Shown here one piece after another: positions 1 to 64,000 of a stretch of 64,000 bases of DNA. Both the position numbers and the translations under genes were made by a program. This stretch comes from Ceratodon purpureus. Taxonomy: Eukaryota; Streptophyta; Bryopsida; Pseudoditrichales; Ditrichaceae. Under the pieces are notes generated by a model. The model was not told the DNA's origin. It ran no database searches and worked only from the letters and a program-made list of their open reading frames with translations. The first letter of the stretch is position 1; the number at the start of each line of letters is the position of its first letter. The DNA lies in the NCBI GenBank assembly GCA_014871385.1, contig CM026426.1, positions 90,192,893 to 90,256,892 on the forward strand, read 5' to 3'.

Positions 1-1845
1 AGCCAATGACACCTTTGACAACGATCTTGGCGCATCCTGAGAGGAAGATTAGTGGAATACGGTACGCTCTTTCTTGCCTTGTTTCATCTCCTCCCCTCCG
101 GGACGACCAAAATAGTCACTTGTCTCTATCATCTTCTTCATACTTAATTTCTCGCATCGTCATCCACTAACCGTTGGGGCCTGTGGGCTCCCTGTCATTT
201 ATGTGCTGATTTCCCTTTTTGTTGACATTTTTTTCTTCTTTTTTCCTGTCCGGTCTCTCCTCTGTGAGTCCGTCGCTTCCTTCCTTAAGCGACTGCACTT
301 CTCTCCTTTGCCACCGTCAGGCCGGACTCACTCAGTACAGGCTTTGCAGGCATTGTGCGGAGGTTTCTAAAAAACAACTCTCAAGGTCTAAGCGTTTTCA
401 TCCTCTATCGGTTTAACATGTTTTTCCAGCCCGGCACATCAGTTTCCCGATCACCTCTCCAGTGCAGGGTATGTTTTGTATTTTTACTTAGATTACAAGA
501 GCGCTGTGCGCGTTGTGGTATGGACTTTAGGATGAACTTACTTCTTTTCTTTTCGGATGTATTTCCCTTTCATATGAATAAATATCACTTGTCTTTATAT
601 TCTTTACTCAAAATTGCAGTGTTTTTCCTTTTTTTTGGATGTGTGATTGTACTGCCTATTAATCGCTCTAGTGGATAATGAGCACTAAACGTAATTGGTA
701 CTTGATCCCAGCACCTTGAAGTAATGGATCTCTTACAGTACAGGGTTAATTTTTACCTATCTCACAAAACGCAGTAATGTCAGTCACAGTATACAATGTG
801 GAGCTTCGTCTTGCAGTTAGCTATATGTGTAGATCCCTTGATGAGTAGAGTAGTCAAGTGCCCCTCCCCCTCTTGAAGAGTATAGTAGTCAAGGGCTCTC
901 GAGGCAATTGTACTTGCAGGTTTATGACATAGGTCATGCTTCACAAGCTTCATCATTATGTCCTCGGTGAATTGATTAACCAGATTGGATTGATTTGATT
1001 ACTGCTGAGACGCTCATTGTGCAACTAGGATCCTGCTCTCCATGTCATGGTATGATTTTCTTTACTCTCTACGTAGGCCCTAGAGTTTGTTCCAACTAAA
1101 TTACGGTTCCGTTTTTTAAATTTGCTTGACTCAGTGAATGTCCGTTATTAACGTTCCTTCACGTCTCAGCCTTTGGTAGCAGACTTCCTTGCCAGCAACT
1201 GGATTGCGCATTCTCTCCTTCCAGTCCTTTTTTTTTTTTTTACCATTTTTTGATGCTGGTGTTTAGACTGATCACCTTCACGTAGGGCCCCTGTCAGGCT
1301 TAAATCCTGAGGCTAGCATTTTCTGACTCTGTCTTTGCACCTTGCTATCTTCACCATGTTCAGGCTTATTTAGCTTCTTGTTTCCTTTCCACCTTGTACC
1401 TCTTTCTTCATCTAGGCGTCTATCCCATAATTACATTTATTTACTTCCTTGAACTGACGGAAGGGGCGTTGTTTTTTCAGATCCTTCGCGCAGGGGCATC
1501 CAACTTCGGAGATTCCAAGCTTCCAACTGTGTGCCAGATTTGTATCCCGCCTTCATAATTCACGTGATCACCCACAATGCCAAGAGCACCTCGGATGCTA
1601 GGTCACGATGCTGTCTCTGTATATATCATAAAACCCATGGAAGACCGTTTTCTCTCATTGGAAACCCTCTTTTTAGTTCCTCCTAGAAGTTCCCTCCGCT
1701 CTGTCTTGCCTATCCTCTCTCAGTCGTTTCCTCTCCCTGCCCTTTGCCTATTTGTGTAGCCCCTCCCAGCCTCCTGCGTTTGCTGCTTGCTCCCTGTAGC
1801 CTGTATTCTTTGTTCTGTCCCGTTTTACCCTTCCCGGTTGCAGAG
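1..1845. other. No gene recognised; pyrimidine-rich spacer
   Basis: This stretch is rich in T and C runs (for example around 225-260 and 1227-1245) and has only short open frames with no recognisable domain. It could be intergenic DNA or the 5' flank of the F-box-like fragment that follows. I see no repeat structure, no RNA gene and no convincing exon. Confidence 0.5.
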
Positions 1846-2265
1846 ATGGCGGCTTGGGAGCTGGCTATTCGCAACGGAATTCTCGCCCACTTGTTGCGTC
1901 AACTGACCGAGGGTCCCTCCAGCTACGACGAAGCATGGCTCCACACCCAGGGCCCAGTTCCTCGCCAAACGTGCACTGCCACTGACATCGAGAGAGCGCG
2001 TCACGTCTCACCTACCTGGAGAGCTGTAGTTGACGATTCCGCGCGGTGGGGTGCAATCCGTCTAGTCCATTATGATTATGCAAATGAGGTCGGGGTCATC
2101 TAGGAGACTTACGAGGAGTATCAAGTTTCCCGATTCCTACAGAACTGGGAAGTCTTTGGCAATTCCTGGCGGATGTCCACTCCGATCGCTTTTACTCACC
2201 TGCAGCCATTCTCCTTTAGGAGACTGACGTGTGCAGACTTAGCTGCATTGCGCACGGCACTTTGA
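1846..2265 (+). pseudogene. F-box-like fragment, first copy
   Basis: The frame opens with ATG (MAAWELAIRN) and holds an N-terminal block resembling an F-box: a helix with HLLRQLTEG, then D-I-E-R-A-R-x-V-S-x-x-W-R and a trailing W-x-x-I-R-L. A TAG at 2101-2103 interrupts it. The same frame then continues with NWEVFGNSW to a TGA at 2263-2265. A related fragment lies at 13481-13860 (VESARGVSKLWR ... VNWNIFKSSW), so this is a family in the genome. F-box proteins are substrate adaptors of SCF ubiquitin ligases; that assignment rests on the weak VSxxWR pattern and is tentative. It is short for an F-box protein and probably a broken copy, unless the stop is removed by splicing that I cannot see. Confidence 0.45.
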
Positions 2266-3959
2266 GAGGGCAACAACATCCAAATTGACGTCCCCCCTAG
2301 AGGGTTCCTTCTAGTAGATCACGGTACTTAGGTCTCACCGATCCATCTTATTCAGTAGAACGTGTGTTACCTATCCCCTTCTCGCAGTAGCTTCAGTTGA
2401 AGAAATGTCGTCTTGGTTTGGGTTCTATGTTTTTCTTTCCTTTAGTGCTCGGTTAGCAAGTCCTGTATCGTAGCCCCTCAGTTGTGGTTGTTGTTATTGT
2501 GGATTTTCCTTCTTCTGATAGAACTTCGCGCAGGTCCTTCGGAGATAGAGTCCTCCCTGTCAACATGAATCTTTCGCTGCCGAGTGAAGAAGGACCGCTT
2601 CTCTGAGTACTCGACTTTTTGGCGACATGACTCTTTTTCTGTCGAGTAGCGGGGCAATTTCTCTGAGTAGACAACTTTTTAACGCGCTGCATATTTCAAG
2701 GTGTGAGGCATCCCTTTTTTGTGATGTACACTAGCATCATGAGCTTCACCATGTCCTGAATTACCACTAAATTCCCTCCTAGTACCCACTTAGCATAGCA
2801 TAGCAAGCCCTGGAATCAGTAGTTCATGCGGATCAAGCGAGTACATAGGCTTAGTGCATACTTGATTTGGTCACTTAAGGAGTATATAGCCAGCATATAA
2901 ATATAATCCAGTTCCAGAGTCATGTCCAAATGAGCATTAGCAATTCGTTGTCTCTTTTGAGACAGTGTGACTCAGACGTTGCACGCGCCTTTTGGATGCA
3001 ACAGAGTGAGGTCAATTTTTGTAAGAATCCCAACATTATGTAATAAATACTTTGAATTCCGTATTACATTTCGTGGCATGTCCGACTCTATTGTTTCAAC
3101 TGCTATCTTAGCACCAGAGTTAGAAAGCCGGTTCTCATTTGATACACGGATGTTGCGAAGGGTCGAATCACACCCCTGGAAGACATGCGTAGTGCCCGTC
3201 GCCATTCTCCAAGACCCTGCAATATCCCGGGTTCAAAACCCAGAGTCTGGAAAATCTACTGTGCTGCCGGGTAAGTGACTAGTACAGCACACCGCAGACG
3301 GGTAGACCAAGTCATAGCCGTATACTCCCCGTCACCCGCTCCTTTGTGACATCAACAGAATATCCAACAATTTTTACTTGATTCAGAATTGTCGCGTCCC
3401 TACTGCTGAGCCCAAAGCTTGAACCAAGTAGGAGACGTCTTCGCTCTTGACTCCAACAGACTTTTCTTGTTTTTTAGTTGATTACCAGCTAATTTTTCTA
3501 GTAGTGTGATTCCCCTGTGAGTGAATCAAATGTCCGAAGCACTCCGGCATTCGACGATGCTATTAAGTTCTATAAGAAAAATCCGACATTGCCAAGGACA
3601 GAAAAGAGCTGGTGAGGACTTTTCTATCCAAAAGGCTCTCCAGATCATAACCAAGCCCCTTCAGGTAAAGCATTACGTTTATTACTTTCAATCTCTTTGA
3701 ATATGTCTGTTTTTTCTAGACAACATTGACCTGCTCATTTGATGTCCATATGTGACAGATGATTTGTTTCATCATATGTCGTTACATTGTGTTTTCTTTT
3801 TTCTTTTTTTTCTTTTTTTTTCATTTTAAATAAAATCACAAAATATTGTATTCATTGTTTTTTCCTTGTGAGATGTTGTTGCAGACGGCAGCAGCCTTGA
3901 TGCATCGCCAATGGAACAGAGTGATCTAGATAAGGTCGATGTGGTGTTCACTAAGGGTA
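2266..3959. other. No gene recognised
   Basis: Only short frames without recognisable motifs. A B-box-like GGTTCAAAACC near 3230 was examined as a possible tRNA or SINE and not accepted. Several poly-T runs lie at 3790-3830. Confidence 0.5.
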
Positions 3960-4760
3960 TTGTTTCCCTTGTCATATAATCAAATGATCGAAGCACACAG
4001 ACTGACAACGATGTTCTCTAGGCCTGGAACTTCACGCTCATCATCTATAATCATGTTGTGTAGGATACAACATGCAAACATGATGTCAGAAATTGTATCC
4101 ATACTCCATTGTCTACACGAGTTGCGAATGATTGCAAATCGTGCCTGCAATATACCAAAGCAACGCTCTACATCCTTCCATCATGCCTCTCGTCTTGAAG
4201 CAAAATGCTTCTTCTTCTCATCCGTGGCATGTGGATACTTGGAACAAAACAGCTCCATTGTGGTTAAATTCCATCTGCCAATAGATAGTATCGGTTGTAT
4301 TCTTGCCCATTAACTCAAAAGTCATGTTAGCTTCATTACTAGTTAGCATGTTGTGAATTAGTGGGGACTGATCCAAAACATGGACATCATTATTTGATAC
4401 AAAACATTATGCCAAATGTGTAAGCTCTGGTTTGCAATGGCTTCTAAAATAATGGACTTCTTCCTATTCCTATCTCCAAAATCACCATGCCAAGATAGTG
4501 GAGAATTTTCCACTTGTAGTGCATACATTTCAACGATGCAATCATACCAAGGAATCCACGTTGTGCATTGATTGCTAGCCGCTGCTCAAAATCAGCCTTC
4601 ACTGATTATCTCAAGCAGAAGTCTCGAAACTTTGCCTATATTGCAACACAAAACCGCAACATACACTCCATGGCTGTGGACTCCTTAGTCCTACAGTAGT
4701 CATCCATAGCATCTGTGCATACACCAAGTGAGAACGTTTGAAGCACAATCGTGATCTTCT
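3960..4760 (-). pseudogene. PIF/Harbinger-type DDE transposase relic
   Basis: Read on the minus strand, the frames give blocks typical of plant PIF/Harbinger transposases: C-M-H-Y-K-W-K near the start, then SWHGDFGDRNRKKSIILEAI, then IWHNV, then YPHATDEKKKHFASRREA, then KDVERCFGILQARFAIIR and finally MFACCILHNMIIDDE. The last block is the usual C-terminal signature of the family (HNMI followed by acidic residues). The blocks lie in different frames and are separated by stops, so the copy is inactive. The partner Myb/SANT-like ORF that these elements normally carry was not recognised nearby. The whole relic is outside the MULE elements that begin at 6727. Confidence 0.8.
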
Positions 4761-6726
4761 ATTAAGACCTAAGTCCTATCAATCTACAAGCATCCCCCCG
4801 TTATATAAAATTACTATCACAAGCACACACCTTCTTCAAAATAATATTACACAAGCTTGTTGTTAGACGATAGCAACGTCTGAAAACTAGGTCCCCATAT
4901 AGACGGATCTACAAAATGATCAATGTACATCCGATTATCCATAACTATTCTCAACCTCTCAATATGGGGAGACTTCCCGAAACTTGAACCACCCACTCTT
5001 CCCTTCAGCTCTAGCTCCAAATCAATGAATGCTTGCAACTAATCAAGCGCTATCTGCATCTCCAACTCGGCCTCTTCATCACCTCCATTAACGCTTCTTG
5101 GATTGTCGCCAACCTTACCCTTCATGCTTCTATGGCACCAAAACACAAAAATTCTCAAAAACCAAGTGCTCACAATAAACTCAGAGAACATAGTCTAGAA
5201 CAATGCGAGGGAGGGGGGCGAGGAGGGCGATAGGGTGCAAGGGAGGACGGGGCAGCTTTGAGGCAAGAGGCTAAGGAGCACGGTAGGGCGTAAAAGGCCG
5301 GGAATGGCCTACAATGGCGTTGGGGCGGGACTGTCGATGGGGACTTTGCCAGAGGCCGCAACTGACAACCAAATGGAGCACCGACATCTAGTCCATTGGT
5401 GTCCCGTTGCAGCCAACAGGTAGAGATGCTTGTATATCCATAGGAAAATCACCTTGGCCCCTATGTCTAAGGTTGATTGTCCTAGAACCATCCACTTAAG
5501 CAATTTAAAGTATCTGAAGCAGTGGTAAATTCTGAGAAAAAATATGAGAGGCTTCGAAATAGGATTTCAGAAGGATTGGAAAAAAATGCAACAAGAAATA
5601 TGCATTTCTCAAATTTCCAATGAATTCCAAAGAACAAAGTAACCTATGACCCAATTCCGACCACTTGCTCTAATGTACAAATGAGGTACATCTGCTCTCC
5701 ACAATCCACAAATTAGGCCTGATCAATTTTGGGAAATCTCATTAGGTGCAAAATGGGGTCAAGAAAAGGCCGTCTAAGCCTGCCCAAATTAGGTGGACCC
5801 CCTACCCAAATGCCGCTTTGCCGCTGGCAGCGAGTGCCAGAATCGCTGCCCGCAGAGTTAATAGGGCGACTTAATGGTCTCGGGATGGGGTTGCGGGGCG
5901 GGGTTGCTGTGCCTAGTGGCGCCGAGGTGGCTCCGTTGTTTGGTGAACCACGACTTGTCGCATTTACTGCCATGAAGCCCAATTTGAAGGAGAAATGACG
6001 GGAGATTGGTGTCAACCGTTTCAAGATTCGAAGTTTGCTGTCACAACGGGAAGAAGCCATGGAGCTCGGTCGAGACTAGGTTGGTCTCCCCACCCAGGAA
6101 TGGGGTGAATCGAAGTTGGGTGCGTAGAATTTGGGTGTTGCAGGACCGAAGACCTAATTCTGAGGTGGAATTCGAGAGAGTCAAGTGAAATTGTGACAAC
6201 TAAACCAGCGATTGGTGATTTTACAAATACGCGCTGGCAGCAGTTACAAATTCGAGCAGCAAGCATTCGAAGGGTGTTCTTGCAACACCTACTGCCGTGG
6301 ACTGAAGAGGTTGAGTAAGTGTCGATTTTTATATGACAAGTTTGGGTCGTGCATTTGTACATTGCATGCTATTCATTTGATCCTGCAATTTCCTTGAGTG
6401 GCTATGATATAGGGTTTGCTTGTTGAAAACTCTCAAGTTTTGGGTATTTGGCAATCTTAAAAACGTTTATCTACATACTTCCAGGCCGATCCGGGGCATT
6501 GAGAGCTTGAAGCACTACTACGGAATTCTGGACTTACGATGGCAGCAGGAGTGGCAGAGCCTTCAAGCTACTGTGTTGGAATTTTCCTTCATGCATGCTA
6601 TGCGCCACTTGTTATGAGAGGTTCATTAAGATCTGAGCAACCCTGCCCATCAACACTTCCAGGACAGAGGGCACCCAGGGATACAAACATTGACTTGTAG
6701 ATCGATGGCAGCATTTACCCGGTTGA
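4761..6726. other. No gene recognised; host-like DNA up to element A
   Basis: Frames of 60-115 codons exist on both strands (for example 5713-6060 minus and 5729-5998 plus) but they overlap one another, lack domains and show no convincing exon structure. Part of this stretch could belong to the Harbinger relic upstream. Confidence 0.4.
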
Positions 6727-6800
6727 GGAGGTAGCTTGTACGTGAGCGGAGAGCGGAGAGCGGAGAGCGGAGATTTGGAGACCGGAGAGCACAAAATGGG
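6727..6800 (+). repeat. Left terminal repeat of element A
   Basis: A short GC-balanced terminus followed by four to five tandem GAGCGGA-type units and then a GAGCACAAAATGGGGGACAG block. It is the inverted counterpart of 42536-42623. Tandem hexamers or heptamers at an end are plausible transposase-binding sites. Confidence 0.85.
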
Positions 6801-7701
6801 GGACAGAACCTAAAAATAGCAATTTTTAAACTAAAAATATAATATAAAATTAGAAGATTCGAATATTCTCAGTATATTTTTAGAAATAATCTTATTTTAG
6901 TAATTTAATTGACCGTATAACTATGGACTAATTACAGTATTTTCATTGAATTTGTAGTTCATTTTCTCTTTTCTTGGTGATTAATTTTTTGACGTGCACC
7001 AATTACTATGCTCCAGCTCCCTCTAACCAGTTCAGGCATACATTTATTCCCCTTATCCCCTCACATTTATATGCAAATTACTACTTCAAATGTATTGGTA
7101 TTGAAGCTCGTAAGAGGGATCAAGTAACATTTAATATCGTAACATTTTCTTAACATTGCTATAATTCAGCCGCCATAGTCTACATGCCTTTCAGTTTTTT
7201 TACTTTTTTATTTTTATAAATGTCTTGTATTTTTTATTAACTTTCTTTATTCTATCTATCTTGTAAGAGGGGTCAAAAGCGTCCTTTCATTTAATTTTCT
7301 CTTTCATTTTATTTTTACATTCATTTTATTTTCACATTCATTTTCTTAATCTCCTTCATATTATTTTCAACCTAAATATTAATTTTTGCTTTTGTTTACT
7401 TTTATTCTTTTTAATTTCATTTTTTATAAATGTGTTTTTTTTTTTTTAAATTTTTTGCTATTCTAATTTCATTATTTTTTTCAATTTTTTGTTTAATTTT
7501 TAATCATAAATGACCTCTGCTAAACCCTCATCTTTTTCCATTCAGTTTAGGAGGATGACAATTTTTAAATGAATGAAAAGTCGATTTTCAAGGGCGCCAA
7601 GCATCTTCTTCAGGGATATTTAAGATAAGAGTAGAGAATGTCTCTTCCTCTTTTGTGTTCGTGTTCTCTGAAGCTCTTTTCCGTAGTGCGGGACAGCAGT
7701 T

Positions 7702-8152
7702 ATGGAGGACGTCAGAGATATTGTTGTTTCACTTGCTGACGATGTTTGCCCATTTCAACTATATGTTGAGGTGATGGACGAAGAAGAGGTGATGGCCAAC
7801 AGCCAAGGGCGTCCTTTGACAACGGATGTTGACGTACAACCGGATGTAAGAGCTGACCCTCCACGTTCTGAAAATTCGGATGATATCATAGAGCTGGAGG
7901 AGGACGCAAATGTGCCTTTGCAACCACATGCATACTTCAAGGTTGGAAAGATCCCAAGGGGAACCTATTCCAGGGAATCAGTGAATCGGAGGTGGGGAGG
8001 TGGGCCATTGCTGAAACGTTCATACCAAGGACACTTGCCAAGTGTAGGAACGAAAGTGAATGCGAATGTAGTTTGTCTTGTAGTATAGTCAGTGGCTGGC
8101 AGTCCAGCTGATAGTGTAGTGGGCAATCCTAAACGTGTTAGGTTCGAAGATT
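7702..8152 (+). pseudogene. Small acidic accessory protein of element A
   Basis: The frame starts with ATG (MEDVRDIVVSLADDVC) and encodes about 150 residues: an acidic N-terminal half with D/E runs (VEVMDEEEV, DDIIELEEDA), then a basic block VGKIPRGTYSRESVNRR followed by LLKRSYQGHLP. A TAG at 8086-8088 precedes the last 20 codons, which end with NPKRVRFED. The copy in element C (41672-41220) reads CAG at that position. The gene lies between the transposase 3' end and the terminus, convergent with the transposase, in both A and C. Element D has a possible diverged equivalent at 46637-47137. No known family was recognised; a role in transposition is only inferred from conserved placement. Confidence 0.65.
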
Positions 8153-8405
8153 AGGACATCTAATAACAAGTATATGTTTGCCGTAATAAATGGTACATGT
8201 CTGGGGATACGAGGTATATAGTGCACTTGTTCAAGATAGAATGTATTGAAATAGAATGCAATTAATGTGAACGACAAAGCCTTTATAATGAAAAAGTCAA
8301 TACAGCTTCTGTATTGCTGACTTAGTACATGGGATATTACTAAAATCATTCACTACATGATCTATGGCCATTGTGAAAATGGCAGTTCTAAACAAGGAGT
8401 GCTAC

Positions 8406-11400
8406 CTACTTCTTTGCCAAGGGGTGACGCAAGATTCCACTCTCTAAGAGTACCTTGACCTCGTTGAAGCTGAAGGTAGGCGCATGGATGAAAAGGTCGG
8501 CTTCGGGATCACGGTTGCAGACCTTCAAGAGTATGTACTATAGGTGCTTACAATACATGAACTGAGTCTTGCCACGGAATGCTGGGCAAGTGCAACCAGG
8601 GTAAAAACTGATGGTAATGTGGTACCGTGTGATGTGTGGAGCGACGCCTGAATCCAGCCCAATGATGCAACCGTTGCCCGGCTCAGGTATCATGGTGACG
8701 GAACGGAGGCGCGCTTTGAGGGACTCGGAGGAGCCCATGGAGAGTCACTGCGCTGGATTGGGACGAGTGGCAGTGCGCTTCACCATCTTGCCGTCTCTCT
8801 TGCCTGGGTAGTGGTCAGCGTCTGCAGGGACTGGCACCGAGCTGAGATTTGCAGGGGGCGGGGCAGAGGAGAAGAGGCGTCTTGGGGAGACCAGCTTCTT
8901 CGCCGGAAGTTGAAAGCCTGCTGCTTCGAGGGCAAGGATCTCAGTGAGCTTTAGGTTAGCACCTAGATTCACTGGCCAGACCTCTGGAATGGAGGGGAAT
9001 TCCTAGTCCTCTGAGTAGTGTGCAACCCACTTGCGCTTAGAGCCTTTCACGCAGCGCTCAATATCGTGGGAGCAGAAGAAGAACACCGTCTTCTCAACTG
9101 TGTTCCTGCGATAGTTAGTCTAAAGCCCACTGTAGGTCGGGGCAGCTGTGCAATGGGGCCCCCTGACAGTTCTCTCAGTGCACTTCTTTTTCGTTTCAGC
9201 TCTTTGGGCTCGGCAGCACTTCGCAGATAGTTTGTGAAGTCTCGAAATGTGCCAGTCCTTCACGTCGACCTTCGTTTCTTCAACCGCGTTGACATGGCAA
9301 ATGCCTGCCTTGTTCACATGTGAAGGTAAAGGGGAATCAACTTCTGGGGCAGGAGATTGGGTACCTTCTACCTCAGTGTCGTGTTCGGAGTCGTCTTCCA
9401 CAATGACGGGCATCTGCATAGGGCGAGCCCCGACGGCACGTCTTGGGCCTCTTGGGCGTGAAAAGTTTGACTTGTCCGAGCGATGAGACTCCTCGTCAGC
9501 TCCGATGGGGACGTCGGCTTTTCGCTTCTGTGAACCGAAGACCTCCGCTCCAGGCATGATAGGCTGACGGGTGCAGAACTCATCCGCGCCTGGCATATCG
9601 AGCATGGGCTTATCGAGCAGTGTAGGATTTCCCCATTTCTTTGCGTTGCGTTCCGCCATCCGGAGCCTCAGTTCTTTCTTCGATGGTCCTGTTCCGCCGA
9701 CGTTACCTTTAAGGAACTAGTAGTAGTTAACAACTTGTAGAAAAGCCCGAACAAAATTGTCCACGGTAGCAACGAAGAGGTTGTTTCCGTTGTTTCCTGA
9801 AGCTTGGAGCCACTTGTTGTAGATTGTTTCGGCGAGGTTACAGGTCGGCATCTCTGTGAGTTCTTCTTCCGTGAACTTCTGAAGTTTAGACAGTAGGTGC
9901 CGTTAGATTCACCGATTAGAGTTTTGTAGGTTAGGGCTAGGAAACTGATATCAAAAACATCAAAGCAGAGTGCAGAAATCATACCGTGGTTATGAATCCC
10001 CCCTACTGGCGGAAGCGGTGGTGCCAGAATGATAGCCACTTATCAAGTTTGATGAGTCCGCTCTCGCCAACGACCTCGGTAGATGCCCATCATGCTCGCA
10101 ACGCGTGGTACAGAGTTTCCGCCTCTGCCATGCTGGTCGCATTCTTGTACTGAGTTCATATCTTCTTGTGCTGTTCCCAGAGTTCTTCGGGGAAGTGCTT
10201 CTGCGTATACTGGACCATGTTCTGTGTCCAGTGGAACAAGCACGACCTCTCTCGGTCCTCCATTGGGTCCTCTTTGTTGCCATTGCCGTATAGCATTCGC
10301 ACTGCATTCCAATGCGCCTGTGCGTTATCCGCCATGAACCCCTTGAAGTTCGGCGCTGCAACGCCATTGATCTCCATGACGAGGTTCAGGTTTTTCCGAA
10401 AGACGAGCTGGGCCTCCGTGTCCTTGGACTGCATGTCGCAAGTAACGATTATCATCACGCGGCAGTAGGTGGCATCGTACAGATGGCAGGCCATCCTCGA
10501 CCAAACTTTCACGCGTTTTACATGTTCGAACATGATCCATGCGTTCTTCAAGTTTCCACCAGCTTGCATTCGGCTGACCAAGTCGACACCACTTCTCGGC
10601 CCGACCTCTGACATCTTGAAGACGAAGACTTTGTCATGCATAGCTCCCTGACTAGGAAACCTATTCTCCTGGACATACGCCCAGAGATCGTTTCCACGGA
10701 GCTTGGTGATACCGTTCATGATTCCGTACCTTCTGATTTTTTTGAAGGTGGCGACTTTGTTGCGGATGTTTGGTGACGCCATGTCTTTGCATCGATCCAG
10801 AACAGGAACCAGCTCCTTTATCGTCAGCTTCCTCGCTGGTGCATCCTCGGGCTGTAGCAGGTAGCTTCCAATGAGGAGTTTACTCGCCTCCAAGACAACG
10901 GCGCTCTTTGTTGCTTCGTTGTTCATCTCTACCTGCTCTTCTATTAAGCTACTAACCTCTGCTTTAGAGTCTCTGTAGTCTCCAACTTTCACTGGATGAT
11001 CATGTGTTCCGATGTGAATAGAAGCTCTAGTGTGATTCACTTTGCCCACTACGTAATAAATCTTAGCCTCGCATGTAGCTACACATGATGGAGGTTCTTT
11101 ACATACCTTGCACAGTAGCGTGGAGTCAGATGGAGGAGGCTGATCCATGAGAATGGCTTGGAGGGTACAGCCTTCGAACTCAGTCTCGTTAACCTCGAAA
11201 AACTTAGGAACACGCTTTAGGAAGTCACACTCCTTGTTGCTTCAGCGCAGCCATCCGACGCAAGTGGAACTTCGAAAAGACAGTCCGAAGTCGTTTTTGA
11301 TGTTTGTTGTGATGGTCTTGGTCCACAAGTGTCCGTCGTATCGTTTGTCTATTCCCTGCATTGACTTGGCGGCGACCTTAGAGGATCCTACAGCAGCCGG

Positions 11401-12065
11401 AGGCAACTCAAAAAGAACCGGACCATCAAACTTCCCAGGCAAGTACTCAACTCTCTCGTCTCTAATAGTGGAATAGTCTATCTTCTTTAGAATGTTTTTT
11501 GACCCACGTACTTTGCAAGCTGTTGAAGGAGCGGAACAATGCTAACTGTGACCTGGGACAATGGAGGAGAGACATTAGAAGGAGGAGCATCAGCGTGGAC
11601 CTTGGGCACCAACTTGACAGGACTGACTTTGTAATCAGAAGAGAGAGATATGACGGTCGGAGGAGGAGGTTTCTCTACTTCTGAAGTCTTAGTACCAGGC
11701 TCGACTTTGACCTTGACATCACAAGGTAAGGGAGTCTGAATTGTGCAAGTAGAAGAGCGACGGGGGGTGAGGATCTCAGTGGAAGAAGCCATCAGAGAAT
11801 CAGTAAGACCGTAGACTTTATAGGATCCAGGGAAAAGTCTCCACTGCAACATATTGTTCTCATCTCTCACTGAAGGTTGCCCGAGTGTGTGGGTAACCTC
11901 GACAGTAACGTCATCAAAGATCTCTTCCTTTATACTGATGGAATCCTCACGGAAATGAAATCTGAAACTCAGGCAAAGAGAGGATACTGTAGCTAGTCCA
12001 TCGTCATCTAAGCGAAACCTAAGAGGGATTCCCATGCCTTGGGCATAGAGGCAGACCATCCCCAT
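8406..12065 (-). pseudogene. MULE transposase, element A copy
   Basis: Same protein as the copy at 37287-40965 in element C: N-terminal MGMVCLYAQGMGIP, a WRKY/GCM-like zinc region ending in CIHIGTH-like residues, a DDE core with FMADNAQAHWN and the MULE C-x2-H motif (CLFHWTQN), and a C-terminal SWIM finger (CTCPAF ... YCKHL). The start is the ATG at 12065. One intron interrupts the gene after the RQWGG block, as in C. I see at least six in-frame stops: TGA at 11244-11242 and 10158-10156, and TAG near 10000, 9719, 9122 and 9005, the last four at codons that are W or Q in copy C. The copy is therefore dead. It is transcribed away from the missing methyltransferase side. Confidence 0.9.
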
Positions 12066-12717
12066 GTTTGCAGGCAACTCAATCGTACTAGCGGAAAGAA
12101 GAGAAGAGTGAGTGTACTAGCGAAGCGGTATCGCAAGAGCAAAGTGAGAGGAATGATGCATTGCTGTTGATCATTTTATTCAGGTTGGAATGTCCATGTT
12201 AACAGCTGGAGAATGATTCATTCTGTTACGTAACGAATGTATGATCAAAGAGAGACGGCGCTAACTAAATGAAATACAACTTTTTGCAGACCCAAGTATA
12301 ACAGGTAAGATATTTATAACTGTACTTTAATAATTTAAATCGTGGTGCAGATTCTATTTGTTATGATGTATTATAAGATTAGAATGAGCCGTCTTTTGAA
12401 TTCTACATTTAAAACAATGAATATAAAAGGAGCATGCATTGAAGTGCTTCAACCAAATCTTTTTTTTTATAGCGTGCTTAAATATCTTCTTTATTTTTTA
12501 AAGATGATATTTTAAAATTTCCTTCAATTATAGAATTGTTTTTAGTAGTCTTAATATAAGGGGGATAGAAAATGTGTCAGTGGTTAAGATTGAATATCAA
12601 CTTAGGGTTCTATCGAATGGGTTGTTTGTTATATGTATTTAAGCGGGGAGGAAGTTCTCCAGAGAGCCTTTTTGTGAGAGAGTCCTTCGTATGGTTAGAC
12701 ATATGAAGCAGAGTGGA
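12066..12717. promoter_or_regulatory. Remnant of the divergent promoter region of element A
   Basis: Between the transposase start and the terminus of element B. It matches the region 37286 back to about 36800 of element C in patches (the GTTAGCGCCGTCTCTC-like block around 12250, and GCAGACCCAAGTATA near 12286), so it is the upstream region that should drive transposase on one side and the partner gene on the other. The partner gene itself is missing. Confidence 0.6.
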
Positions 12718-12850
12718 GGGGAAAGTTAGCATGCGTGCGGCGAGCGGTGAGCGGAGAGCGGCGAGCGCAGATTTGAGGGCAGAAATTTGATATTTGAACA
12801 CCCATTTAATTAAATAAAACACCCTATGACCGTGGGAAATTTCAAAAAAT
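12718..12850 (+). repeat. Left terminus of element B
   Basis: GGGGAAAGTT start shared with element C, followed by about six GAGCGG-like units and the subterminal block CCCTATGACCGTGGGAAATT, which has counterparts at 28070 (C), 42415 (C, inverted) and 46507 (D). Confidence 0.85.
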
Positions 12851-12957
12851 GGGGTTACATTTTTAGAATATTTTTAGTAAGAGTGTGTAACTCCGTGGAA
12901 TTCTGAACCTCATTATAATTTTTTTCTAGGTTTAGGTTGACATAGTATAATTAGGGC

Positions 12958-12987
12958 TGACGTCATGATGACGTCATGATGACGTCA
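12958..12987. promoter_or_regulatory. Three TGACGTCA sites in an 11-bp phase
   Basis: TGACGTCA occurs at 12958-12965, 12969-12976 and 12980-12987, so the unit TGACGTCATGA is repeated three times. The left end of element C has the same neighbourhood (TTAGGGCTGA) with one exact site at 28217-28224 and one variant at 28206-28213. TGACGTCA is the classical palindromic target of CRE/TGA-type bZIP factors; a regulatory role here is inferred. Confidence 0.6.
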
Positions 12988-13480
12988 TGCCCTACGTTTA
13001 GTCTTCTACAGCTTTTAACAAGCCTAAATCTTCTTCTATTACATATACCTTTCCGATTAAAAATAGGGAATCCATTATTCTGATACTGTCTCTGATACGA
13101 TAGAAACGGTAAACAAAGAGGCAGTTGATTCTTTAAGGATAAAGAAGATAAAACATAAATTTGAATAATAGTCGTGCTTCATCTGCATTCGAATAAGAGT
13201 GCAGAGATGATTGTAATTCACTTGTGAATGTAAAGAAGGGCTTTGAAATGTTCTTAGGATTACTTGAAAACTGTATAGAATAATTGTATTGCTGAGTCAA
13301 AAATTTATCCTCCCTAAAGTTTCTTGTCATTACTGATAATTCCATCGACTACAGATAAGATTTATTCTACCTTTTTATTACACTCGCAATTCCATATAAA
13401 CCATACAAGTTTAGGGTCTGCTTGTTTATAGTCATCAACTGAAACAGTCTGGACTCTTTCAATCCATAGGGAAGGTTTGA

Positions 13481-13860
13481 GAGGATGAGCAATTCCTTTG
13501 AAGTTGTTGCTTGTGAAACAATTCTTCAGAATCTGCTTCGGCAGATGGCAGATGGACCAGACCTTTGAGGTGATGAATCAGTCTGTGATGGTACAACTCA
13601 AGGTTGAAGTCCTCCAGTAGTCATCACGTTCGAGGATGTGGAGAGTGCTCGTGGAGTGTCGAAGCTATGGAGACGTGAGATCGACAACAGCCCTGAGTAC
13701 GCTTGCCTTCGACTTGCAAGATGAAATTACAATACAAACTCGGAGGGGCACTGGACGCCGAAGAGAGACTATGAAGCGTTTCGCTTCAACGTGAACTGGA
13801 ATATTTTTAAGAGCTCCTGGATATTAGCACATCCGATTGGCAATGACAGATTAGAGAAAG
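13481..13860 (+). pseudogene. F-box-like fragment, second copy
   Basis: Starts with ATGAGCAATTCC (MSNSFEVVACETILQNLLRQ), then two adjacent stops, then in another frame VVITFEDVESARGVSKLWRR, EIDNSPEY and VNWNIFKSSWILAHPIG. These blocks match, in order, the fragment at 1846-2265. It is broken by stops and at least one frame change. It lies between the terminus of element B and the orphan ORF at 14448, so it was either inside the element when it moved or is a solitary host fragment. Confidence 0.5.
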
Positions 13861-14447
13861 CGTCATTGAGTTAGATCAATTGAGGTCATTCCTCATTGAC
13901 AATAGAAATAAAGCAATGTGGGTGGAACCGGGAGAGAAAGTCATTCCTTGTGATGGTATTTGGATCTCTCTTAATCATAGATGAGAATGGTTTGCTTAAG
14001 AATTAATAAATGCAATACAGTTGTATATGAGTAGTGATCTTTGAATATATTGAGCCTTTGAATTATATGTGCATTCGGGCTAATTACATGATTGCAATTC
14101 TTATCTATCGATATCTTTTAATGGATATATCATACTTCAAAACAAATACTAGAAAACCATTAACAGCTCAGTGTGGTCACAATTCATTGTCTTCAAGATT
14201 TGAAAGTTCGCTTGGATTTTCATGTATCCATACTAGATAACTTTGAAATAAGTAACTGCTATGTAAAAACCTTTTTCGTTAGTCAAAAGGTTTAACAGAT
14301 ACTGAAAAGTTATCATATGTGATTGAAGCAGACGCTCATTGCAGAACATCTTTTGTCAACATTTGAAGAAATAAACTTTGAGCTTTTCATTTTTGAATCT
14401 CATAAGCTATATTAGAAATCAATTAACTTTCACTTTTATTTTATAGC

Positions 14448-15479
14448 ATGGAAAATCATAGACTTAAACGCGTTTCTGCACTAATGTATATCTTAGTTTT
14501 GACAATTTTCCGACAAGTACAATCATTTGATGAGGAAATTATACAGAATGTATTGTCACCAGTTGAAATTACAAATAATATGCACAAGAAGGTATGGCTA
14601 GATTGCTTCGAAAAGCAATATGATCGTGGTGTGCCAATAAAGCAAAACGTCGTGTTTGATCAAATCAAAGCTCATGCATCTGTCGAGGTTGGCCGCGGTC
14701 TTCTCGATTTTGAAGATAATTTGTTTTGTGATTTTGAATACGAAATCCGCGAATGGAATTGTGCCATAAAATATGAGATAGATTACATGTGCATCTGGGA
14801 GCATCCACATGCTCGTCTTATGCGGCACGAAGATGCAAATTTCAACGATGACAATTGTCCAATCTGTGAACAAGGTCCCAGCCCTGATACATATTTGTGT
14901 CGATGGAATATTGAACGAGATGGTCTGTATGTTTTTCAGTTCCATCCTTTTAGCGGTAGACATCAGTACAAGCTTTTTAAGCAATGGAAGGAGGACGAGG
15001 ACCACCACGAATTTCTGTCAGAGTACAGAGTGTCTATTTTCAATGATCTCAATGATGAATTAATGCTTACATTTGGAGTTATGGATGCCCCAAGGAATAC
15101 TGTGAAAATTCCAGGACGACTTCGAGCACACATTTCCGAACGATTTTTTCGAATAGCCTTAAATCGACGCACCGATGAGCATTTACTCAGTTCGACTTGG
15201 ATATGCAGTTTTAAAGACCTAGGGAGTATGGCATATCGTAAAGATGTTAAAATATGGAAACCTCCTTTAAAAAACCACGTTTCAATGCCTATCGAGTGTA
15301 TAGATTGCGCATGGAAAGCAGATAATGAAGGGATATGGCTGGACCGAGTTGGATGCGGACAAACCGCATCAATTTGGGAAAAACGATTTGACTGGGTTCC
15401 AATACGAAAGCGGACAAGAGAATCTGACGATGAAGATAATCCAGCAAAGCGTCCAAAACTTGAGCGCTTGGAAATTTAA
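14448..15479 (+). CDS. Orphan ORF, 343 residues, unknown function
   Basis: A single uninterrupted frame from ATG (MENHRLKRVSALMYILVLTI) to TAA. The first 27 residues include a hydrophobic stretch (ALMYILVLTIF) after basic residues, which could be a signal peptide or anchor. The body is rich in W, C, D and E, with a C-P-I-C pair (residues about 138-141) and a later C-I-D-C pair near residue 285. The tail is basic and acidic by turns (PIRKRTRESDDEDNPAKRPK) and looks like a nuclear localisation signal, at odds with secretion. Its base composition is more AT-rich than the flanking transposon genes. No family was recognised. It may be cargo of element B or an independent gene; an intact frame of this length suggests recent function. 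Confidence 0.6.
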   Translation: MENHRLKRVSALMYILVLTIFRQVQSFDEEIIQNVLSPVEITNNMHKKVWLDCFEKQYDRGVPIKQNVVFDQIKAHASVEVGRGLLDFEDNLFCDFEYEIREWNCAIKYEIDYMCIWEHPHARLMRHEDANFNDDNCPICEQGPSPDTYLCRWNIERDGLYVFQFHPFSGRHQYKLFKQWKEDEDHHEFLSEYRVSIFNDLNDELMLTFGVMDAPRNTVKIPGRLRAHISERFFRIALNRRTDEHLLSSTWICSFKDLGSMAYRKDVKIWKPPLKNHVSMPIECIDCAWKADNEGIWLDRVGCGQTASIWEKRFDWVPIRKRTRESDDEDNPAKRPKLERLEI

Positions 15480-15926
15480 ATTTTTTACGAGGAATTTCTA
15501 AGATATTAATTGCACCTATAAAAATACCCCATCAATATCTGTCATTTTAATTCCTCTTATTTAATAATTGTATTCAAGACACTATTAGTACAAGTATTCA
15601 AACAAAATATCTAGATCAAATGATGCGGAGTAATACTGTCCCAGATGAGGTTTTGCGTTTCAGGGGTTATGATCGATCATGACGCTGACGTTTTAAGGGG
15701 CATCTATGATATGTCATTTATGTAGGAGCTCAGAACATGTGAACTCAACATTATCATTTAACAGATCTGTTCATAGCCATAGTGCACAAGGCCTTCTATA
15801 AACTCTTGAAGCTCTGTATTCTTCCTATATGGTGTATTGTGTGCTGCTCTTTAGTTATTTTGAGTTCTGAAGTCGTTCTTGTATTCTTGTAAGTGGTTTA
15901 GGTTTCTACTGTGTAAGAGAGTAGAT

Positions 15927-17383
15927 ATGACGTCTGGAAAGAGAAGGAGAGCAAATAGACAACGGTCGATTAGAATCCCTAGACCTTCTGCTGGTGCTGT
16001 GGATGCAGACAATAGGGAAGAGATGGTACAAACCCAAGGCGAGGAGAGTCTTAGCGAAAGGTCATACTGCGCAGAGGAATTTGATCAGGCTTTTGACCTA
16101 TCTGACATATCTGAAGATGTTCGTGAGAGAATGATAGTAGCTGCGCCAATGTTGATGGGTCGCTATGCAGAGTATGGTCGCAAGTTCTTTACTGAAGTTG
16201 TTGGGTTGTGTGATGAAGGACCGCTACTCAAAGATGTTTCTAAAGTATATAGTTTTGTAAGAGAGGAAGACATTGGTATGGTGTGGAAGGAGGGGGCTAC
16301 TAAAGGTCGATACGAACTTGCGGGTGCAAAGACCTAGAGCTGCTGAAGAAGTTCCGCCATCACTTTTTCAAGGTATACGGTAACAAGCCAGATAACACAT
16401 ATTTTCCATTACGTTTCTTGAAGGCTTGCTATGCTACGTTTGTGCATGACAAGCCAGTCAATTGGTGTGCTGAAGCCTTGAACCGGCACAAATCGAGACT
16501 TAGAAATGCTAGTCGGAACCCTGCAAAGCTTGGATTTGTTGCCACACGATGCCAAGTAGAGGGGCTCTGTGAGATCATCAGGAACTTGTCATTAAAGATG
16601 ATAGAGGGGGTGCAAAACAGTGGGATCAAGGAGCTCCTCAATGCGCAGGAGGAAGAGCACCAGCGAACTCAAGACTTGACTGATGCCTCCCAAATCTTGG
16701 AGGCTTTGAAAGAAAGATACCGCGCTGCAGTGCAGAAGATGGAGCGTGGGGCTACTGATTTGAAGGAGGAAGTACTGAATACAGAGTACAGCACACTGCA
16801 GAAAGTGACTCGGGGGATTCTCGTAAATGGAGGTTTGGCTGAAGAATACAAGACACTATCAAAGAAGATGGAATATTTTTTGGTGGAGCTGAGAATGCTA
16901 CGAGAAGCGGAGGCTGTGAGACAGACAGAGATTCTTAATTATAGAACAGAGGTAAATGAGCACCATTCCGTGTACCGATCAGCAAGTGTTGCGTTGGAGG
17001 ACGCCAAGGCCGCTGTCGAGGTTGCAAGAGGCAAGTTGCTGTCGATGCGGACACCCAGATTTTTTGAGTACCCGAAGGGGTCATCAATTCCGCCAATCGG
17101 ATATGAAGGTAAAGAGACTTGTTCGTATTGTGGTTTCGGTTTTGTTTGGAAGGCAGCAGTGCTAGCTTCTTGCGGATGTTTCTTGCATCCACCATGTGTA
17201 GCAGAGATGATTGCAGGCGGAATACACAAGTGCAAGGTCTGTAAAGATGAGCATCTTGCCTCATCACCCCTTCACCTCACAGGGGAATGGTTGGCCCAAT
17301 TCGGTGGACAGTTGAATCAACAGCAACGCACAGAGTGTAGTGGATTCTCTGACGTTCTACGGATGGCCAGAGAGAAGGCCTAA
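15927..17383 (+). CDS. Coiled-coil protein with C-terminal RING-like finger
   Basis: Starts at ATG (MTSGKRRRANRQRS, a basic likely nuclear signal). The first part ends in its frame at 16337. The rest is read one frame over from about 16303 (KFRHHFFKVYGNKPD) to TAA at 17383, so there is a frameshift or an unusual short intron around 16300-16337. The middle (about 16560-16980) is a long charged helical region typical of a coiled coil. The C-terminus has C-x2-C (CSYC), then ASCGCFLHPPC, then C-x2-C (CKVC), a RING-like zinc arrangement. The gene at 26625-45974 ends similarly (CPVC ... TSCGHCYHPFC). RING proteins usually act as E3 ubiquitin ligases, but the substrate is unknown and the finger is atypical. 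It lies inside element B, upstream of and convergent with methyltransferase copy 1. Confidence 0.6.
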
Positions 17384-17881
17384 TCTGGTGACTGTCAGGT
17401 TAGATATTGAGGTTATAGAAGTCACTGCGCAGGGGATCAAGGGGTTTACGTTTTTAGTGCAACTAGTATGTAATCAAAGGTTAAAGTAACGTCTTTGGGT
17501 CAGAAATGGCTAATTTTTGTCTTAGTTGATTTACGGATACTCTTTGAAGTAAATGTCTCATAGCATGCACAGTATTTGGAGTAAAACATTCGTAGTATGA
17601 ATAGTCGAGGAAACGTTAAACATGGCATGTAAACTCAATTTTTTTTTAAAGATCTGAACATGTGCTTGGTTGAATGGTATGTGATTGCGATTCTAAACAG
17701 TTGGTGTGTGGTGTCCTCCTTGAATAACAAAACTGAAGACAATATAGGTTCTAGTTAGTGATGTCTGTTTGCACGCATCACCAAATCCGCATCCGGGTAT
17801 GTATGGGGAAAGGTAGCATTGATGGTAAGATATGAGTTAAAGAGTAATAAAAGATGCAAGATAAGAACCATTGAAGTCAGA
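17384..17881. other. Spacer between two convergent genes
   Basis: About 500 bp between the stop codons of the RING-like gene and methyltransferase copy 1. It is AT-rich with a short A run at 17640. No gene or clear polyadenylation cluster is assignable. Confidence 0.5.
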
Positions 17882-20355
17882 CTATGGAAAAAATTCATCT
17901 TCTGATTCGGAAGCACTTAAGTCCAGAAAGATTCTAGCTGATGGATCTAGTCGCTCACGTGGGCTAGATGATGCACTTGAACTATTAGAAGATATCTCAG
18001 CTAACAAACGAGCCCGGGATTCAGCATAGGCTGGAAGTTCAAATGTTGAACTTGGCAGTGACGCAGCGAGATGCCACAGGGACGGCAAGATCAGAACCCG
18101 ACTGCGCCAAAAAGCACGTATTAGAAAGAACACAATAAAATAAAATTTGCAATTGAGGAGAAAATCAGAAGAGGTAAAACTTACTCACAGTAATCAATCT
18201 TCTCCTCGTCAGGGAGAGGGGTATCGTCATCATCTTCGTTGTCAATCTGGAGATCAGCAATACCAGGTAGCGGTTCAGCCGCCATCTGTAGGGGCTGTAG
18301 CACTTCCTTGAAAATTAAGGAAACCGCCTCCATAGCAACAATGTGCCTACCTTCCATCTGGGCAGCACGTATGGCTGCTCCTGTATATTTCCTCAGAATC
18401 AGAAAATAGAAAAATAAAATAAAATTTAGAAATGCAGATTTAAAGTTCATTAAACCTATGCGTTCCAGCAGTAAGGTCCACAACTATGCCGCCAATCGGG
18501 GAGAAGGTGGTCATAAAGAGTTGGAGCAGGGAAACACATTATTCCTTCGGTCCCCTCCAGAGTGATCCATCTGACTTTTTCAGGGCTGATTCCTCACTGA
18601 CGACGTTGTGGATATCGTCATCTATCCCAAGCTTGACTTTGCCAAAGCGCGGATCATGTGAGAATTTGTGCTCCTTCGGTTGTCTTGTAAGAGATGTCTT
18701 GAATGAACGAACGATAACAATGGCCCTTGTCTTGAGGGTCTGCAATTAATTAAAAACAGATTAGTTATGCTGCAATGCACCTGCAAGCACAATTCGTTGT
18801 ATATAAAATATCAAAATGCGCTTACCAACTTAGCTGGTGTGAGAGGATGACAAGAGTGGAGGTCGTTGCAGATGGTCCACTCCTCCATCATCTTGAGGTT
18901 GTTTCTGTTGAAGAAGGCAAAAATCTCCTTCCTTATGTGGGGGTTGTCAGGATAGAAGAGCAGGAATGCACCGTCGTCGTGAAGGAAACCTCCAAGAAAT
19001 CCAACTGTGTGCTTCTGGAAATCCTGAACAAGTGCATTCCATGTAGGTGTTGATGTCACTGGGTCCGAGATACCGGGCACTAGGAGACCGTCTGGAAATT
19101 CAGCAATAATGAGGTCTGCCCCGGGTCTAGACATGAGCTTCCCCTCGAAGTAGAATTCTCTACCTGACCCAGCCTGTAGATACACAAGTTAGAATAATAA
19201 AATGAATGTCGTGATGAGTAAGGAAAAAAAAGAATAGAAGTCAGTGGTGTTGAGTGTATTACCTTAATTAGGAAAGCAACCATGGAGTCGTATGACTCTC
19301 GAAATTTCTTGGTCTTCATCCTCAGCTCCGCCATCTTTGGGAACGAATCATTTAGCACAAGTATATTAGATGAGCGAACTGATGAAGAGAAGCCCACCGA
19401 AACCGACTGGGGCATCTTACCAGCTGCTACAGTAAGTGGTGCAAGTGGGGCAGACTGTGGAGGCGAGATTGGGGGGGCGCTTCTTGAGTGATGGTCGAGC
19501 CTCCACTGAGGTTGAGCCTGGATGGGGAGGGACCATCACTGTCCTCTCGCTGCTTGCAGCATCAGTTGCTACTATGTCTTCATCAGCATCTTCCCCTTCA
19601 TCGACATCCGTGGCCTTTCTCTTGCGACCCCCTGACTTCTGTACTTTCCTTGCCCGGCCCTTGCGTACTTCTGGAGAAGGAGCTTCGGCATCAGGAGGTG
19701 TCTGCGCAGGCAAAGTGGAGAGAGCCGGCTGTAGACTGTCCCGCAATGAAATATCAAATGGAGGGCACTTACTGACAGCGCAGTCCATGTACCATCCACA
19801 GCGGTCGTAGTGCAAAGGATCCTAGGCCTTAATAATCGCTGGAGTATACATGCACTCGCTGCTTGTGATATCCAGGTAGTTGCCAAAGAAAGCAGGTACT
19901 TTCGAAGTTGCCTTCCTTGGATAGAGGATATACTTAAAGTACCTGTACAGAACTCTTCGACAAGCTTGTTTAAAATTCGGCATTTCCGCGGATGTCTTGT
20001 TCTTGTGCACGCCATTGTCTCCCTTGAATTCCCTGAAGAAGGCTGTCTCCTACAGAGAGCACCTCATCGACTCAACCCAATCAAATATTCTTGGAATTGG
20101 TGTCTCGCCCTCGGGTTCGTAATTTATCGTCACCCCCATATCCTCTATCACTCCTTTGAACAGCTCTTCTGCCTCAACAGCGATCTGCAAAAACAACGCA
20201 TGAACTATGAGTCAAGTGATTCATTCAGATGCGAGCAGTTGCAAAAAGGAAAATGAGGAGAAAATCCTCATGCAGTACCTTAAAAGCATCTCGGATTGCC
20301 CTGCATCTCGGAAGCTGCAACGGGGTTCAGCGGGTGCTTATCAAACTCAGCCCAA

Positions 20356-21019
20356 GGGTACTGCCGTTAACGGCAGTACCCTGAACGGGCCTTCACTCAT
20401 TCAAGTGAGGCTAGGCGGTAGAGCCGCTGAGATATGCTGCCGAACAAGAGCGGTCCTAGGGTACTGCCGTTAACGGCAGTACCTATGAAGGGCCTTCACA
20501 ACCGAGTGAAGGGAGAACCGCAGCCGGGCGAGCGTGCAGGGCGGACTGGCGGCCTAGAGAACTGCTGCAGGTAGCGCTGGGTACTGCCGGTAACTCTACC
20601 CGCTCTCGATGGATAGTCCCAGGGTACTGCCGTTAACGGCAGTACCCATGAACGGCCTTGGGCGAAGCGCAGCAGCAGGGGCCAGGTCACACTGGTGGCC
20701 TGGAGAACCGCTGGAGGCAGCTATGGGTACTGCCGTTAACGGCAGTACCCATGAAGGGCCTTGGGAGGACCGCAGCAGCAGGGGCCAGGTCACACTGGTG
20801 GTCTGGAGAACCGCTGGAGGCAGCTATGGGTACTGCCGTTAACGGCAGTACCCATGAAGGGCCTTGGGAGGACCGCAACAGCAGGGGCCAGGTCACACTG
20901 GTGGCCTGGAGAACCGCTGGGGGCAGCTATGGGTACTGCCGTTAACGGCAGTACCCCAGGAGAGGCAGCAACTTTTGCTTGGAGGCAGTCAAAGGGTACT
21001 GGCGTTCAAGGCAGCACCC
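20356..21019. repeat. Palindrome array 1 in an intron of methyltransferase copy 1
   Basis: Perfect 24-26-bp palindromes with core ACTGCCGTTAACGGCAGT start at 20356, 20459, 20622, 20725, 20828 and 20931, with degenerate copies at 20579 and 20994. The spacing is exactly 103 bp between 20356 and 20459 and across the last four. In the last four units the spacers are nearly identical (CAGGGGCCAGGTCACACTGG), so this part is a recent tandem amplification. It lies within the intron between exons 21549-21133 and 20184-19263. Confidence 0.9.
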
Positions 21020-22580
21020 TTGCAGAGCCACCACGCATCACATTCAAGGACCAAAAAAACATATAGACAAAGATTCAATAAAAACATCTAAATGGCGTGA
21101 CCAGAATTGGTTGGATTTGTAGAATGGCTTACCTGTGCCGACCACGTAGCCTTGTGCAACCAAGGTGGGAAGGATATATCCGGGAAGTCTTTTTTGGGAA
21201 ATTTGTGAGAATCCCGAATGGCTTGGGGAGAGTTCCAGCCCTGAAGCCACTTGATCTTCATCTTTGATGGCATTGCAGATGTTGCAAACATCCATAGCTT
21301 TTCTTGTGTCATCTCTGGAGACTCATCAAACTTTTCGTAGTGAAGCATGATCTGCTCAAGAAACGCGGAGGTGTTATCTGGATCCGCTATAGGAAGCAGC
21401 TTCCTAAGCTCATTTTGGAATTTGTCTGCTGCCCTCTTCAGAGCCTTCGTAATCCATTCGTCGACTGACTTTGATGTCCACTCACTCGGATTAGGATACC
21501 TTTCGTAAAACCTCCGCTCTGCTGCTGCTGCCGCCTCTCCGAGTTCTTGCTGCATTTTCAACCGTATATATTTAGTTAGGTCCTATTACAAAGTACAATG
21601 AAATGAATTAACGCAAGAAAAAATGAAATTATATTACCTGATAAAGCACACCGGTAAGGCCTTCAAGCGTCAATGTGTACCATGTGCGCTTCGGCCCCGC
21701 CTGTTTCGCTTTCGCACTGTCGAGGGTAGCTTTAGTTACGATGCCCTCAAAATATCCAAAGGGTTGAGGGGCTATGTTCTGAATCCTGTAAAGCTTGTGA
21801 ACAATGTTTGTCTCAACATGAGATTTCTGATTTCGCCTGCACAATACCAGCAAACATAATTTTTTGAGTAGATAGCAGGTTAAGAAAGAAGAAGGAAAAA
21901 GACAAATCCAAAATTACATTTATGCGAAGCTCACCAGTTGACTTCATGGAGAGCCTCCAAGACGTATCTGACGTCGCCTTTGGGATCTAGTATGACACTT
22001 TCCACATTGAAATGCCAATTGAGGTCCCCCTTGTGATATTGTTCGATAATTGGAAGCCAAGCCTGAAGACGATGGTTTCCGTCCCAAACCATGAACATCT
22101 TGTTCGAAAAAATCTTGAGGTCTTCATCTGAGAGAAGAAGGTCGTCAAACTCATCATTTCGTTGCCGCCACTCGTCGCCCCATTTCTCCATTATCGCAGG
22201 TGTGACGTCCTTTGTAAATCCGTGATTATCCTCCAAAGCAACATAGAAGTAACCGTTCCCAGACAGATACCCACAGTTTCGGAAATGGGAAGCGAGATTG
22301 AGGACATCGTTCTTTAGCGACGGCCGCACAACTGGAAGTGCAATCATTCGACATAGAGGGATATTGAGCAGTCCTTTATGTGTGGGCTTCCATTTTAGGT
22401 GATCCAGACGAGACGCCGTGTTCGTTGTTGCGCTCTCAACGAGGTCATGCAGCTTTATGTTCACCTGGTCGTGAGTAAGTGGAACATCTGGTTCATCTGT
22501 TATTACATAAATAACACTAGGTTAATCAGTTGCTAATCAAGATAACTAGAGCATGAAAGATAATATTTGAGTACTGTTCA

Positions 22581-23517
22581 GGTACTCCCGTTAACGGCAG
22601 TACCTTTGGAGAATCTGTAAATGAGCCGAAACTCAGCCGCACCAGAAACTAAAATGGATTAAATAAAAAGATGGAACAGGCCTGAGGGAACTGCCGTTAA
22701 CGGCAGTACTCCCTGGGCTATGGAATTCCAAGACCGTGCATCATCTTTGCGATGCAGATCCGTTTTGGAAGTATGTGGCGCGGCCTTCAGGTACTGCCGT
22801 TAACGGCAGTACCTTTTGGGTGCCGGAAAAAGAAGAAAGAGTGCTTGCATAACCAGAAACTAAGAGAAACCGAAGAATCGGCGGCGGAAAAAAGAATGCA
22901 GAAATACTGCCCTCAAAGTACTGCCATTAACGGCAGTACCTGCGGGGCCTCCAGAATAATTTAATACTGCACCCTCATGCATATGTTTTAATCAAGAATT
23001 GAAAATTTAGAGCCCTTCGAAGTACTGCCGTTAACGGCAGTACCTCCGAGAGGCTATCCGGTTGCCCAGAGGTTGCACCTCCAAAGCATGAGAAAATGGT
23101 TAAATAGAATTTTAGTGGCAGCGGAATGGTACTGCCGTCAACGGCAGTTCCCGGCATCTGCTGCAAGATCAATAACTGATGGTACCGAGGCGCGAAGCAA
23201 AAAGCTTGGAATCAGAATATGAGGCATGATATAAAGGTACTGCCGTTAATGGCAGTACCCTAGGGTCGCAAAAAAATCTATGTGGAGATCCCTTGCCTCG
23301 ACGGCAGTGCTCTGGAGATTGAACAAAATGTTCGAAGTGATGCAGCACCTCTGCGAAGATTACATTGAAGGAATTAAATTTTTAACCCTAAATGCACTGC
23401 CGTTAACGGCAGTACCGTAAAGAGTGTGCTCGAGCTCAGACATCAAATTACCCTAAACCCAAATTGAACTAACACGAACTAAAACAGTTTTAAGGTACCG
23501 CCGTTAACGGCAGTACC
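22581..23517. repeat. Palindrome array 2 in another intron of methyltransferase copy 1
   Basis: The same palindrome (core ACTGCCGTTAACGGCAGT, with zero to two changes) occurs nine times, starting near 22581, 22686, 22790, 22917, 23021, 23129, 23236, 23393 and 23494. Most steps are 101-108 bp, two are longer (127 and 157). Unlike array 1, the roughly 80-bp spacers do not resemble one another by eye; only the dyad is conserved. It fills the intron between the acidic first exon and the ParB exon. I saw no copy outside these two introns. Confidence 0.9.
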
Positions 23518-24076
23518 TCAGAGTGACTTTTAGATTTCCAATGAGACACAATGATTCGGAAAATAACAGAATAGATCATTCGAATATTAGACAATCAGCA
23601 TATTGCTGGAAAACTAAAAAAATAAGAATTAGGGTTTTGAGAAGAAATACCTTCCTCCGACACGACGTCTTCGCCGTTCGGTGGCTCCTCAGGCTCCTTT
23701 CGTTGTCGCTCGTTGTCTTCTTCAAAATCCTCATTTGTGGCGAGCTCACCAGCGTCGTCGCCGGTGGGCTGCTCCGAGAGAGGGTCGATATCGGCTGCGT
23801 CGCCCATCTCGACCTCCTCCGAGTCTGAAGCGATTGGTGTAGAAAAACTATCCGAAATCTGCGTCAGACAAGGTAATGCTTTTATGCACTGAATGATGCA
23901 TGAACCCATAAACCAAAACCTAGAACTTAGTAACCACACCACAAACCAACCTGAAAGAGAAATCAGCAAGAAATAATCTTATGGTACTTCTTCTCCGTGA
24001 TCGGGCGGCTTGGCGCAGAGAGCAAGGAAGAAGACTACAAAAAATAATGTTCACGATATTGAAGACCAAGAGAAAG

Positions 24077-24306
24077 AGAAGCTATAGAAACGACATCTCA
24101 CAGTTCGGGAATGGGTGGAGTACACGAGGTGTTTGGGAATACCTAGAAGAAGAAATGGCGACAGAGAACCAGCCCTAGGTACTACGAGAAGCTGTGGCGC
24201 AGAGAATAAAAGGAACGACGTCTCAGAGTTTGGGAATGGGCGGAGCACACGAGGTGCTGTGGAAAAACCTATAACAAAGAAATGGCGACCCAAACACAGC
24301 CCCAGT
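24077..24306. repeat. Imperfect tandem duplication upstream of methyltransferase copy 1
   Basis: Two units of about 120 bp share AACGACATCTCACAGTTC-like, GGGAATGGGTGGAG-like and GAAATGGCGAC blocks (first unit from 24089, second from 24213). It lies in the 1.2-kb gap between the divergent methyltransferase and transposase genes of element B and may be part of their promoter. Confidence 0.6.
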
Positions 24307-24999
24307 TACTACAGATAGTGACTTCAAACTTCTTAAGTCGGCCCGATTTGATGGGAGAGATAACCTAAGTCATTTACATGATTACTGCCTACATCGCCCT
24401 ACCTTTAGGTCGTAAAAAAATTTCTCAGATCAAACATTTATCAATTCCTATTTGAGTACAATCTTGATAAATGGCTCAAATTCGACTCGTTGTTTGATAA
24501 ATGGCTCAATCAATTCCTATTGACAAACATTTATCAATTCCTATTGTCCAGATCAACAACGAGTCGAATTTGAGCCATGAACTAGTATTAAAGTCAAGTG
24601 GCTACCAAATTCCAACAGATTTCACTTTTTCTTAATTAGGAGAAACAAACAGTAAGTGCGCGCCTAAATTCCACTATTATTCCCCACTACATTCCATGAT
24701 CAAATATGGGGATTGTGTACAAATACCTATCAGAAAGAACACTTACTAAGAATGATCATGTGGAATATTATTAAGTTGGCAACGATGCAGAATGTGTCAG
24801 ATCTTTCATGACGGCTCTTTTAATGCTACCTCTATTTTTTCACTCACCTTTACATCCATTAGTCGTTAGGAAATCGTGATCATTAGTTGAGAGGATGGAT
24901 ACTAAACCTTGGATAAGTAGAGGAAGAACAATGCACTAATCCTCTCTCTTCGCATTCTCTAATTCTTGTAGCACGTGCTTATGGTCTCCACAAAAAAGA

Positions 25000-26390
25000 A
25001 TGGCTAATCTCCCTGCAGACAGAGTGTTAGGCATGGCCGTGCTCAGAGCACATGGTATTGGTATTCCACTTACAGTACGTGTAGACGAGGATGGCTTGGC
25101 CCTTGTGACGGCGCAACGCCTTAGCCTCAGATTTCACTTCAGAGAGGAAACCGTTTGTTTAGAGGAAGAGATTTATGATGATGACACAAATGAGATTACG
25201 CATACGCTAGATCAGGTTTCTGAGAAAGATGATGATGATAACAGGTTCTGGAATCTTTATCCTGGTAGATACAAAGTTTATGGTCTTACAGAGTCCCAGA
25301 TGCAGGCGTCTACTGAGATTCTAACTCCTCGTAGATCATCTACTGTTAAGACTCCTCTGCCTCGTGATGTGAAGGTTAAGATAGAGCCTGGCTTGGACAC
25401 TCCTGATGTAACACCAGTCATCTCCCTCTCCTCAGATGAAGAGACTAGACCGCTGAAAGCATCACCTTCTTCGCCTAGAGAGACTGTAGTATCTAGCAGG
25501 CCAGCTACACTACCAGACAAATGTGCCAGTACCTCCCAGACATCAAAGGAGGAGAGTGTCAATGTAGTGCCACTCATTAGGATACTTGCAGAGAGACCCG
25601 GGAGGAAAAATGTTCTGAAGAGAATAGATTTCTCCACAGTTCTTCAAGAGAAGGTGGAGTACTTACCTGCAGTCTTCAACAACAATGTGATCTTCGAGCT
25701 CCCTCCTGTTGGTGACGGGGCTTCCAAGACGCAAGCGAAGGCTATGAAGGGGATGGACAAGCGGTACGACGGCCACATTTGGACGAAGACAATCACTACC
25801 AACATCACTAACGAGTTCGGCCTTTCGTTCCGCTATTCCAGCTGCGTTGGTTGGCTGCGCTGCGTCAACAAAGAATGTGAATTTCTAAACCGTCGACCTC
25901 GAATCGCTGAGGTAAACGAGACTGAGTTTGAGGGTAGTACCCTCGAAGCTTTTAAAGTGAATCAGCCACCCCCAGCGGATGCAACACTTGTCTGCAAGGT
26001 ATGTAAAGAACCTCCTGCATGCATCGCTACATGCGGAGCCAAGATTTATTACGTTCTAGGTAAATCCAATCAGACTAGGGCATGTATCCATCAAGGAACA
26101 CATAATCATCTAGTGAAGGTTGGGGACTATAGAGACACTAAGGAGGAGATCAATAGCTTCATTGAAGAACAAGTGGAGAATACTCCCCGGGCTACGAAGA
26201 GCGCCGTTGTCCTGGAGGCGAGCAAGATTCTTATTGGGAACTACCTCTTACAGCCTGAGGACGCACCACCGAAGAAGCTCAGCATGGAGGAGCTCATTCC
26301 TGTACTTGACCGGTGAAAGGACATGGCTTCCCCAAATATCCGCAACAAGGTGATGACGTTCAAGCGAATTGGAAGGTACGGAGTGATGGA
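25000..26390 (+). pseudogene. MULE transposase, element B copy, N-terminal part only
   Basis: The frame starts at ATG (MANLPADRVLGMAVLRAHGIG) and runs 438 codons to a TGA at 26314-26316, where copy C has a Cys codon; homology continues to KDMASPNIRNKVMTFKRIGR and VMD, then ends near 26390. Retained are the N-terminal domain, the low-complexity linker with TEILTPRRSST, and the WRKY/GCM-like zinc region (CVNKEC ... CKVCKEPPAC ... CIHQGTHNH). The whole DDE core and SWIM finger are gone. It is divergent from methyltransferase copy 1. Up to the TGA the frame is clean, so a truncated DNA-binding protein could still be made; that is inference. Confidence 0.85.
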
Positions 26391-26624
26391 CTTAGGGTTT
26401 ATAAAATCTCTACTAGTGTATGAATTCATGCGGCTTAGGGTTTATGTTGCACCATACACATGTTCTGCTTAAAAGATGTATTTTGTCCTGCAACAAACGT
26501 CTGCAATGGAGAGGAATTAGAGAGGAAGTGATGTGGTTTAGGTTTCTTTGTTTTGTGTGAGTGAATTGTTTGTCTTCCCTTTGATTCTGTGGTTTAGGGT
26601 TGGCTTACTACATAGTTCTCAAAA
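26391..26624 (+). promoter_or_regulatory. Upstream region of the RING gene, with telobox-like motifs
   Basis: TTAGGGTTTA occurs at 26392-26401 and again at 26435-26444, and a third TTAGGGTT lies near 26593, just before the ATG at 26625. Telobox motifs (AAACCCTAA and its complement) are frequent in plant promoters. The first copy coincides with the point where transposase homology ends. Confidence 0.5.
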
Positions 26625-27964
26625 ATGGCCCCAGGTGTTGATCTGTTTAGTGATGACTCGGACTGTTGCATTGTCCCTAGGCGTTTACATGAAGCAGTGA
26701 AGCTCAGTAAGAAGGTGACAGGAAGTCCTTATGAACTGGGTGCAACGTTTGTTGACCTGACAATTGAGAAACATCTTGATGAAACTAGAGAAGCACGGAA
26801 TGGAATGTCTAGGGAGGATCCAATTCAGATTGGTAGGCCGTTGAAGAAAGGGGAAGTTGGTCCATCATTTGTTGATTTATGTTCTGAGTATAGCAGTGAT
26901 TCCACGTTCAATTTGAATGATGCTGGATTTAGGTATTCCAAGAGCTCAGTAGTGGACCTTTGGGAGGGTTCATCTCAGCCTTCTTTCTATGAGCGTCCTG
27001 TGCACATTGATGTCACAAGTGATAACACATTGTCCAGAGACTTTTCAACTTACCAAAAATCCCAAAACTCTGCTGGTCTAGGTGGTTCAGGGAGGAGGGA
27101 AGTTGTTAGTGATGAGTCTTCTATGCTATCCTCTGGAACTGATGATGTTATTGAGAGACTCCGTTCTTTAAGTACTGGAATGAAAGAGATGTATGTAGAC
27201 TCTGAAGTATACTTGTCAGAACATTCTTCTGCTTCTGGGAACTATACTGATGTAGATCTAGGTAAGGGGAATGGTAGGGGAGAATGTAGAAACGCAGTTG
27301 ATGTCAAGTGTGATCAGCTACCAACATCGAAGGCTGCAGATTGTAAGAGTAGGAAGGTCAATCTGACTGAGACTCAAGGCCCTTCAAAACAGGCAACTCC
27401 AGAGTGTGGGACGAAGTCAGAGAACGTGGGAGAAGGTCTTTCTACTGATGATGCTTTGAAGAAAGGTGTAGGGGCTCATGGTGCTCCAAAGGCAGAGGCC
27501 GTTCCTGCAGCATCACCAAAACGGCGATCTGTAAGGCCTACAGTCCGCAAGAGGAACTTCTGTACACGCTCAGGAAAGGCACCACCGATTATACAAGATG
27601 TTTCCCTTCAAGAAATTGAGGATGTTTTGGGGCCAAGGTTCGATAAGAATGGTTGGAAGATTACCAAGAACGTTTCACCTGAGGTTCAGCGCCAAATAAA
27701 AGATCTCTACCGCCGTGTTTTCAGAAGAGAGTCTGTGTTAAATGACACAATCTCCCTGGAATTTGCTCGTGGAGTTGTGGCGGAGATCAAGGAAATACAA
27801 ATTAATTGGGCCGCTTATGCAGTAGCTGAGGACAGCAGGAGAGCAAGGGCAGAGCAGCTTCGTTCACCTCACACCAAGGAACTTCAACTCCCCGAACCTG
27901 GCGTGAGCAGTAAAGAAGCCCTACGCTCTGTATCCTTGGAGGGTGATTTATCTGAGCCTCCTAC
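26625..27964 (+). pseudogene. 5' exon of a RING-finger gene, interrupted by element C
   Basis: A clean frame of 447 codons from ATG (MAPGVDLFSDDSDCC). It is acidic, serine-rich and low in structure for about 290 residues, then has a basic patch (SPKRRSVRPTVRKRNFC) and a helical domain (SLQEIEDVLGPRFDKNGW, VQRQIKDLYRRVFRRESVL). The frame runs straight into the left terminus of element C. The ten bases before it (AGCCTCCTAC, 27955-27964) recur at 42624-42633, and the reading frame continues there (QPPTSPTITLERG). So the host exon was one piece before insertion. No family was recognised for this N-terminal part. Confidence 0.75.
27955..27964. repeat. Target site duplication of element C, left copy
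   Basis: AGCCTCCTAC, identical to 42624-42633. Ten bases is within the 9-11 bp usual for Mutator-like elements. Confidence 0.9.
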
Positions 27965-28090
27965 GGGGAAAGTTCGTATGTGAGCGGAGAGCGTAGAGCG
28001 GAGAGCGGAGAGCACGGAATGGAGAGCACAGATTTGACAATTAGCAAAATTTTCAAAAGCAAAGTAGACCCTATAACCGTGGAAAATTAC
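27965..28090 (+). repeat. Left terminus of element C
   Basis: GGGGAAAGTT start, GTGAGCGGAGAGCG, several GAGAGCGG units, then GAGAGCACAGATTTG and CCCTATAACCGTGG. It pairs with the inverted right end at 42536-42623. Confidence 0.9.
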
Positions 28091-28384
28091 TAAATTAAGG
28101 CTTGATTTTGACACTTTTTTTAGGAATAGAGTATATTACCGTGGAATTCAGGGTTATCTCTGGTAAGAATTTGTTACGTTTGTTCTCTTAGATACAAATT
28201 AGGGCTGATGTCATGATGACGTCATGCATACATTCCATGCGATTTGTCATGGGCGTGGCAAGATACAATGATCACGCGTTAAGTTTTAGATCAAACAAAT
28301 AATTCTTTCATAGAATTATGTAAATGCACAAGGAAAAAAACAACTTTCACAGAACATAAAGGAGGCAAGGTTTGAAAACTTCCT

Positions 28385-29318
28385 GGAATATTTTAGAATT
28401 CGTGTATAATATCTTAACTGCTGAAACCAAGATATACCTTGTTAGAGTCCTTGTCTTCATCGAAGATTACTCTGTCTTCCTAGGCAGCGAAGCATCTTCA
28501 TTTGAGTGATACAAGTAGGAGATTTTCATCATCAAACAGCACTTGGTAAGCTGGGTTCCAGAGAAGGAGGTCACTCTTGGTTTCTATAGCTTGTCTCTAG
28601 GTGGCGTATTAGGATAGTGACACAGTCCTTGGCATTCTGTGCTGTATGCGAAGGTAGCGATGGAGTTCGGGGGGGGTCAATCTGTAGGCTTGCGTGGAAC
28701 GTTTTAAGACTACAATAATTTAGTGTGTTGCGCGATACTGAAGGTGTGTAATGCAAGATCGAGGAGGACGAGAGCGGCTGTAGGTTTGCCCCCAAAGGCA
28801 CCGGCGAGTTATGAGGAGCTGCGGCCGTGGCTGTTGGAGGTGGAGCGCGCCAGAGATCGAGGCATGGACCTGCCACCGTTTAGGCACATCGGAAGCCTCC
28901 ATGTTGGTGAAGGTGAATGGCGTTGGACAGTGCTTTGTACGAATGAGCTTCTCCGTATTATGGAGTTGTCTCTAATCCCGTATCCCTTGCTATCGAACGT
29001 CGATGAGAATCCACTTGTTCAGCTGCCCGAAGTGATCATATCGGATGGCAAAACTTGCTGGTTTGATATGGACAAGAGTTGGACTGTATATCCTCCGAAG
29101 GATTAGTACTGTGAAGTCTACTGGGGTGTTTGGAGACATTCCTTTAGATTTGGTCCCTTACTGGATCTAGATACGAGTATTCCAGCATAATGGCTTAGAT
29201 AATATAGACAATTCTAGGAATAAGACAAGTCGAAACAACTAAACGAAATGGTCTTAAAAGTTAGTGGAATATTTCAGAGTTCGTGTATAATAATGGAGTG
29301 GCAGAAACCAAGATGTAC
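28385..29318. repeat. 53-bp direct repeats around the 28.7-kb ORF
   Basis: 28385-28437 and 29266-29318 are similar direct repeats (shared GGAATATTT, TTCGTGTATAATA and GAAACCAAGAT blocks), 881 bp apart. They flank the ORF at 28723-29106. This may mark an insertion or a segmental duplication inside element C. Confidence 0.6.
28723..29106 (+). CDS. Small ORF in element C, unknown
   Basis: An open frame of about 127 codons to TAG at 29106. The frame has no ATG at its edge; the first internal ATG is at 28864 (MDLPPFRHIG), so it may be the last exon of a spliced gene. It contains ASYEELRPWLLEVERARDRG and LHVGEGEWRWTVL, then a hydrophobic stretch and VIISDGKTCWFDMDKSW. No family was recognised. It lies between the left terminus and the 3' end of methyltransferase copy 2, convergent with it. 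Confidence 0.4.
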   Translation: MCCAILKVCNARSRRTRAAVGLPPKAPASYEELRPWLLEVERARDRGMDLPPFRHIGSLHVGEGEWRWTVLCTNELLRIMELSLIPYPLLSNVDENPLVQLPEVIISDGKTCWFDMDKSWTVYPPKD

Positions 29319-29614
29319 ACCAAGTCAAGAATAGGTAACATGGCTATGGAAATGTGGGATTTTGAATGATTAAACTATAAATTACAGCGCAATATTAATT
29401 TTGAGCATTTCTTTTGTAACATTTCATTATTCATAAGACATGTCTTCGAAGACTTGCAATTTTAGACCTTTACATACACGAGTTCAAACTGGAAATGAGA
29501 ATCATAAATATTTTAGTGGTTTGCAATAGAGTAGACGATGCAGTATGTAATGAACTCCACTGAAATCAAATCAAATCAAATGGAAACAATGATAGAGCGA
29601 GGCCTCTTTCAAAC

Positions 29615-32600
29615 TTAGAAGATGCTACAGTCGCTACTTCCACTCTCAGAACCCGATGACTCAGACTCTCCTTCTACAGCCTCTTCATCGACAAAAAGAA
29701 GGGCCCTGGGATCGAAATTAGTGGGCCGACTAGGAACATATCTAAGTGCACCACATTGAAGCGCTTGTGCTAAGTCCTCTGCATAATCCGGAAGAATAAA
29801 AGGCTGAACCGGGCTGGAATTAAGACGCCACGATGGAGTGAACACGGCTCTATGCCCACTTGGCGGTGTTGTCACAACTACTCTGCAATAGAAAGCCAGA
29901 AGTGGTTAGATCGAATAAGTAAATTTGCGTACAGAAATAATACTAGATGCATTGCACGAAACATACAAATTCTAGAGTAAGACTTACAATACTTAGTGGG
30001 TCTTTGTTTCTTTGCTGGTGCTTCCTCTGCTGCTGCCGGTCTAGGATGTTTAGGGGGGCCCATGGGAGATTTTGCTGCCATATACGGTTTGAGAAGGGCG
30101 TTGAATATGGCTTCGTCATCCTCAAAAGCTATAATATGACGACCAATAGCCTGGCAAGCCTTGACAGAGGCCCCTGCAACTCAAAGCAAGGTGAAGACGT
30201 GAGAAACTGAGGAATGAATGAGAGGAATATGTCTGTAGAGACATGTAAGAACGATTACCTGTTCCTGCCTTCCAGTCCAGGACTATGTCGCCGGGCTTCG
30301 AGAGCTCTACAATTATGCTCTCCATCATCTCACGGGATTTCTCCCTTGGCCCTCTCCATGGAACATCCCCATTCATTTGCTGAGAATCAACGTCGGTCCA
30401 GTTGAAAATCGCATCACTCTCGGTAATGTTGAGGTCGCCATGTATGACATCGGATTTCCTCGTTTGAAAGGAGAACTTAGATGGCGGCTCGCCACCACGA
30501 ACGAAGACTTGGATCCAGAACCGATTAGTCTGCAATCAACCAAATTATGTCAGAATGAATAAACAGAACGGATAGTACTAAGTAAAGTGAAGGAAAGGAA
30601 AGGATGAAATTACTAGGTTCTTGGGGTTCGTAGGAGAAGTCAGGCCGAGCACATTGAAGCCCCACCAGTCTTTGTAAAGGACAAACTTAGTGGCGCTAGC
30701 TTCTTCGAGAATCTCCGTAGCCAACGCTTGATCATTGTTGTAGATGATGCACAAAGCGCCATCATTCTGCAAGTAAAGATTTGCGAAATAGAAAATGTCG
30801 TACACATAATCCTTTTCACGGGAGTTCCAAGGAGGAATCACTGTAGGGGGGTCGGAAACAAGAGGGACAGGAAGATTCTCAGGGATGTCAACGATGATCA
30901 AGTCCACTCCTTGATGATTCTCAGCCGTGCACCGCTCAGGTACTTCGTTCTGGCGGCCACGTCCAAACTGCAGAAAGAAGAAAATAGGGTTAGACTATAT
31001 GAAATTAATTAAAGTGTATATAATATCGTATTATGTAAGAAGAGAATCAAACCTTGCGCACGAACTCCAGAGTTTTCACCCAATCCGAATGGCCACCCTT
31101 GTCTTTGAGCTCCATGTTACGAACCAGTAACGCGGTCACGGATGAGTTGATGATAGAAACACCAGTGGAATGGGGAGTTCCTGCGGAGGAGGTGCTTGCC
31201 GGGAGAAGTCTGGCCTTCCGTTGCTCCAGAAGACCTCTGGTGATAGCGGATGCACTGACCGATGAAGGCGCAGGAGTAGGGGACGGGTTGGGAACGACAA
31301 TAACAGGAGATGGAACGGCCGTGCCCTTCTCCGGTGCGGAGGACTCTGCACCAGTCTCCTGAGAGCCCTGGGACTTGGCACCCAGCTTTTGCAGTCGCCG
31401 CCCCCGCCCTTTCTTCGGTGGAGGTGCAGATGATTGATCCTGCAGGCCTTCGGCCTCATCAGAACCGTCTCCTAAATCCTCGATGGGTGATGATCCTCCG
31501 TCAAGCTCAGATTTGAGCTCCGCTTCGGACTCAATAACGAAACCTCGAATGCAATCGAGGTACCAACAACCAGCACTTAGGTGGGGCGATTTGAACCTCT
31601 TCAACTGCAGAGGAGTATAGATACACTGATCAGAGCCTTTCTCAATCCACGCGGCGAAGTATGAAGGGAACTTCTCGAGTGTAATTGCACCTTTCGGAAG
31701 CAGCTCTCTCTTGAAGTACCTAATGAAGTTCACTTGCCATTGATCAGAATCATGTGATTTACATCGTTTACAAGCGAAAAGAAAATAAGATAGGAAGACG
31801 TGGATCATAAGTGTCGTACCGGTATGTCACACGCTTGACAACATCTGATGCTCCAGGAAAAGTGGAAAAATCAGACTTCTTATCAAAAGCCTTCTCTACG
31901 CGGGTACCAAGAAATGAGGGGAAGGCCTTTTCCCAAAGGAGAATACGCCAACTCTCCACATATGCGTCCGGCCGCATAACTCCCGGGAAGGACTTCCACT
32001 TGATGACAAGGTTCTCCGTCTTGCAGATGTCATCAAACTCCCGGGTAACAGCATCCTCTATCTGCGACAGAAAGGTAAAGTCGTTGAGATAAATATTGAC
32101 ATGGTGCAAAGAAGAAGTGGTTTTAGTTTTTTTTACGAAGTTTGAAGGAACTGTACCCCAGCCCAGAATGTTGCGTTGTTCAACCAAGGGTCAAAGTCGG
32201 CCTCCTTAAAGTCCTGGGGCAAAAATCTGTAAGATTGTCGTGCACTTGGTGAAGAGTTCCACCACCTCAGCCAACGCGCTTTAAACTTTGCATCAACAGC
32301 TGCAGGAACAATCTTCTGAAGCTTCTCCACTGTCATCTCCGGCTTGGAGAATTCACTGTAATGCCGATTGATCTGGGAAGTGAACATTACAGGAACGGGA
32401 AGATTAGACTTTAAACTAGTATATGGAAACTAAAGTACAAATGTCAAGAAACTCACCTCAGCAAGGAAGTCGTCACCGTTTTTGGGATTGGCTATGGCCA
32501 GGTACTTGGTGAAGTCCTTCTTCTTAATGGTTTCGACCATGCTGGTTGAAGCGGCAGACATAACATCCCAAACACCTGACGCAGTTTGCTCTGAAATGGG

Positions 32601-34364
32601 TGTTTTCTCCTTGTACATCCTGGCAGCTTCGTCAGAAGCAGCATTTATTTCTCTCTGGGAAATAAAATTATCAACTTGTGAGTGTCAGGAGCAAGACAAT
32701 TCATGTCATTTAGACGCGTGAGGGAGGGGGGAGTTAGTCCTTACACGATAAAGAAATGCGATGAAGACTTTTGTTGGCAAAGTAAACCATCCAGGAATTG
32801 ATGGTTTGTGATTCAAACATATTTGATACTCCGCTGGTGAGAGCAGATCCTTGAATTCCTCCAATTTCATCACACCAAAAGAGCGAATACGAAAGAGTTT
32901 TGCAGGGAGATTACTCTTCACGTGATCATTCTCTGTAGACCTGCATGAGGATATGTAGTTAGTAAAAGCCGTGTAGTGCAAGTTCAAGCAGCTTTCAAGA
33001 AGTGAGGACAAGAAGTATGGAAAAAATGCTTACCAGTTGATGTCGTGCATGGCATGAAGAAGGTTTCCCACATGACCGCGTGGGTCAAGAACAATGCAAT
33101 CCACAGAGATGTGCCATGCTGGATCTTCGCTGTGATGATTGTTGATATGTCTGTACCATGCGGCAAGGTGATGGTTGCCTTCCCAGACATAAAACATCTT
33201 CCGTGAGAACTCCTTCCAGTCCGGGTCGGCCAAGAGCTCATCTTCGAAAGCATCATTGACTTCTTGCCAACAAGGGCTCCAGTCAGCCTTGATCTCCTCA
33301 GTGACATCGGCTGTCTTCTCTTCGTGGTTGTACATGGAAATGTACATGACACGGTCTCCATCTCTATATCCATTGACAAACTCTCGCTCCAAATGTTGAA
33401 CTCCCACCTCTCCTACTGGTCGCACTCTTGCCATTGAGAGCATCCTGCAAAGAGGAACTAGGATACGGGACTTCGTCTTTGGGAGTATTCGGAGGTCGTT
33501 GATGACGCCAATGGAGTCTTGCTTGTACTTTATCCGATGTTCCAATTCACCCTCCACTGCATTAGTCAAATCACTAGGACAAGAGGGCGCTGGCAACTGA
33601 TCCTGTGTTTGAGTTACCTGTCAAAGGACATACGTATTTAGACTTCATTAAAAGGCAAGGGTCGTGAGCAAATCAAATAGTATAAAGAATAATAAAAGAA
33701 TTGCTTCTTAGACTGATACATCTTTTTTGAGATCCAGATGAAGTAGTAATAAGTGGAGAAGAGGCCACTATGTGCGTGGTGCACGACTATAATAATCCCT
33801 AGCCTGTCTGCAGTTCCAGTGACGGCGCCTCTTCCAGAATCGCCTCGTCTGCTGGACAGGGCATGGCAATATCGCTGGGAGGGCGAAGACAACATGGGCT
33901 GGCCTCCTCACTCTAATAGGCGAGGAAGGAGAAGGTGGAGACATAGGCGGAGTACCAAGTCGAGGAGAAGTGGGCACATAGCCCGGGGATGTAGGCTCGT
34001 AGATAGGGGACGTAGGCATGTACTGAGGGGAGTGGACCTCAAGAGGTCCACTACCTAAATCTACAGGGTTGCCTAAATCACACCTACATAAATGGGGCTG
34101 ATCAAATGAATCCGAGAGGTCGGAAACATTGATCACTGAGATCGGGGAACTGATGGACAAGGGTGCATCTGAGAATACCTAGAGAGGAGGAACAAAGTCA
34201 ATGTCAGTTCACAATCTAAGTTTATAGAACACAATAAGAAAGGAATATGGATGTTCGATATACTACGCAATGTTAAAAAGAAAATGCAAAGATGATTAGA
34301 TTACCTCGGTTTCTGCTGGAGTTGGGCCATCGAAATCACTTGCAGTGAATTGGTCTGTGACCTC
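29615..34364 (-). CDS. ParB-like/DNA methyltransferase-like gene, copy 2 (intact exons)
   Basis: Exons with GT-AG borders: 34364-34305, 34178-33912, 33617-33034 (ParB/Srx-like: LVPLCRMLSMARVRP and MFYVWEGNHHLAAW), 32940-32745, 32654-32457, 32372-32157, 32061-31820, 31719-31053, 30967-30614 (DLIIVDIPENLPVP), 30529-30259 (WRGPREKSREMMESIIVEL, then GDIVLDWKAGTG), 30173-29988 (ASVKACQAIGRHIIAFEDD) and 29882-29615 (ends in a Ser/Glu-rich tail). No stop interrupts them. Family knowledge: a GNHR-type motif belongs to the ParB/Srx fold, and VLDxxAGTG with GRxxIAFE is SAM-binding motif I of beta-class amino methyltransferases. Catalytic motif IV, normally (D/N/S)PP(Y/F/W), is DIPE here. The start is unresolved: no ATG lies in the first exon found, so an upstream exon, possibly in the gene at 34411-36693, is needed. 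It is the best candidate for a functional protein of this family. Confidence 0.82.
33960..34022 (-). other. Three RNA polymerase II CTD-like heptads
   Basis: Within exon 34178-33912 of methyltransferase copy 2, three consecutive heptads of the form Y-x-P-T-S-P-x are encoded (YMPTSPI, YEPTSPG, YVPTSPR), followed by a proline/serine-rich tail. The Pol II CTD consensus is YSPTSPS. Copies 1 and 3 show no equivalent at their N-termini. Confidence 0.8.
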
Positions 34365-34410
34365 CTACAACACAAAGAGTATGCACAATATAAGAAATCA
34401 ATGAAAGATT

Positions 34411-36693
34411 TCATGCAACAAAAATTGAGAAGTTGAAATCAAAACAAAACATTTCCCTAAGCGTATTAATTTTCCCCTTAAAAAACTCAATGGAATAATT
34501 ATTCCCGGGAACCACTGCTTGAAACGCCGCAAGGGGGGTCGCAACCCCCACCACCGAGGCCGCGGCTATGGCTGCCCACATCTCCCCTTCCTCATTTTTA
34601 TTCCCCTCCCCCACGATCATCCCCTCCTCAAGAGGGGATGTCGGCTCCGAATGCGCCCCTGGCTGCCTTGCCTTCCCGGGAACCACTGCTTGAAACGCCG
34701 CAAGGGGGCTCGCAACCCCCACCACCGAGGCCGCGGCTGTGGCTGCCCACATCTCCCCTTCCTCATTTTTATTCCCCTCCCCCACGATCATCCCCTCCTC
34801 AAGAGGGGATGTCCGCTCCGAATGCGCCCCTGGCTGCCTTGCCTTCCCGGGAACCACTGCTTGAAACGCCGCAAGGGGGGTCGCAACCCCCACCACCGAG
34901 GCCGCGGCTGTGGCTGCCCACATCTCCCCTTCCTCATTTTTATTCCCCTCCCCCACAATCATCCCCTCCTCAAGAGGGGATGTCGGCTCCGAATGCGCCC
35001 CTGGCTGCCTTGCGTTCCCGGGAACCACTGCTTGAAACGCCGCAAGGGGGGTCGCAACCCCCACCACCGAGGCCGCGGCTGTGGCTGCCCACATCTCCCC
35101 TTCCTCATTTTTATTCCCCTCCCCCACAATCATCCCCTCCTCAAGAGGGGATGTCGGCTCCGAATGCGCCCCTGGCTGCCTTGCATTCCCGGGAACCACT
35201 GCTTGAAACGCCGCAAGGGGGGTCGCAACCCCCACCACCGAGGCCGCGGCTATGGCTGCCCACATCTCCCTCTGCAGAGCAAACTTCTCCACTGCGACAC
35301 GCTTCGCCTTCCTCCTCGCCTGCAGAGGCTCTCCAATACACTTCGCCCTCGCGGTCCGCAGCATAAACTCCTCTTTCCCCACCTCAAACCCCTCGACCAA
35401 GACTCGATCCCTCTCCACCTCCCACACTACTCTCAACTTCTCTCCCCATCCCTCCTCACTCACTTCCTCTCAGTCCGCGACTGCAAGCATCATCGTAAGC
35501 TTATCAAGTAGAAGGGAAACCCCAAACCCCCATTCCCGAATGCTTACCTCTTCTATAGCTGGAGCTGGGTCTGATCCTCCTTCGTCGGTCGCCATGGCCT
35601 CCTCCAAGCGCTCCTCCTCACGCCCCTCCATTCTCTTCACAAACTCTTCCCTTTCCGTAGCTGCGAGGGTATGCTGAGATTCGGCTTGATGGTTTGGCTT
35701 ACCCCTCCCACCTCGACCTTTCTTCCCTCGAGCTTTGCCCCTCCCTCGGCCTTCCCCCACGGCCCCTCGACCTCTACCCCGGGCCGACCCCTCATCCAGA
35801 TCTTTCTCGGACGGAAGTGCGAGAGTATCCTGAGATTCATCATCCTCCTCACTTCCGGGGTCCCCTCTCCCCGCAGAACTTCCAGGTTCCATAAAAGCAA
35901 TCCCCTTCCTACCTTCGCCGGCCTCCATGATTTCTCGCCCGACTCTACGAGCCACGGCTCTTAATGCCTCTGTCTCGGAATCCTCTTCTACATCCACCAA
36001 CGCTTTCCTTGCACCTTTAACCTCTTCCTCGACACTAATCCAGTCGTCCCTCTTAACAAATAACAAAGAAAATGACAAGTTTTAGTTCCCGAAATCCATT
36101 CACACAAACTTCAACTACGTCTCATTTGCCATTAAAAGCTTCACCGATGAAAAATAGATTACGCAGCACGGGCACTGTTTTGAGTTTATTGAGTTGCTCC
36201 ATTGAATCAAGCATAAATGGACGAAATGAGAACAGTAAAGCACAAAATTCACTACCTCGGTATTAGAATTGCCTCCCGAATTTGAATTCGTCTCCCGCGC
36301 TGACGAGTCCTTGAAACTGATCGAAGGTTGTGGTGTCTCCAAAGTCGGACTGGAATTGAACCCCAACTCTTCCGTCATCTCTATGTGTTTTTTCCCGCTA
36401 CTTCTTACCTCATGTTCCTGATGCTCAACTACTATGTCCTCTAAAACCTCGTCCTTGACCTCTACTATGGACTCTAGAATGAGTTTACGAATGCTACAAA
36501 AATGTTTAGCCACAGGCAATCCAGCTCCCCGTCTCTTCAGAGGTGCACTCAAAATGTTGCCATTCCACTTCGCTTTTCTACGCGATTCTTTCCTCTTCCT
36601 CGCTCTCCTATTCGTAAAATCTGTACCATACGATTTTCTTCTACGATTGGGAGTGACATAAGTGGAGGAAGCTGATCCTCCACTCTCCTTCAT
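34411..36693 (-). CDS. Repeat-rich gene next to the element C promoter
   Basis: Proposed exons: 36693 to about 36264 (start ATG, MKESGGSASSTYVTP, basic: RRARKRKESRRKAKW), about 36054-35548 (acidic, then RGRGRGAVGEGRGRGKARGK) and about 35468-34411. The last joins in frame if the acceptor at ACTGAGAG is used. The last exon contains four-plus copies of a 57-residue unit (FQAVVPGNARQPGAHSEPTS, EEGMIVGEGNKNEEGE, ATAAASVVGVATPLAA) and stops at 34411. It starts about 590 bp from the transposase start, in the position of the gene partner in element D, so it may be the 5' part of methyltransferase copy 2 or a host gene piece captured by the element. No family was recognised. Confidence 0.5.
34502..35273. 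repeat. 171-bp tandem repeat, about 4.5 units
   Basis: TTCCCGGGAACCACTGC starts units at 34502, 34673, 34844, 35015 and 35186, exactly 171 bp apart. Units differ at only a few bases. Since 171 is 57 codons, all units stay in one frame on the minus strand, and frames on the plus strand are also open as a by-product. Confidence 0.95.
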
Positions 36694-37286
36694 GTGTCTA
36701 ACTATCGATACATCTCTCCTCACATTATTCCTCTCCTTTTAACATCCCTTCATCTTATATAACCCAACCCCCAACCCCTCTGACTCAGCCCTAAATACTT
36801 ACCTTACGCTTGACTTACTTTAATTATTTGAAACTATAATTAAATGCAATTTGAATTAAAGCTGATGAGATCAATCTATTATTATGAGAGAGAATCTGGA
36901 GTCCACCAAATAATAAAAGATTTGAATTAAGCACTGGAATACCTGTATCAAATATGGAAGCATATGACGGCTGAGTCTAATCTCACCAAACTTCACATCG
37001 AATAGAATCGGTCTCACGATTCAATTATTAAAGGCGTAGTTCTAAAAACTCCTACCCAGTATAGTTGGGCCTGCAAAAAGCAACATTCTTATTGGTTAGC
37101 GCCGTCTCTCTTAATTCATACATTCGTTAGATAACAGACATAATCATTCTCCACCTGTTCACATGGCCATTCTAACCTGAATAAAATGATCAACAGCAAT
37201 GCATCATTCCTCTCACTTTGCTCTCGCGATACAGCTTCGGTAATACTCTCACTCTCCTCCGTTCTTTCACTGAGTTGACTGCAAAC
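36694..37286. promoter_or_regulatory. Bidirectional promoter region of element C
   Basis: About 590 bp between the divergent starts of the repeat-rich gene (36693) and the transposase (37287). It is conserved in patches with 12066-12500 of element A (GTTAGCGCCGTCTCTC and the preceding CCTGCAAAAAGCAAC). The arrangement, two genes sharing one upstream region, is also seen at 53465-53680 in element D. Confidence 0.6.
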
Positions 37287-40200
37287 ATGGGGATGGTCTG
37301 TCTATACGCCCAAGGCATGGGCATCCCTCTTAGGTTTCGCGTAGATGACGATGGTCTAGCTACAGTTTCCTCTCTTCGCCTGAGTCTCAGATTCCATTTC
37401 CGTGAGGATTCCATCAGTATAGAGGAGGAGATCTTTGATGACGTTACTGCGGAGGTTACCCACACCCTCGGGCAACCTTCAGTGAGAGATGAGAACAACA
37501 TGTTGCAGTGGAGACTCCTCCCTCGATCCTATAGAGTCTATGGTCTTACTGATTCTCTTATGGCTGCATCCACTGAGATCCTCACCCCCCGTCGCTCTTC
37601 TACTTGCACAATTCAGACTCCCTTACCTCGTGATGTCAAGGTCAAAGTCGAGCCTGGTACCGAGACTTCAGATGTAGAGAAACCTCCTCGGACCATCATA
37701 TCTCTCTCCTCTGATGACGAAGTCAGTCCCGTCAAGTTGGTGCCTAAGGTCCACGCTGATGCTCGTCCTTCCAATGTGTCTCCTCCATTGTCCCAGGTCA
37801 CAATTAGCATTGTTCCGCTCCTTAAAGAGATTGCTAAGACGCGTGGGTCCAAAAACATTTTGAAGAAGATAGACTATTCCACTATTAGACACGAGAGAGT
37901 AGAGTACTTGCCTGCGAAGTTTGATGGTCCGGTTCTTTTTGAGTTGCCCCCAGCTGCTGCAGGATCCTCTAAGCTCGCCGCCAAGTCAATGCAGGGAATG
38001 GACAAACGATACGACGGACACTTGTGGACCAAGACCATCACAACAAACATCAAAAACGACTTCGGACTCTCTTTTCGAAGTTCCACCTGCGTGGGATGGC
38101 TGCGGTGCACGAACGACTAGTGTGACTTCCTGAAGCGTGTTCCCAAGATCTTCGAGGTTAACGAGACTGAGTTCGAAGGCTGTACACTGCAAGCTTTTCT
38201 CATGGATCAGCCTCCTCCATCTGACTCTACGCTAGTGTGCAAGGTATGTAAAGAACCTCCATCATGTGTAGCTACATGCGAGGCTAAGATTTATTATGTT
38301 GTGGGCAAACCAAATCAGACTAGAGCTTGTATTCACATAGGAACACATCATCATCCAGTGAAAGTAGGAGACTACAGAGACTCTAAAGCAGAGATTAGTA
38401 GCTTAATAGAAGAGCAAGTAGAGATGAACAACAAAGCAACAAAGAGCGCCGTTGTCCTGGAGGCGAGCAAACTCCTCATCGGCAACTACCTTCTACAGCC
38501 CGAGGATGCACCACCGAGGAAGCTGACGATGGAGGAGCTGGTTCCTGTTCTGGATCGATGCAAAGATATGGCGTCGCCCAACATCCGCAACAAAGTCGCC
38601 ACCTTCAAAAAATTCAAAAGGTACGGAATCATGGACGGTATCACCAAGCTCCGTGGTAACAGTCTCTGGGCGTATGTCCAGGAGAATAGGTTTCCTGGTC
38701 AGGGATCCATGCGTGACAAAGTCTTCCTCTTGAAGATGTCGGAGGTCGGGCCGGGAAGTGGTGTCGACTTGGTCAGCCGAATGCAAGCAGGTGGCGACTT
38801 AGAGAACGCATGGATCATGTTCGACCATGTAAAACGCGTCAAAGACTGGTCGACGATGGCGTGCCATGTGTACGACGCCACCTACTGCCGCGTGATGACA
38901 ATCGCCACTTGCGACATGCAGTCCGAGGACACGGACGCCCAGCTCGTCTTCTGGAAAAACCTGAACCTCGTCATGGAGATCAATGGCGTTGCAGCGCCCA
39001 ACTTCAAGGGGTTCATGGCGGATAACGCACAGGCGCATTGGAATGCAGTGCGAATCCTTTACGGCAATGGCAACAAAGAGGACCCAATGGAGGACCGAGA
39101 GAGGTCGTGCTTGTTCCACTGGACTCAGAACATGGTGGCGTACACGCAGAAGCACTTCCCCGAAGAACTCTGGGAACAGCACAAGAAGATGTGCACTCAG
39201 TACAAGAATGCGATTAGCATGGCAGAGGCGGAAACTCTGTACCACGCGTTGCGAGCATGGTGGGCATCCACCGGGGTTGTTGGCGAGAGCGGGCTCATCA
39301 AACTCGATCAGTGGCTGTCATTCTGGCACCACCGCTTCCGCCAGTGGGGGGGAATCATGACCGAGGTACGATCTCTGCACTCTGTTTTGATGTTTTTCAT
39401 ACTGGTTTCCTATCCCAAATCTACAAAACTCTAATCCGTGAATCTAACGGCACCTACTGTCAAATCTGCAGAAATTCACGAAAGAAGAACTCACAGAGAT
39501 GCCCACCTGTAACCTCGCCGAAACAGTTCACAACAAGTGGCTTCAAGCTTCTGGAAACAACGGGAACGACCTGTACGTTGCTACCGTGGACGATTTCGTT
39601 CGGGCTTTTCTTCAGGTTGTCAACTACTACCAGTTCCTCAAAGGTGACGTCGGCGGAACAGGACCGTCCAAGAAGGAACTCAGGCTCCGGATGGCTGAAC
39701 GCAACGCGAAGAAATGGGGAAATCCTACACTGCTCGACAAGCCCATGCTCGATATGCCAGGCGCGGATGAGTTCTGCACCCGTCAGCCCATCATGCCTGG
39801 AGCGGAAGTCTTCGGTTCACAGAAGCGAAAAGCCGACGTCCTCATCGGAGTTGACGAGGAGTCTCATCGCCCAGACAAGACAAACTCCTCACGCCCAAGA
39901 GGCCCAAGACGTGCCGTCAGGGCTCGCCCTATGCAGATGCCCGTCATTGTGGAAGACGACTCCGAAGAGGACCCCGAGGTAGAACGTACCCAATCTCCTG
40001 CCCAGGAAGTTGATTCCCCTTTACCTTCACCACTGAACAAGGGCGGCATTCGCCATGTCAACGCGGTTGAAGAAACCAAGGTCGACGTGAAGGAGTGGCA
40101 CATTTCGAGACTTCACTAACTTTCTGCGAAGTGCTGCTGGGCCCAAAGAGCTGAAACGAAGAAGAAGTGCACTGAGAGAATCGTCAGGGGGCCCCTTTGC

Positions 40201-40965
40201 ACAGCTGCACCGACCTACACTGGGCTGTGGACTAACTATCGCAGGAACACAGTCGAGAAGACTGAGTTCTTCTTCTGCTCCGACGATATTGACCGCTGCG
40301 TGAAAGGCTCTAAGCGCAAGTGGGTAGCACACTACTCAAAGGACCAGGAATTCCCCTCCATTCCTGAGGTCTGGCCAGTGAAACTAGGTACTAACCTAAA
40401 ACTGACTGAGATTCTTGCCCTCGAAGCAGCAGGCTTTCAACTTCCGCCGAAGAAGCCGGTCTCCCCAAGACGCCTCTTCTCCTTTGCCCAGCCCCCTGCA
40501 AATCTCAACTCGGTGCCAGTCCCTGCAGACGCTGACCGCTACCCAGGCAAGAGAGACGGCAAGATGGTGAAGCGCACTGCCACTCGTCCCAATCCGGCGC
40601 AGCGACTATCCATGGGCTCCTCCGAGTCTCTCAAAGCGCGCCTCCGTTCCGTCACTATGATACTTGAGCCGGGCCACGGTTGCATCATTGGGCTGGATTC
40701 GGGCGTCGCTCCACACATCACACGTTATCAGATTACCATCAGTTCTTACCCTGGTTGCACTTGCCCAGCATTCAAGAAGACGATGACTACGTTTAAAGGC
40801 AGGACTCAGTTCACGTATTGTAAGCACCTATACTACATACTCTTGAAGGTCTGCAACCGTGATCCCGAGGCCGAGCTTTTCATCCATGCGCCTACCTTTA
40901 GCTTCAACGAGGTCAAGCTTCTCCTAGAGAGTGGAATCTTGCGTCACCCCTTGGCGAAGAAGTAG
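37287..40965 (+). pseudogene. MULE transposase, element C copy (two stops)
   Basis: Two exons, 37287-39365 and 39472-40965, about 1,190 codons. Start is ATG (MGMVCLYAQGMGIPLRFR). Domains in order: N-terminal conserved domain (residues 1-80), low-complexity linker, WRKY/GCM-like zinc region (about 270-350, CKVCKEPPSC ... CIHIGTHHH), DDE core with YDATYC near 530, FMADNAQAHWN near 579 and the C-x2-H motif CLFHWTQN near 608, a linker with acidic patches, and a C-terminal SWIM finger (CTCPAF near 1121, YCKHL near 1143). This order is typical of Mutator-like transposases, which cut and reinsert elements with 9-11 bp duplications. TAG at 38118-38120 and TAA at 40117-40119 interrupt it, so it is probably inactive, but only just. 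Confidence 0.93.
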
Positions 40966-41219
40966 GTAGCCCTCCTACTTTAGAACTGCCGTTTCCACAA
41001 TGGCCATTTGTCACGTAGTGAATGATTTTAGTAATATACCATGTATTAAGTCAGCTATTCAGAAGCTGTATTGACTTTTTCATTATATTAAAGGCTTTGT
41101 CGATCACATTGATTGCATTCTATTTCAATACATTCTATCTTGACCAAGTGCACTATATACCTCGTATCCTCTGACATGTACCCTTTATTATAGCAAACAT
41201 ATACTTGTTATTAGATGTC

Positions 41220-41672
41220 CTAAACTTCGAACCTAACACGTTTAGGGTTGCCCACTACACTATCAGCAGGGCTCCGAACCTCTGACTGTACTGCAGGACA
41301 AACTATATTTGCATTCACTTTCGTTCCAACATTTGGCAAGTGTCCTTGGTATGAACGTTTCAGCAATGGCCCACCTCCCCGCCTCCGATTCACTGATTCC
41401 CTGGAATAGGTTCCCCTTGGGATCTTTCCAACCCTGGAGTATGCATGAGTTTGCAAAGGCACATCTGCGTTCTCCTCCAGCACTCTGAAATCATCCGAAT
41501 TTTCTCAACGTGGAGATTCAGCTCTTACATCCGGTTGTACGTCAACATCCGTTGTCAAAGGACGCCCTTGGCTGTTGGCCATCACCTCTTCTTCGTCCTC
41601 GACCTCAACATATGGTTGAAATGGACAAACATCGTCAGCAAGTGATACAACAATATCTCTAACGTCTTCCAT
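41220..41672 (-). pseudogene. Small acidic accessory protein of element C
   Basis: Nearly the same protein as 7702-8152: ATG (MEDVRDIVVSLADDVC), an acidic middle, VGKIPRGTYSRESVNRR, LLKRSYQGHLPNVG and the end NPKRVRFEV. One TGA replaces a Ser codon of copy A near residue 54. It is convergent with the transposase and 250 bp from it. No known family. Conservation of sequence and place in A and C suggests an element function. Confidence 0.65.
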
Positions 41673-41897
41673 AACTGCTGTCCCGCACTACGGAAAAGAG
41701 CTTCACAAAACACCAACAGAAAAGAGGAAGAGACATACAATAATCCCAGCATAAATATCCGTGAAGATGATGCTTGGCGCCCTTGAAAACCGGCTTTTCA
41801 TTGCTTCGAAAGTTGTCGTCCGAAAATGAATGAAAAAGGATGAGGGTTGAGCAGAAGTCATTTAGCATTTAAAAATTAAAAAAAATTAAAAAAATTA

Positions 41898-41901
41898 TAA
41901 A

Positions 41902-41937
<36 letters not shown>
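41898..41937. repeat. Poly-A tract in the AT-rich spacer of element C
   Basis: About 40 A residues within a strongly AT-rich spacer (41870-42200) that matches 7100-7520 of element A in reverse. Length differences here are expected by slippage. Confidence 0.9.
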
Positions 41938-41940
<3 letters not shown>

Positions 41941-42535
41941 ATAAAAAACAAATTATAAAAATTGAAATTAGAAAAGGAAAAGTAAACAAAAGGAAAAATA
42001 AATATTAAGGTTGAAAAAAATATGAAGGCGATTGAGAAAATAAAAGAGAAAATAAAATGAAAGAGAATTAAAGGAAAGGACTCTTTTGACCCCTTTAACA
42101 AGATAGATAGAATAATGGATGTTGATATAAAAAATAAAAGATAAAAAGTTGTAATGCATGTAGACTATGGCGGATGAATTCTAGCAATGTTAAGAAAATG
42201 TTAGGAAATTAAATGTTACTTGATTCCTTTTAAGAGGTTCAATACGAATACATTTCAAGTAGTAATTTGCATATAAATTTGAGGAGATAAGGGAAATTAA
42301 TGTATGCCTGAACTAGTTAGAAGGAGCTGGAGCATAGTAATTGGTGCACACTAAAAAATTAATCACCAAGAAAAGAGAATATCAACTACAAATTCAATGA
42401 AAATACTGTAATTAATCCACGGTTATAGGGTCAATAAAAGTACTAAAATTAGTAACTTTCTAAAAATATACTAAGAATATTTGAATCTTCTAATTTTATA
42501 ATTTATTTTTAGTAAAAAAATTGCTATTTTAAGGT

Positions 42536-42623
42536 TCTGTCCCCCATTCTGTGCTCTCCGCTCTCCAAATCTGCGCTCACCGCTCTCCGCTCTGCGCTCT
42601 CCGCTCACGTACAAGCTACGTCC
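42536..42623 (-). repeat. Right terminus of element C
   Basis: Inverted copy of the left-type terminus: CTGTCCCCCATTCTGTGCTC, then GCTCTCCGC-type units and CGCTCACGTACAAGCTACGT to 42623. It is almost identical to the left terminus of A at 6727. Confidence 0.92.
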
Positions 42624-42633
42624 AGCCTCCTAC
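42624..42633. repeat. Target site duplication of element C, right copy
   Basis: AGCCTCCTAC, identical to 27955-27964. Confidence 0.9.
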
Positions 42634-45600
42634 TTCTCCTACGATCACTCTGGAGCGAGGTTCAGGCTTTAGTGAACAACCAGGTGTCTCTCTGCCGTCT
42701 CTACCGATTGATAGCACCCATCCACGGCTGCCACCAACACCTAATTTGCGGCCTAGGATGGATTCCCTTTCTTCCAGTAAGCGTGGTAAGGGTGTCATGA
42801 AGCATGAACTTGGTCTGAGTAGCGTCAAGGAAAGTAATGTCAAGACCATTGATAGAGTCCAGTGTCTATTGGCTAGTGCCCAGGTAGGATTCATAATAAC
42901 AAAGGAGCGGTTGAGGGTTTTGAGCTTAGAGAAGGAGGAGAGGGAGAGTTGGATCTTCGAAGAGCCAAGATAATGTGAAGTGATAGAAAATCCATTGCCG
43001 AGTTTGCTCAATCTGAAGTTCTAAAGGTCAAGGCTGCGTTAGAAAGTGCCAGTCAGTACGTTGATATGTGGACGAATTGTCCAGACGAAGGAGTTTCTAG
43101 TAATCCTATCTACTCTAGTCCTGGCCACTCTTCTCCTAATCTTTCCCACTGTAACCCGACTTCCTCTTCAGATGACTTCGTTGCAGTTAGGATTTCTGGA
43201 TTAGAGGATTAGTTGCGTTTAGAGGAACGAAACAGTTAGCACGCCCTTCTAAAACTAGAAGAAACAGAGACTCAGTGTGCTCGTTTAGCTGAAAGCATGG
43301 AAGCATGCGGGAAGAGGTACAATTCTGTATTTCGTAGTCAAGCTTGCATGGAGCAGTTCCAACATTTAGTTGTCAATTACCTAGGGTTGTTGAAGTATGG
43401 TACTGTACATAGATTCAGTCCCTCCCCAATACAGAGGCCGAAGGAATTTCATAGAGAGAGTAATATTCTGTATGTAGAAAACTGCCCAGTTTGTGGTGAT
43501 ATTGCAACGATATTGCTGTGACTTTCATTGCAACGATATTGCTGTGACGTCATGCGGCCATTGCTATCACCCCTTCTGTCTAATCAGTCACTCCTCAAAG
43601 TCAAATTTGTGTATTGAAGAGTTCTGTGACAAGGAATTTGACCCCGAATAGAGATTATCGTGGGGTTTTCCTCAACCCCCCTCCTCTGTGCCAACTCCTG
43701 ATGTCACCCAAGGCAGTCCGATCTCTGGTGGAATGTTTGGTAAGATTTCTATTCTATTCTACGAGGAAAACACGGACCTGGCAGATTTTGCATTTTTGTG
43801 GGTTGTTTTAACATTAAATTGTTGATTAAGTTTTTTATAGAATTTTATGACTCCTTTCAGTTGAATAGGAAGGTGCTCATAATTTTTTCCATAGATTACT
43901 GAGACCCCTTGGAGACAGCACTAGATTAGCCTACGATGTTCATGTTTCCTATGGCAATTACTGAGTTCTACTTCTATTTTCTAATATGCTTGTTTATGTT
44001 TTTCCAAGTTCCGAGCTGTTATCCTACGTCCTGATTTGTTTCCTCTTCCTTTGTTAAATAGGAGACTCTGGACATAGCCATGTGAACACAATCCTTTCGT
44101 TTGTCTTTATTTTATTACGTCTTTCCTGATGTATTTCCTCTTCCTTTTTTAAAAAGGAGACTCTGGACACACCTGTGTGGACATACTTCTTTCCTTTGTT
44201 TTTATTTTATTACTTCCTTGCGTCCTAGGAATCAGAGTCTGAATTTAGGAACTAACTTCCTGCATAGCATTTTGGTTTTCCTTACCGAATACTGTCTTCC
44301 TGCTCCTATATGCTCTATGACTTTCTTTCAGGACTGTCTCTAGAGTACTATATTACTGTTAGACTGAATAGCCAAGGATTTTTTCCTGTATACTTTTACC
44401 TTTCCTTTTGTAGATTCATTCATTCCTGGTACAACAGATATGCTAGGATATATATTTAGGAATGAGTGTATAAGGTCGTTGGTCCTCTTACTACTCCTTT
44501 TAGATTATGTTCCTTAAGTATCACCCTTACCACTCTACTCCTAGTCCTGTAAGTTCGTGACTCAACACTCTACTGTTAGTCCTGAAAGTTCCTGCTGTGT
44601 GTCCTAATCAAGGATATCGGTTCATTTTTTAAGGAATGTATTCCTTGTTCAAGAATTCAGTTTCCTGTATAGATAATTGTTTCCCGATGTTCTATGTCCA
44701 CTGATCTTGTTGTGCATTTCATTTGGTGATTTCAGGTGATAGAATATCTTTGGGTGATACTTCTCCAGCAAGCAGACCTATTCAGACCTATCGAATACAT
44801 ACAGGCACACCCGTGAGCTCTGGGAAAGCAGACATAATCAGAAGGGGCACTGAGAAATCACGGTCTAATGACGAGTTACAATTCGATTGTGAACAGAAGA
44901 GTGAGCAGGACATTTACCGTAGCAACTGCAGCCAATCATCACAAGATGCCATGGCCCATGTTAATGATGATTCACAAGGCTCGGATGATATGGAGGAGTG
45001 TTTAGTATGCAAGCGACTAGGCAATCTCCGTGTCACTTTGAAGGTGCTGTAACTTACCTTGCGGCTTAACTTGAGATGTTATATAAATTCTGCAAACATT
45101 TTTACTAATTAAATTATCTTCACTCCAATATAATTTACTGATACTTGTGCAATTCTTTTGGCAGCCTTGTGGGCATTCTGGCGTTTGTAAGGGATGTCCA
45201 GGTGACATATTCCTTTGTCCGACTTGTCAAGATATTGTTGATGGAGCCAGAGATTCAAAGCTTGTACCGCAATTAGCTCCGTTAGCACTTGGAAGTGCAT
45301 TCAACTGTGCTATTGACCCTGAAGTTGACGAGAAGACTGGTCGATCAAATCCTTGTCCAAGGAGGAGTGGAAATGGTATGGAAATTTTTGGTGGACAAGA
45401 ACCAGATCTATCATCAGATTCAGATGACACATCAGAAGATGAGGCTGAATTTATCCAACCGGTGTCTACCACAGTTTTGAATAAACCGAAGCGGTTATTG
45501 GTGAGTAGTTCTACTCCAGAGGATACTGAGCAGGAACCCGTTCCTAACAACATCCCAGAAAAAGAATCAAATGATAAACAGGCCACTGACACCAGTCCAG

Positions 45601-45974
45601 ATGAGGAGGGGTCTGCTGAGGAAGTTCATAACGATGAACTTGGGCCGCATTTAGGGCCAACTGAAACTGACCAGGGAGCTGTAGTGTCCTGTAAGGAAAA
45701 CGGTAGAGGTGGAACATGTGAATTCAATCTTGATCCAATAGGGACCCCATTAGAAGGAGACCACGTTGAGCAAGAAGGGTCAACAGAAGTCCAACCTTCT
45801 CGTGGGAAAAGGAAGAACCCTGTAACAAGTACCACAGCTCAAAGATCTACAAGGATGAAAGGGCAAGGTGGTCAACACAAGGAGGTAATGAAATTGCTTG
45901 CAGACATCTCTCCCCCATCATCCTCAGGTGGAAAACATTCTGGAAGAACGAGAGGAGAGAAGGATAGAGTGTAG
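42634..45974 (+). pseudogene. 3' part of the RING-finger gene interrupted by element C
   Basis: Continues the frame broken at 27964 (SPTITLERGSGF). Exons: to 43739, 44736-45043 and 45165-45974. It has a coiled-coil stretch (LRLEERNS, LKLEETETQCARLAES), a first RING-like finger (CPVCGD ... TSCGHCYHPFC) and a second, classical C3HC4 RING split by an intron (CLVCKRLGNLRVTLK, PCGHSGVCKGC, CPTC), then a long acidic and Ser/Thr-rich tail ending in GGKHSGRTRGEKDRV. The first exon contains a TAA after EEPR, a frame change, TAGs at 43210 and 43237, and a 26-bp tandem duplication (ATTGCAACGATATTGCTGTG) inside the first finger. The last two exons are open. The family is probably an E3 ubiquitin ligase; the gene is broken by C and by decay in its first exon. 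Confidence 0.65.
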
Positions 45975-46047
45975 GATTTGGAAATAAGAATTGAATATGA
46001 TTTAGTTTGTTCTGTAACGTATCCATTCAGCAATCAAGTTCGTTATA

Positions 46048-46356
46048 TTATTTCTGTGGTCCCTTCTTGATGATACTTTGTTTTTGTTGAAGCATAATTA
46101 TATTGAACTTGGTGGTGTTGGATGCTGTTGGTGTAGGATATATGTAATTAACATGATCAATGTTTTCCTCATTCTGTGCATTCAAACGGGAGTCTAGAAT
46201 TGTATCATTTGTTTTCATAAGAATGGCTTTCAGAGTCAAGTCCGTTATATTGCTTAGTTCCCCAAAGGAATGTGGTATGACCGCAAGGTTGTCACATTTA
46301 CTAATCATAGCTTCCAAGCTGGTCATATCTCCATAGGACTGTGGCCGAATTCTCAA
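46048..46356 (-). pseudogene. Leucine-rich-repeat fragment
   Basis: A frame of about 100 codons. Its first third reads SYGDMTSLEAMISKCDNLAV then IPHSFGELSNITDLTLKA, the roughly 23-residue period of plant intracellular LRRs (L-x-x-L-P-x-S-F-G-x-L). Downstream there is no further repeat. Its upstream end runs straight into the terminus of element D, so the rest of the gene was probably displaced. No ATG-based gene model is claimed. Confidence 0.5.
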
Positions 46357-46363
46357 TCGCCAA

Positions 46364-46570
46364 ATCAGCGATGCTACTATGGCAGCGGCGAGCAGTGAGC
46401 AGTGAGCGGTGAGCAGCCAAAAATCGCGCCGAGGGTCAAAAGTGAGCAGACAAAAAACGCACCGGGGCCAATATTTTTGTGTGCAAAAAATGCACCGGGG
46501 ACAGAGTTCGACCTATGACCGTGGAAATTTGTCGAGCATGTGTGGCATATCACCGTGGAAATTGCGAGGT
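46364..46570 (+). repeat. Left terminus of element D
   Basis: Units GAGCAGT, GAGCAGT, GAGCGGT, GAGCAGC instead of the GAGCGG units of A-C, a repeated AAAAATGCACCGGGG-type block at about 46455-46500, and two ACCGTGGAAATT motifs. The exact first base is uncertain. Confidence 0.7.
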
Positions 46571-46636
46571 ACCGCCTCCAAATACTGGCAGCGGAAGGAC
46601 TGTAAAATCCGATAGACGCTCTTGGGCGACCATAGA

Positions 46637-47137
46637 ATGTTGAGGTACCTCAGATGTGCGCAAGTGATTAGCGGCATGGGGATGGTGAAAGAGGACTGTG
46701 AAGTTTGGGTTCCGAGTGCGGAAGAGTGCGAAGTAATTCATATCCTCTCAAACCTAGGTGACTATTCGATTCAGACTGGAAGGGAAGTGGCTGTGATCGA
46801 CACAGCGGAAAACATGGAGACCTTGATTCCTCCAAGACCAGGCCCATATTCTCAGCTTCGCGGTTCGAGGAACATTCCAAGGATTGCAAGTCCGTGTTGG
46901 AAGCCAAAGATGATGAGACCGATCGTGACTAGGACGTTGAAATGCGCGGCCAATCCATATGATGGTGCCGTTGGGGACGGAAAGATGTACGTGTCGCAGT
47001 TGCCCAAGCATTTAGAGAGACCAACAACGCCAACCATATCGGCGACTGATATTGCAATCAATCTTGAAGAACACCAAGGATGGGAGAGGCTAGACTTTTC
47101 TATTGATGGAGCAGATAGTATTGCCGTTGAGCAGTAG
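46637..47137 (+). CDS. Possible accessory ORF of element D
   Basis: From ATG (MLRYLRCAQVISGMG) to TAG, 166 codons, uninterrupted. It contains LIPPRPGPYSQLRGSRNIPR then KPKMMRPIVTRTLK, faintly like the basic block of the accessory protein of A and C (VGKIPRGTYSRESVNRR, LLKRSYQG), and sits in the same place and direction relative to the terminus. The resemblance is weak by eye. No known domain. Confidence 0.45.
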   Translation: MLRYLRCAQVISGMGMVKEDCEVWVPSAEECEVIHILSNLGDYSIQTGREVAVIDTAENMETLIPPRPGPYSQLRGSRNIPRIASPCWKPKMMRPIVTRTLKCAANPYDGAVGDGKMYVSQLPKHLERPTTPTISATDIAINLEEHQGWERLDFSIDGADSIAVEQ

Positions 47138-47901
47138 TAAGGCTAACAAAATATTTAAGTGTATACTGCATTAGTGGTTGCAGCCGTAGCATCGTCCGAG
47201 CCTAGGAAATCTAAATGTCGTTATCATGAATCTTAACCAACCTGGGTACACTAAAGAATGACATGGGGGGCGAGAAAATATTTCAATTTTGGCATATCAA
47301 TTTTACTCGATCTAATGTGATGTTTCACCTCCATTCTGGGTACAATTAAGATCCGTAACAAGGACGTTGTGCAAAGGGCGGCCGGCGTTATGAACTTGTA
47401 TATTAATTATGAAATCTTAAGATACCGTGACGTAATTCTACAATTCCAATGTTAGTTCTGAACGGGTGGGCACCCTCGATATTGTTGGCAAGAATAAACC
47501 CACTGTAGAATCCGACAGCCACATACAGGGGAATGGTCGGGGTGCGGTAGTAGGGTAGTAGGGTGAGGGAAGGAAGACGGAGTGTCATGGGACTCCGACG
47601 GCCGGGCTACTGCATCATCCGGAGCCAGTGGTACCTGGCTTATAGTGAGATAGGAAATGAAAATAGTTTGTGGGACAGTTTAGGGACAAAGAACTCACAT
47701 ACACAGCCACTTGGTTTGTGAAACGGGGCTTGATGATGCACAGTTTGCTGACAATTTGGTTCAAGAATTAAAGTGTAGTGGTTCAAACAATGTGCAAATG
47801 TAAGCTTGGCAAAGATAGATTGATATCAAAGTAATTACATATGTATTAAAGAATCGAGTTAAAAGCAGTTGAACGACTATACGTTGTTACAAAACTGCGA
47901 C

Positions 47902-48153
47902 CAGGGTTTTCTATGGTGTCGTGACGTGGGCCTATTGCGTCATAATGTCGGGACGTCACGACGGTTTAGAGTCACGACATAATGACCGATCCTGTCTTTA
48001 CCGTGTCGGATCCGCCCCATTTTGGGCCATTGTCCAACCCCTTGTTCCTTGTTTTCCTACGTTGATCTCTATTGTGACGTCACAATGGTCTCGTCACGAC
48101 CCATTCCGACGTCCTGACCGGATAGTCACGACTAGACGATATAGAAAACCCTG
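47902..48153. mobile_element. 252-bp hAT-type MITE
   Basis: Ends with inverted repeats CAGGGTTTTCTAT (left) and ATAGAAAACCCTG (right) and is flanked by perfect 8-bp duplications ACTGCGAC at 47894-47901 and 48154-48161. Eight-base duplications with CAGGG ends are the mark of the hAT superfamily. It has no coding capacity and is rich in CACGAC/GTCGTG motifs (CGTCACGAC, GTCACGAC). It lies inside element D, so it inserted after D or travelled with it. Confidence 0.9.
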
Positions 48154-48275
48154 ACTGCGACTATATCACGATGCTGTCAAAATAGATGTCAAACGGGAAC
48201 TTCCTTCGCCACCTCCGATACAGACTGCAGACTTGGACCTATCACAGAACTATCACAAATCCATCTTTCGCCATT

Positions 48276-48863
48276 TCATTTCCATAGAGAAATCATGCGC
48301 AGCGTAGGGCACTGCGTGGAAGGGTTGTCAACAACATTAAGAACCTGCAGCCCCGAATACGCTTTCTGGCGGTACGTGTCCCACCAGAAATCGACTCTCA
48401 GAAACGTGACTGGGTCGGGTGGGGAGGGCTGCGCAAAACACAACGTCACGCTGTTGCCGTCCGGGAAGAACCCCACCTGACTCAATCGATGAAAGGTTGG
48501 GGACTCACTCGGAGGAATATGAGGTGTCATGATTCCTCTGGAGAGTGCTTCCTGAAAGCCTTGGCCAAGTACCCAGACGAAAAGCATGATGCACCTCATC
48601 ATCTTTGGAGCGTCAACGGAATGGAGAAATTGATCATCATAGACCACACTGCAGGTAAACACTTTCAAAAGCCACGTCTTAAAATTCTGAGACCAATCCT
48701 CAGCGCACTCGTAGAGTGAGAACTCAATCTTGGCCTGGGCGGAGGGTTTGCGAAATACAATATCCCCGATCTGCGGATCCATCATGGAACTGGTGTCTAA
48801 CATAATTCGCGATTTACGGCCTAGGCTAAAATAGATTGGTTTCATCGCGAGGTCCATTGGCAT
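48276..48863 (-). CDS. Orphan ORF, 195 residues, in element D
   Basis: Uninterrupted from ATG (MPMDLAMKPIYFSLG) to TGA. It contains SLYECAEDWSQNFKTWLLKV, a hydrophobic helix (IMLFVWVLGQGFQEAL) and a proline-rich loop (IPPSESP, PSPPDPVTF), then FWWDTYRQKAYSGLQV. No family was recognised. It lies between the accessory ORF and the transposase of D, on the same strand as the transposase; elements A and C have no equivalent. Confidence 0.5.
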   Translation of the reverse strand: MPMDLAMKPIYFSLGRKSRIMLDTSSMMDPQIGDIVFRKPSAQAKIEFSLYECAEDWSQNFKTWLLKVFTCSVVYDDQFLHSVDAPKMMRCIMLFVWVLGQGFQEALSRGIMTPHIPPSESPTFHRLSQVGFFPDGNSVTLCFAQPSPPDPVTFLRVDFWWDTYRQKAYSGLQVLNVVDNPSTQCPTLRMISLWK

Positions 48864-49931
48864 GAGGCTTCAGCTGAGAATGTCAATGCGATCTCCACCA
48901 ACCTTATATATAGTGATCATCCCACAAGCAATCACAGAGCGCCAGAAACAGCAATGAAACATTGGTAATTGAATACAGCTTTATCGATTGAGCTGTATCG
49001 TACTCTCACAAATTCGGCGGCAGTCTGGCAGGATTCAGGTGAGTTAACCGAGATTTTTTGAACTCTGGTTATGAAGAAAGCGTGCATTTCGATGACCTCC
49101 AAAACATTATCTAATCATCATTTAGAATACAATACATATATCTCTCTTAATGGAGCAAACGGGATGATTATATAACGGGATATATACCTGCCAAAAATCC
49201 GGCAGTAGGATCCCTGCAATATTGTGTCATCCGGCAGATCAACATGAATTTTACCGGACTTAAATTACTGAGATGTCATTTTGTTACCCGTAGGGTAGTT
49301 CTCTGAAGTGGTGGAAGGGCGCCACCCGTGGTTTTGGTTCGGACCCAGAACGTAGTGCCGGATCCGTCAGATGATTTCGGGGACGGACTTGGGCCAAGGT
49401 ACCGTGCCGCGGGAGGGGAACGAAGTGGACTCAAAAAAACTGTCAGCCGGGTTTGGGAAGGGGCCGTGATGAGGGGGACCCGGCCCAGTATCAGAATCTC
49501 TATTATGCCATGACGACAACAATTTTTGGGATGAGAATTGCGACGGCGTTTGGATGGATGCAACAGTCAGATAGCAGAGAAGTGAGAGAATGTGAATTTT
49601 ATGTCTACGGTGTGATTGGGTACCATTGATGATAAGAAATTTTAGAATTGTTGGCGCATAAAGTAGATAAATTTCTGGAAAAACTTAGAATATTGATTGA
49701 AATAAATACAAATATACAAAAATGTCTGGATCGAACCGTATACTAAACGATGCTCATGCGAACACATAATCCGAATATCCGACATGAATACGAGCAGTTT
49801 TGCCACCGCTTTGATCTGTGACGTAAAAGGAATAAAAATGTCACCGAGTTCAAATCGAGCGCCCTAGGATGAAGGCAGGGGAAAAAGACACATCAGAAGC
49901 AAACCTAGACATTGATAAGGGAAAGAAGGCC
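48864..49931. other. Spacer, no gene recognised
   Basis: AT-rich in parts. The block near 49350-49380 (GTGCCGGATCCGTCAGATGA) resembles 59860-59885 (GTGTCGGATCCGTCAGTTGC), so a small unclassified repeat lies on both sides of the transposase/methyltransferase pair. Confidence 0.45.
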
Positions 49932-52900
49932 TCAATGAAAAATAGCCTTGACCTCGCTAAAGCTGAGGCTTGGAGCATGGATGTAGGAGTCCTGGTGAAT
50001 ATCAAGGTTGCATATAGCATTGAAGATGTAATAGAGATGCTTGCAAGGCACCCAGGGAGGTCGTTTTCCCAGCGACTTGATGGACATTTCCTTGAAGTTG
50101 GGGCAGGTGCAGGCGGGCTCCGGGCCAATTGTTATTTTGTAGACGTTAGACTCCGTTACGGTCTCGGAGACAACGCTGATGATGCACCCGAAACCTGGGT
50201 TAGGTATGAGTGTGACTGATTGGATTCGAATGGAGAGTAGAGTAGATGAGGCCCAGTTGTTCCTGTGCTCTGTTCGTGGCACCCGGTTACAACGCCGAAT
50301 CTTGAATCCTCCTCGCACCGTGGGATATATTCCTGGAGCTGGGGGTACACTCCACTGCGAGAGGTCAAATTGTGGCCGCTGTGAGAGAGATGCACCGTCG
50401 TGAAAAACTTGGTGAGAGGGTAATTCTTGGCATTGAGGGAGTCTGAAACCGGCTGCCTCGAGGTCAAGTATCTCCCTCTTTGAAAGGCGAGAGCCACGCT
50501 TGACAGGCCACATAAGCGGGGGAGGGGGCATGCTCGAGACCCAGTTCCGCTTAGTACCCATGACGCATCTCTGGATGTCGTCGTTACAGAAGCAGAACTG
50601 CATCCATTTTTGCTGATCCTTCCTGACGTCGGTGAAGATGCCCCAGTAGCATGGCACAATTGTAGCCTTCTTTCCCCGTATGAGCCTCGCCGTGCACTTC
50701 TTATTCGTCCTCGCCTGTTGAGCAAAACACGCCTTCGCCGATCCTTTTGGAAGCCTGACAAGGTGCCACATACTCTCGTCCACATCCGTCTCCTCCATAG
50801 CGGTTACGTGATGACGACTCCTGTTCTCGTCCGGGCTTGAGACTGGCAATGGGGGTGCCGCTTGGACCCTCGATGGAGGTGAATCCTCTGGTTCATGATC
50901 AGGCTCTTTGCGAACGCGTATTCCTAGTGCTCAGACGAGGTTGAGAAAAATTTACCTTGTCCGGCCTATGGGAGTCATATTCGGATCCGATGGGTTGATT
51001 CAGCTTCCGTTTCGTGGACCCAAAGAGCTCCTCGCCTTCGCGATGTGGCTCACGGGAGAGCACTTGTGGAGCGTCATGGAAGTGTTCAGTGGCATCGGCA
51101 AGGCGCTTGGGAATCCTTGATTTTTGAGCTCGCCGTAAACGGAGTTCGGCTTTGCAAGGTCCCTTACCCGGGGTCTCACCACGCAGGTAGGCGCTATAGT
51201 TAGTGCATTGCATGAAGCCCCTGACATAATCGTCCACCGTGGCAAAGTAGATGTTGTCGCCACGATTGCCCGACATCTGAAGCCATATATTGTGCACAGT
51301 CTCCGAGAGGTTGCAAGAGGGCATCTCGTCCTTCTCGGCGTCCGTAAGGTCCTGGAATCAAAGAAATTGCTGATTCAATCAATTCTTTGTCAAATAAGTG
51401 TATTAAGTGACTGGATAAAAAAAAAGATGTTGTACTCACCAATTGCATGAAGCCTCCCCACTGCCGATATCTAAAGTGCCAAAATACGAGCCAAAGTTCG
51501 AGGTCACGAAGACCGGAGGCAGTAGTAGCGCCTGAGGAGGTCCACCATGCTCGGATCGCGTGGAAACGAATGTCGGCTTCTTCCATGTTCTTTGCATCAC
51601 GATACTGCTTGCAAAGCACGTAATGCTGCCTCTGCAAATCTGATCCGATGATGTGAGCCTCAGTGTGCTTCCTAAGTGAGGTTGCCCAATGAAACTGGCA
51701 CGTACGCTCACGGTCTGGCATTGGAACCGTCGCGTCGCCACTTCCATAGATCTTCCGCACACAGTTCCAGTTGGCGTGGGCGCTGTCCGCCATGATGCCC
51801 TTGAAGTTGACTTCGTGATAGCCATGTTTTGCCATAATTCCGTTCAGGAACTGCCACATCACGGTCTGGGCCCTCACGTCTTCTGACTGCATATCACAAA
51901 TGGCGATAGTCATGACTCGGCAATACTGAGAGTCATAGACATGACATGCCATGGTTGTCCAACCCTTTGTGCGCTTGACGTGATCAAACATAATCCAGGA
52001 ATCCTGGAGATCCCCGCCAGGTTGCATTCGCTTTACAAGGTCCACTCCCGACCCGGAACCTTTCTCGGACATCTTAAAGATAAAAACCTTGTCCCCTTCG
52101 GAACCCTGACCGGGAAATTTATTGTCATGAATAAACTCCTACTTGCTGCAGCCCCGCAAGGCAGCGATGCCGTCAATAATGCCCAGGTTACCGATCCCCC
52201 TGAAGGTCGTCACGACGTTCTTAAGCCCGGGCTTGCTGAGTGTATAATACTTCTTGAACACCTCATCCAACTCTTCGTCCGAAAGAATGGTCCGCTTCTC
52301 CCCCCGTGTTGTTAGGAGGTACTCACTCAGAAAATCCTTACTCGCCTCTAGAGCTAGGGCCGATGTCTTGGCGTACGGATTGTTCTGCATATGCAACTCG
52401 AGTAGGTCGAGAACCTTCTGCTTGGTCTCCGTGCACTCAACGTATCCAACAGGGTGGTTATGTGTACCGATATGGATACACGCACGTGACATCGCAGGAT
52501 TCCCGAGCACGTAGTACATCCTTGCAGGGCACGTGGCGATGCATTCCGGGGGATATCTGCAGATTTTGCATACAAGTGTGGAGGTCGGAGGAGGATCACA
52601 ACCAACGACAAACGGGGTAAGCGTGACACCGTCCCACTCAGACTCGTTCACCTCCATCTTGCGTTTGTCTCCTCGAAGCAAGAAGTCGCACTTCTCGTTC
52701 AAGCATTTTAGATGCCCTGCACATACAGAATATCTGAAAGTCACTCCTTGGTCGTTTGTGATGTTGGTCGTCATGGTCTTGCACCATGGATGTGCGTCGT
52801 ACTTCTTATCCATCCCTGCCATCGACTTTGCGCTCGCTGCAGTGCCGCGATCAGGGATTGGTGGAAGCTCGAAGAGCACGTCCCCGTTAAACTCGGTCGG

Positions 52901-53464
52901 TAGAAATGGCACCCGATCCCTCTGAAGTGCTCTAAAGTCCAACCTCGACAAAGCATTCCTCGCTCTGGGTCTGGAAAAAAGACGCATAAGGCCGGGGATG
53001 ACACTGAAGCTTCCCGATACTGGTTTCTGCGAAGAACTAGGCTGAGCTTGGGACGGCGTAACGAAATCATCCTTATCTGACTCACTTAGGACATGAATGC
53101 GTTGAGCTACGGGTTGTTTCATAGGAGGATTTGGCTCGGTTCCAACATCGGCAGTCGATGTCATGGATCGGCCCGGTGTTAATATCTCAGTGGATGCAGC
53201 CCAACGATCCGCAGTGAGTCCCCTCACGACATATCTTTTGGCCTCAAGAAGCCACTCCCTACCATCCTTAGCTCTAATCGGCATCTGATATACAGTTTGA
53301 ATCAATTCGCCGTCGTCGTTGACAATTTCTTCCTCAAGATGGACAGACTCAAGAACAAGGTTGTATCTCACGCTCAACAAGCTAGCGGTAATCGACCCTA
53401 CACCCTCCAAATTACATGGGACACAGAATGGAACATCGTGACCTTCAGCACGTATACGAGCCAT
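49932..53464 (-). pseudogene. MULE transposase, element D copy
   Basis: Start is ATG at 53464 (MARIRAEGHDVPF). Exon 1 runs to 51440 and exon 2 from 51351 to TGA at 49932. It has the same domain order as the C copy: N-terminal domain with VHLEEEIVNDD, zinc region (CLNEKCDF, CKICRYPPEC, CIHIGTHNH), DDE core (YDSQYCRV, IMADSAHANWN, CQFHWATSL) and SWIM finger (CTCPNF, CKHLYYIF). A TAG at 52141-52139 sits where C has Trp. A frame change occurs near 50940 (between SHRPDKVNFSQP and KEPDHEPEDSPP). So it carries one stop and one frameshift. The intron position is the same as in copies A and C. Confidence 0.9.
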
Positions 53465-53680
53465 CTCTACGGGTATGATGTGCACAGAGTGGAAGAGCCG
53501 AAGTGAAGCAGGAAGGCTGTTGCATTGGGTGGTTTAAGAGTTTTGTAACCAAGTAGGTGATAGTTCACCATTGCAGCGTGGTTTATGATGTTATGCTTCG
53601 CATTTGGGTGTATTTGTTGTGCTCTGAAATGCGGCCTTCTATTGACTTGCATGTAACGTGCCTCTACCTTGCAGGGCGCG
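53465..53680. promoter_or_regulatory. Compact bidirectional promoter of element D
   Basis: Only 216 bp separate the transposase ATG (minus) and the methyltransferase ATG (plus). It includes a pyrimidine-AG (CTACCTTGCAG) just before the methyltransferase start, which could be a 3' splice site of a 5' leader intron. Confidence 0.55.
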
Positions 53681-55329
53681 ATGAGCACTTCCCACGATAT
53701 GGTGGACGCGGCCACAGAGGCAGTGAAGAGCGTGATAGACGATATTCCGAGAGGTCACTTCATGGACGAGGATATGGGTAGTTCGCAACCTCCCATCCGT
53801 AATGGCAGGGCCCCTCCAAAAGTAAACTTTATGGGCTCCTTGCTCGAAGGAGATGATGAAGTGGGCAAGGCGGGGTTCTCGAGCGAGCAGCAGGAGGAGG
53901 GCTCGCGTGAAGAGCAGGAGGACGGCTCGCGTGAGCAGCAAGAGGATGGCTCGCGTGAGCAGCAGGAGGATGGCTCGCGTGAGCAGCCGGAGGAGGACTG
54001 GTTTCACCAAGAACCTAGCAAGGACAAGGATAGCAAGGAGGATGACGACCAGACCGAGGATCAGACCCAAGTTGGTGATGGCGAAGCCGGCGCTGATACT
54101 TTATTGAGCCTTGGTGGGCAGGTACAAGAGATTGAACCTTCTCGAAAGCCTGTGAATGTTCGGCAAGCATTCCGTCAATTCAGGGAGGAGTTGAAACCGG
54201 ACCCATATGCTGCATTACTCAAGATGCGCCGCAGACCTCACCAATATTCAATGATCAAGATTCCCTTATGCCGGTTAATCCCATGTGATTTCGTGCGTCC
54301 AGCAATGCAGAGTGATGTACAGAAGTTGCAAGCTGAGTTCTTCAACGGCATAAGACCCGGGTTTGGGGCATTTTATGTTGCAGATACATCGCACATGGGG
54401 GACGTCGCAAGTGTCACCGAGGAGATGAAGTCAGGATGGTGTAATGCTTGGAAGGTGTTGAACGCTGCGTTCGAGGATGAGATCAGGCAGCATAGGGAGA
54501 CAAAAGATCTTACAGGAAAGATGTTTTATGTCTTTGATGGTAACCACCGCACAAGGGCATGGCGGGAGTTCATCGAAGTGGAATACCCAGATGATCTTGA
54601 ATGGGCTAAAGCAAACGGAAGGCCGGACTGTATTCTGCTCGATGTGAAGAGAAGCCGTGAAGCTCTAGTGACAGCAATGCATGCCATCAACAAGTGAGTC
54701 ATAGACTGTGCAAGAGTATTCTCTTTTCTCCGGATGTTGATGCTGGATTAAATGACATAGAAATTTAGAATCTTTGATTTTAAAAAAGTGTGTGTTGTAT
54801 TCGACACAGGGCGAATGAGGATGCTTACGTCAAAGAAAGGCTGCCGCACACTCTACACAAGATACAGAGGTACGGGCAAATGTCTGTGGAGGAGCTGGAA
54901 AGGAGTGGAATTCTAACGCCGGATCTTCTGGCGCGCACGAAGAGTTCAACTAAGAAGTCGTGGCACTCGATACCTCAAGAAGTATTTGTGACGTTTTTAC
55001 ACAGCGTAAGTGTTACAAGAAATCAGTGCTGTCAATTTGTAATTGGATGATTCAAGTCCCGAGATGTTAATGGCACGTGGACTGAAACAGGCAACATTGG
55101 CCCAAGTCGCAGAGGAGGCTTCTCAAATTTGGATCAACGAGCACCCTGGTGATGATTCAGGGCACGAGATGAGGGCAGCTGTGGACAAGGCTGTGAAGGA
55201 AGCCAAAGATAGGCTGCAAACAAAGTTCAACAGAGAGCAGGCCGTTGCAAATCCAATCCATGGCAAGGGATTTCAAAACGAGGTAAATACTTTGGAGTTG
55301 ATCAATTGGGTTATTCTTTGAATATAGGA

Positions 55330-55760
55330 CGTTGAAATTCGAGGTGATGAGCGGAAATTGATCTCAAAAATGTTCTGTCGGATTTTTCTTTAAATCTGAG
55401 GACGTTCGGATTCCAAGGGGATGTGCCAATATTTCTCGCAAAAATGCTCTGTCGGATTCTTATGGTAAATTTCGGACGTTCAATTTCTGAGGGGATGTGC
55501 CCATTGAGCTCGCAAAAATGATCTCTCGGATTTTTGTAAGAAATTTTGGACGTTCTATTTCCGAGGGGATGTGCCCATTGAGCTCGCGAAAATGATCTGT
55601 CGGATTTTTGTAAGAAATTTCGGACGTTCAATTTCCGAGGGGATGTGCCCATTGAGCTCGCAGAAATGATCTGTCGGATTTTTATGAGAAATTTCGGACG
55701 TTCAAATTCCGAGGGGATGTGCCCATTGAGCTCGCGGAAATTTTCTAATAAATCCGACAG
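55330..55760. repeat. ~74-bp tandem repeats, plus polarity, in an intron of copy 3
   Basis: At least five units, with the core CTGTCGGATTT starting near 55375, 55449, 55524 (variant), 55598 and 55672, each followed by TTTCGGACGTTC and GAGGGGATGTGCCCATTGAG. Units are well conserved, so this block is fairly young. Confidence 0.9.
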
Positions 55761-56720
55761 ATCGATTTGTAACACTCATGGTAGCAAGGTACCACAGAGA
55801 TTTTACATACATTTTGATGATTTGGATCAAAAATTTGCTCTTTGATGTGTTTTTTGGATAATTTAAAGGAAAATGTGCCTCAAAATGCGTAAAATACCTA
55901 AGTACCCTGGAATGTTTGAGTCGAGAAATCATCTTTAGAATCCGACAGATGGTTTTTCTGTGTCCATTGACCTAGGTACTCTGGGAAACTAGTCACAAGA
56001 AATTATCTCTGAAATCCGAGAGATGATTTTCGTGTGTCAATCATCTCAAGGTACCTTGTCAAGTTGGTGATAGCAAACCAGTTTAGAAATCCGACAGATG
56101 ATTTTATTGTTTCCATTTACCTGGGTACTGTGGAATGTTTGTCCGAAGAAATAATCTCTAAAATGCGTCAGATGATTTTAATGTGCCGATTACCGCAGGG
56201 TACTCTATCAAGTTGGAGAATTTAGATTAGCTCTGAAATCCGACAGATGGTTTTGATTGTGTCAAATTACCTTGGTACTATGAAAAGTAAGACAGTAGAA
56301 ATAATCTCTGAAATTAGACAGTTGAATTCAATGTGGCCAATTCCTCAAGGTACGTCGGGAAATTAGATATCGTAAACAATCTAAAATCTATGACAGATGG
56401 TTTATTTGTGTCAATCTACCTAGATACCTTGGAAACTTAGCCACATGAAATAATCTCAGAAATTCGACAGACGATTTTGATGTGTTGATTTCCGCAAGGT
56501 ACCTTGTCATGTTGGACATCTAAAATCATCTCTAAAATCCGACAGAGAATAATTTTGTGTTCTCCTACCTAGATATTGTGGACTATAAGACACAAGAAAT
56601 ATTCTCTGAAATCCGAGAGATGATTTCTATGTGTCGATTACCCCAAAGTACCTCGAAAACTTGGCATTGAGAAATCATCCGTCATATCCGATAGATGAAA
56701 TCTATACCGTAATCTTTACA
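55761..56720. repeat. ~75-bp degenerate repeats, opposite polarity, in the same intron
   Basis: The complement of the same core, AAATCCGACAGATG, recurs near 55750, 55941, 56015, 56091, 56165, 56240, 56314, 56388, 56463, 56538, 56611 and 56688, a step of 74-77 bp. Each unit also has a GGTAC-type motif (CAAGGTACCTTGTC, CCTGGGTACTGTGG). The rest of each unit has diverged. Confidence 0.85.
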
Positions 56721-59416
56721 TGGTACTGTGTGCATTTGTATGACAGTTCTACTGTTGGATTCTTTAGCGGTTTTTTAACACACTTTTTTTGGAAGAAAAT
56801 GATGATTTTACATAGATAGTTAATGCACTTTTATGAGGAAATATGGTATTTGATGCAATGATGTCTCTCGGATTCTAATCTTCACTAGTCTGATTACTTG
56901 GGATGCTGTTGATTTTCAGATCAAAAGACATTATGATCGGCACCAAACCAAGGTTGAGATGACCATCGATAAGCTCCAGGCAATTGCAACAGCTGAGGTG
57001 ACGGCCAAAACGAAAGCGAAATGGCTGAGGTGGTGGAATGGGTCGGCGAGTTCAAGGAAAACATTGAAGTTTCCATCAGCACCTTGCTCAATTGAAGTGC
57101 TCAACCCTGGACTACAAAAGCTGCATTTTGGGCAAACGTAAGTGTATTTCATTATCTCTAGAACTCTGGGTTGTTACATTGTTTCGAGGTTATAGTCGAT
57201 GGCGTCCTTTTTAGTTATTTTTGTCTCACTCTTAAGTTGATGGTTTTGTATCAGTTGTAAGACGAAGTAGTGAAAGAGTGCCTCAACTGGTTGGCAACCA
57301 GTTCCGATTCAGAGGAAGACGTCAACTTGAAGCACACTCCTATGGCCGAGTACATCGAGAAGTGGCGTGTGCTTCTATGGGAGAAGGTATACTTGTCGTT
57401 CTTCACTGGAGCTAATGTGTATTCGAAGTCCCAACCATTCAATTCCCAACCAGGGATTGACATGGCTTGGAAGCGATGTCTGTATCGGTACTTTAAGCGG
57501 GAGCTCATCCCAGCTATTGTAGTAAAGAGTATACCACCTCCATGGTTCAGCTCGACGGAGACATCGAATTCGGAGTTCATCTTCACAACCAACCAGCGAA
57601 AGATGTTCAATTTGAACCATCTGATTGAGTGCTGCTGGTATATCGAGTGCCCAAAGTCATTTGTAACTGCTCAAGAGAAGGCTGTAAGGGAGATGTTTAC
57701 CAAGAGGAGAGATGGGGCTGACGACACCCATGATATTTCAGAGGAAGCTCTTCCTGCTCAGGATGCTGAGCCAGAACAGGATACATAGGTTGTTTCGACA
57801 TCCACTGATGCTGGGGACGCGAACACGAAGAAACGGAAGAGGGGGGCGAAGTCGGCATCGAAGGAGTCCCACGAGGAACCAGTGATGAAGAGGAGTAGAG
57901 GGAAGAAGTCCGAACCCGCGACAGTTGAGCCGAATGGTGCGGAGAACGGGACATTCTCTCCCAAGATTGGACATGCTGAGAAGCCAGACGTCAGCGCACC
58001 TCAAGCAAGATGCCGTGTTCATGAGTTGATTCTGAATGAATCAATAACTGAGTGGCAAAAGGCAAAGCCTAGAATGAGGTTGAAAAGCATGCCAAAGGCA
58101 TTCAACGATATGGTCCAGTGGATTCGGAGCGTCACCCCGCAACGGGTTCGGATGAAGGACAGGAAGAGTGTTCGGGGGGGTGGATTGGCAGATCTCATTA
58201 TCATTGATATTCCGGAGGGTCTACCGGTCCCAGGTATATCCGATGAGGACGAGATTCCAGATTGGAACAGCAGAAGCGACAATTACCTTGCAGCCGTCTT
58301 TGGCTTTGTTAAACTCGTTCTGCAAGACCAGGGGTGTGTGATCATTATCCATCCGGATGACAATGGCAAAATTGAGGACGAGATTCGTGATTTTCATCAA
58401 GTGGTTGAATTGAAGACTGAGAGGTCGTGGACAGGCATCAATAGATTGCTTTTTGGCAGCGCAAAAATAAGCGGCATGACAACATGCTTTTTTAAGGTGC
58501 AACTTCTCACATTATCCTCGAATACCAGCTTTGAATTCAGACCGACACCCGAGGATTACAAGGAAAAGAGCATCGACATCGTTGACCGTGATGTCATCCT
58601 CAACTGGGTAACGTTGGAGCAACAGACGATGCGCAAGGAGGTGCCATGGCGAGGAGCGAGGTAGAAAGACGTGCTGTTCATCGAGAGTTTAATCAGAGCC
58701 ACCACCGATCCCGGTGACGTCGTCGTCGACATCGGCGCCGGAACGGGTAAGTCTCATCGTTTTTGCACATGCATGGTAACTTTCAACAGGGCCATTATTA
58801 CAAAATTTGAAACTATTATAATCTAACAAAGAGACACTCCATTGTATCAGGTGCGTCAATCAAAGCTTGCCGGCAGTCAGGACGGAACATAGTCGCGCTT
58901 GAGGATGATCACGAGCTGTATACAGAAGTTCTTAAGAAGATGGCCCTCCCGCCACTGCCTCTACCAAAGGCGGATGCATCTCATGTACCGATGAAGCCAA
59001 TGATCGAAAAAGACGTGGTGGCCACTCCTAAGCCGGTGAATAAATTCATCGCCATGATGACCGAGGATAGCGACGTCGAGTAAGTGAGTATTCCAATAAA
59101 CATTTTCCAAATGAGACATTCTAAATAGACATGGTGTTTTGTGCAATATGGATATGTTTTTTGATACGGTTGTAATTGCAGACCGCTAAGTCCGCGTTCT
59201 GGGGGGATAATTAACGAGTGCATCAAGAAGATTGCACTATCACCTGATATGCTACGGCTTCCAGAGTATGCCGAGCTAGGGGCTCAATTTCATGCTAATG
59301 TGGAGTCTCCTACATTGAAGAAATTTACGCGTAGAAAATACGATGGTCGAGTCATAAACTTTGTGGATATTGAAGCCGAAGTTGTTTCTCATAGCATTTT
59401 AGTTGATCCGGAGTGA

Positions 59417-60858
59417 TCGTAGTTTTACATGTAAATGAATTTTTGGATTTCCAGTTATTCCTTATGTACTACGGATTTTCAATTATACAGTTTTTCATTT
59501 CAACAATACGGCCTATTTTATTAATATACTTAATAGCTACAAATTTGAATGAACTCTGTCCTACATTGCAATGATTAGATACTTCTTTATTAAATTGTCT
59601 TTATTCTTTCCAAATTGATTCCAGCAATGAAATAGCTGACTCAATTTTATTTGTTTTTATGCTAATATGTTGTTTTGTTATTTATTTTTGGGACACTATA
59701 TCTTATTTTTCTGATAATCTGTTTCTATTATCTCTTGCATTTTCAACCAATTGTAACATGTCGATTCTACGCCCATAACCGCAAGTCGATATCCTATTGC
59801 CGAGCCACACCTACCACCGACCCCGGTGGTTTTCTCGGTGCTCAAAAATCCTGTGTCGGATCCGTCAGTTGCTTTCGGCTTCGTTCAAGAACCGCCGGGG
59901 TCGATCACCCGCTTCGTTGCTTGCCCTATCTAGTGCTTGGTTTGGCACATGGTTTTTCCTGCGCGGTTCGGCACATGGTTTCTATTGCAATTGATCTTAC
60001 AATATTTTGCTCCTCATCCGATCAATCTCTCATTCTTTTATCCGTTTCACTTTTATATAATTTCTTCTTTTATTATCAAAGGTAGCCATTCATAAACAGA
60101 ATCCATTTGATTATAAATTTCAAATCTATTGAATTCATTAATTGAACCTTATAATCATTCAATCAATGATGCTTTATATTTCTGATTCAACCTTGCCATC
60201 CTTCTAATATGCATTTTTCTTCTATTCAATAAACCCTGCATTTGTGCATTCTCCTTCTGTTTTTATCAGTCCTTTTTGGATATCTTTTTTTTCTGACTCA
60301 CCTTTATCATTCTTTCTTACATTCATTCTCTTAATTGCTTAATCGTCAAATGAATTTATCTCTCATCATTTTAATGTCCTTTCATCTTTATACCATTTAT
60401 ATCGTTCATTCTTCGATGCCTATATGATTCATGTTATAATGTTTCAAATCTTGTATCATGTTTCAAGTCTTGGTATTAGATGCTTTATGTTTGCTTTAAT
60501 CGGTCTTTTATTCAAATTTTCTTCAATGCAAGGACATACTTAACTACTTTAATAAACAGGGTGCACCGTAGTGCAAATTTACCCATATAACTCAAATGCA
60601 AGAATCTGATAACTCAGAGAATGGATATCATATAAATAGATGAAATTCCTTTGTACGCATGTTTTCTTGTATTTCATTCCAAACTCTATGTACTTCATTC
60701 CAAACAACAGAGGACTTATTGTACATCGCCTCCAATGTGCTGAACACATTGTGCTAATACAACAGCTGAAAATAACCAATACATTACAACAACTGCACAA
60801 CCCAAGCACCGAGACTAATGTCAAAATACTCCTTCTGGATGGCCTCTGATTCGCGACA
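59417..60858. other. AT-rich spacer, no gene recognised
   Basis: Strongly AT-rich with many TTTC/TTTA runs. Frames of up to 136 codons (59675-60085) have no motif. A short GC-richer island at 59800-59900 is similar to 49320-49400. Confidence 0.5.
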
Positions 60859-61266
60859 CTAACATACTTCTTCATCAGGGATGAGCCTGAGCCCAGTAAC
60901 AACCTCAAATATATCTCGTGGGGGAACACAACCAGGCAAAATTAGAATCTCGAAGACCTCCTCCATCATACTCATATACTATTCTGGGCCATTGGAGATG
61001 TCTACTGTCTTCGTAAGATCTGCCATCGCCATTCGAAGCTCGGTGCGCTTGTGCTCCACGAGAATTGACTCAAGTCTTCGGACCTCCTGGTTAACCCTTA
61101 CGTCCTCACAATCGCACCCATATTCTCGGGAAAGATTTTGAACCGACCCATCTGCTGAGAAATCTACTGAAGCTAGGTACAAAGAGGCCTTGGCGATCTG
61201 GCGCTTAAATCGTCGAATAAGTTCAACCCGACGGAGCTCAGATCGTCGTGACAAGGCCGTCGACAT
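60859..61266 (-). pseudogene. Small helical ORF with one internal stop
   Basis: ATG at 61266 (MSTALSRRSELRRVELIRRF), 95 codons of charged, probably coiled-coil sequence (VNQEVRRLESILVEHKRTEL), then TAG near 60978. The same frame continues YMSMMEEVFEILILPGCVPP and GLRLIPDEE to a second TAG at 60859. No family recognised. It may be cargo of element D. Confidence 0.4.
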
Positions 61267-61389
61267 CCTAACATAGATTGCCTGGCAATTACGTACTTTT
61301 CAATAACTAACTTCTAATCTCAGCATGATACCCGAAAGCACTCGCGCATTAAACCGCCGCCAAACCCGTAATCGACCTTTTTAATACCT

Positions 61390-61582
61390 CCACTCTCGGA
61401 CCTGACCCTGATCCTCACCCTGATCCCCACGCTAACGTCACCCTCATCCCCGCGTCGCCCCCGCCCTCGCACTCGCACTCGCCCTCGCCTTCACCCTCAC
61501 CCTCACCCTCACCCCCACCCTCACCTTCACCCTGACCCTCACCTCTTCCTCACCCTTACCCTCACCCTCACCGCCACCGTCT

Positions 61583-61613
<31 letters not shown>

Positions 61614-61760
61614 CGCCACCCTCACCCGAACCTGAACCCAAACCCGAACCCGAACCCGAGACCGTCACCCTCACCCAAGACCCTCACCCTCACCCGAGAC
61701 CCGCACCCGAACCCGAGACCCTCACCCAATACCCTCTCATGAGACCCTCACTGGAGACCC
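61390..61760. repeat. CCCTCA-type microsatellite
   Basis: Imperfect hexamer runs of CCCTCA with ACCCGA and CCCGAG variants. Both strands show open frames of low complexity (one of 76 codons), which are artefacts of the repeat. The unit is one base away from plant telomere-type repeats but does not match them. Confidence 0.9.
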
Positions 61761-62094
61761 TGGTGGCCTTCGCCTTTGGCGAAATCCATCTGTCGGATTT
61801 TACAAGTGTCTATGGCCCGTTGCCAATACCGCCGGGGTTAGCACCGCCAACCGAGCGTCCGCAGCCGTTGTCACTTGCCCTGACCTAGAATCCGCCGCCG
61901 CCAGCGCCGCCATTCTATCCGTTGACCTAGCCGCCGCCAGAGCCACCATTTCTGGCCGTCAAGCGACCTATTTAAGCATCATATGTTTCCATTGATCTTC
62001 ATCTTCTCTTCGAACTCCTAAGGTGCGTTTCTTCATCTTCTCTTCGATCTCCTGAGATGCGTTCCTAAGATCCTTCTTTTGGATTCTTCATTTG

Positions 62095-62480
62095 GACTTG
62101 TGAGGGCGGGCCGAATGGGGTGAGAGTTGATAGAGGGGATGAAGAATAAGAGGAGAGGTGGGTGAGGGGTGAGGGCAGGCCGAATGGGGTGAGAGTTGAT
62201 AGAGGGGGTGAAGAATGAGAGGGGAGGTGGGTGAGGGGTGAGGGCAGGCCGAAAGGGGTAAGAATTGAGGGCGGGCCGAATGGGTTGAGAGTTGATAAAG
62301 GAGAGGAGGGTGAGGGGTGAGGGCGGGCCGAATGGGGTGAGAGTTGATAGATGAGAGGTGGGTGAGGGGTGAGGGCGGGCCGAATGGGGTGAGAGTTGAT
62401 AGAGGGGGTGAAGAATGAGAGGGGAGGTGGGTGAGGAATGAGTGCGAACCGAATGGGGATAGGAGGGGATAGAAGGGGTG
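62095..62480. repeat. Minisatellite
   Basis: About six imperfect units with GGTGAGGGCGGGCCGAATGG and GGTGAGAGTTGATAGAGG blocks, of varying length (about 50-75 bp). The 155-codon frame on the minus strand (62500-62033) is a by-product. Confidence 0.85.
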
Positions 62481-62770
62481 CGGCTGATTTTCTTTAACAA
62501 GGTTTCTTTAGTCTGTGAAATGTGATTGTTGCAACTTTTTCTCTCATAGTGCTAACGTGTCTAACTTGGTGGCTGACAGTGGTGTTTCAGGCGTTTTCCA
62601 AACTTGTAGCGTTGCATCATCATTACCGTTCGATCAGTGAAGGTAAATAGTGATATCATATTACACTCAATCACCTATTGCTTATTTTCATATTCTCGGC
62701 ATTGCTTAGTATTCATTCTATCGTTGTTCTTTAGTTATGCTAACAAAGATATGTCATTTGCTCTTGTCAG

Positions 62771-63301
62771 ATGGCACATTTCCCTTCCACCGACGAGGAG
62801 CCTTGCAAGACGTGCTTAGCAGGGACTGCTTGCACCTGCTCCGCAACTCCAATCCCTTTCCCTAGCTCTGTGGAGGTCTGCAAGACATGCCCTTTTCCCG
62901 GTGCTTGCACCTGTCCGAGATTATCAAGTCCACCTGTGCTCAAGATCCCGGTCCCGAGGAGTTTGTTTCCGATGCCATCCGAGGAGCGCCTTGACCAGTG
63001 TGGTGACTCTCTCCCTGCAACCAAAGACACTATGCACGTGATGTGTGTGCAAGGTCACGGGCGCTCAATTTGTTTCGAGGTGAAAAGTTCTGAGGATGGT
63101 CTCCCCGAGTGGGTCCAGAAGTGGATGGATGATGTTGCAGGTGGCGGCGACGGGCGTGATTACTACCCGAATGGCTATGTATCTGAGGATGAGGACTCCG
63201 ATTATCTTGAGTACGCGGGAGAGTGTGTTTACGACGAGGTAGATAGTCCTGAAATCCCTCTCGTACTATTAAGCGACGAAGACGAAGATTCAGATAAGTA
63301 G
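62771..63301 (+). CDS. Cysteine-motif small acidic protein, unknown
   Basis: ATG (MAHFPSTDEEPCKTC) to TAG, 176 codons. The N-terminus has two copies of a C-x2-C-x5-C-x-C motif (CKTCLAGTACTC and CKTCPFPGACTC), which could bind metal. The C-terminal half is strongly acidic (GYVSEDEDSDYLEYAGE and a DEDEDSDK end). The ATG directly follows TTGTCAG, which could be a splice acceptor. No family was recognised. It lies 3.4 kb downstream of methyltransferase copy 3. Confidence 0.5.
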   Translation: MAHFPSTDEEPCKTCLAGTACTCSATPIPFPSSVEVCKTCPFPGACTCPRLSSPPVLKIPVPRSLFPMPSEERLDQCGDSLPATKDTMHVMCVQGHGRSICFEVKSSEDGLPEWVQKWMDDVAGGGDGRDYYPNGYVSEDEDSDYLEYAGECVYDEVDSPEIPLVLLSDEDEDSDK

Positions 63302-64000
63302 ATTTGTGCTTCTGTAGCTGTAGGTGTTCTATGCAGCGACCTATATTCTCGGCTCTCTAGGATGATGCTTCTGTATAACCAGTGGATCCCTTTAAACAGT
63401 GGATTTTTGTAAAAACAAGATATCGGCTTGTATAATATATTTGCATACTTTTTAAACAAGCACAATTATCTTTGACTGACGATCAACATTTTCCTTTAAT
63501 CAGCATCATGCATTTATCCTTAACCCCTAAGAGCAAAAGCGGACGAAAAGTGTCCGCAACCAAATTTAGAATCTGCGCTGCGATCGCAGATGGGTTCGGA
63601 TGAGTGTACGCAGTGCAGGAAAGTTCTTCAGCTTGGGGTTTTCAATAGTGGAGTACAGTCTGCGACGGGATCGAGGTTGCAGCACTACATAGAATCGCAC
63701 TGAATCAAGTATGGGCAAATAAGCGCCTGTTGTAGCGTATAATTGAGCTTAAGCGTATAATTGAGCTTAACAAATGTTGATGTTTTACGTGACTGACTCT
63801 TGCTCCCCGTATTCTGTAATACAATGGCATTCCCTTGTGTTTTGCTGTGGAATATCGACCAATAATAGAAAATTTAGAAAATGTAGTCAATACACTTCTT
63901 TTAACAGTTTTTAAATACGAGAAAAAACTGCTACTAAGTGCTATGTGCTTGATAAGTTCTGGATATCTTTGTATCAAGTAACTGCTATGCAGAACCAGTT
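63302..64000. other. No gene recognised; contains an 18-bp tandem duplication
   Basis: AGCGTATAATTGAGCTTA is present twice in tandem (63734-63751 and 63752-63769). Otherwise AT-rich with nothing assignable. Confidence 0.6.

Follow-up and report, generated by a model that had tools for sequence, protein, structure and literature searches.

A probable Mutator-like transposon of Ceratodon purpureus and its opposed second gene with an altered methyltransferase motif

A stretch of 64,000 nucleotides of the Ceratodon purpureus genome (contig CM026426.1), here called the window, contains four copies (A to D) of a large unit built around a transposase gene, and one of them was described in an initial annotation as a complete Mutator-like element (MULE) carrying a ParB-DNA methyltransferase gene. 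This raises two questions, namely what kind of element this copy (C) is, and what its second gene, hereafter the partner gene, might do. The limits of C and its surroundings are as follows.

27965-42623 (14,659 bp): element C, with inverted termini and a 10-bp target duplication
27955..27964 (left copy) and 42624..42633 (right copy), no strand: target duplication AGCCTCCTAC in the flanks of C
27965..28040, + strand: left terminus of C, at its partner-gene end, where 7-bp units of the GAGCGGA type are repeated in tandem
42553..42623, - strand: right terminus of C, likewise holding 7-bp units

The 10-mer AGCCTCCTAC was found only twice in the window on either strand, and these two copies are the flanks of C. 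The two termini aligned with a score of 33, whereas 500 shuffles reached at most 4 and 1000 random pairs of stretches from the window at most 10. Furthermore, when C and one duplication were excised in silico, a single 562-codon frame spanning the junction was restored. C is an insertion inside another open reading frame, and it inserted recently enough that the interrupted frame is still open on both sides. The exact limits and the restored frame thus confirm that C is a complete element. MULEs are defined by terminal inverted repeats and target duplications of 8-11 bp (PMC6446971), and both were found in C (10 bp), alone among the copies. C is the only proven unit among them, because D has one candidate terminus and B and A are truncated.

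The transposase gene occupies the right half of C.

about 37287..40965, + strand: MULE-like transposase of C, with in-frame stops at 38118-38120 (TAG) and 40117-40119 (TAA)

By eye, D, D, C(2)H, E and SWIM-like motifs could be recognized in this transposase, and their equivalents in D. The strings YDATY, MADNAQ, CLFHW and NLAETVHN of C are those that we take to be the DDE core and C(2)H-type motifs. The MULE profile PF10551 gave no match to the transposase core of C or D, although E-values up to 10 were allowed under the filters of HMMER. A SWIM finger occurs in many MULEs (PMC6446971), and its profile matched the transposases at 0.057 and 0.022, below the cut-off. Structure prediction of one transposase exon (alignment A2) gave a pLDDT of 37.6 and was set aside. 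In addition, no relatives of the transposase were found in viral contigs or genome contigs by alignment searches, or in plasmids with the transposase core. The termini and the duplication are of the MULE type, but profile search did not confirm the name. The gene has 2 stops in about 1,190 codons. C probably now depends on a transposase supplied by another copy. Reassignment of stop codons was also considered and was rejected, since TAG, TAA and TGA are all present and stand opposite E, K, W, Q, R and C codons.

The partner gene lies on the other strand, and its region includes the following features.

33617 to 29615, - strand: partner gene of C, with ten exons and 1,059 residues when counted from the GNHH exon up to the stop
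33034..33617, - strand: exon with a ParB/Srx Box II-type motif, GNHH in C, negative in profile tests
29988..30967, - strand: exons of the N4/N6 methyltransferase domain, with motif IV DIPE and motif I AGTGA
33912..34178, - strand: candidate exon further upstream; its three YxPTSPx heptads resemble the tail of RNA polymerase II, and it keeps phase with the exon at 33617
34502..35270, no strand: 171-bp tandem repeat, with 57 codons per period, within the 5' portion of the partner region

The ten-exon open frame bears out the claim of a multi-exon gene opposite the transposase. There is no internal stop in 1,059 codons, and all nine introns (84-107 bp) follow the GT..AG rule (9/9). This exon model is a prediction whose ends were picked by eye for an open frame; the last acceptor is ambiguous, and the true start lies upstream of the GNHH exon, so the 1,059 residues are incomplete at the start. 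Transposase (+) and partner (-) are opposed between one pair of termini.

The support for the ParB/Srx-like domain claimed for the partner protein consists of a local motif and two sub-threshold matches. A candidate Box II motif (GxxR) reads GNHR in B and D, and its arginine is replaced in C (GNHH). The two matches fall at the GNHR motif, that of D to the ParB-like phrog_1033 (0.13) and that of B to DndB (0.19). However, no significant match to a ParB fold was found in profile searches of Pfam, NCBIfam, PHROGs, PADLOC and PDB, and hhalign of the partner to ParB gave 0.03%. With a phage ParB HMM, C and B scored no better than shuffles and D had no score. The AlphaFold model of the GNHH exon (alignment A3) had a pLDDT of 37.6 and was unusable. 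No relatives of this exon were found in viral contigs, nor in phages when it was searched together with the next exon.

The methyltransferase assignment has a firmer family basis. The end of the C partner matched the N4/N6 DNA methyltransferase domain PF01555 (1.1e-8, 35.8 bits against a cut-off of 26.7, covering profile positions 141-218) and CcrM (2.3e-7, profile positions 15-228 of 239), with DPPY of CcrM aligned to DIPE. Motif IV precedes motif I, which is the beta order. For the methyltransferase domain, a phage DNA methyltransferase family matched at 4.5e-11, and hhalign gave 94% to a phage profile. This profile was made of 80 ORFs picked by length and by the presence of DPPY or GHGR, and the way it aligns DPPY with DIPE depends in part on that choice. 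A search with the domain did find phage methylases, in 532 records with E-values no higher than 1, but these matches are weak (best 2e-6 among the matches listed), and alignment searches found no relatives of it in viral contigs or genome contigs. The partner is related to phage-type N4/N6 methyltransferases and probably to fusions of ParB with a methyltransferase. Such ParB-N6_N4 methyltransferase fusions are described as commoner in phages (PMC12704722). They resemble the C partner in having a ParB-type domain (putative in C) followed by an N4/N6 methyltransferase. In contrast to it, the phage fusion used as query has 404 residues and is read without introns.

In place of DPPY, motif IV reads DIPE in C, DIPE in D and EFPD in B. 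Thus, in 3/3 copies the fourth, aromatic residue has become E or D and the first proline is replaced, whereas DPPY is intact in 81/81 phage ParB-methylases (the query plus the 80 top-ranking of 139 matches, taken with no filter for length or motif and forming one related set). The catalytic tetrad types are (D/N/S)PP(Y/F/W) (PMC8885841), and none of them was found in the partners of C, D and B. In the bdelloid N4CMT, mutation of SPPY to APPA abolished activity (PMC8885841). An odd tetrad alone is no proof of inactivity. Nevertheless, methylating activity of the partner protein appears doubtful, given these tetrads beside the phage relatives. Of the initial reading as a methyltransferase, the family is upheld by PF01555 and CcrM, but activity is not, because the aromatic residue of motif IV is lost in all three copies.

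A protein of this kind has been described before. According to PMC12477816, the gene lying opposite the transposase of Ectocarpus Sola1-1 encodes a protein of 1,104 residues that combines ParB with a methyltransferase, and the authors cite similar proteins of green and red algal transposons (Iyer 2011, Petroll 2025). The initial annotation was aware of no described lineage with this cargo, but the cargo itself is not new. Sola1-1_Ec32, at 21.5 kb, is a large DNA transposon like C, and its gene opposite the transposase encodes a ParB-like part (putative in C) together with an N4/N6 methyltransferase; unlike C, it belongs to superfamily Sola1 and not to the MULEs, and the two were compared by architecture and layout. 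In searches of open-licence full texts we found no MULE with a ParB-methyltransferase cargo. Set in a MULE, with iterons of 7 bp at the termini and an active site that is degenerate, the present case is a variant of this known cargo.

The Sola1-1 authors suggested that their protein marks the element's own DNA (PMC12477816). By analogy, the partner could be an active DNA methyltransferase that marks its own element with 4mC or 6mA for regulation or protection. The N4/N6 domain match, the motif I AGTGA in C and D (in B by way of a hand-drawn exon join) and the acidic residue that still heads the tetrad (E in B, D in the other two copies) agree with such a role. However, the altered motif IV set against its phage relatives makes it somewhat unlikely in our judgement.

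The other copies show whether the pairing of the two genes is peculiar to C.

6727..12315, - strand: copy A, which keeps the transposase half and a right-type terminus at about 92% identity to C, carries several stops and lacks the partner
12718..26391, + strand: copy B, left terminus, partner pseudogene (-) and N-terminal part of the transposase (+), right end lost
49932..53464, - strand: transposase of D, interrupted by a stop at 52139-52141, its frame apparently changing near 50.9 kb
53681..59083, + strand: partner pseudogene of D, with TAG at 57786-57788 and 58662-58664 and a frameshift near 57,090 (by eye)
46367..46420, + strand: candidate transposase-side terminus of D, picked by likeness to the terminal 7-bp units of C

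Both genes are present head to head in B and D, so the recurrence of the pairing was confirmed, as was the description of A as a C-type unit that ends before the partner gene, since A is an inverted copy of the transposase half of C. In B, the partner lies on the - strand at about 18-22.5 kb (3 stops in 895 codons read) and the transposase on the + strand at 25.0-26.4 kb; its left terminus at 12718 is 71% identical to the left end of C over 268 bp. In D, the start codons of transposase (53464) and partner (53681) have 216 bases between them, and the partner has a 1.6-kb intron filled with tandem repeats. The first exon of C ends at a matching place in B and D, as judged by eye. No second terminus of D was found in the window. 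For A, B and D, no convincing second copy of a target duplication was found, and matches with one mismatch are expected from the number of trials.

The partner proteins of C, B and D are 28-33% identical, their third positions differ by 0.68-0.70, and where residues are identical 59-60% of the codons differ silently. The pairing is therefore old. Furthermore, the protein was conserved while silent sites came near saturation, which argues that the partner frame was under selection. Because of this saturation, codon-position contrasts are reported and no dN/dS. The partner had been called better preserved than the transposase; this is true of C (0 stops in 1,059 codons against 2 in about 1,190), but in B and D the partner is broken. 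As a sign of selection, preservation in C alone is weak, and conservation of the protein across C, B and D is the better evidence. For the transposase, A and C were compared in three blocks, which gave dN/dS of 0.28, 0.27 and 0.22 (NG86) or 0.34, 0.29 and 0.15 (YN00), with stop codons dropped and the first block entering a presumed intron by some 17 codons. A 3' non-coding stretch is nearly as alike between A and C (91% identical) as the coding sequence (92%); dN/dS (0.27-0.28) is thus the one sign of recent selection on the transposase. Among the stops in the exons of A as drawn, 6/8 are C-to-T or G-to-A changes relative to C. A value of 53% identity between C and A was dropped as the product of a frame break in A.

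MULEs frequently acquire genes (PMC6446971), and a broken partner in B and D, together with a polymerase-tail-like exon in C that could be captured, would suit a Pack-MULE-style passenger, that is, a host gene or fragment with no part in transposition. Against this, a long intron-containing gene stands head to head with the transposase in three anciently diverged copies and its protein was conserved meanwhile, and we regard a passenger as quite unlikely.

The N-terminal parts of the C and B transposases are 66% identical, with silent sites also near saturation (4-fold sites differ by 0.66), whereas the partners are about as distant between C and B (31-40%) as between C and D (38%). This would be expected if partner modules were exchanged, although faster evolution of the partners may give the same picture. 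It could also fit a nested origin, in which the partner came from a different mobile element (such as a Sola-type one, where such cargo is described) and a MULE inserted in or beside it. However, order and orientation are identical in three copies, both genes of C lie within one pair of termini and one duplication, and the left terminus of B stands at the partner-gene end of the unit, just as that of C does. A nested origin is thus very improbable.

To our knowledge, VANC of the Arabidopsis VANDAL elements is not a relative of methyltransferases. It offers a possible functional parallel, since VANDAL21/Hiun is a MULE with an extra gene and VANC is a sequence-specific DNA binder encoded by the element. 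VANC brings about a loss of methylation in its own elements, and the sequences it targets are frequently arranged as tandem repeats (PMC5735166). VANDALs are termed non-TIR MULEs, unlike C with its inverted termini. MuDR (mudrA/mudrB) and other two-gene MULEs share with C a transposase plus a second gene, inverted termini and 8-11 bp duplications; the function of mudrB, in contrast, is unknown. The extra motifs listed for MULEs include SET, OTU and PMD (PMC6446971); the main text of that source has 0 occurrences of 'methyl'.

Taking these results together, we consider there to be about an even chance that C is a Mutator-like transposon whose divergent second gene encodes a long-established accessory protein, probably binding DNA and not writing methylation. 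Such a protein would act on the element itself, probably through sequence-specific DNA binding, and the 7-bp terminal iterons would be its candidate binding sites. Arrays of 7-bp units are present at the 5 termini examined, where the periodicity was taken at the best-scoring among 40 offsets for each terminus and compared with single windows; the D terminus is no independent support, as it was selected by its iterons. Alternatively, the iterons may serve the transposase alone. The methyltransferase fold might still bind S-adenosylmethionine and DNA while methylating poorly or no longer, and the protein may aid assembly for transposition or escape from silencing, as VANC does.

A more specific and rather unlikely proposal is a transposon-encoded pseudo-methyltransferase, in which a ParB-type DNA-binding part and a fold sensing S-adenosylmethionine or methylated DNA would load on the 7-bp iterons. 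In C, a gained tract that would mimic the RNA polymerase II tail could then recruit transcription or splicing factors to the element, and accessory modules would be exchanged across element lineages faster than the transposases diverge.

If cargo of the same kind was taken up or kept in unrelated superfamilies (Sola1 and MULE), it is likely to be useful to them. The altered active site suggests that DNA recognition, and not methylation, may be the retained function, and the self-marking role proposed for such proteins becomes directly testable across families.

Element C, the complete element, carries its transposase gene head to head with a second gene of the methyltransferase family (the partner gene). 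The elements and genes of this type are listed below.

Element C, its genes and its other copies (window coordinates)
27965-42623: element C, 14,659 bp
about 37287 to 40965, plus strand: transposase gene of C, with two in-frame stops
33617 to 29615, minus strand: partner gene of C, ten exons, 1,059 residues, no stop
from 12718, right end lost near 26391: copy B, partner pseudogene (minus strand) and N-terminal part of the transposase (plus strand)
candidate terminus near 46367: copy D, same gene pair in the other orientation
6727-12315: copy A, inverted orientation, transposase half only

The left end of C starts with GGGGAAAGTTCGTATGTGAGCGG, and the other end, read inward, with GGACGTAGCTTGTACGTGAGCGG. 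The 10-mer AGCCTCCTAC flanks both ends and has no further copy on either strand of the window. The aligned 110-bp ends scored 33; 500 shuffles reached at most 4, and 1000 pairs of random window stretches at most 10. The termini, the abutting 10-mer and the end alignment agree exactly with the coordinates in the initial annotation. In addition, the two flanks joined through one copy of the 10-mer form a single frame of 562 codons (about 450 from the left flank and 112 from the right). We take this to mean that C inserted into a coding frame, recently enough that both halves are still open. Searched against Pfam at E up to 0.1, this frame (26616-27964, and 42624 onward) had no match; it begins about 225 bp past the broken end of B.

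The transposase had been called a MULE, and this name stood in part. The MULE domain was absent by Pfam at E up to 10, both in the C transposase gene and in the C and D cores, and the Pfam SWIM match was below the cut-off (0.057 in C, 0.022 in D). However, motifs common to C and D were read by eye (YDATY/YDSQY, MADNAQ/MADSAH, CLFHW/CQFHW and NLAETVHN/NLSETVHN), which we take to be the D, D, C(2)H and E of MULE. Because of these motifs and the 10-bp duplication, MULE is the best name for C, although it is not proved by profile. The MULE survey text gives target duplications of 8-11 bp (PMC6446971). The stops in C are TAG at 38118-38120 and TAA at 40117-40119, and copy A is now full of stops. 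A and C are 92% identical in the main transposase exon and 91% in a 3' non-coding stretch. In two long blocks their transposase dN/dS was 0.27-0.28 (NG86) or 0.29-0.34 (YN00); the transposase thus experienced selection during at least some of the interval after A and C split.

As first proposed, the gene pairing recurs in B and D, and A is the same unit cut before the partner. The left terminus of B is that of C (71% over 268 bp). In D, the two start codons are 216 bases apart, and the transposase is interrupted by a stop at 52139-52141 and seems to change frame near 50.9 kb; a second end of D was looked for and not found. All five termini examined carry 7-bp units that contain GAGC and are arrayed in tandem (iterons). 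The best 42-mer of each lies in the top 0.16% of window 42-mers for 7-bp periodicity, taken as the best of 40 offsets, with the D terminus itself located by this likeness. Between its left terminus and partner gene, B also has extra plus-strand ORFs (14427-17383) with matches below the cut-off to plant self-incompatibility S1 (0.012) and DUF2130 (0.0028). One intron of the B partner gene and the region upstream of its first recognised exon hold a palindrome close to GGTACTGCCGTTAACGGCAGTACC in about 14 copies, some of them arranged in a 103-bp tandem array (20335-21019 and 22562-23518).

The C-terminal domain of the partner matched PF01555 (1.1e-8), CcrM over most of the domain (2.3e-7, using a profile built from C, D and B) and a phage methyltransferase family (4.5e-11). 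The hhalign probability was 94% against a phage profile whose rows were picked by script for DPPY or GHGR. Judged from these sequence matches, the domain is a DNA methyltransferase with beta motif order, in agreement with the initial annotation. Motif I AGTGA is retained in C and D, and in B through a hand-drawn exon join. The motif IV catalytic tetrad is altered: DPPY falls on DIPE of C in both the CcrM and the phage alignments, and the tetrad is DIPE in D and EFPD in B. DPPY was found in 81 of 81 phage loci checked without a DPPY/GHGR filter; these loci (the query L001 and L004-L083, the best 80 of 139 relatives, excluding L002 and L003) are one related phage set and not a sample of all methyltransferases. 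In the part of the literature consulted, changing SPPY to APPA abolished the activity of bdelloid N4CMT (PMC8885841), and the ciliate adenine methylases include accessory relatives, AMT6/7, that have no catalytic activity (PMC12695648). Because of the altered tetrad and these two precedents, a non-writing role of the partner protein is likely.

The nine predicted introns of the C partner are 84-107 bp long and all GT..AG, with exon ends picked by eye for an open frame. The last acceptor is ambiguous, and the nearest AG would make the protein about 90 residues shorter. The true start of the gene lies further upstream. On the minus strand at 33912-34178, three consecutive RNA polymerase II tail-like YxPTSPx heptads (YMPTSPI YEPTSPG YVPTSPR, from 34022) lie in a frame that could be spliced in phase onto the GNHH exon of C; no other run of at least two occurs in the six frames of the window. 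This low-complexity sequence matched RPB1 chains at 1.4e-12 as a whole, with a best single stretch of only 5.8.

The C, D and B partner proteins are 28-33% identical; their third positions differ by 0.68-0.70, and 59-60% of identical-residue codons differ silently. With identity kept despite these differences, the partner protein was under long purifying selection. The first exon ends at the same position in C, B and D. At another exon break, inside AGTGA (after AGTG), C and D have a GT donor, whereas B lacks a plain GT. A further three C introns are absent from D and one from B. Thus, the common ancestor had introns, some of which were later lost or gained. D reads through three C intron positions (57264-58748), and its 1.6-kb intron (55285-56918), largely 74-bp and 149-bp tandem repeats, compares with 84 bp in C and none in B. 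In the N-terminal part of the transposase, B and C are 66% and C and D 42% identical; by domain, the partners are 31-40% (C-B) and 38% (C-D) identical. Between B (25000-26316 and about 18200-22500) and C the transposases are thus much closer than the partners, whereas the C-D distances are similar for both. This suggests either faster change of the partner in a single lineage or its exchange.

The partner had also been described as ParB-like. In the ParB fold, Box II is reported as GxxR, with an arginine required for nucleotide binding (PMC12704722). By this arginine, the first-exon motifs of B (KMFMVWDGNHRLQAW) and D (KMFYVFDGNHRTRAW) fit Box II, whereas that of C (KMFYVWEGNHHLAAW) does not. 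Pfam, NCBIfam, PADLOC, a PDB profile and phage tblastn gave no ParB support; hhalign against 77 phage ParB rows gave 0.03%, and a phage ParB HMM was no better than shuffles (123/300 as good in C, 187/300 in B; D had no score). We call the partner ParB-like by motif only. Further pointers are sub-threshold matches at the motif, of D to a ParB-like PHROG (0.13) and of B to DndB (0.19), and the published architecture of an Ectocarpus protein.

That protein, of 1,104 residues, is encoded opposite the transposase in the 21.5-kb family Sola1-1_Ec32 and is described in a 2025 survey as having ParB-like and N4/N6 methyltransferase domains (PMC12477816). Layout and size match C closely, compared by description and not by sequence. 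Phage ParB-N6_N4 methyltransferase fusions are described as frequent (PMC12704722) and are a plausible source. The MULE survey text consulted reports no methyltransferase cargo, and a count of "methyl" in its main text gave 0 (PMC6446971). VANDAL elements are reported as MULEs whose extra genes have epigenetic roles (PMC5735166; PMC13317346). The analysis establishes the element boundaries, the gene pairing, the homology and the altered tetrad. Beyond these, the partner protein may act as an accessory DNA binder, the iterons would be its candidate binding sites, and its methyltransferase fold would be non-writing. The likeness to the VANDAL protein VANC concerns a possible mode of action, not family membership. 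This kind of cargo has already been described; the MULE host and the degenerate tetrad set the present variant apart.
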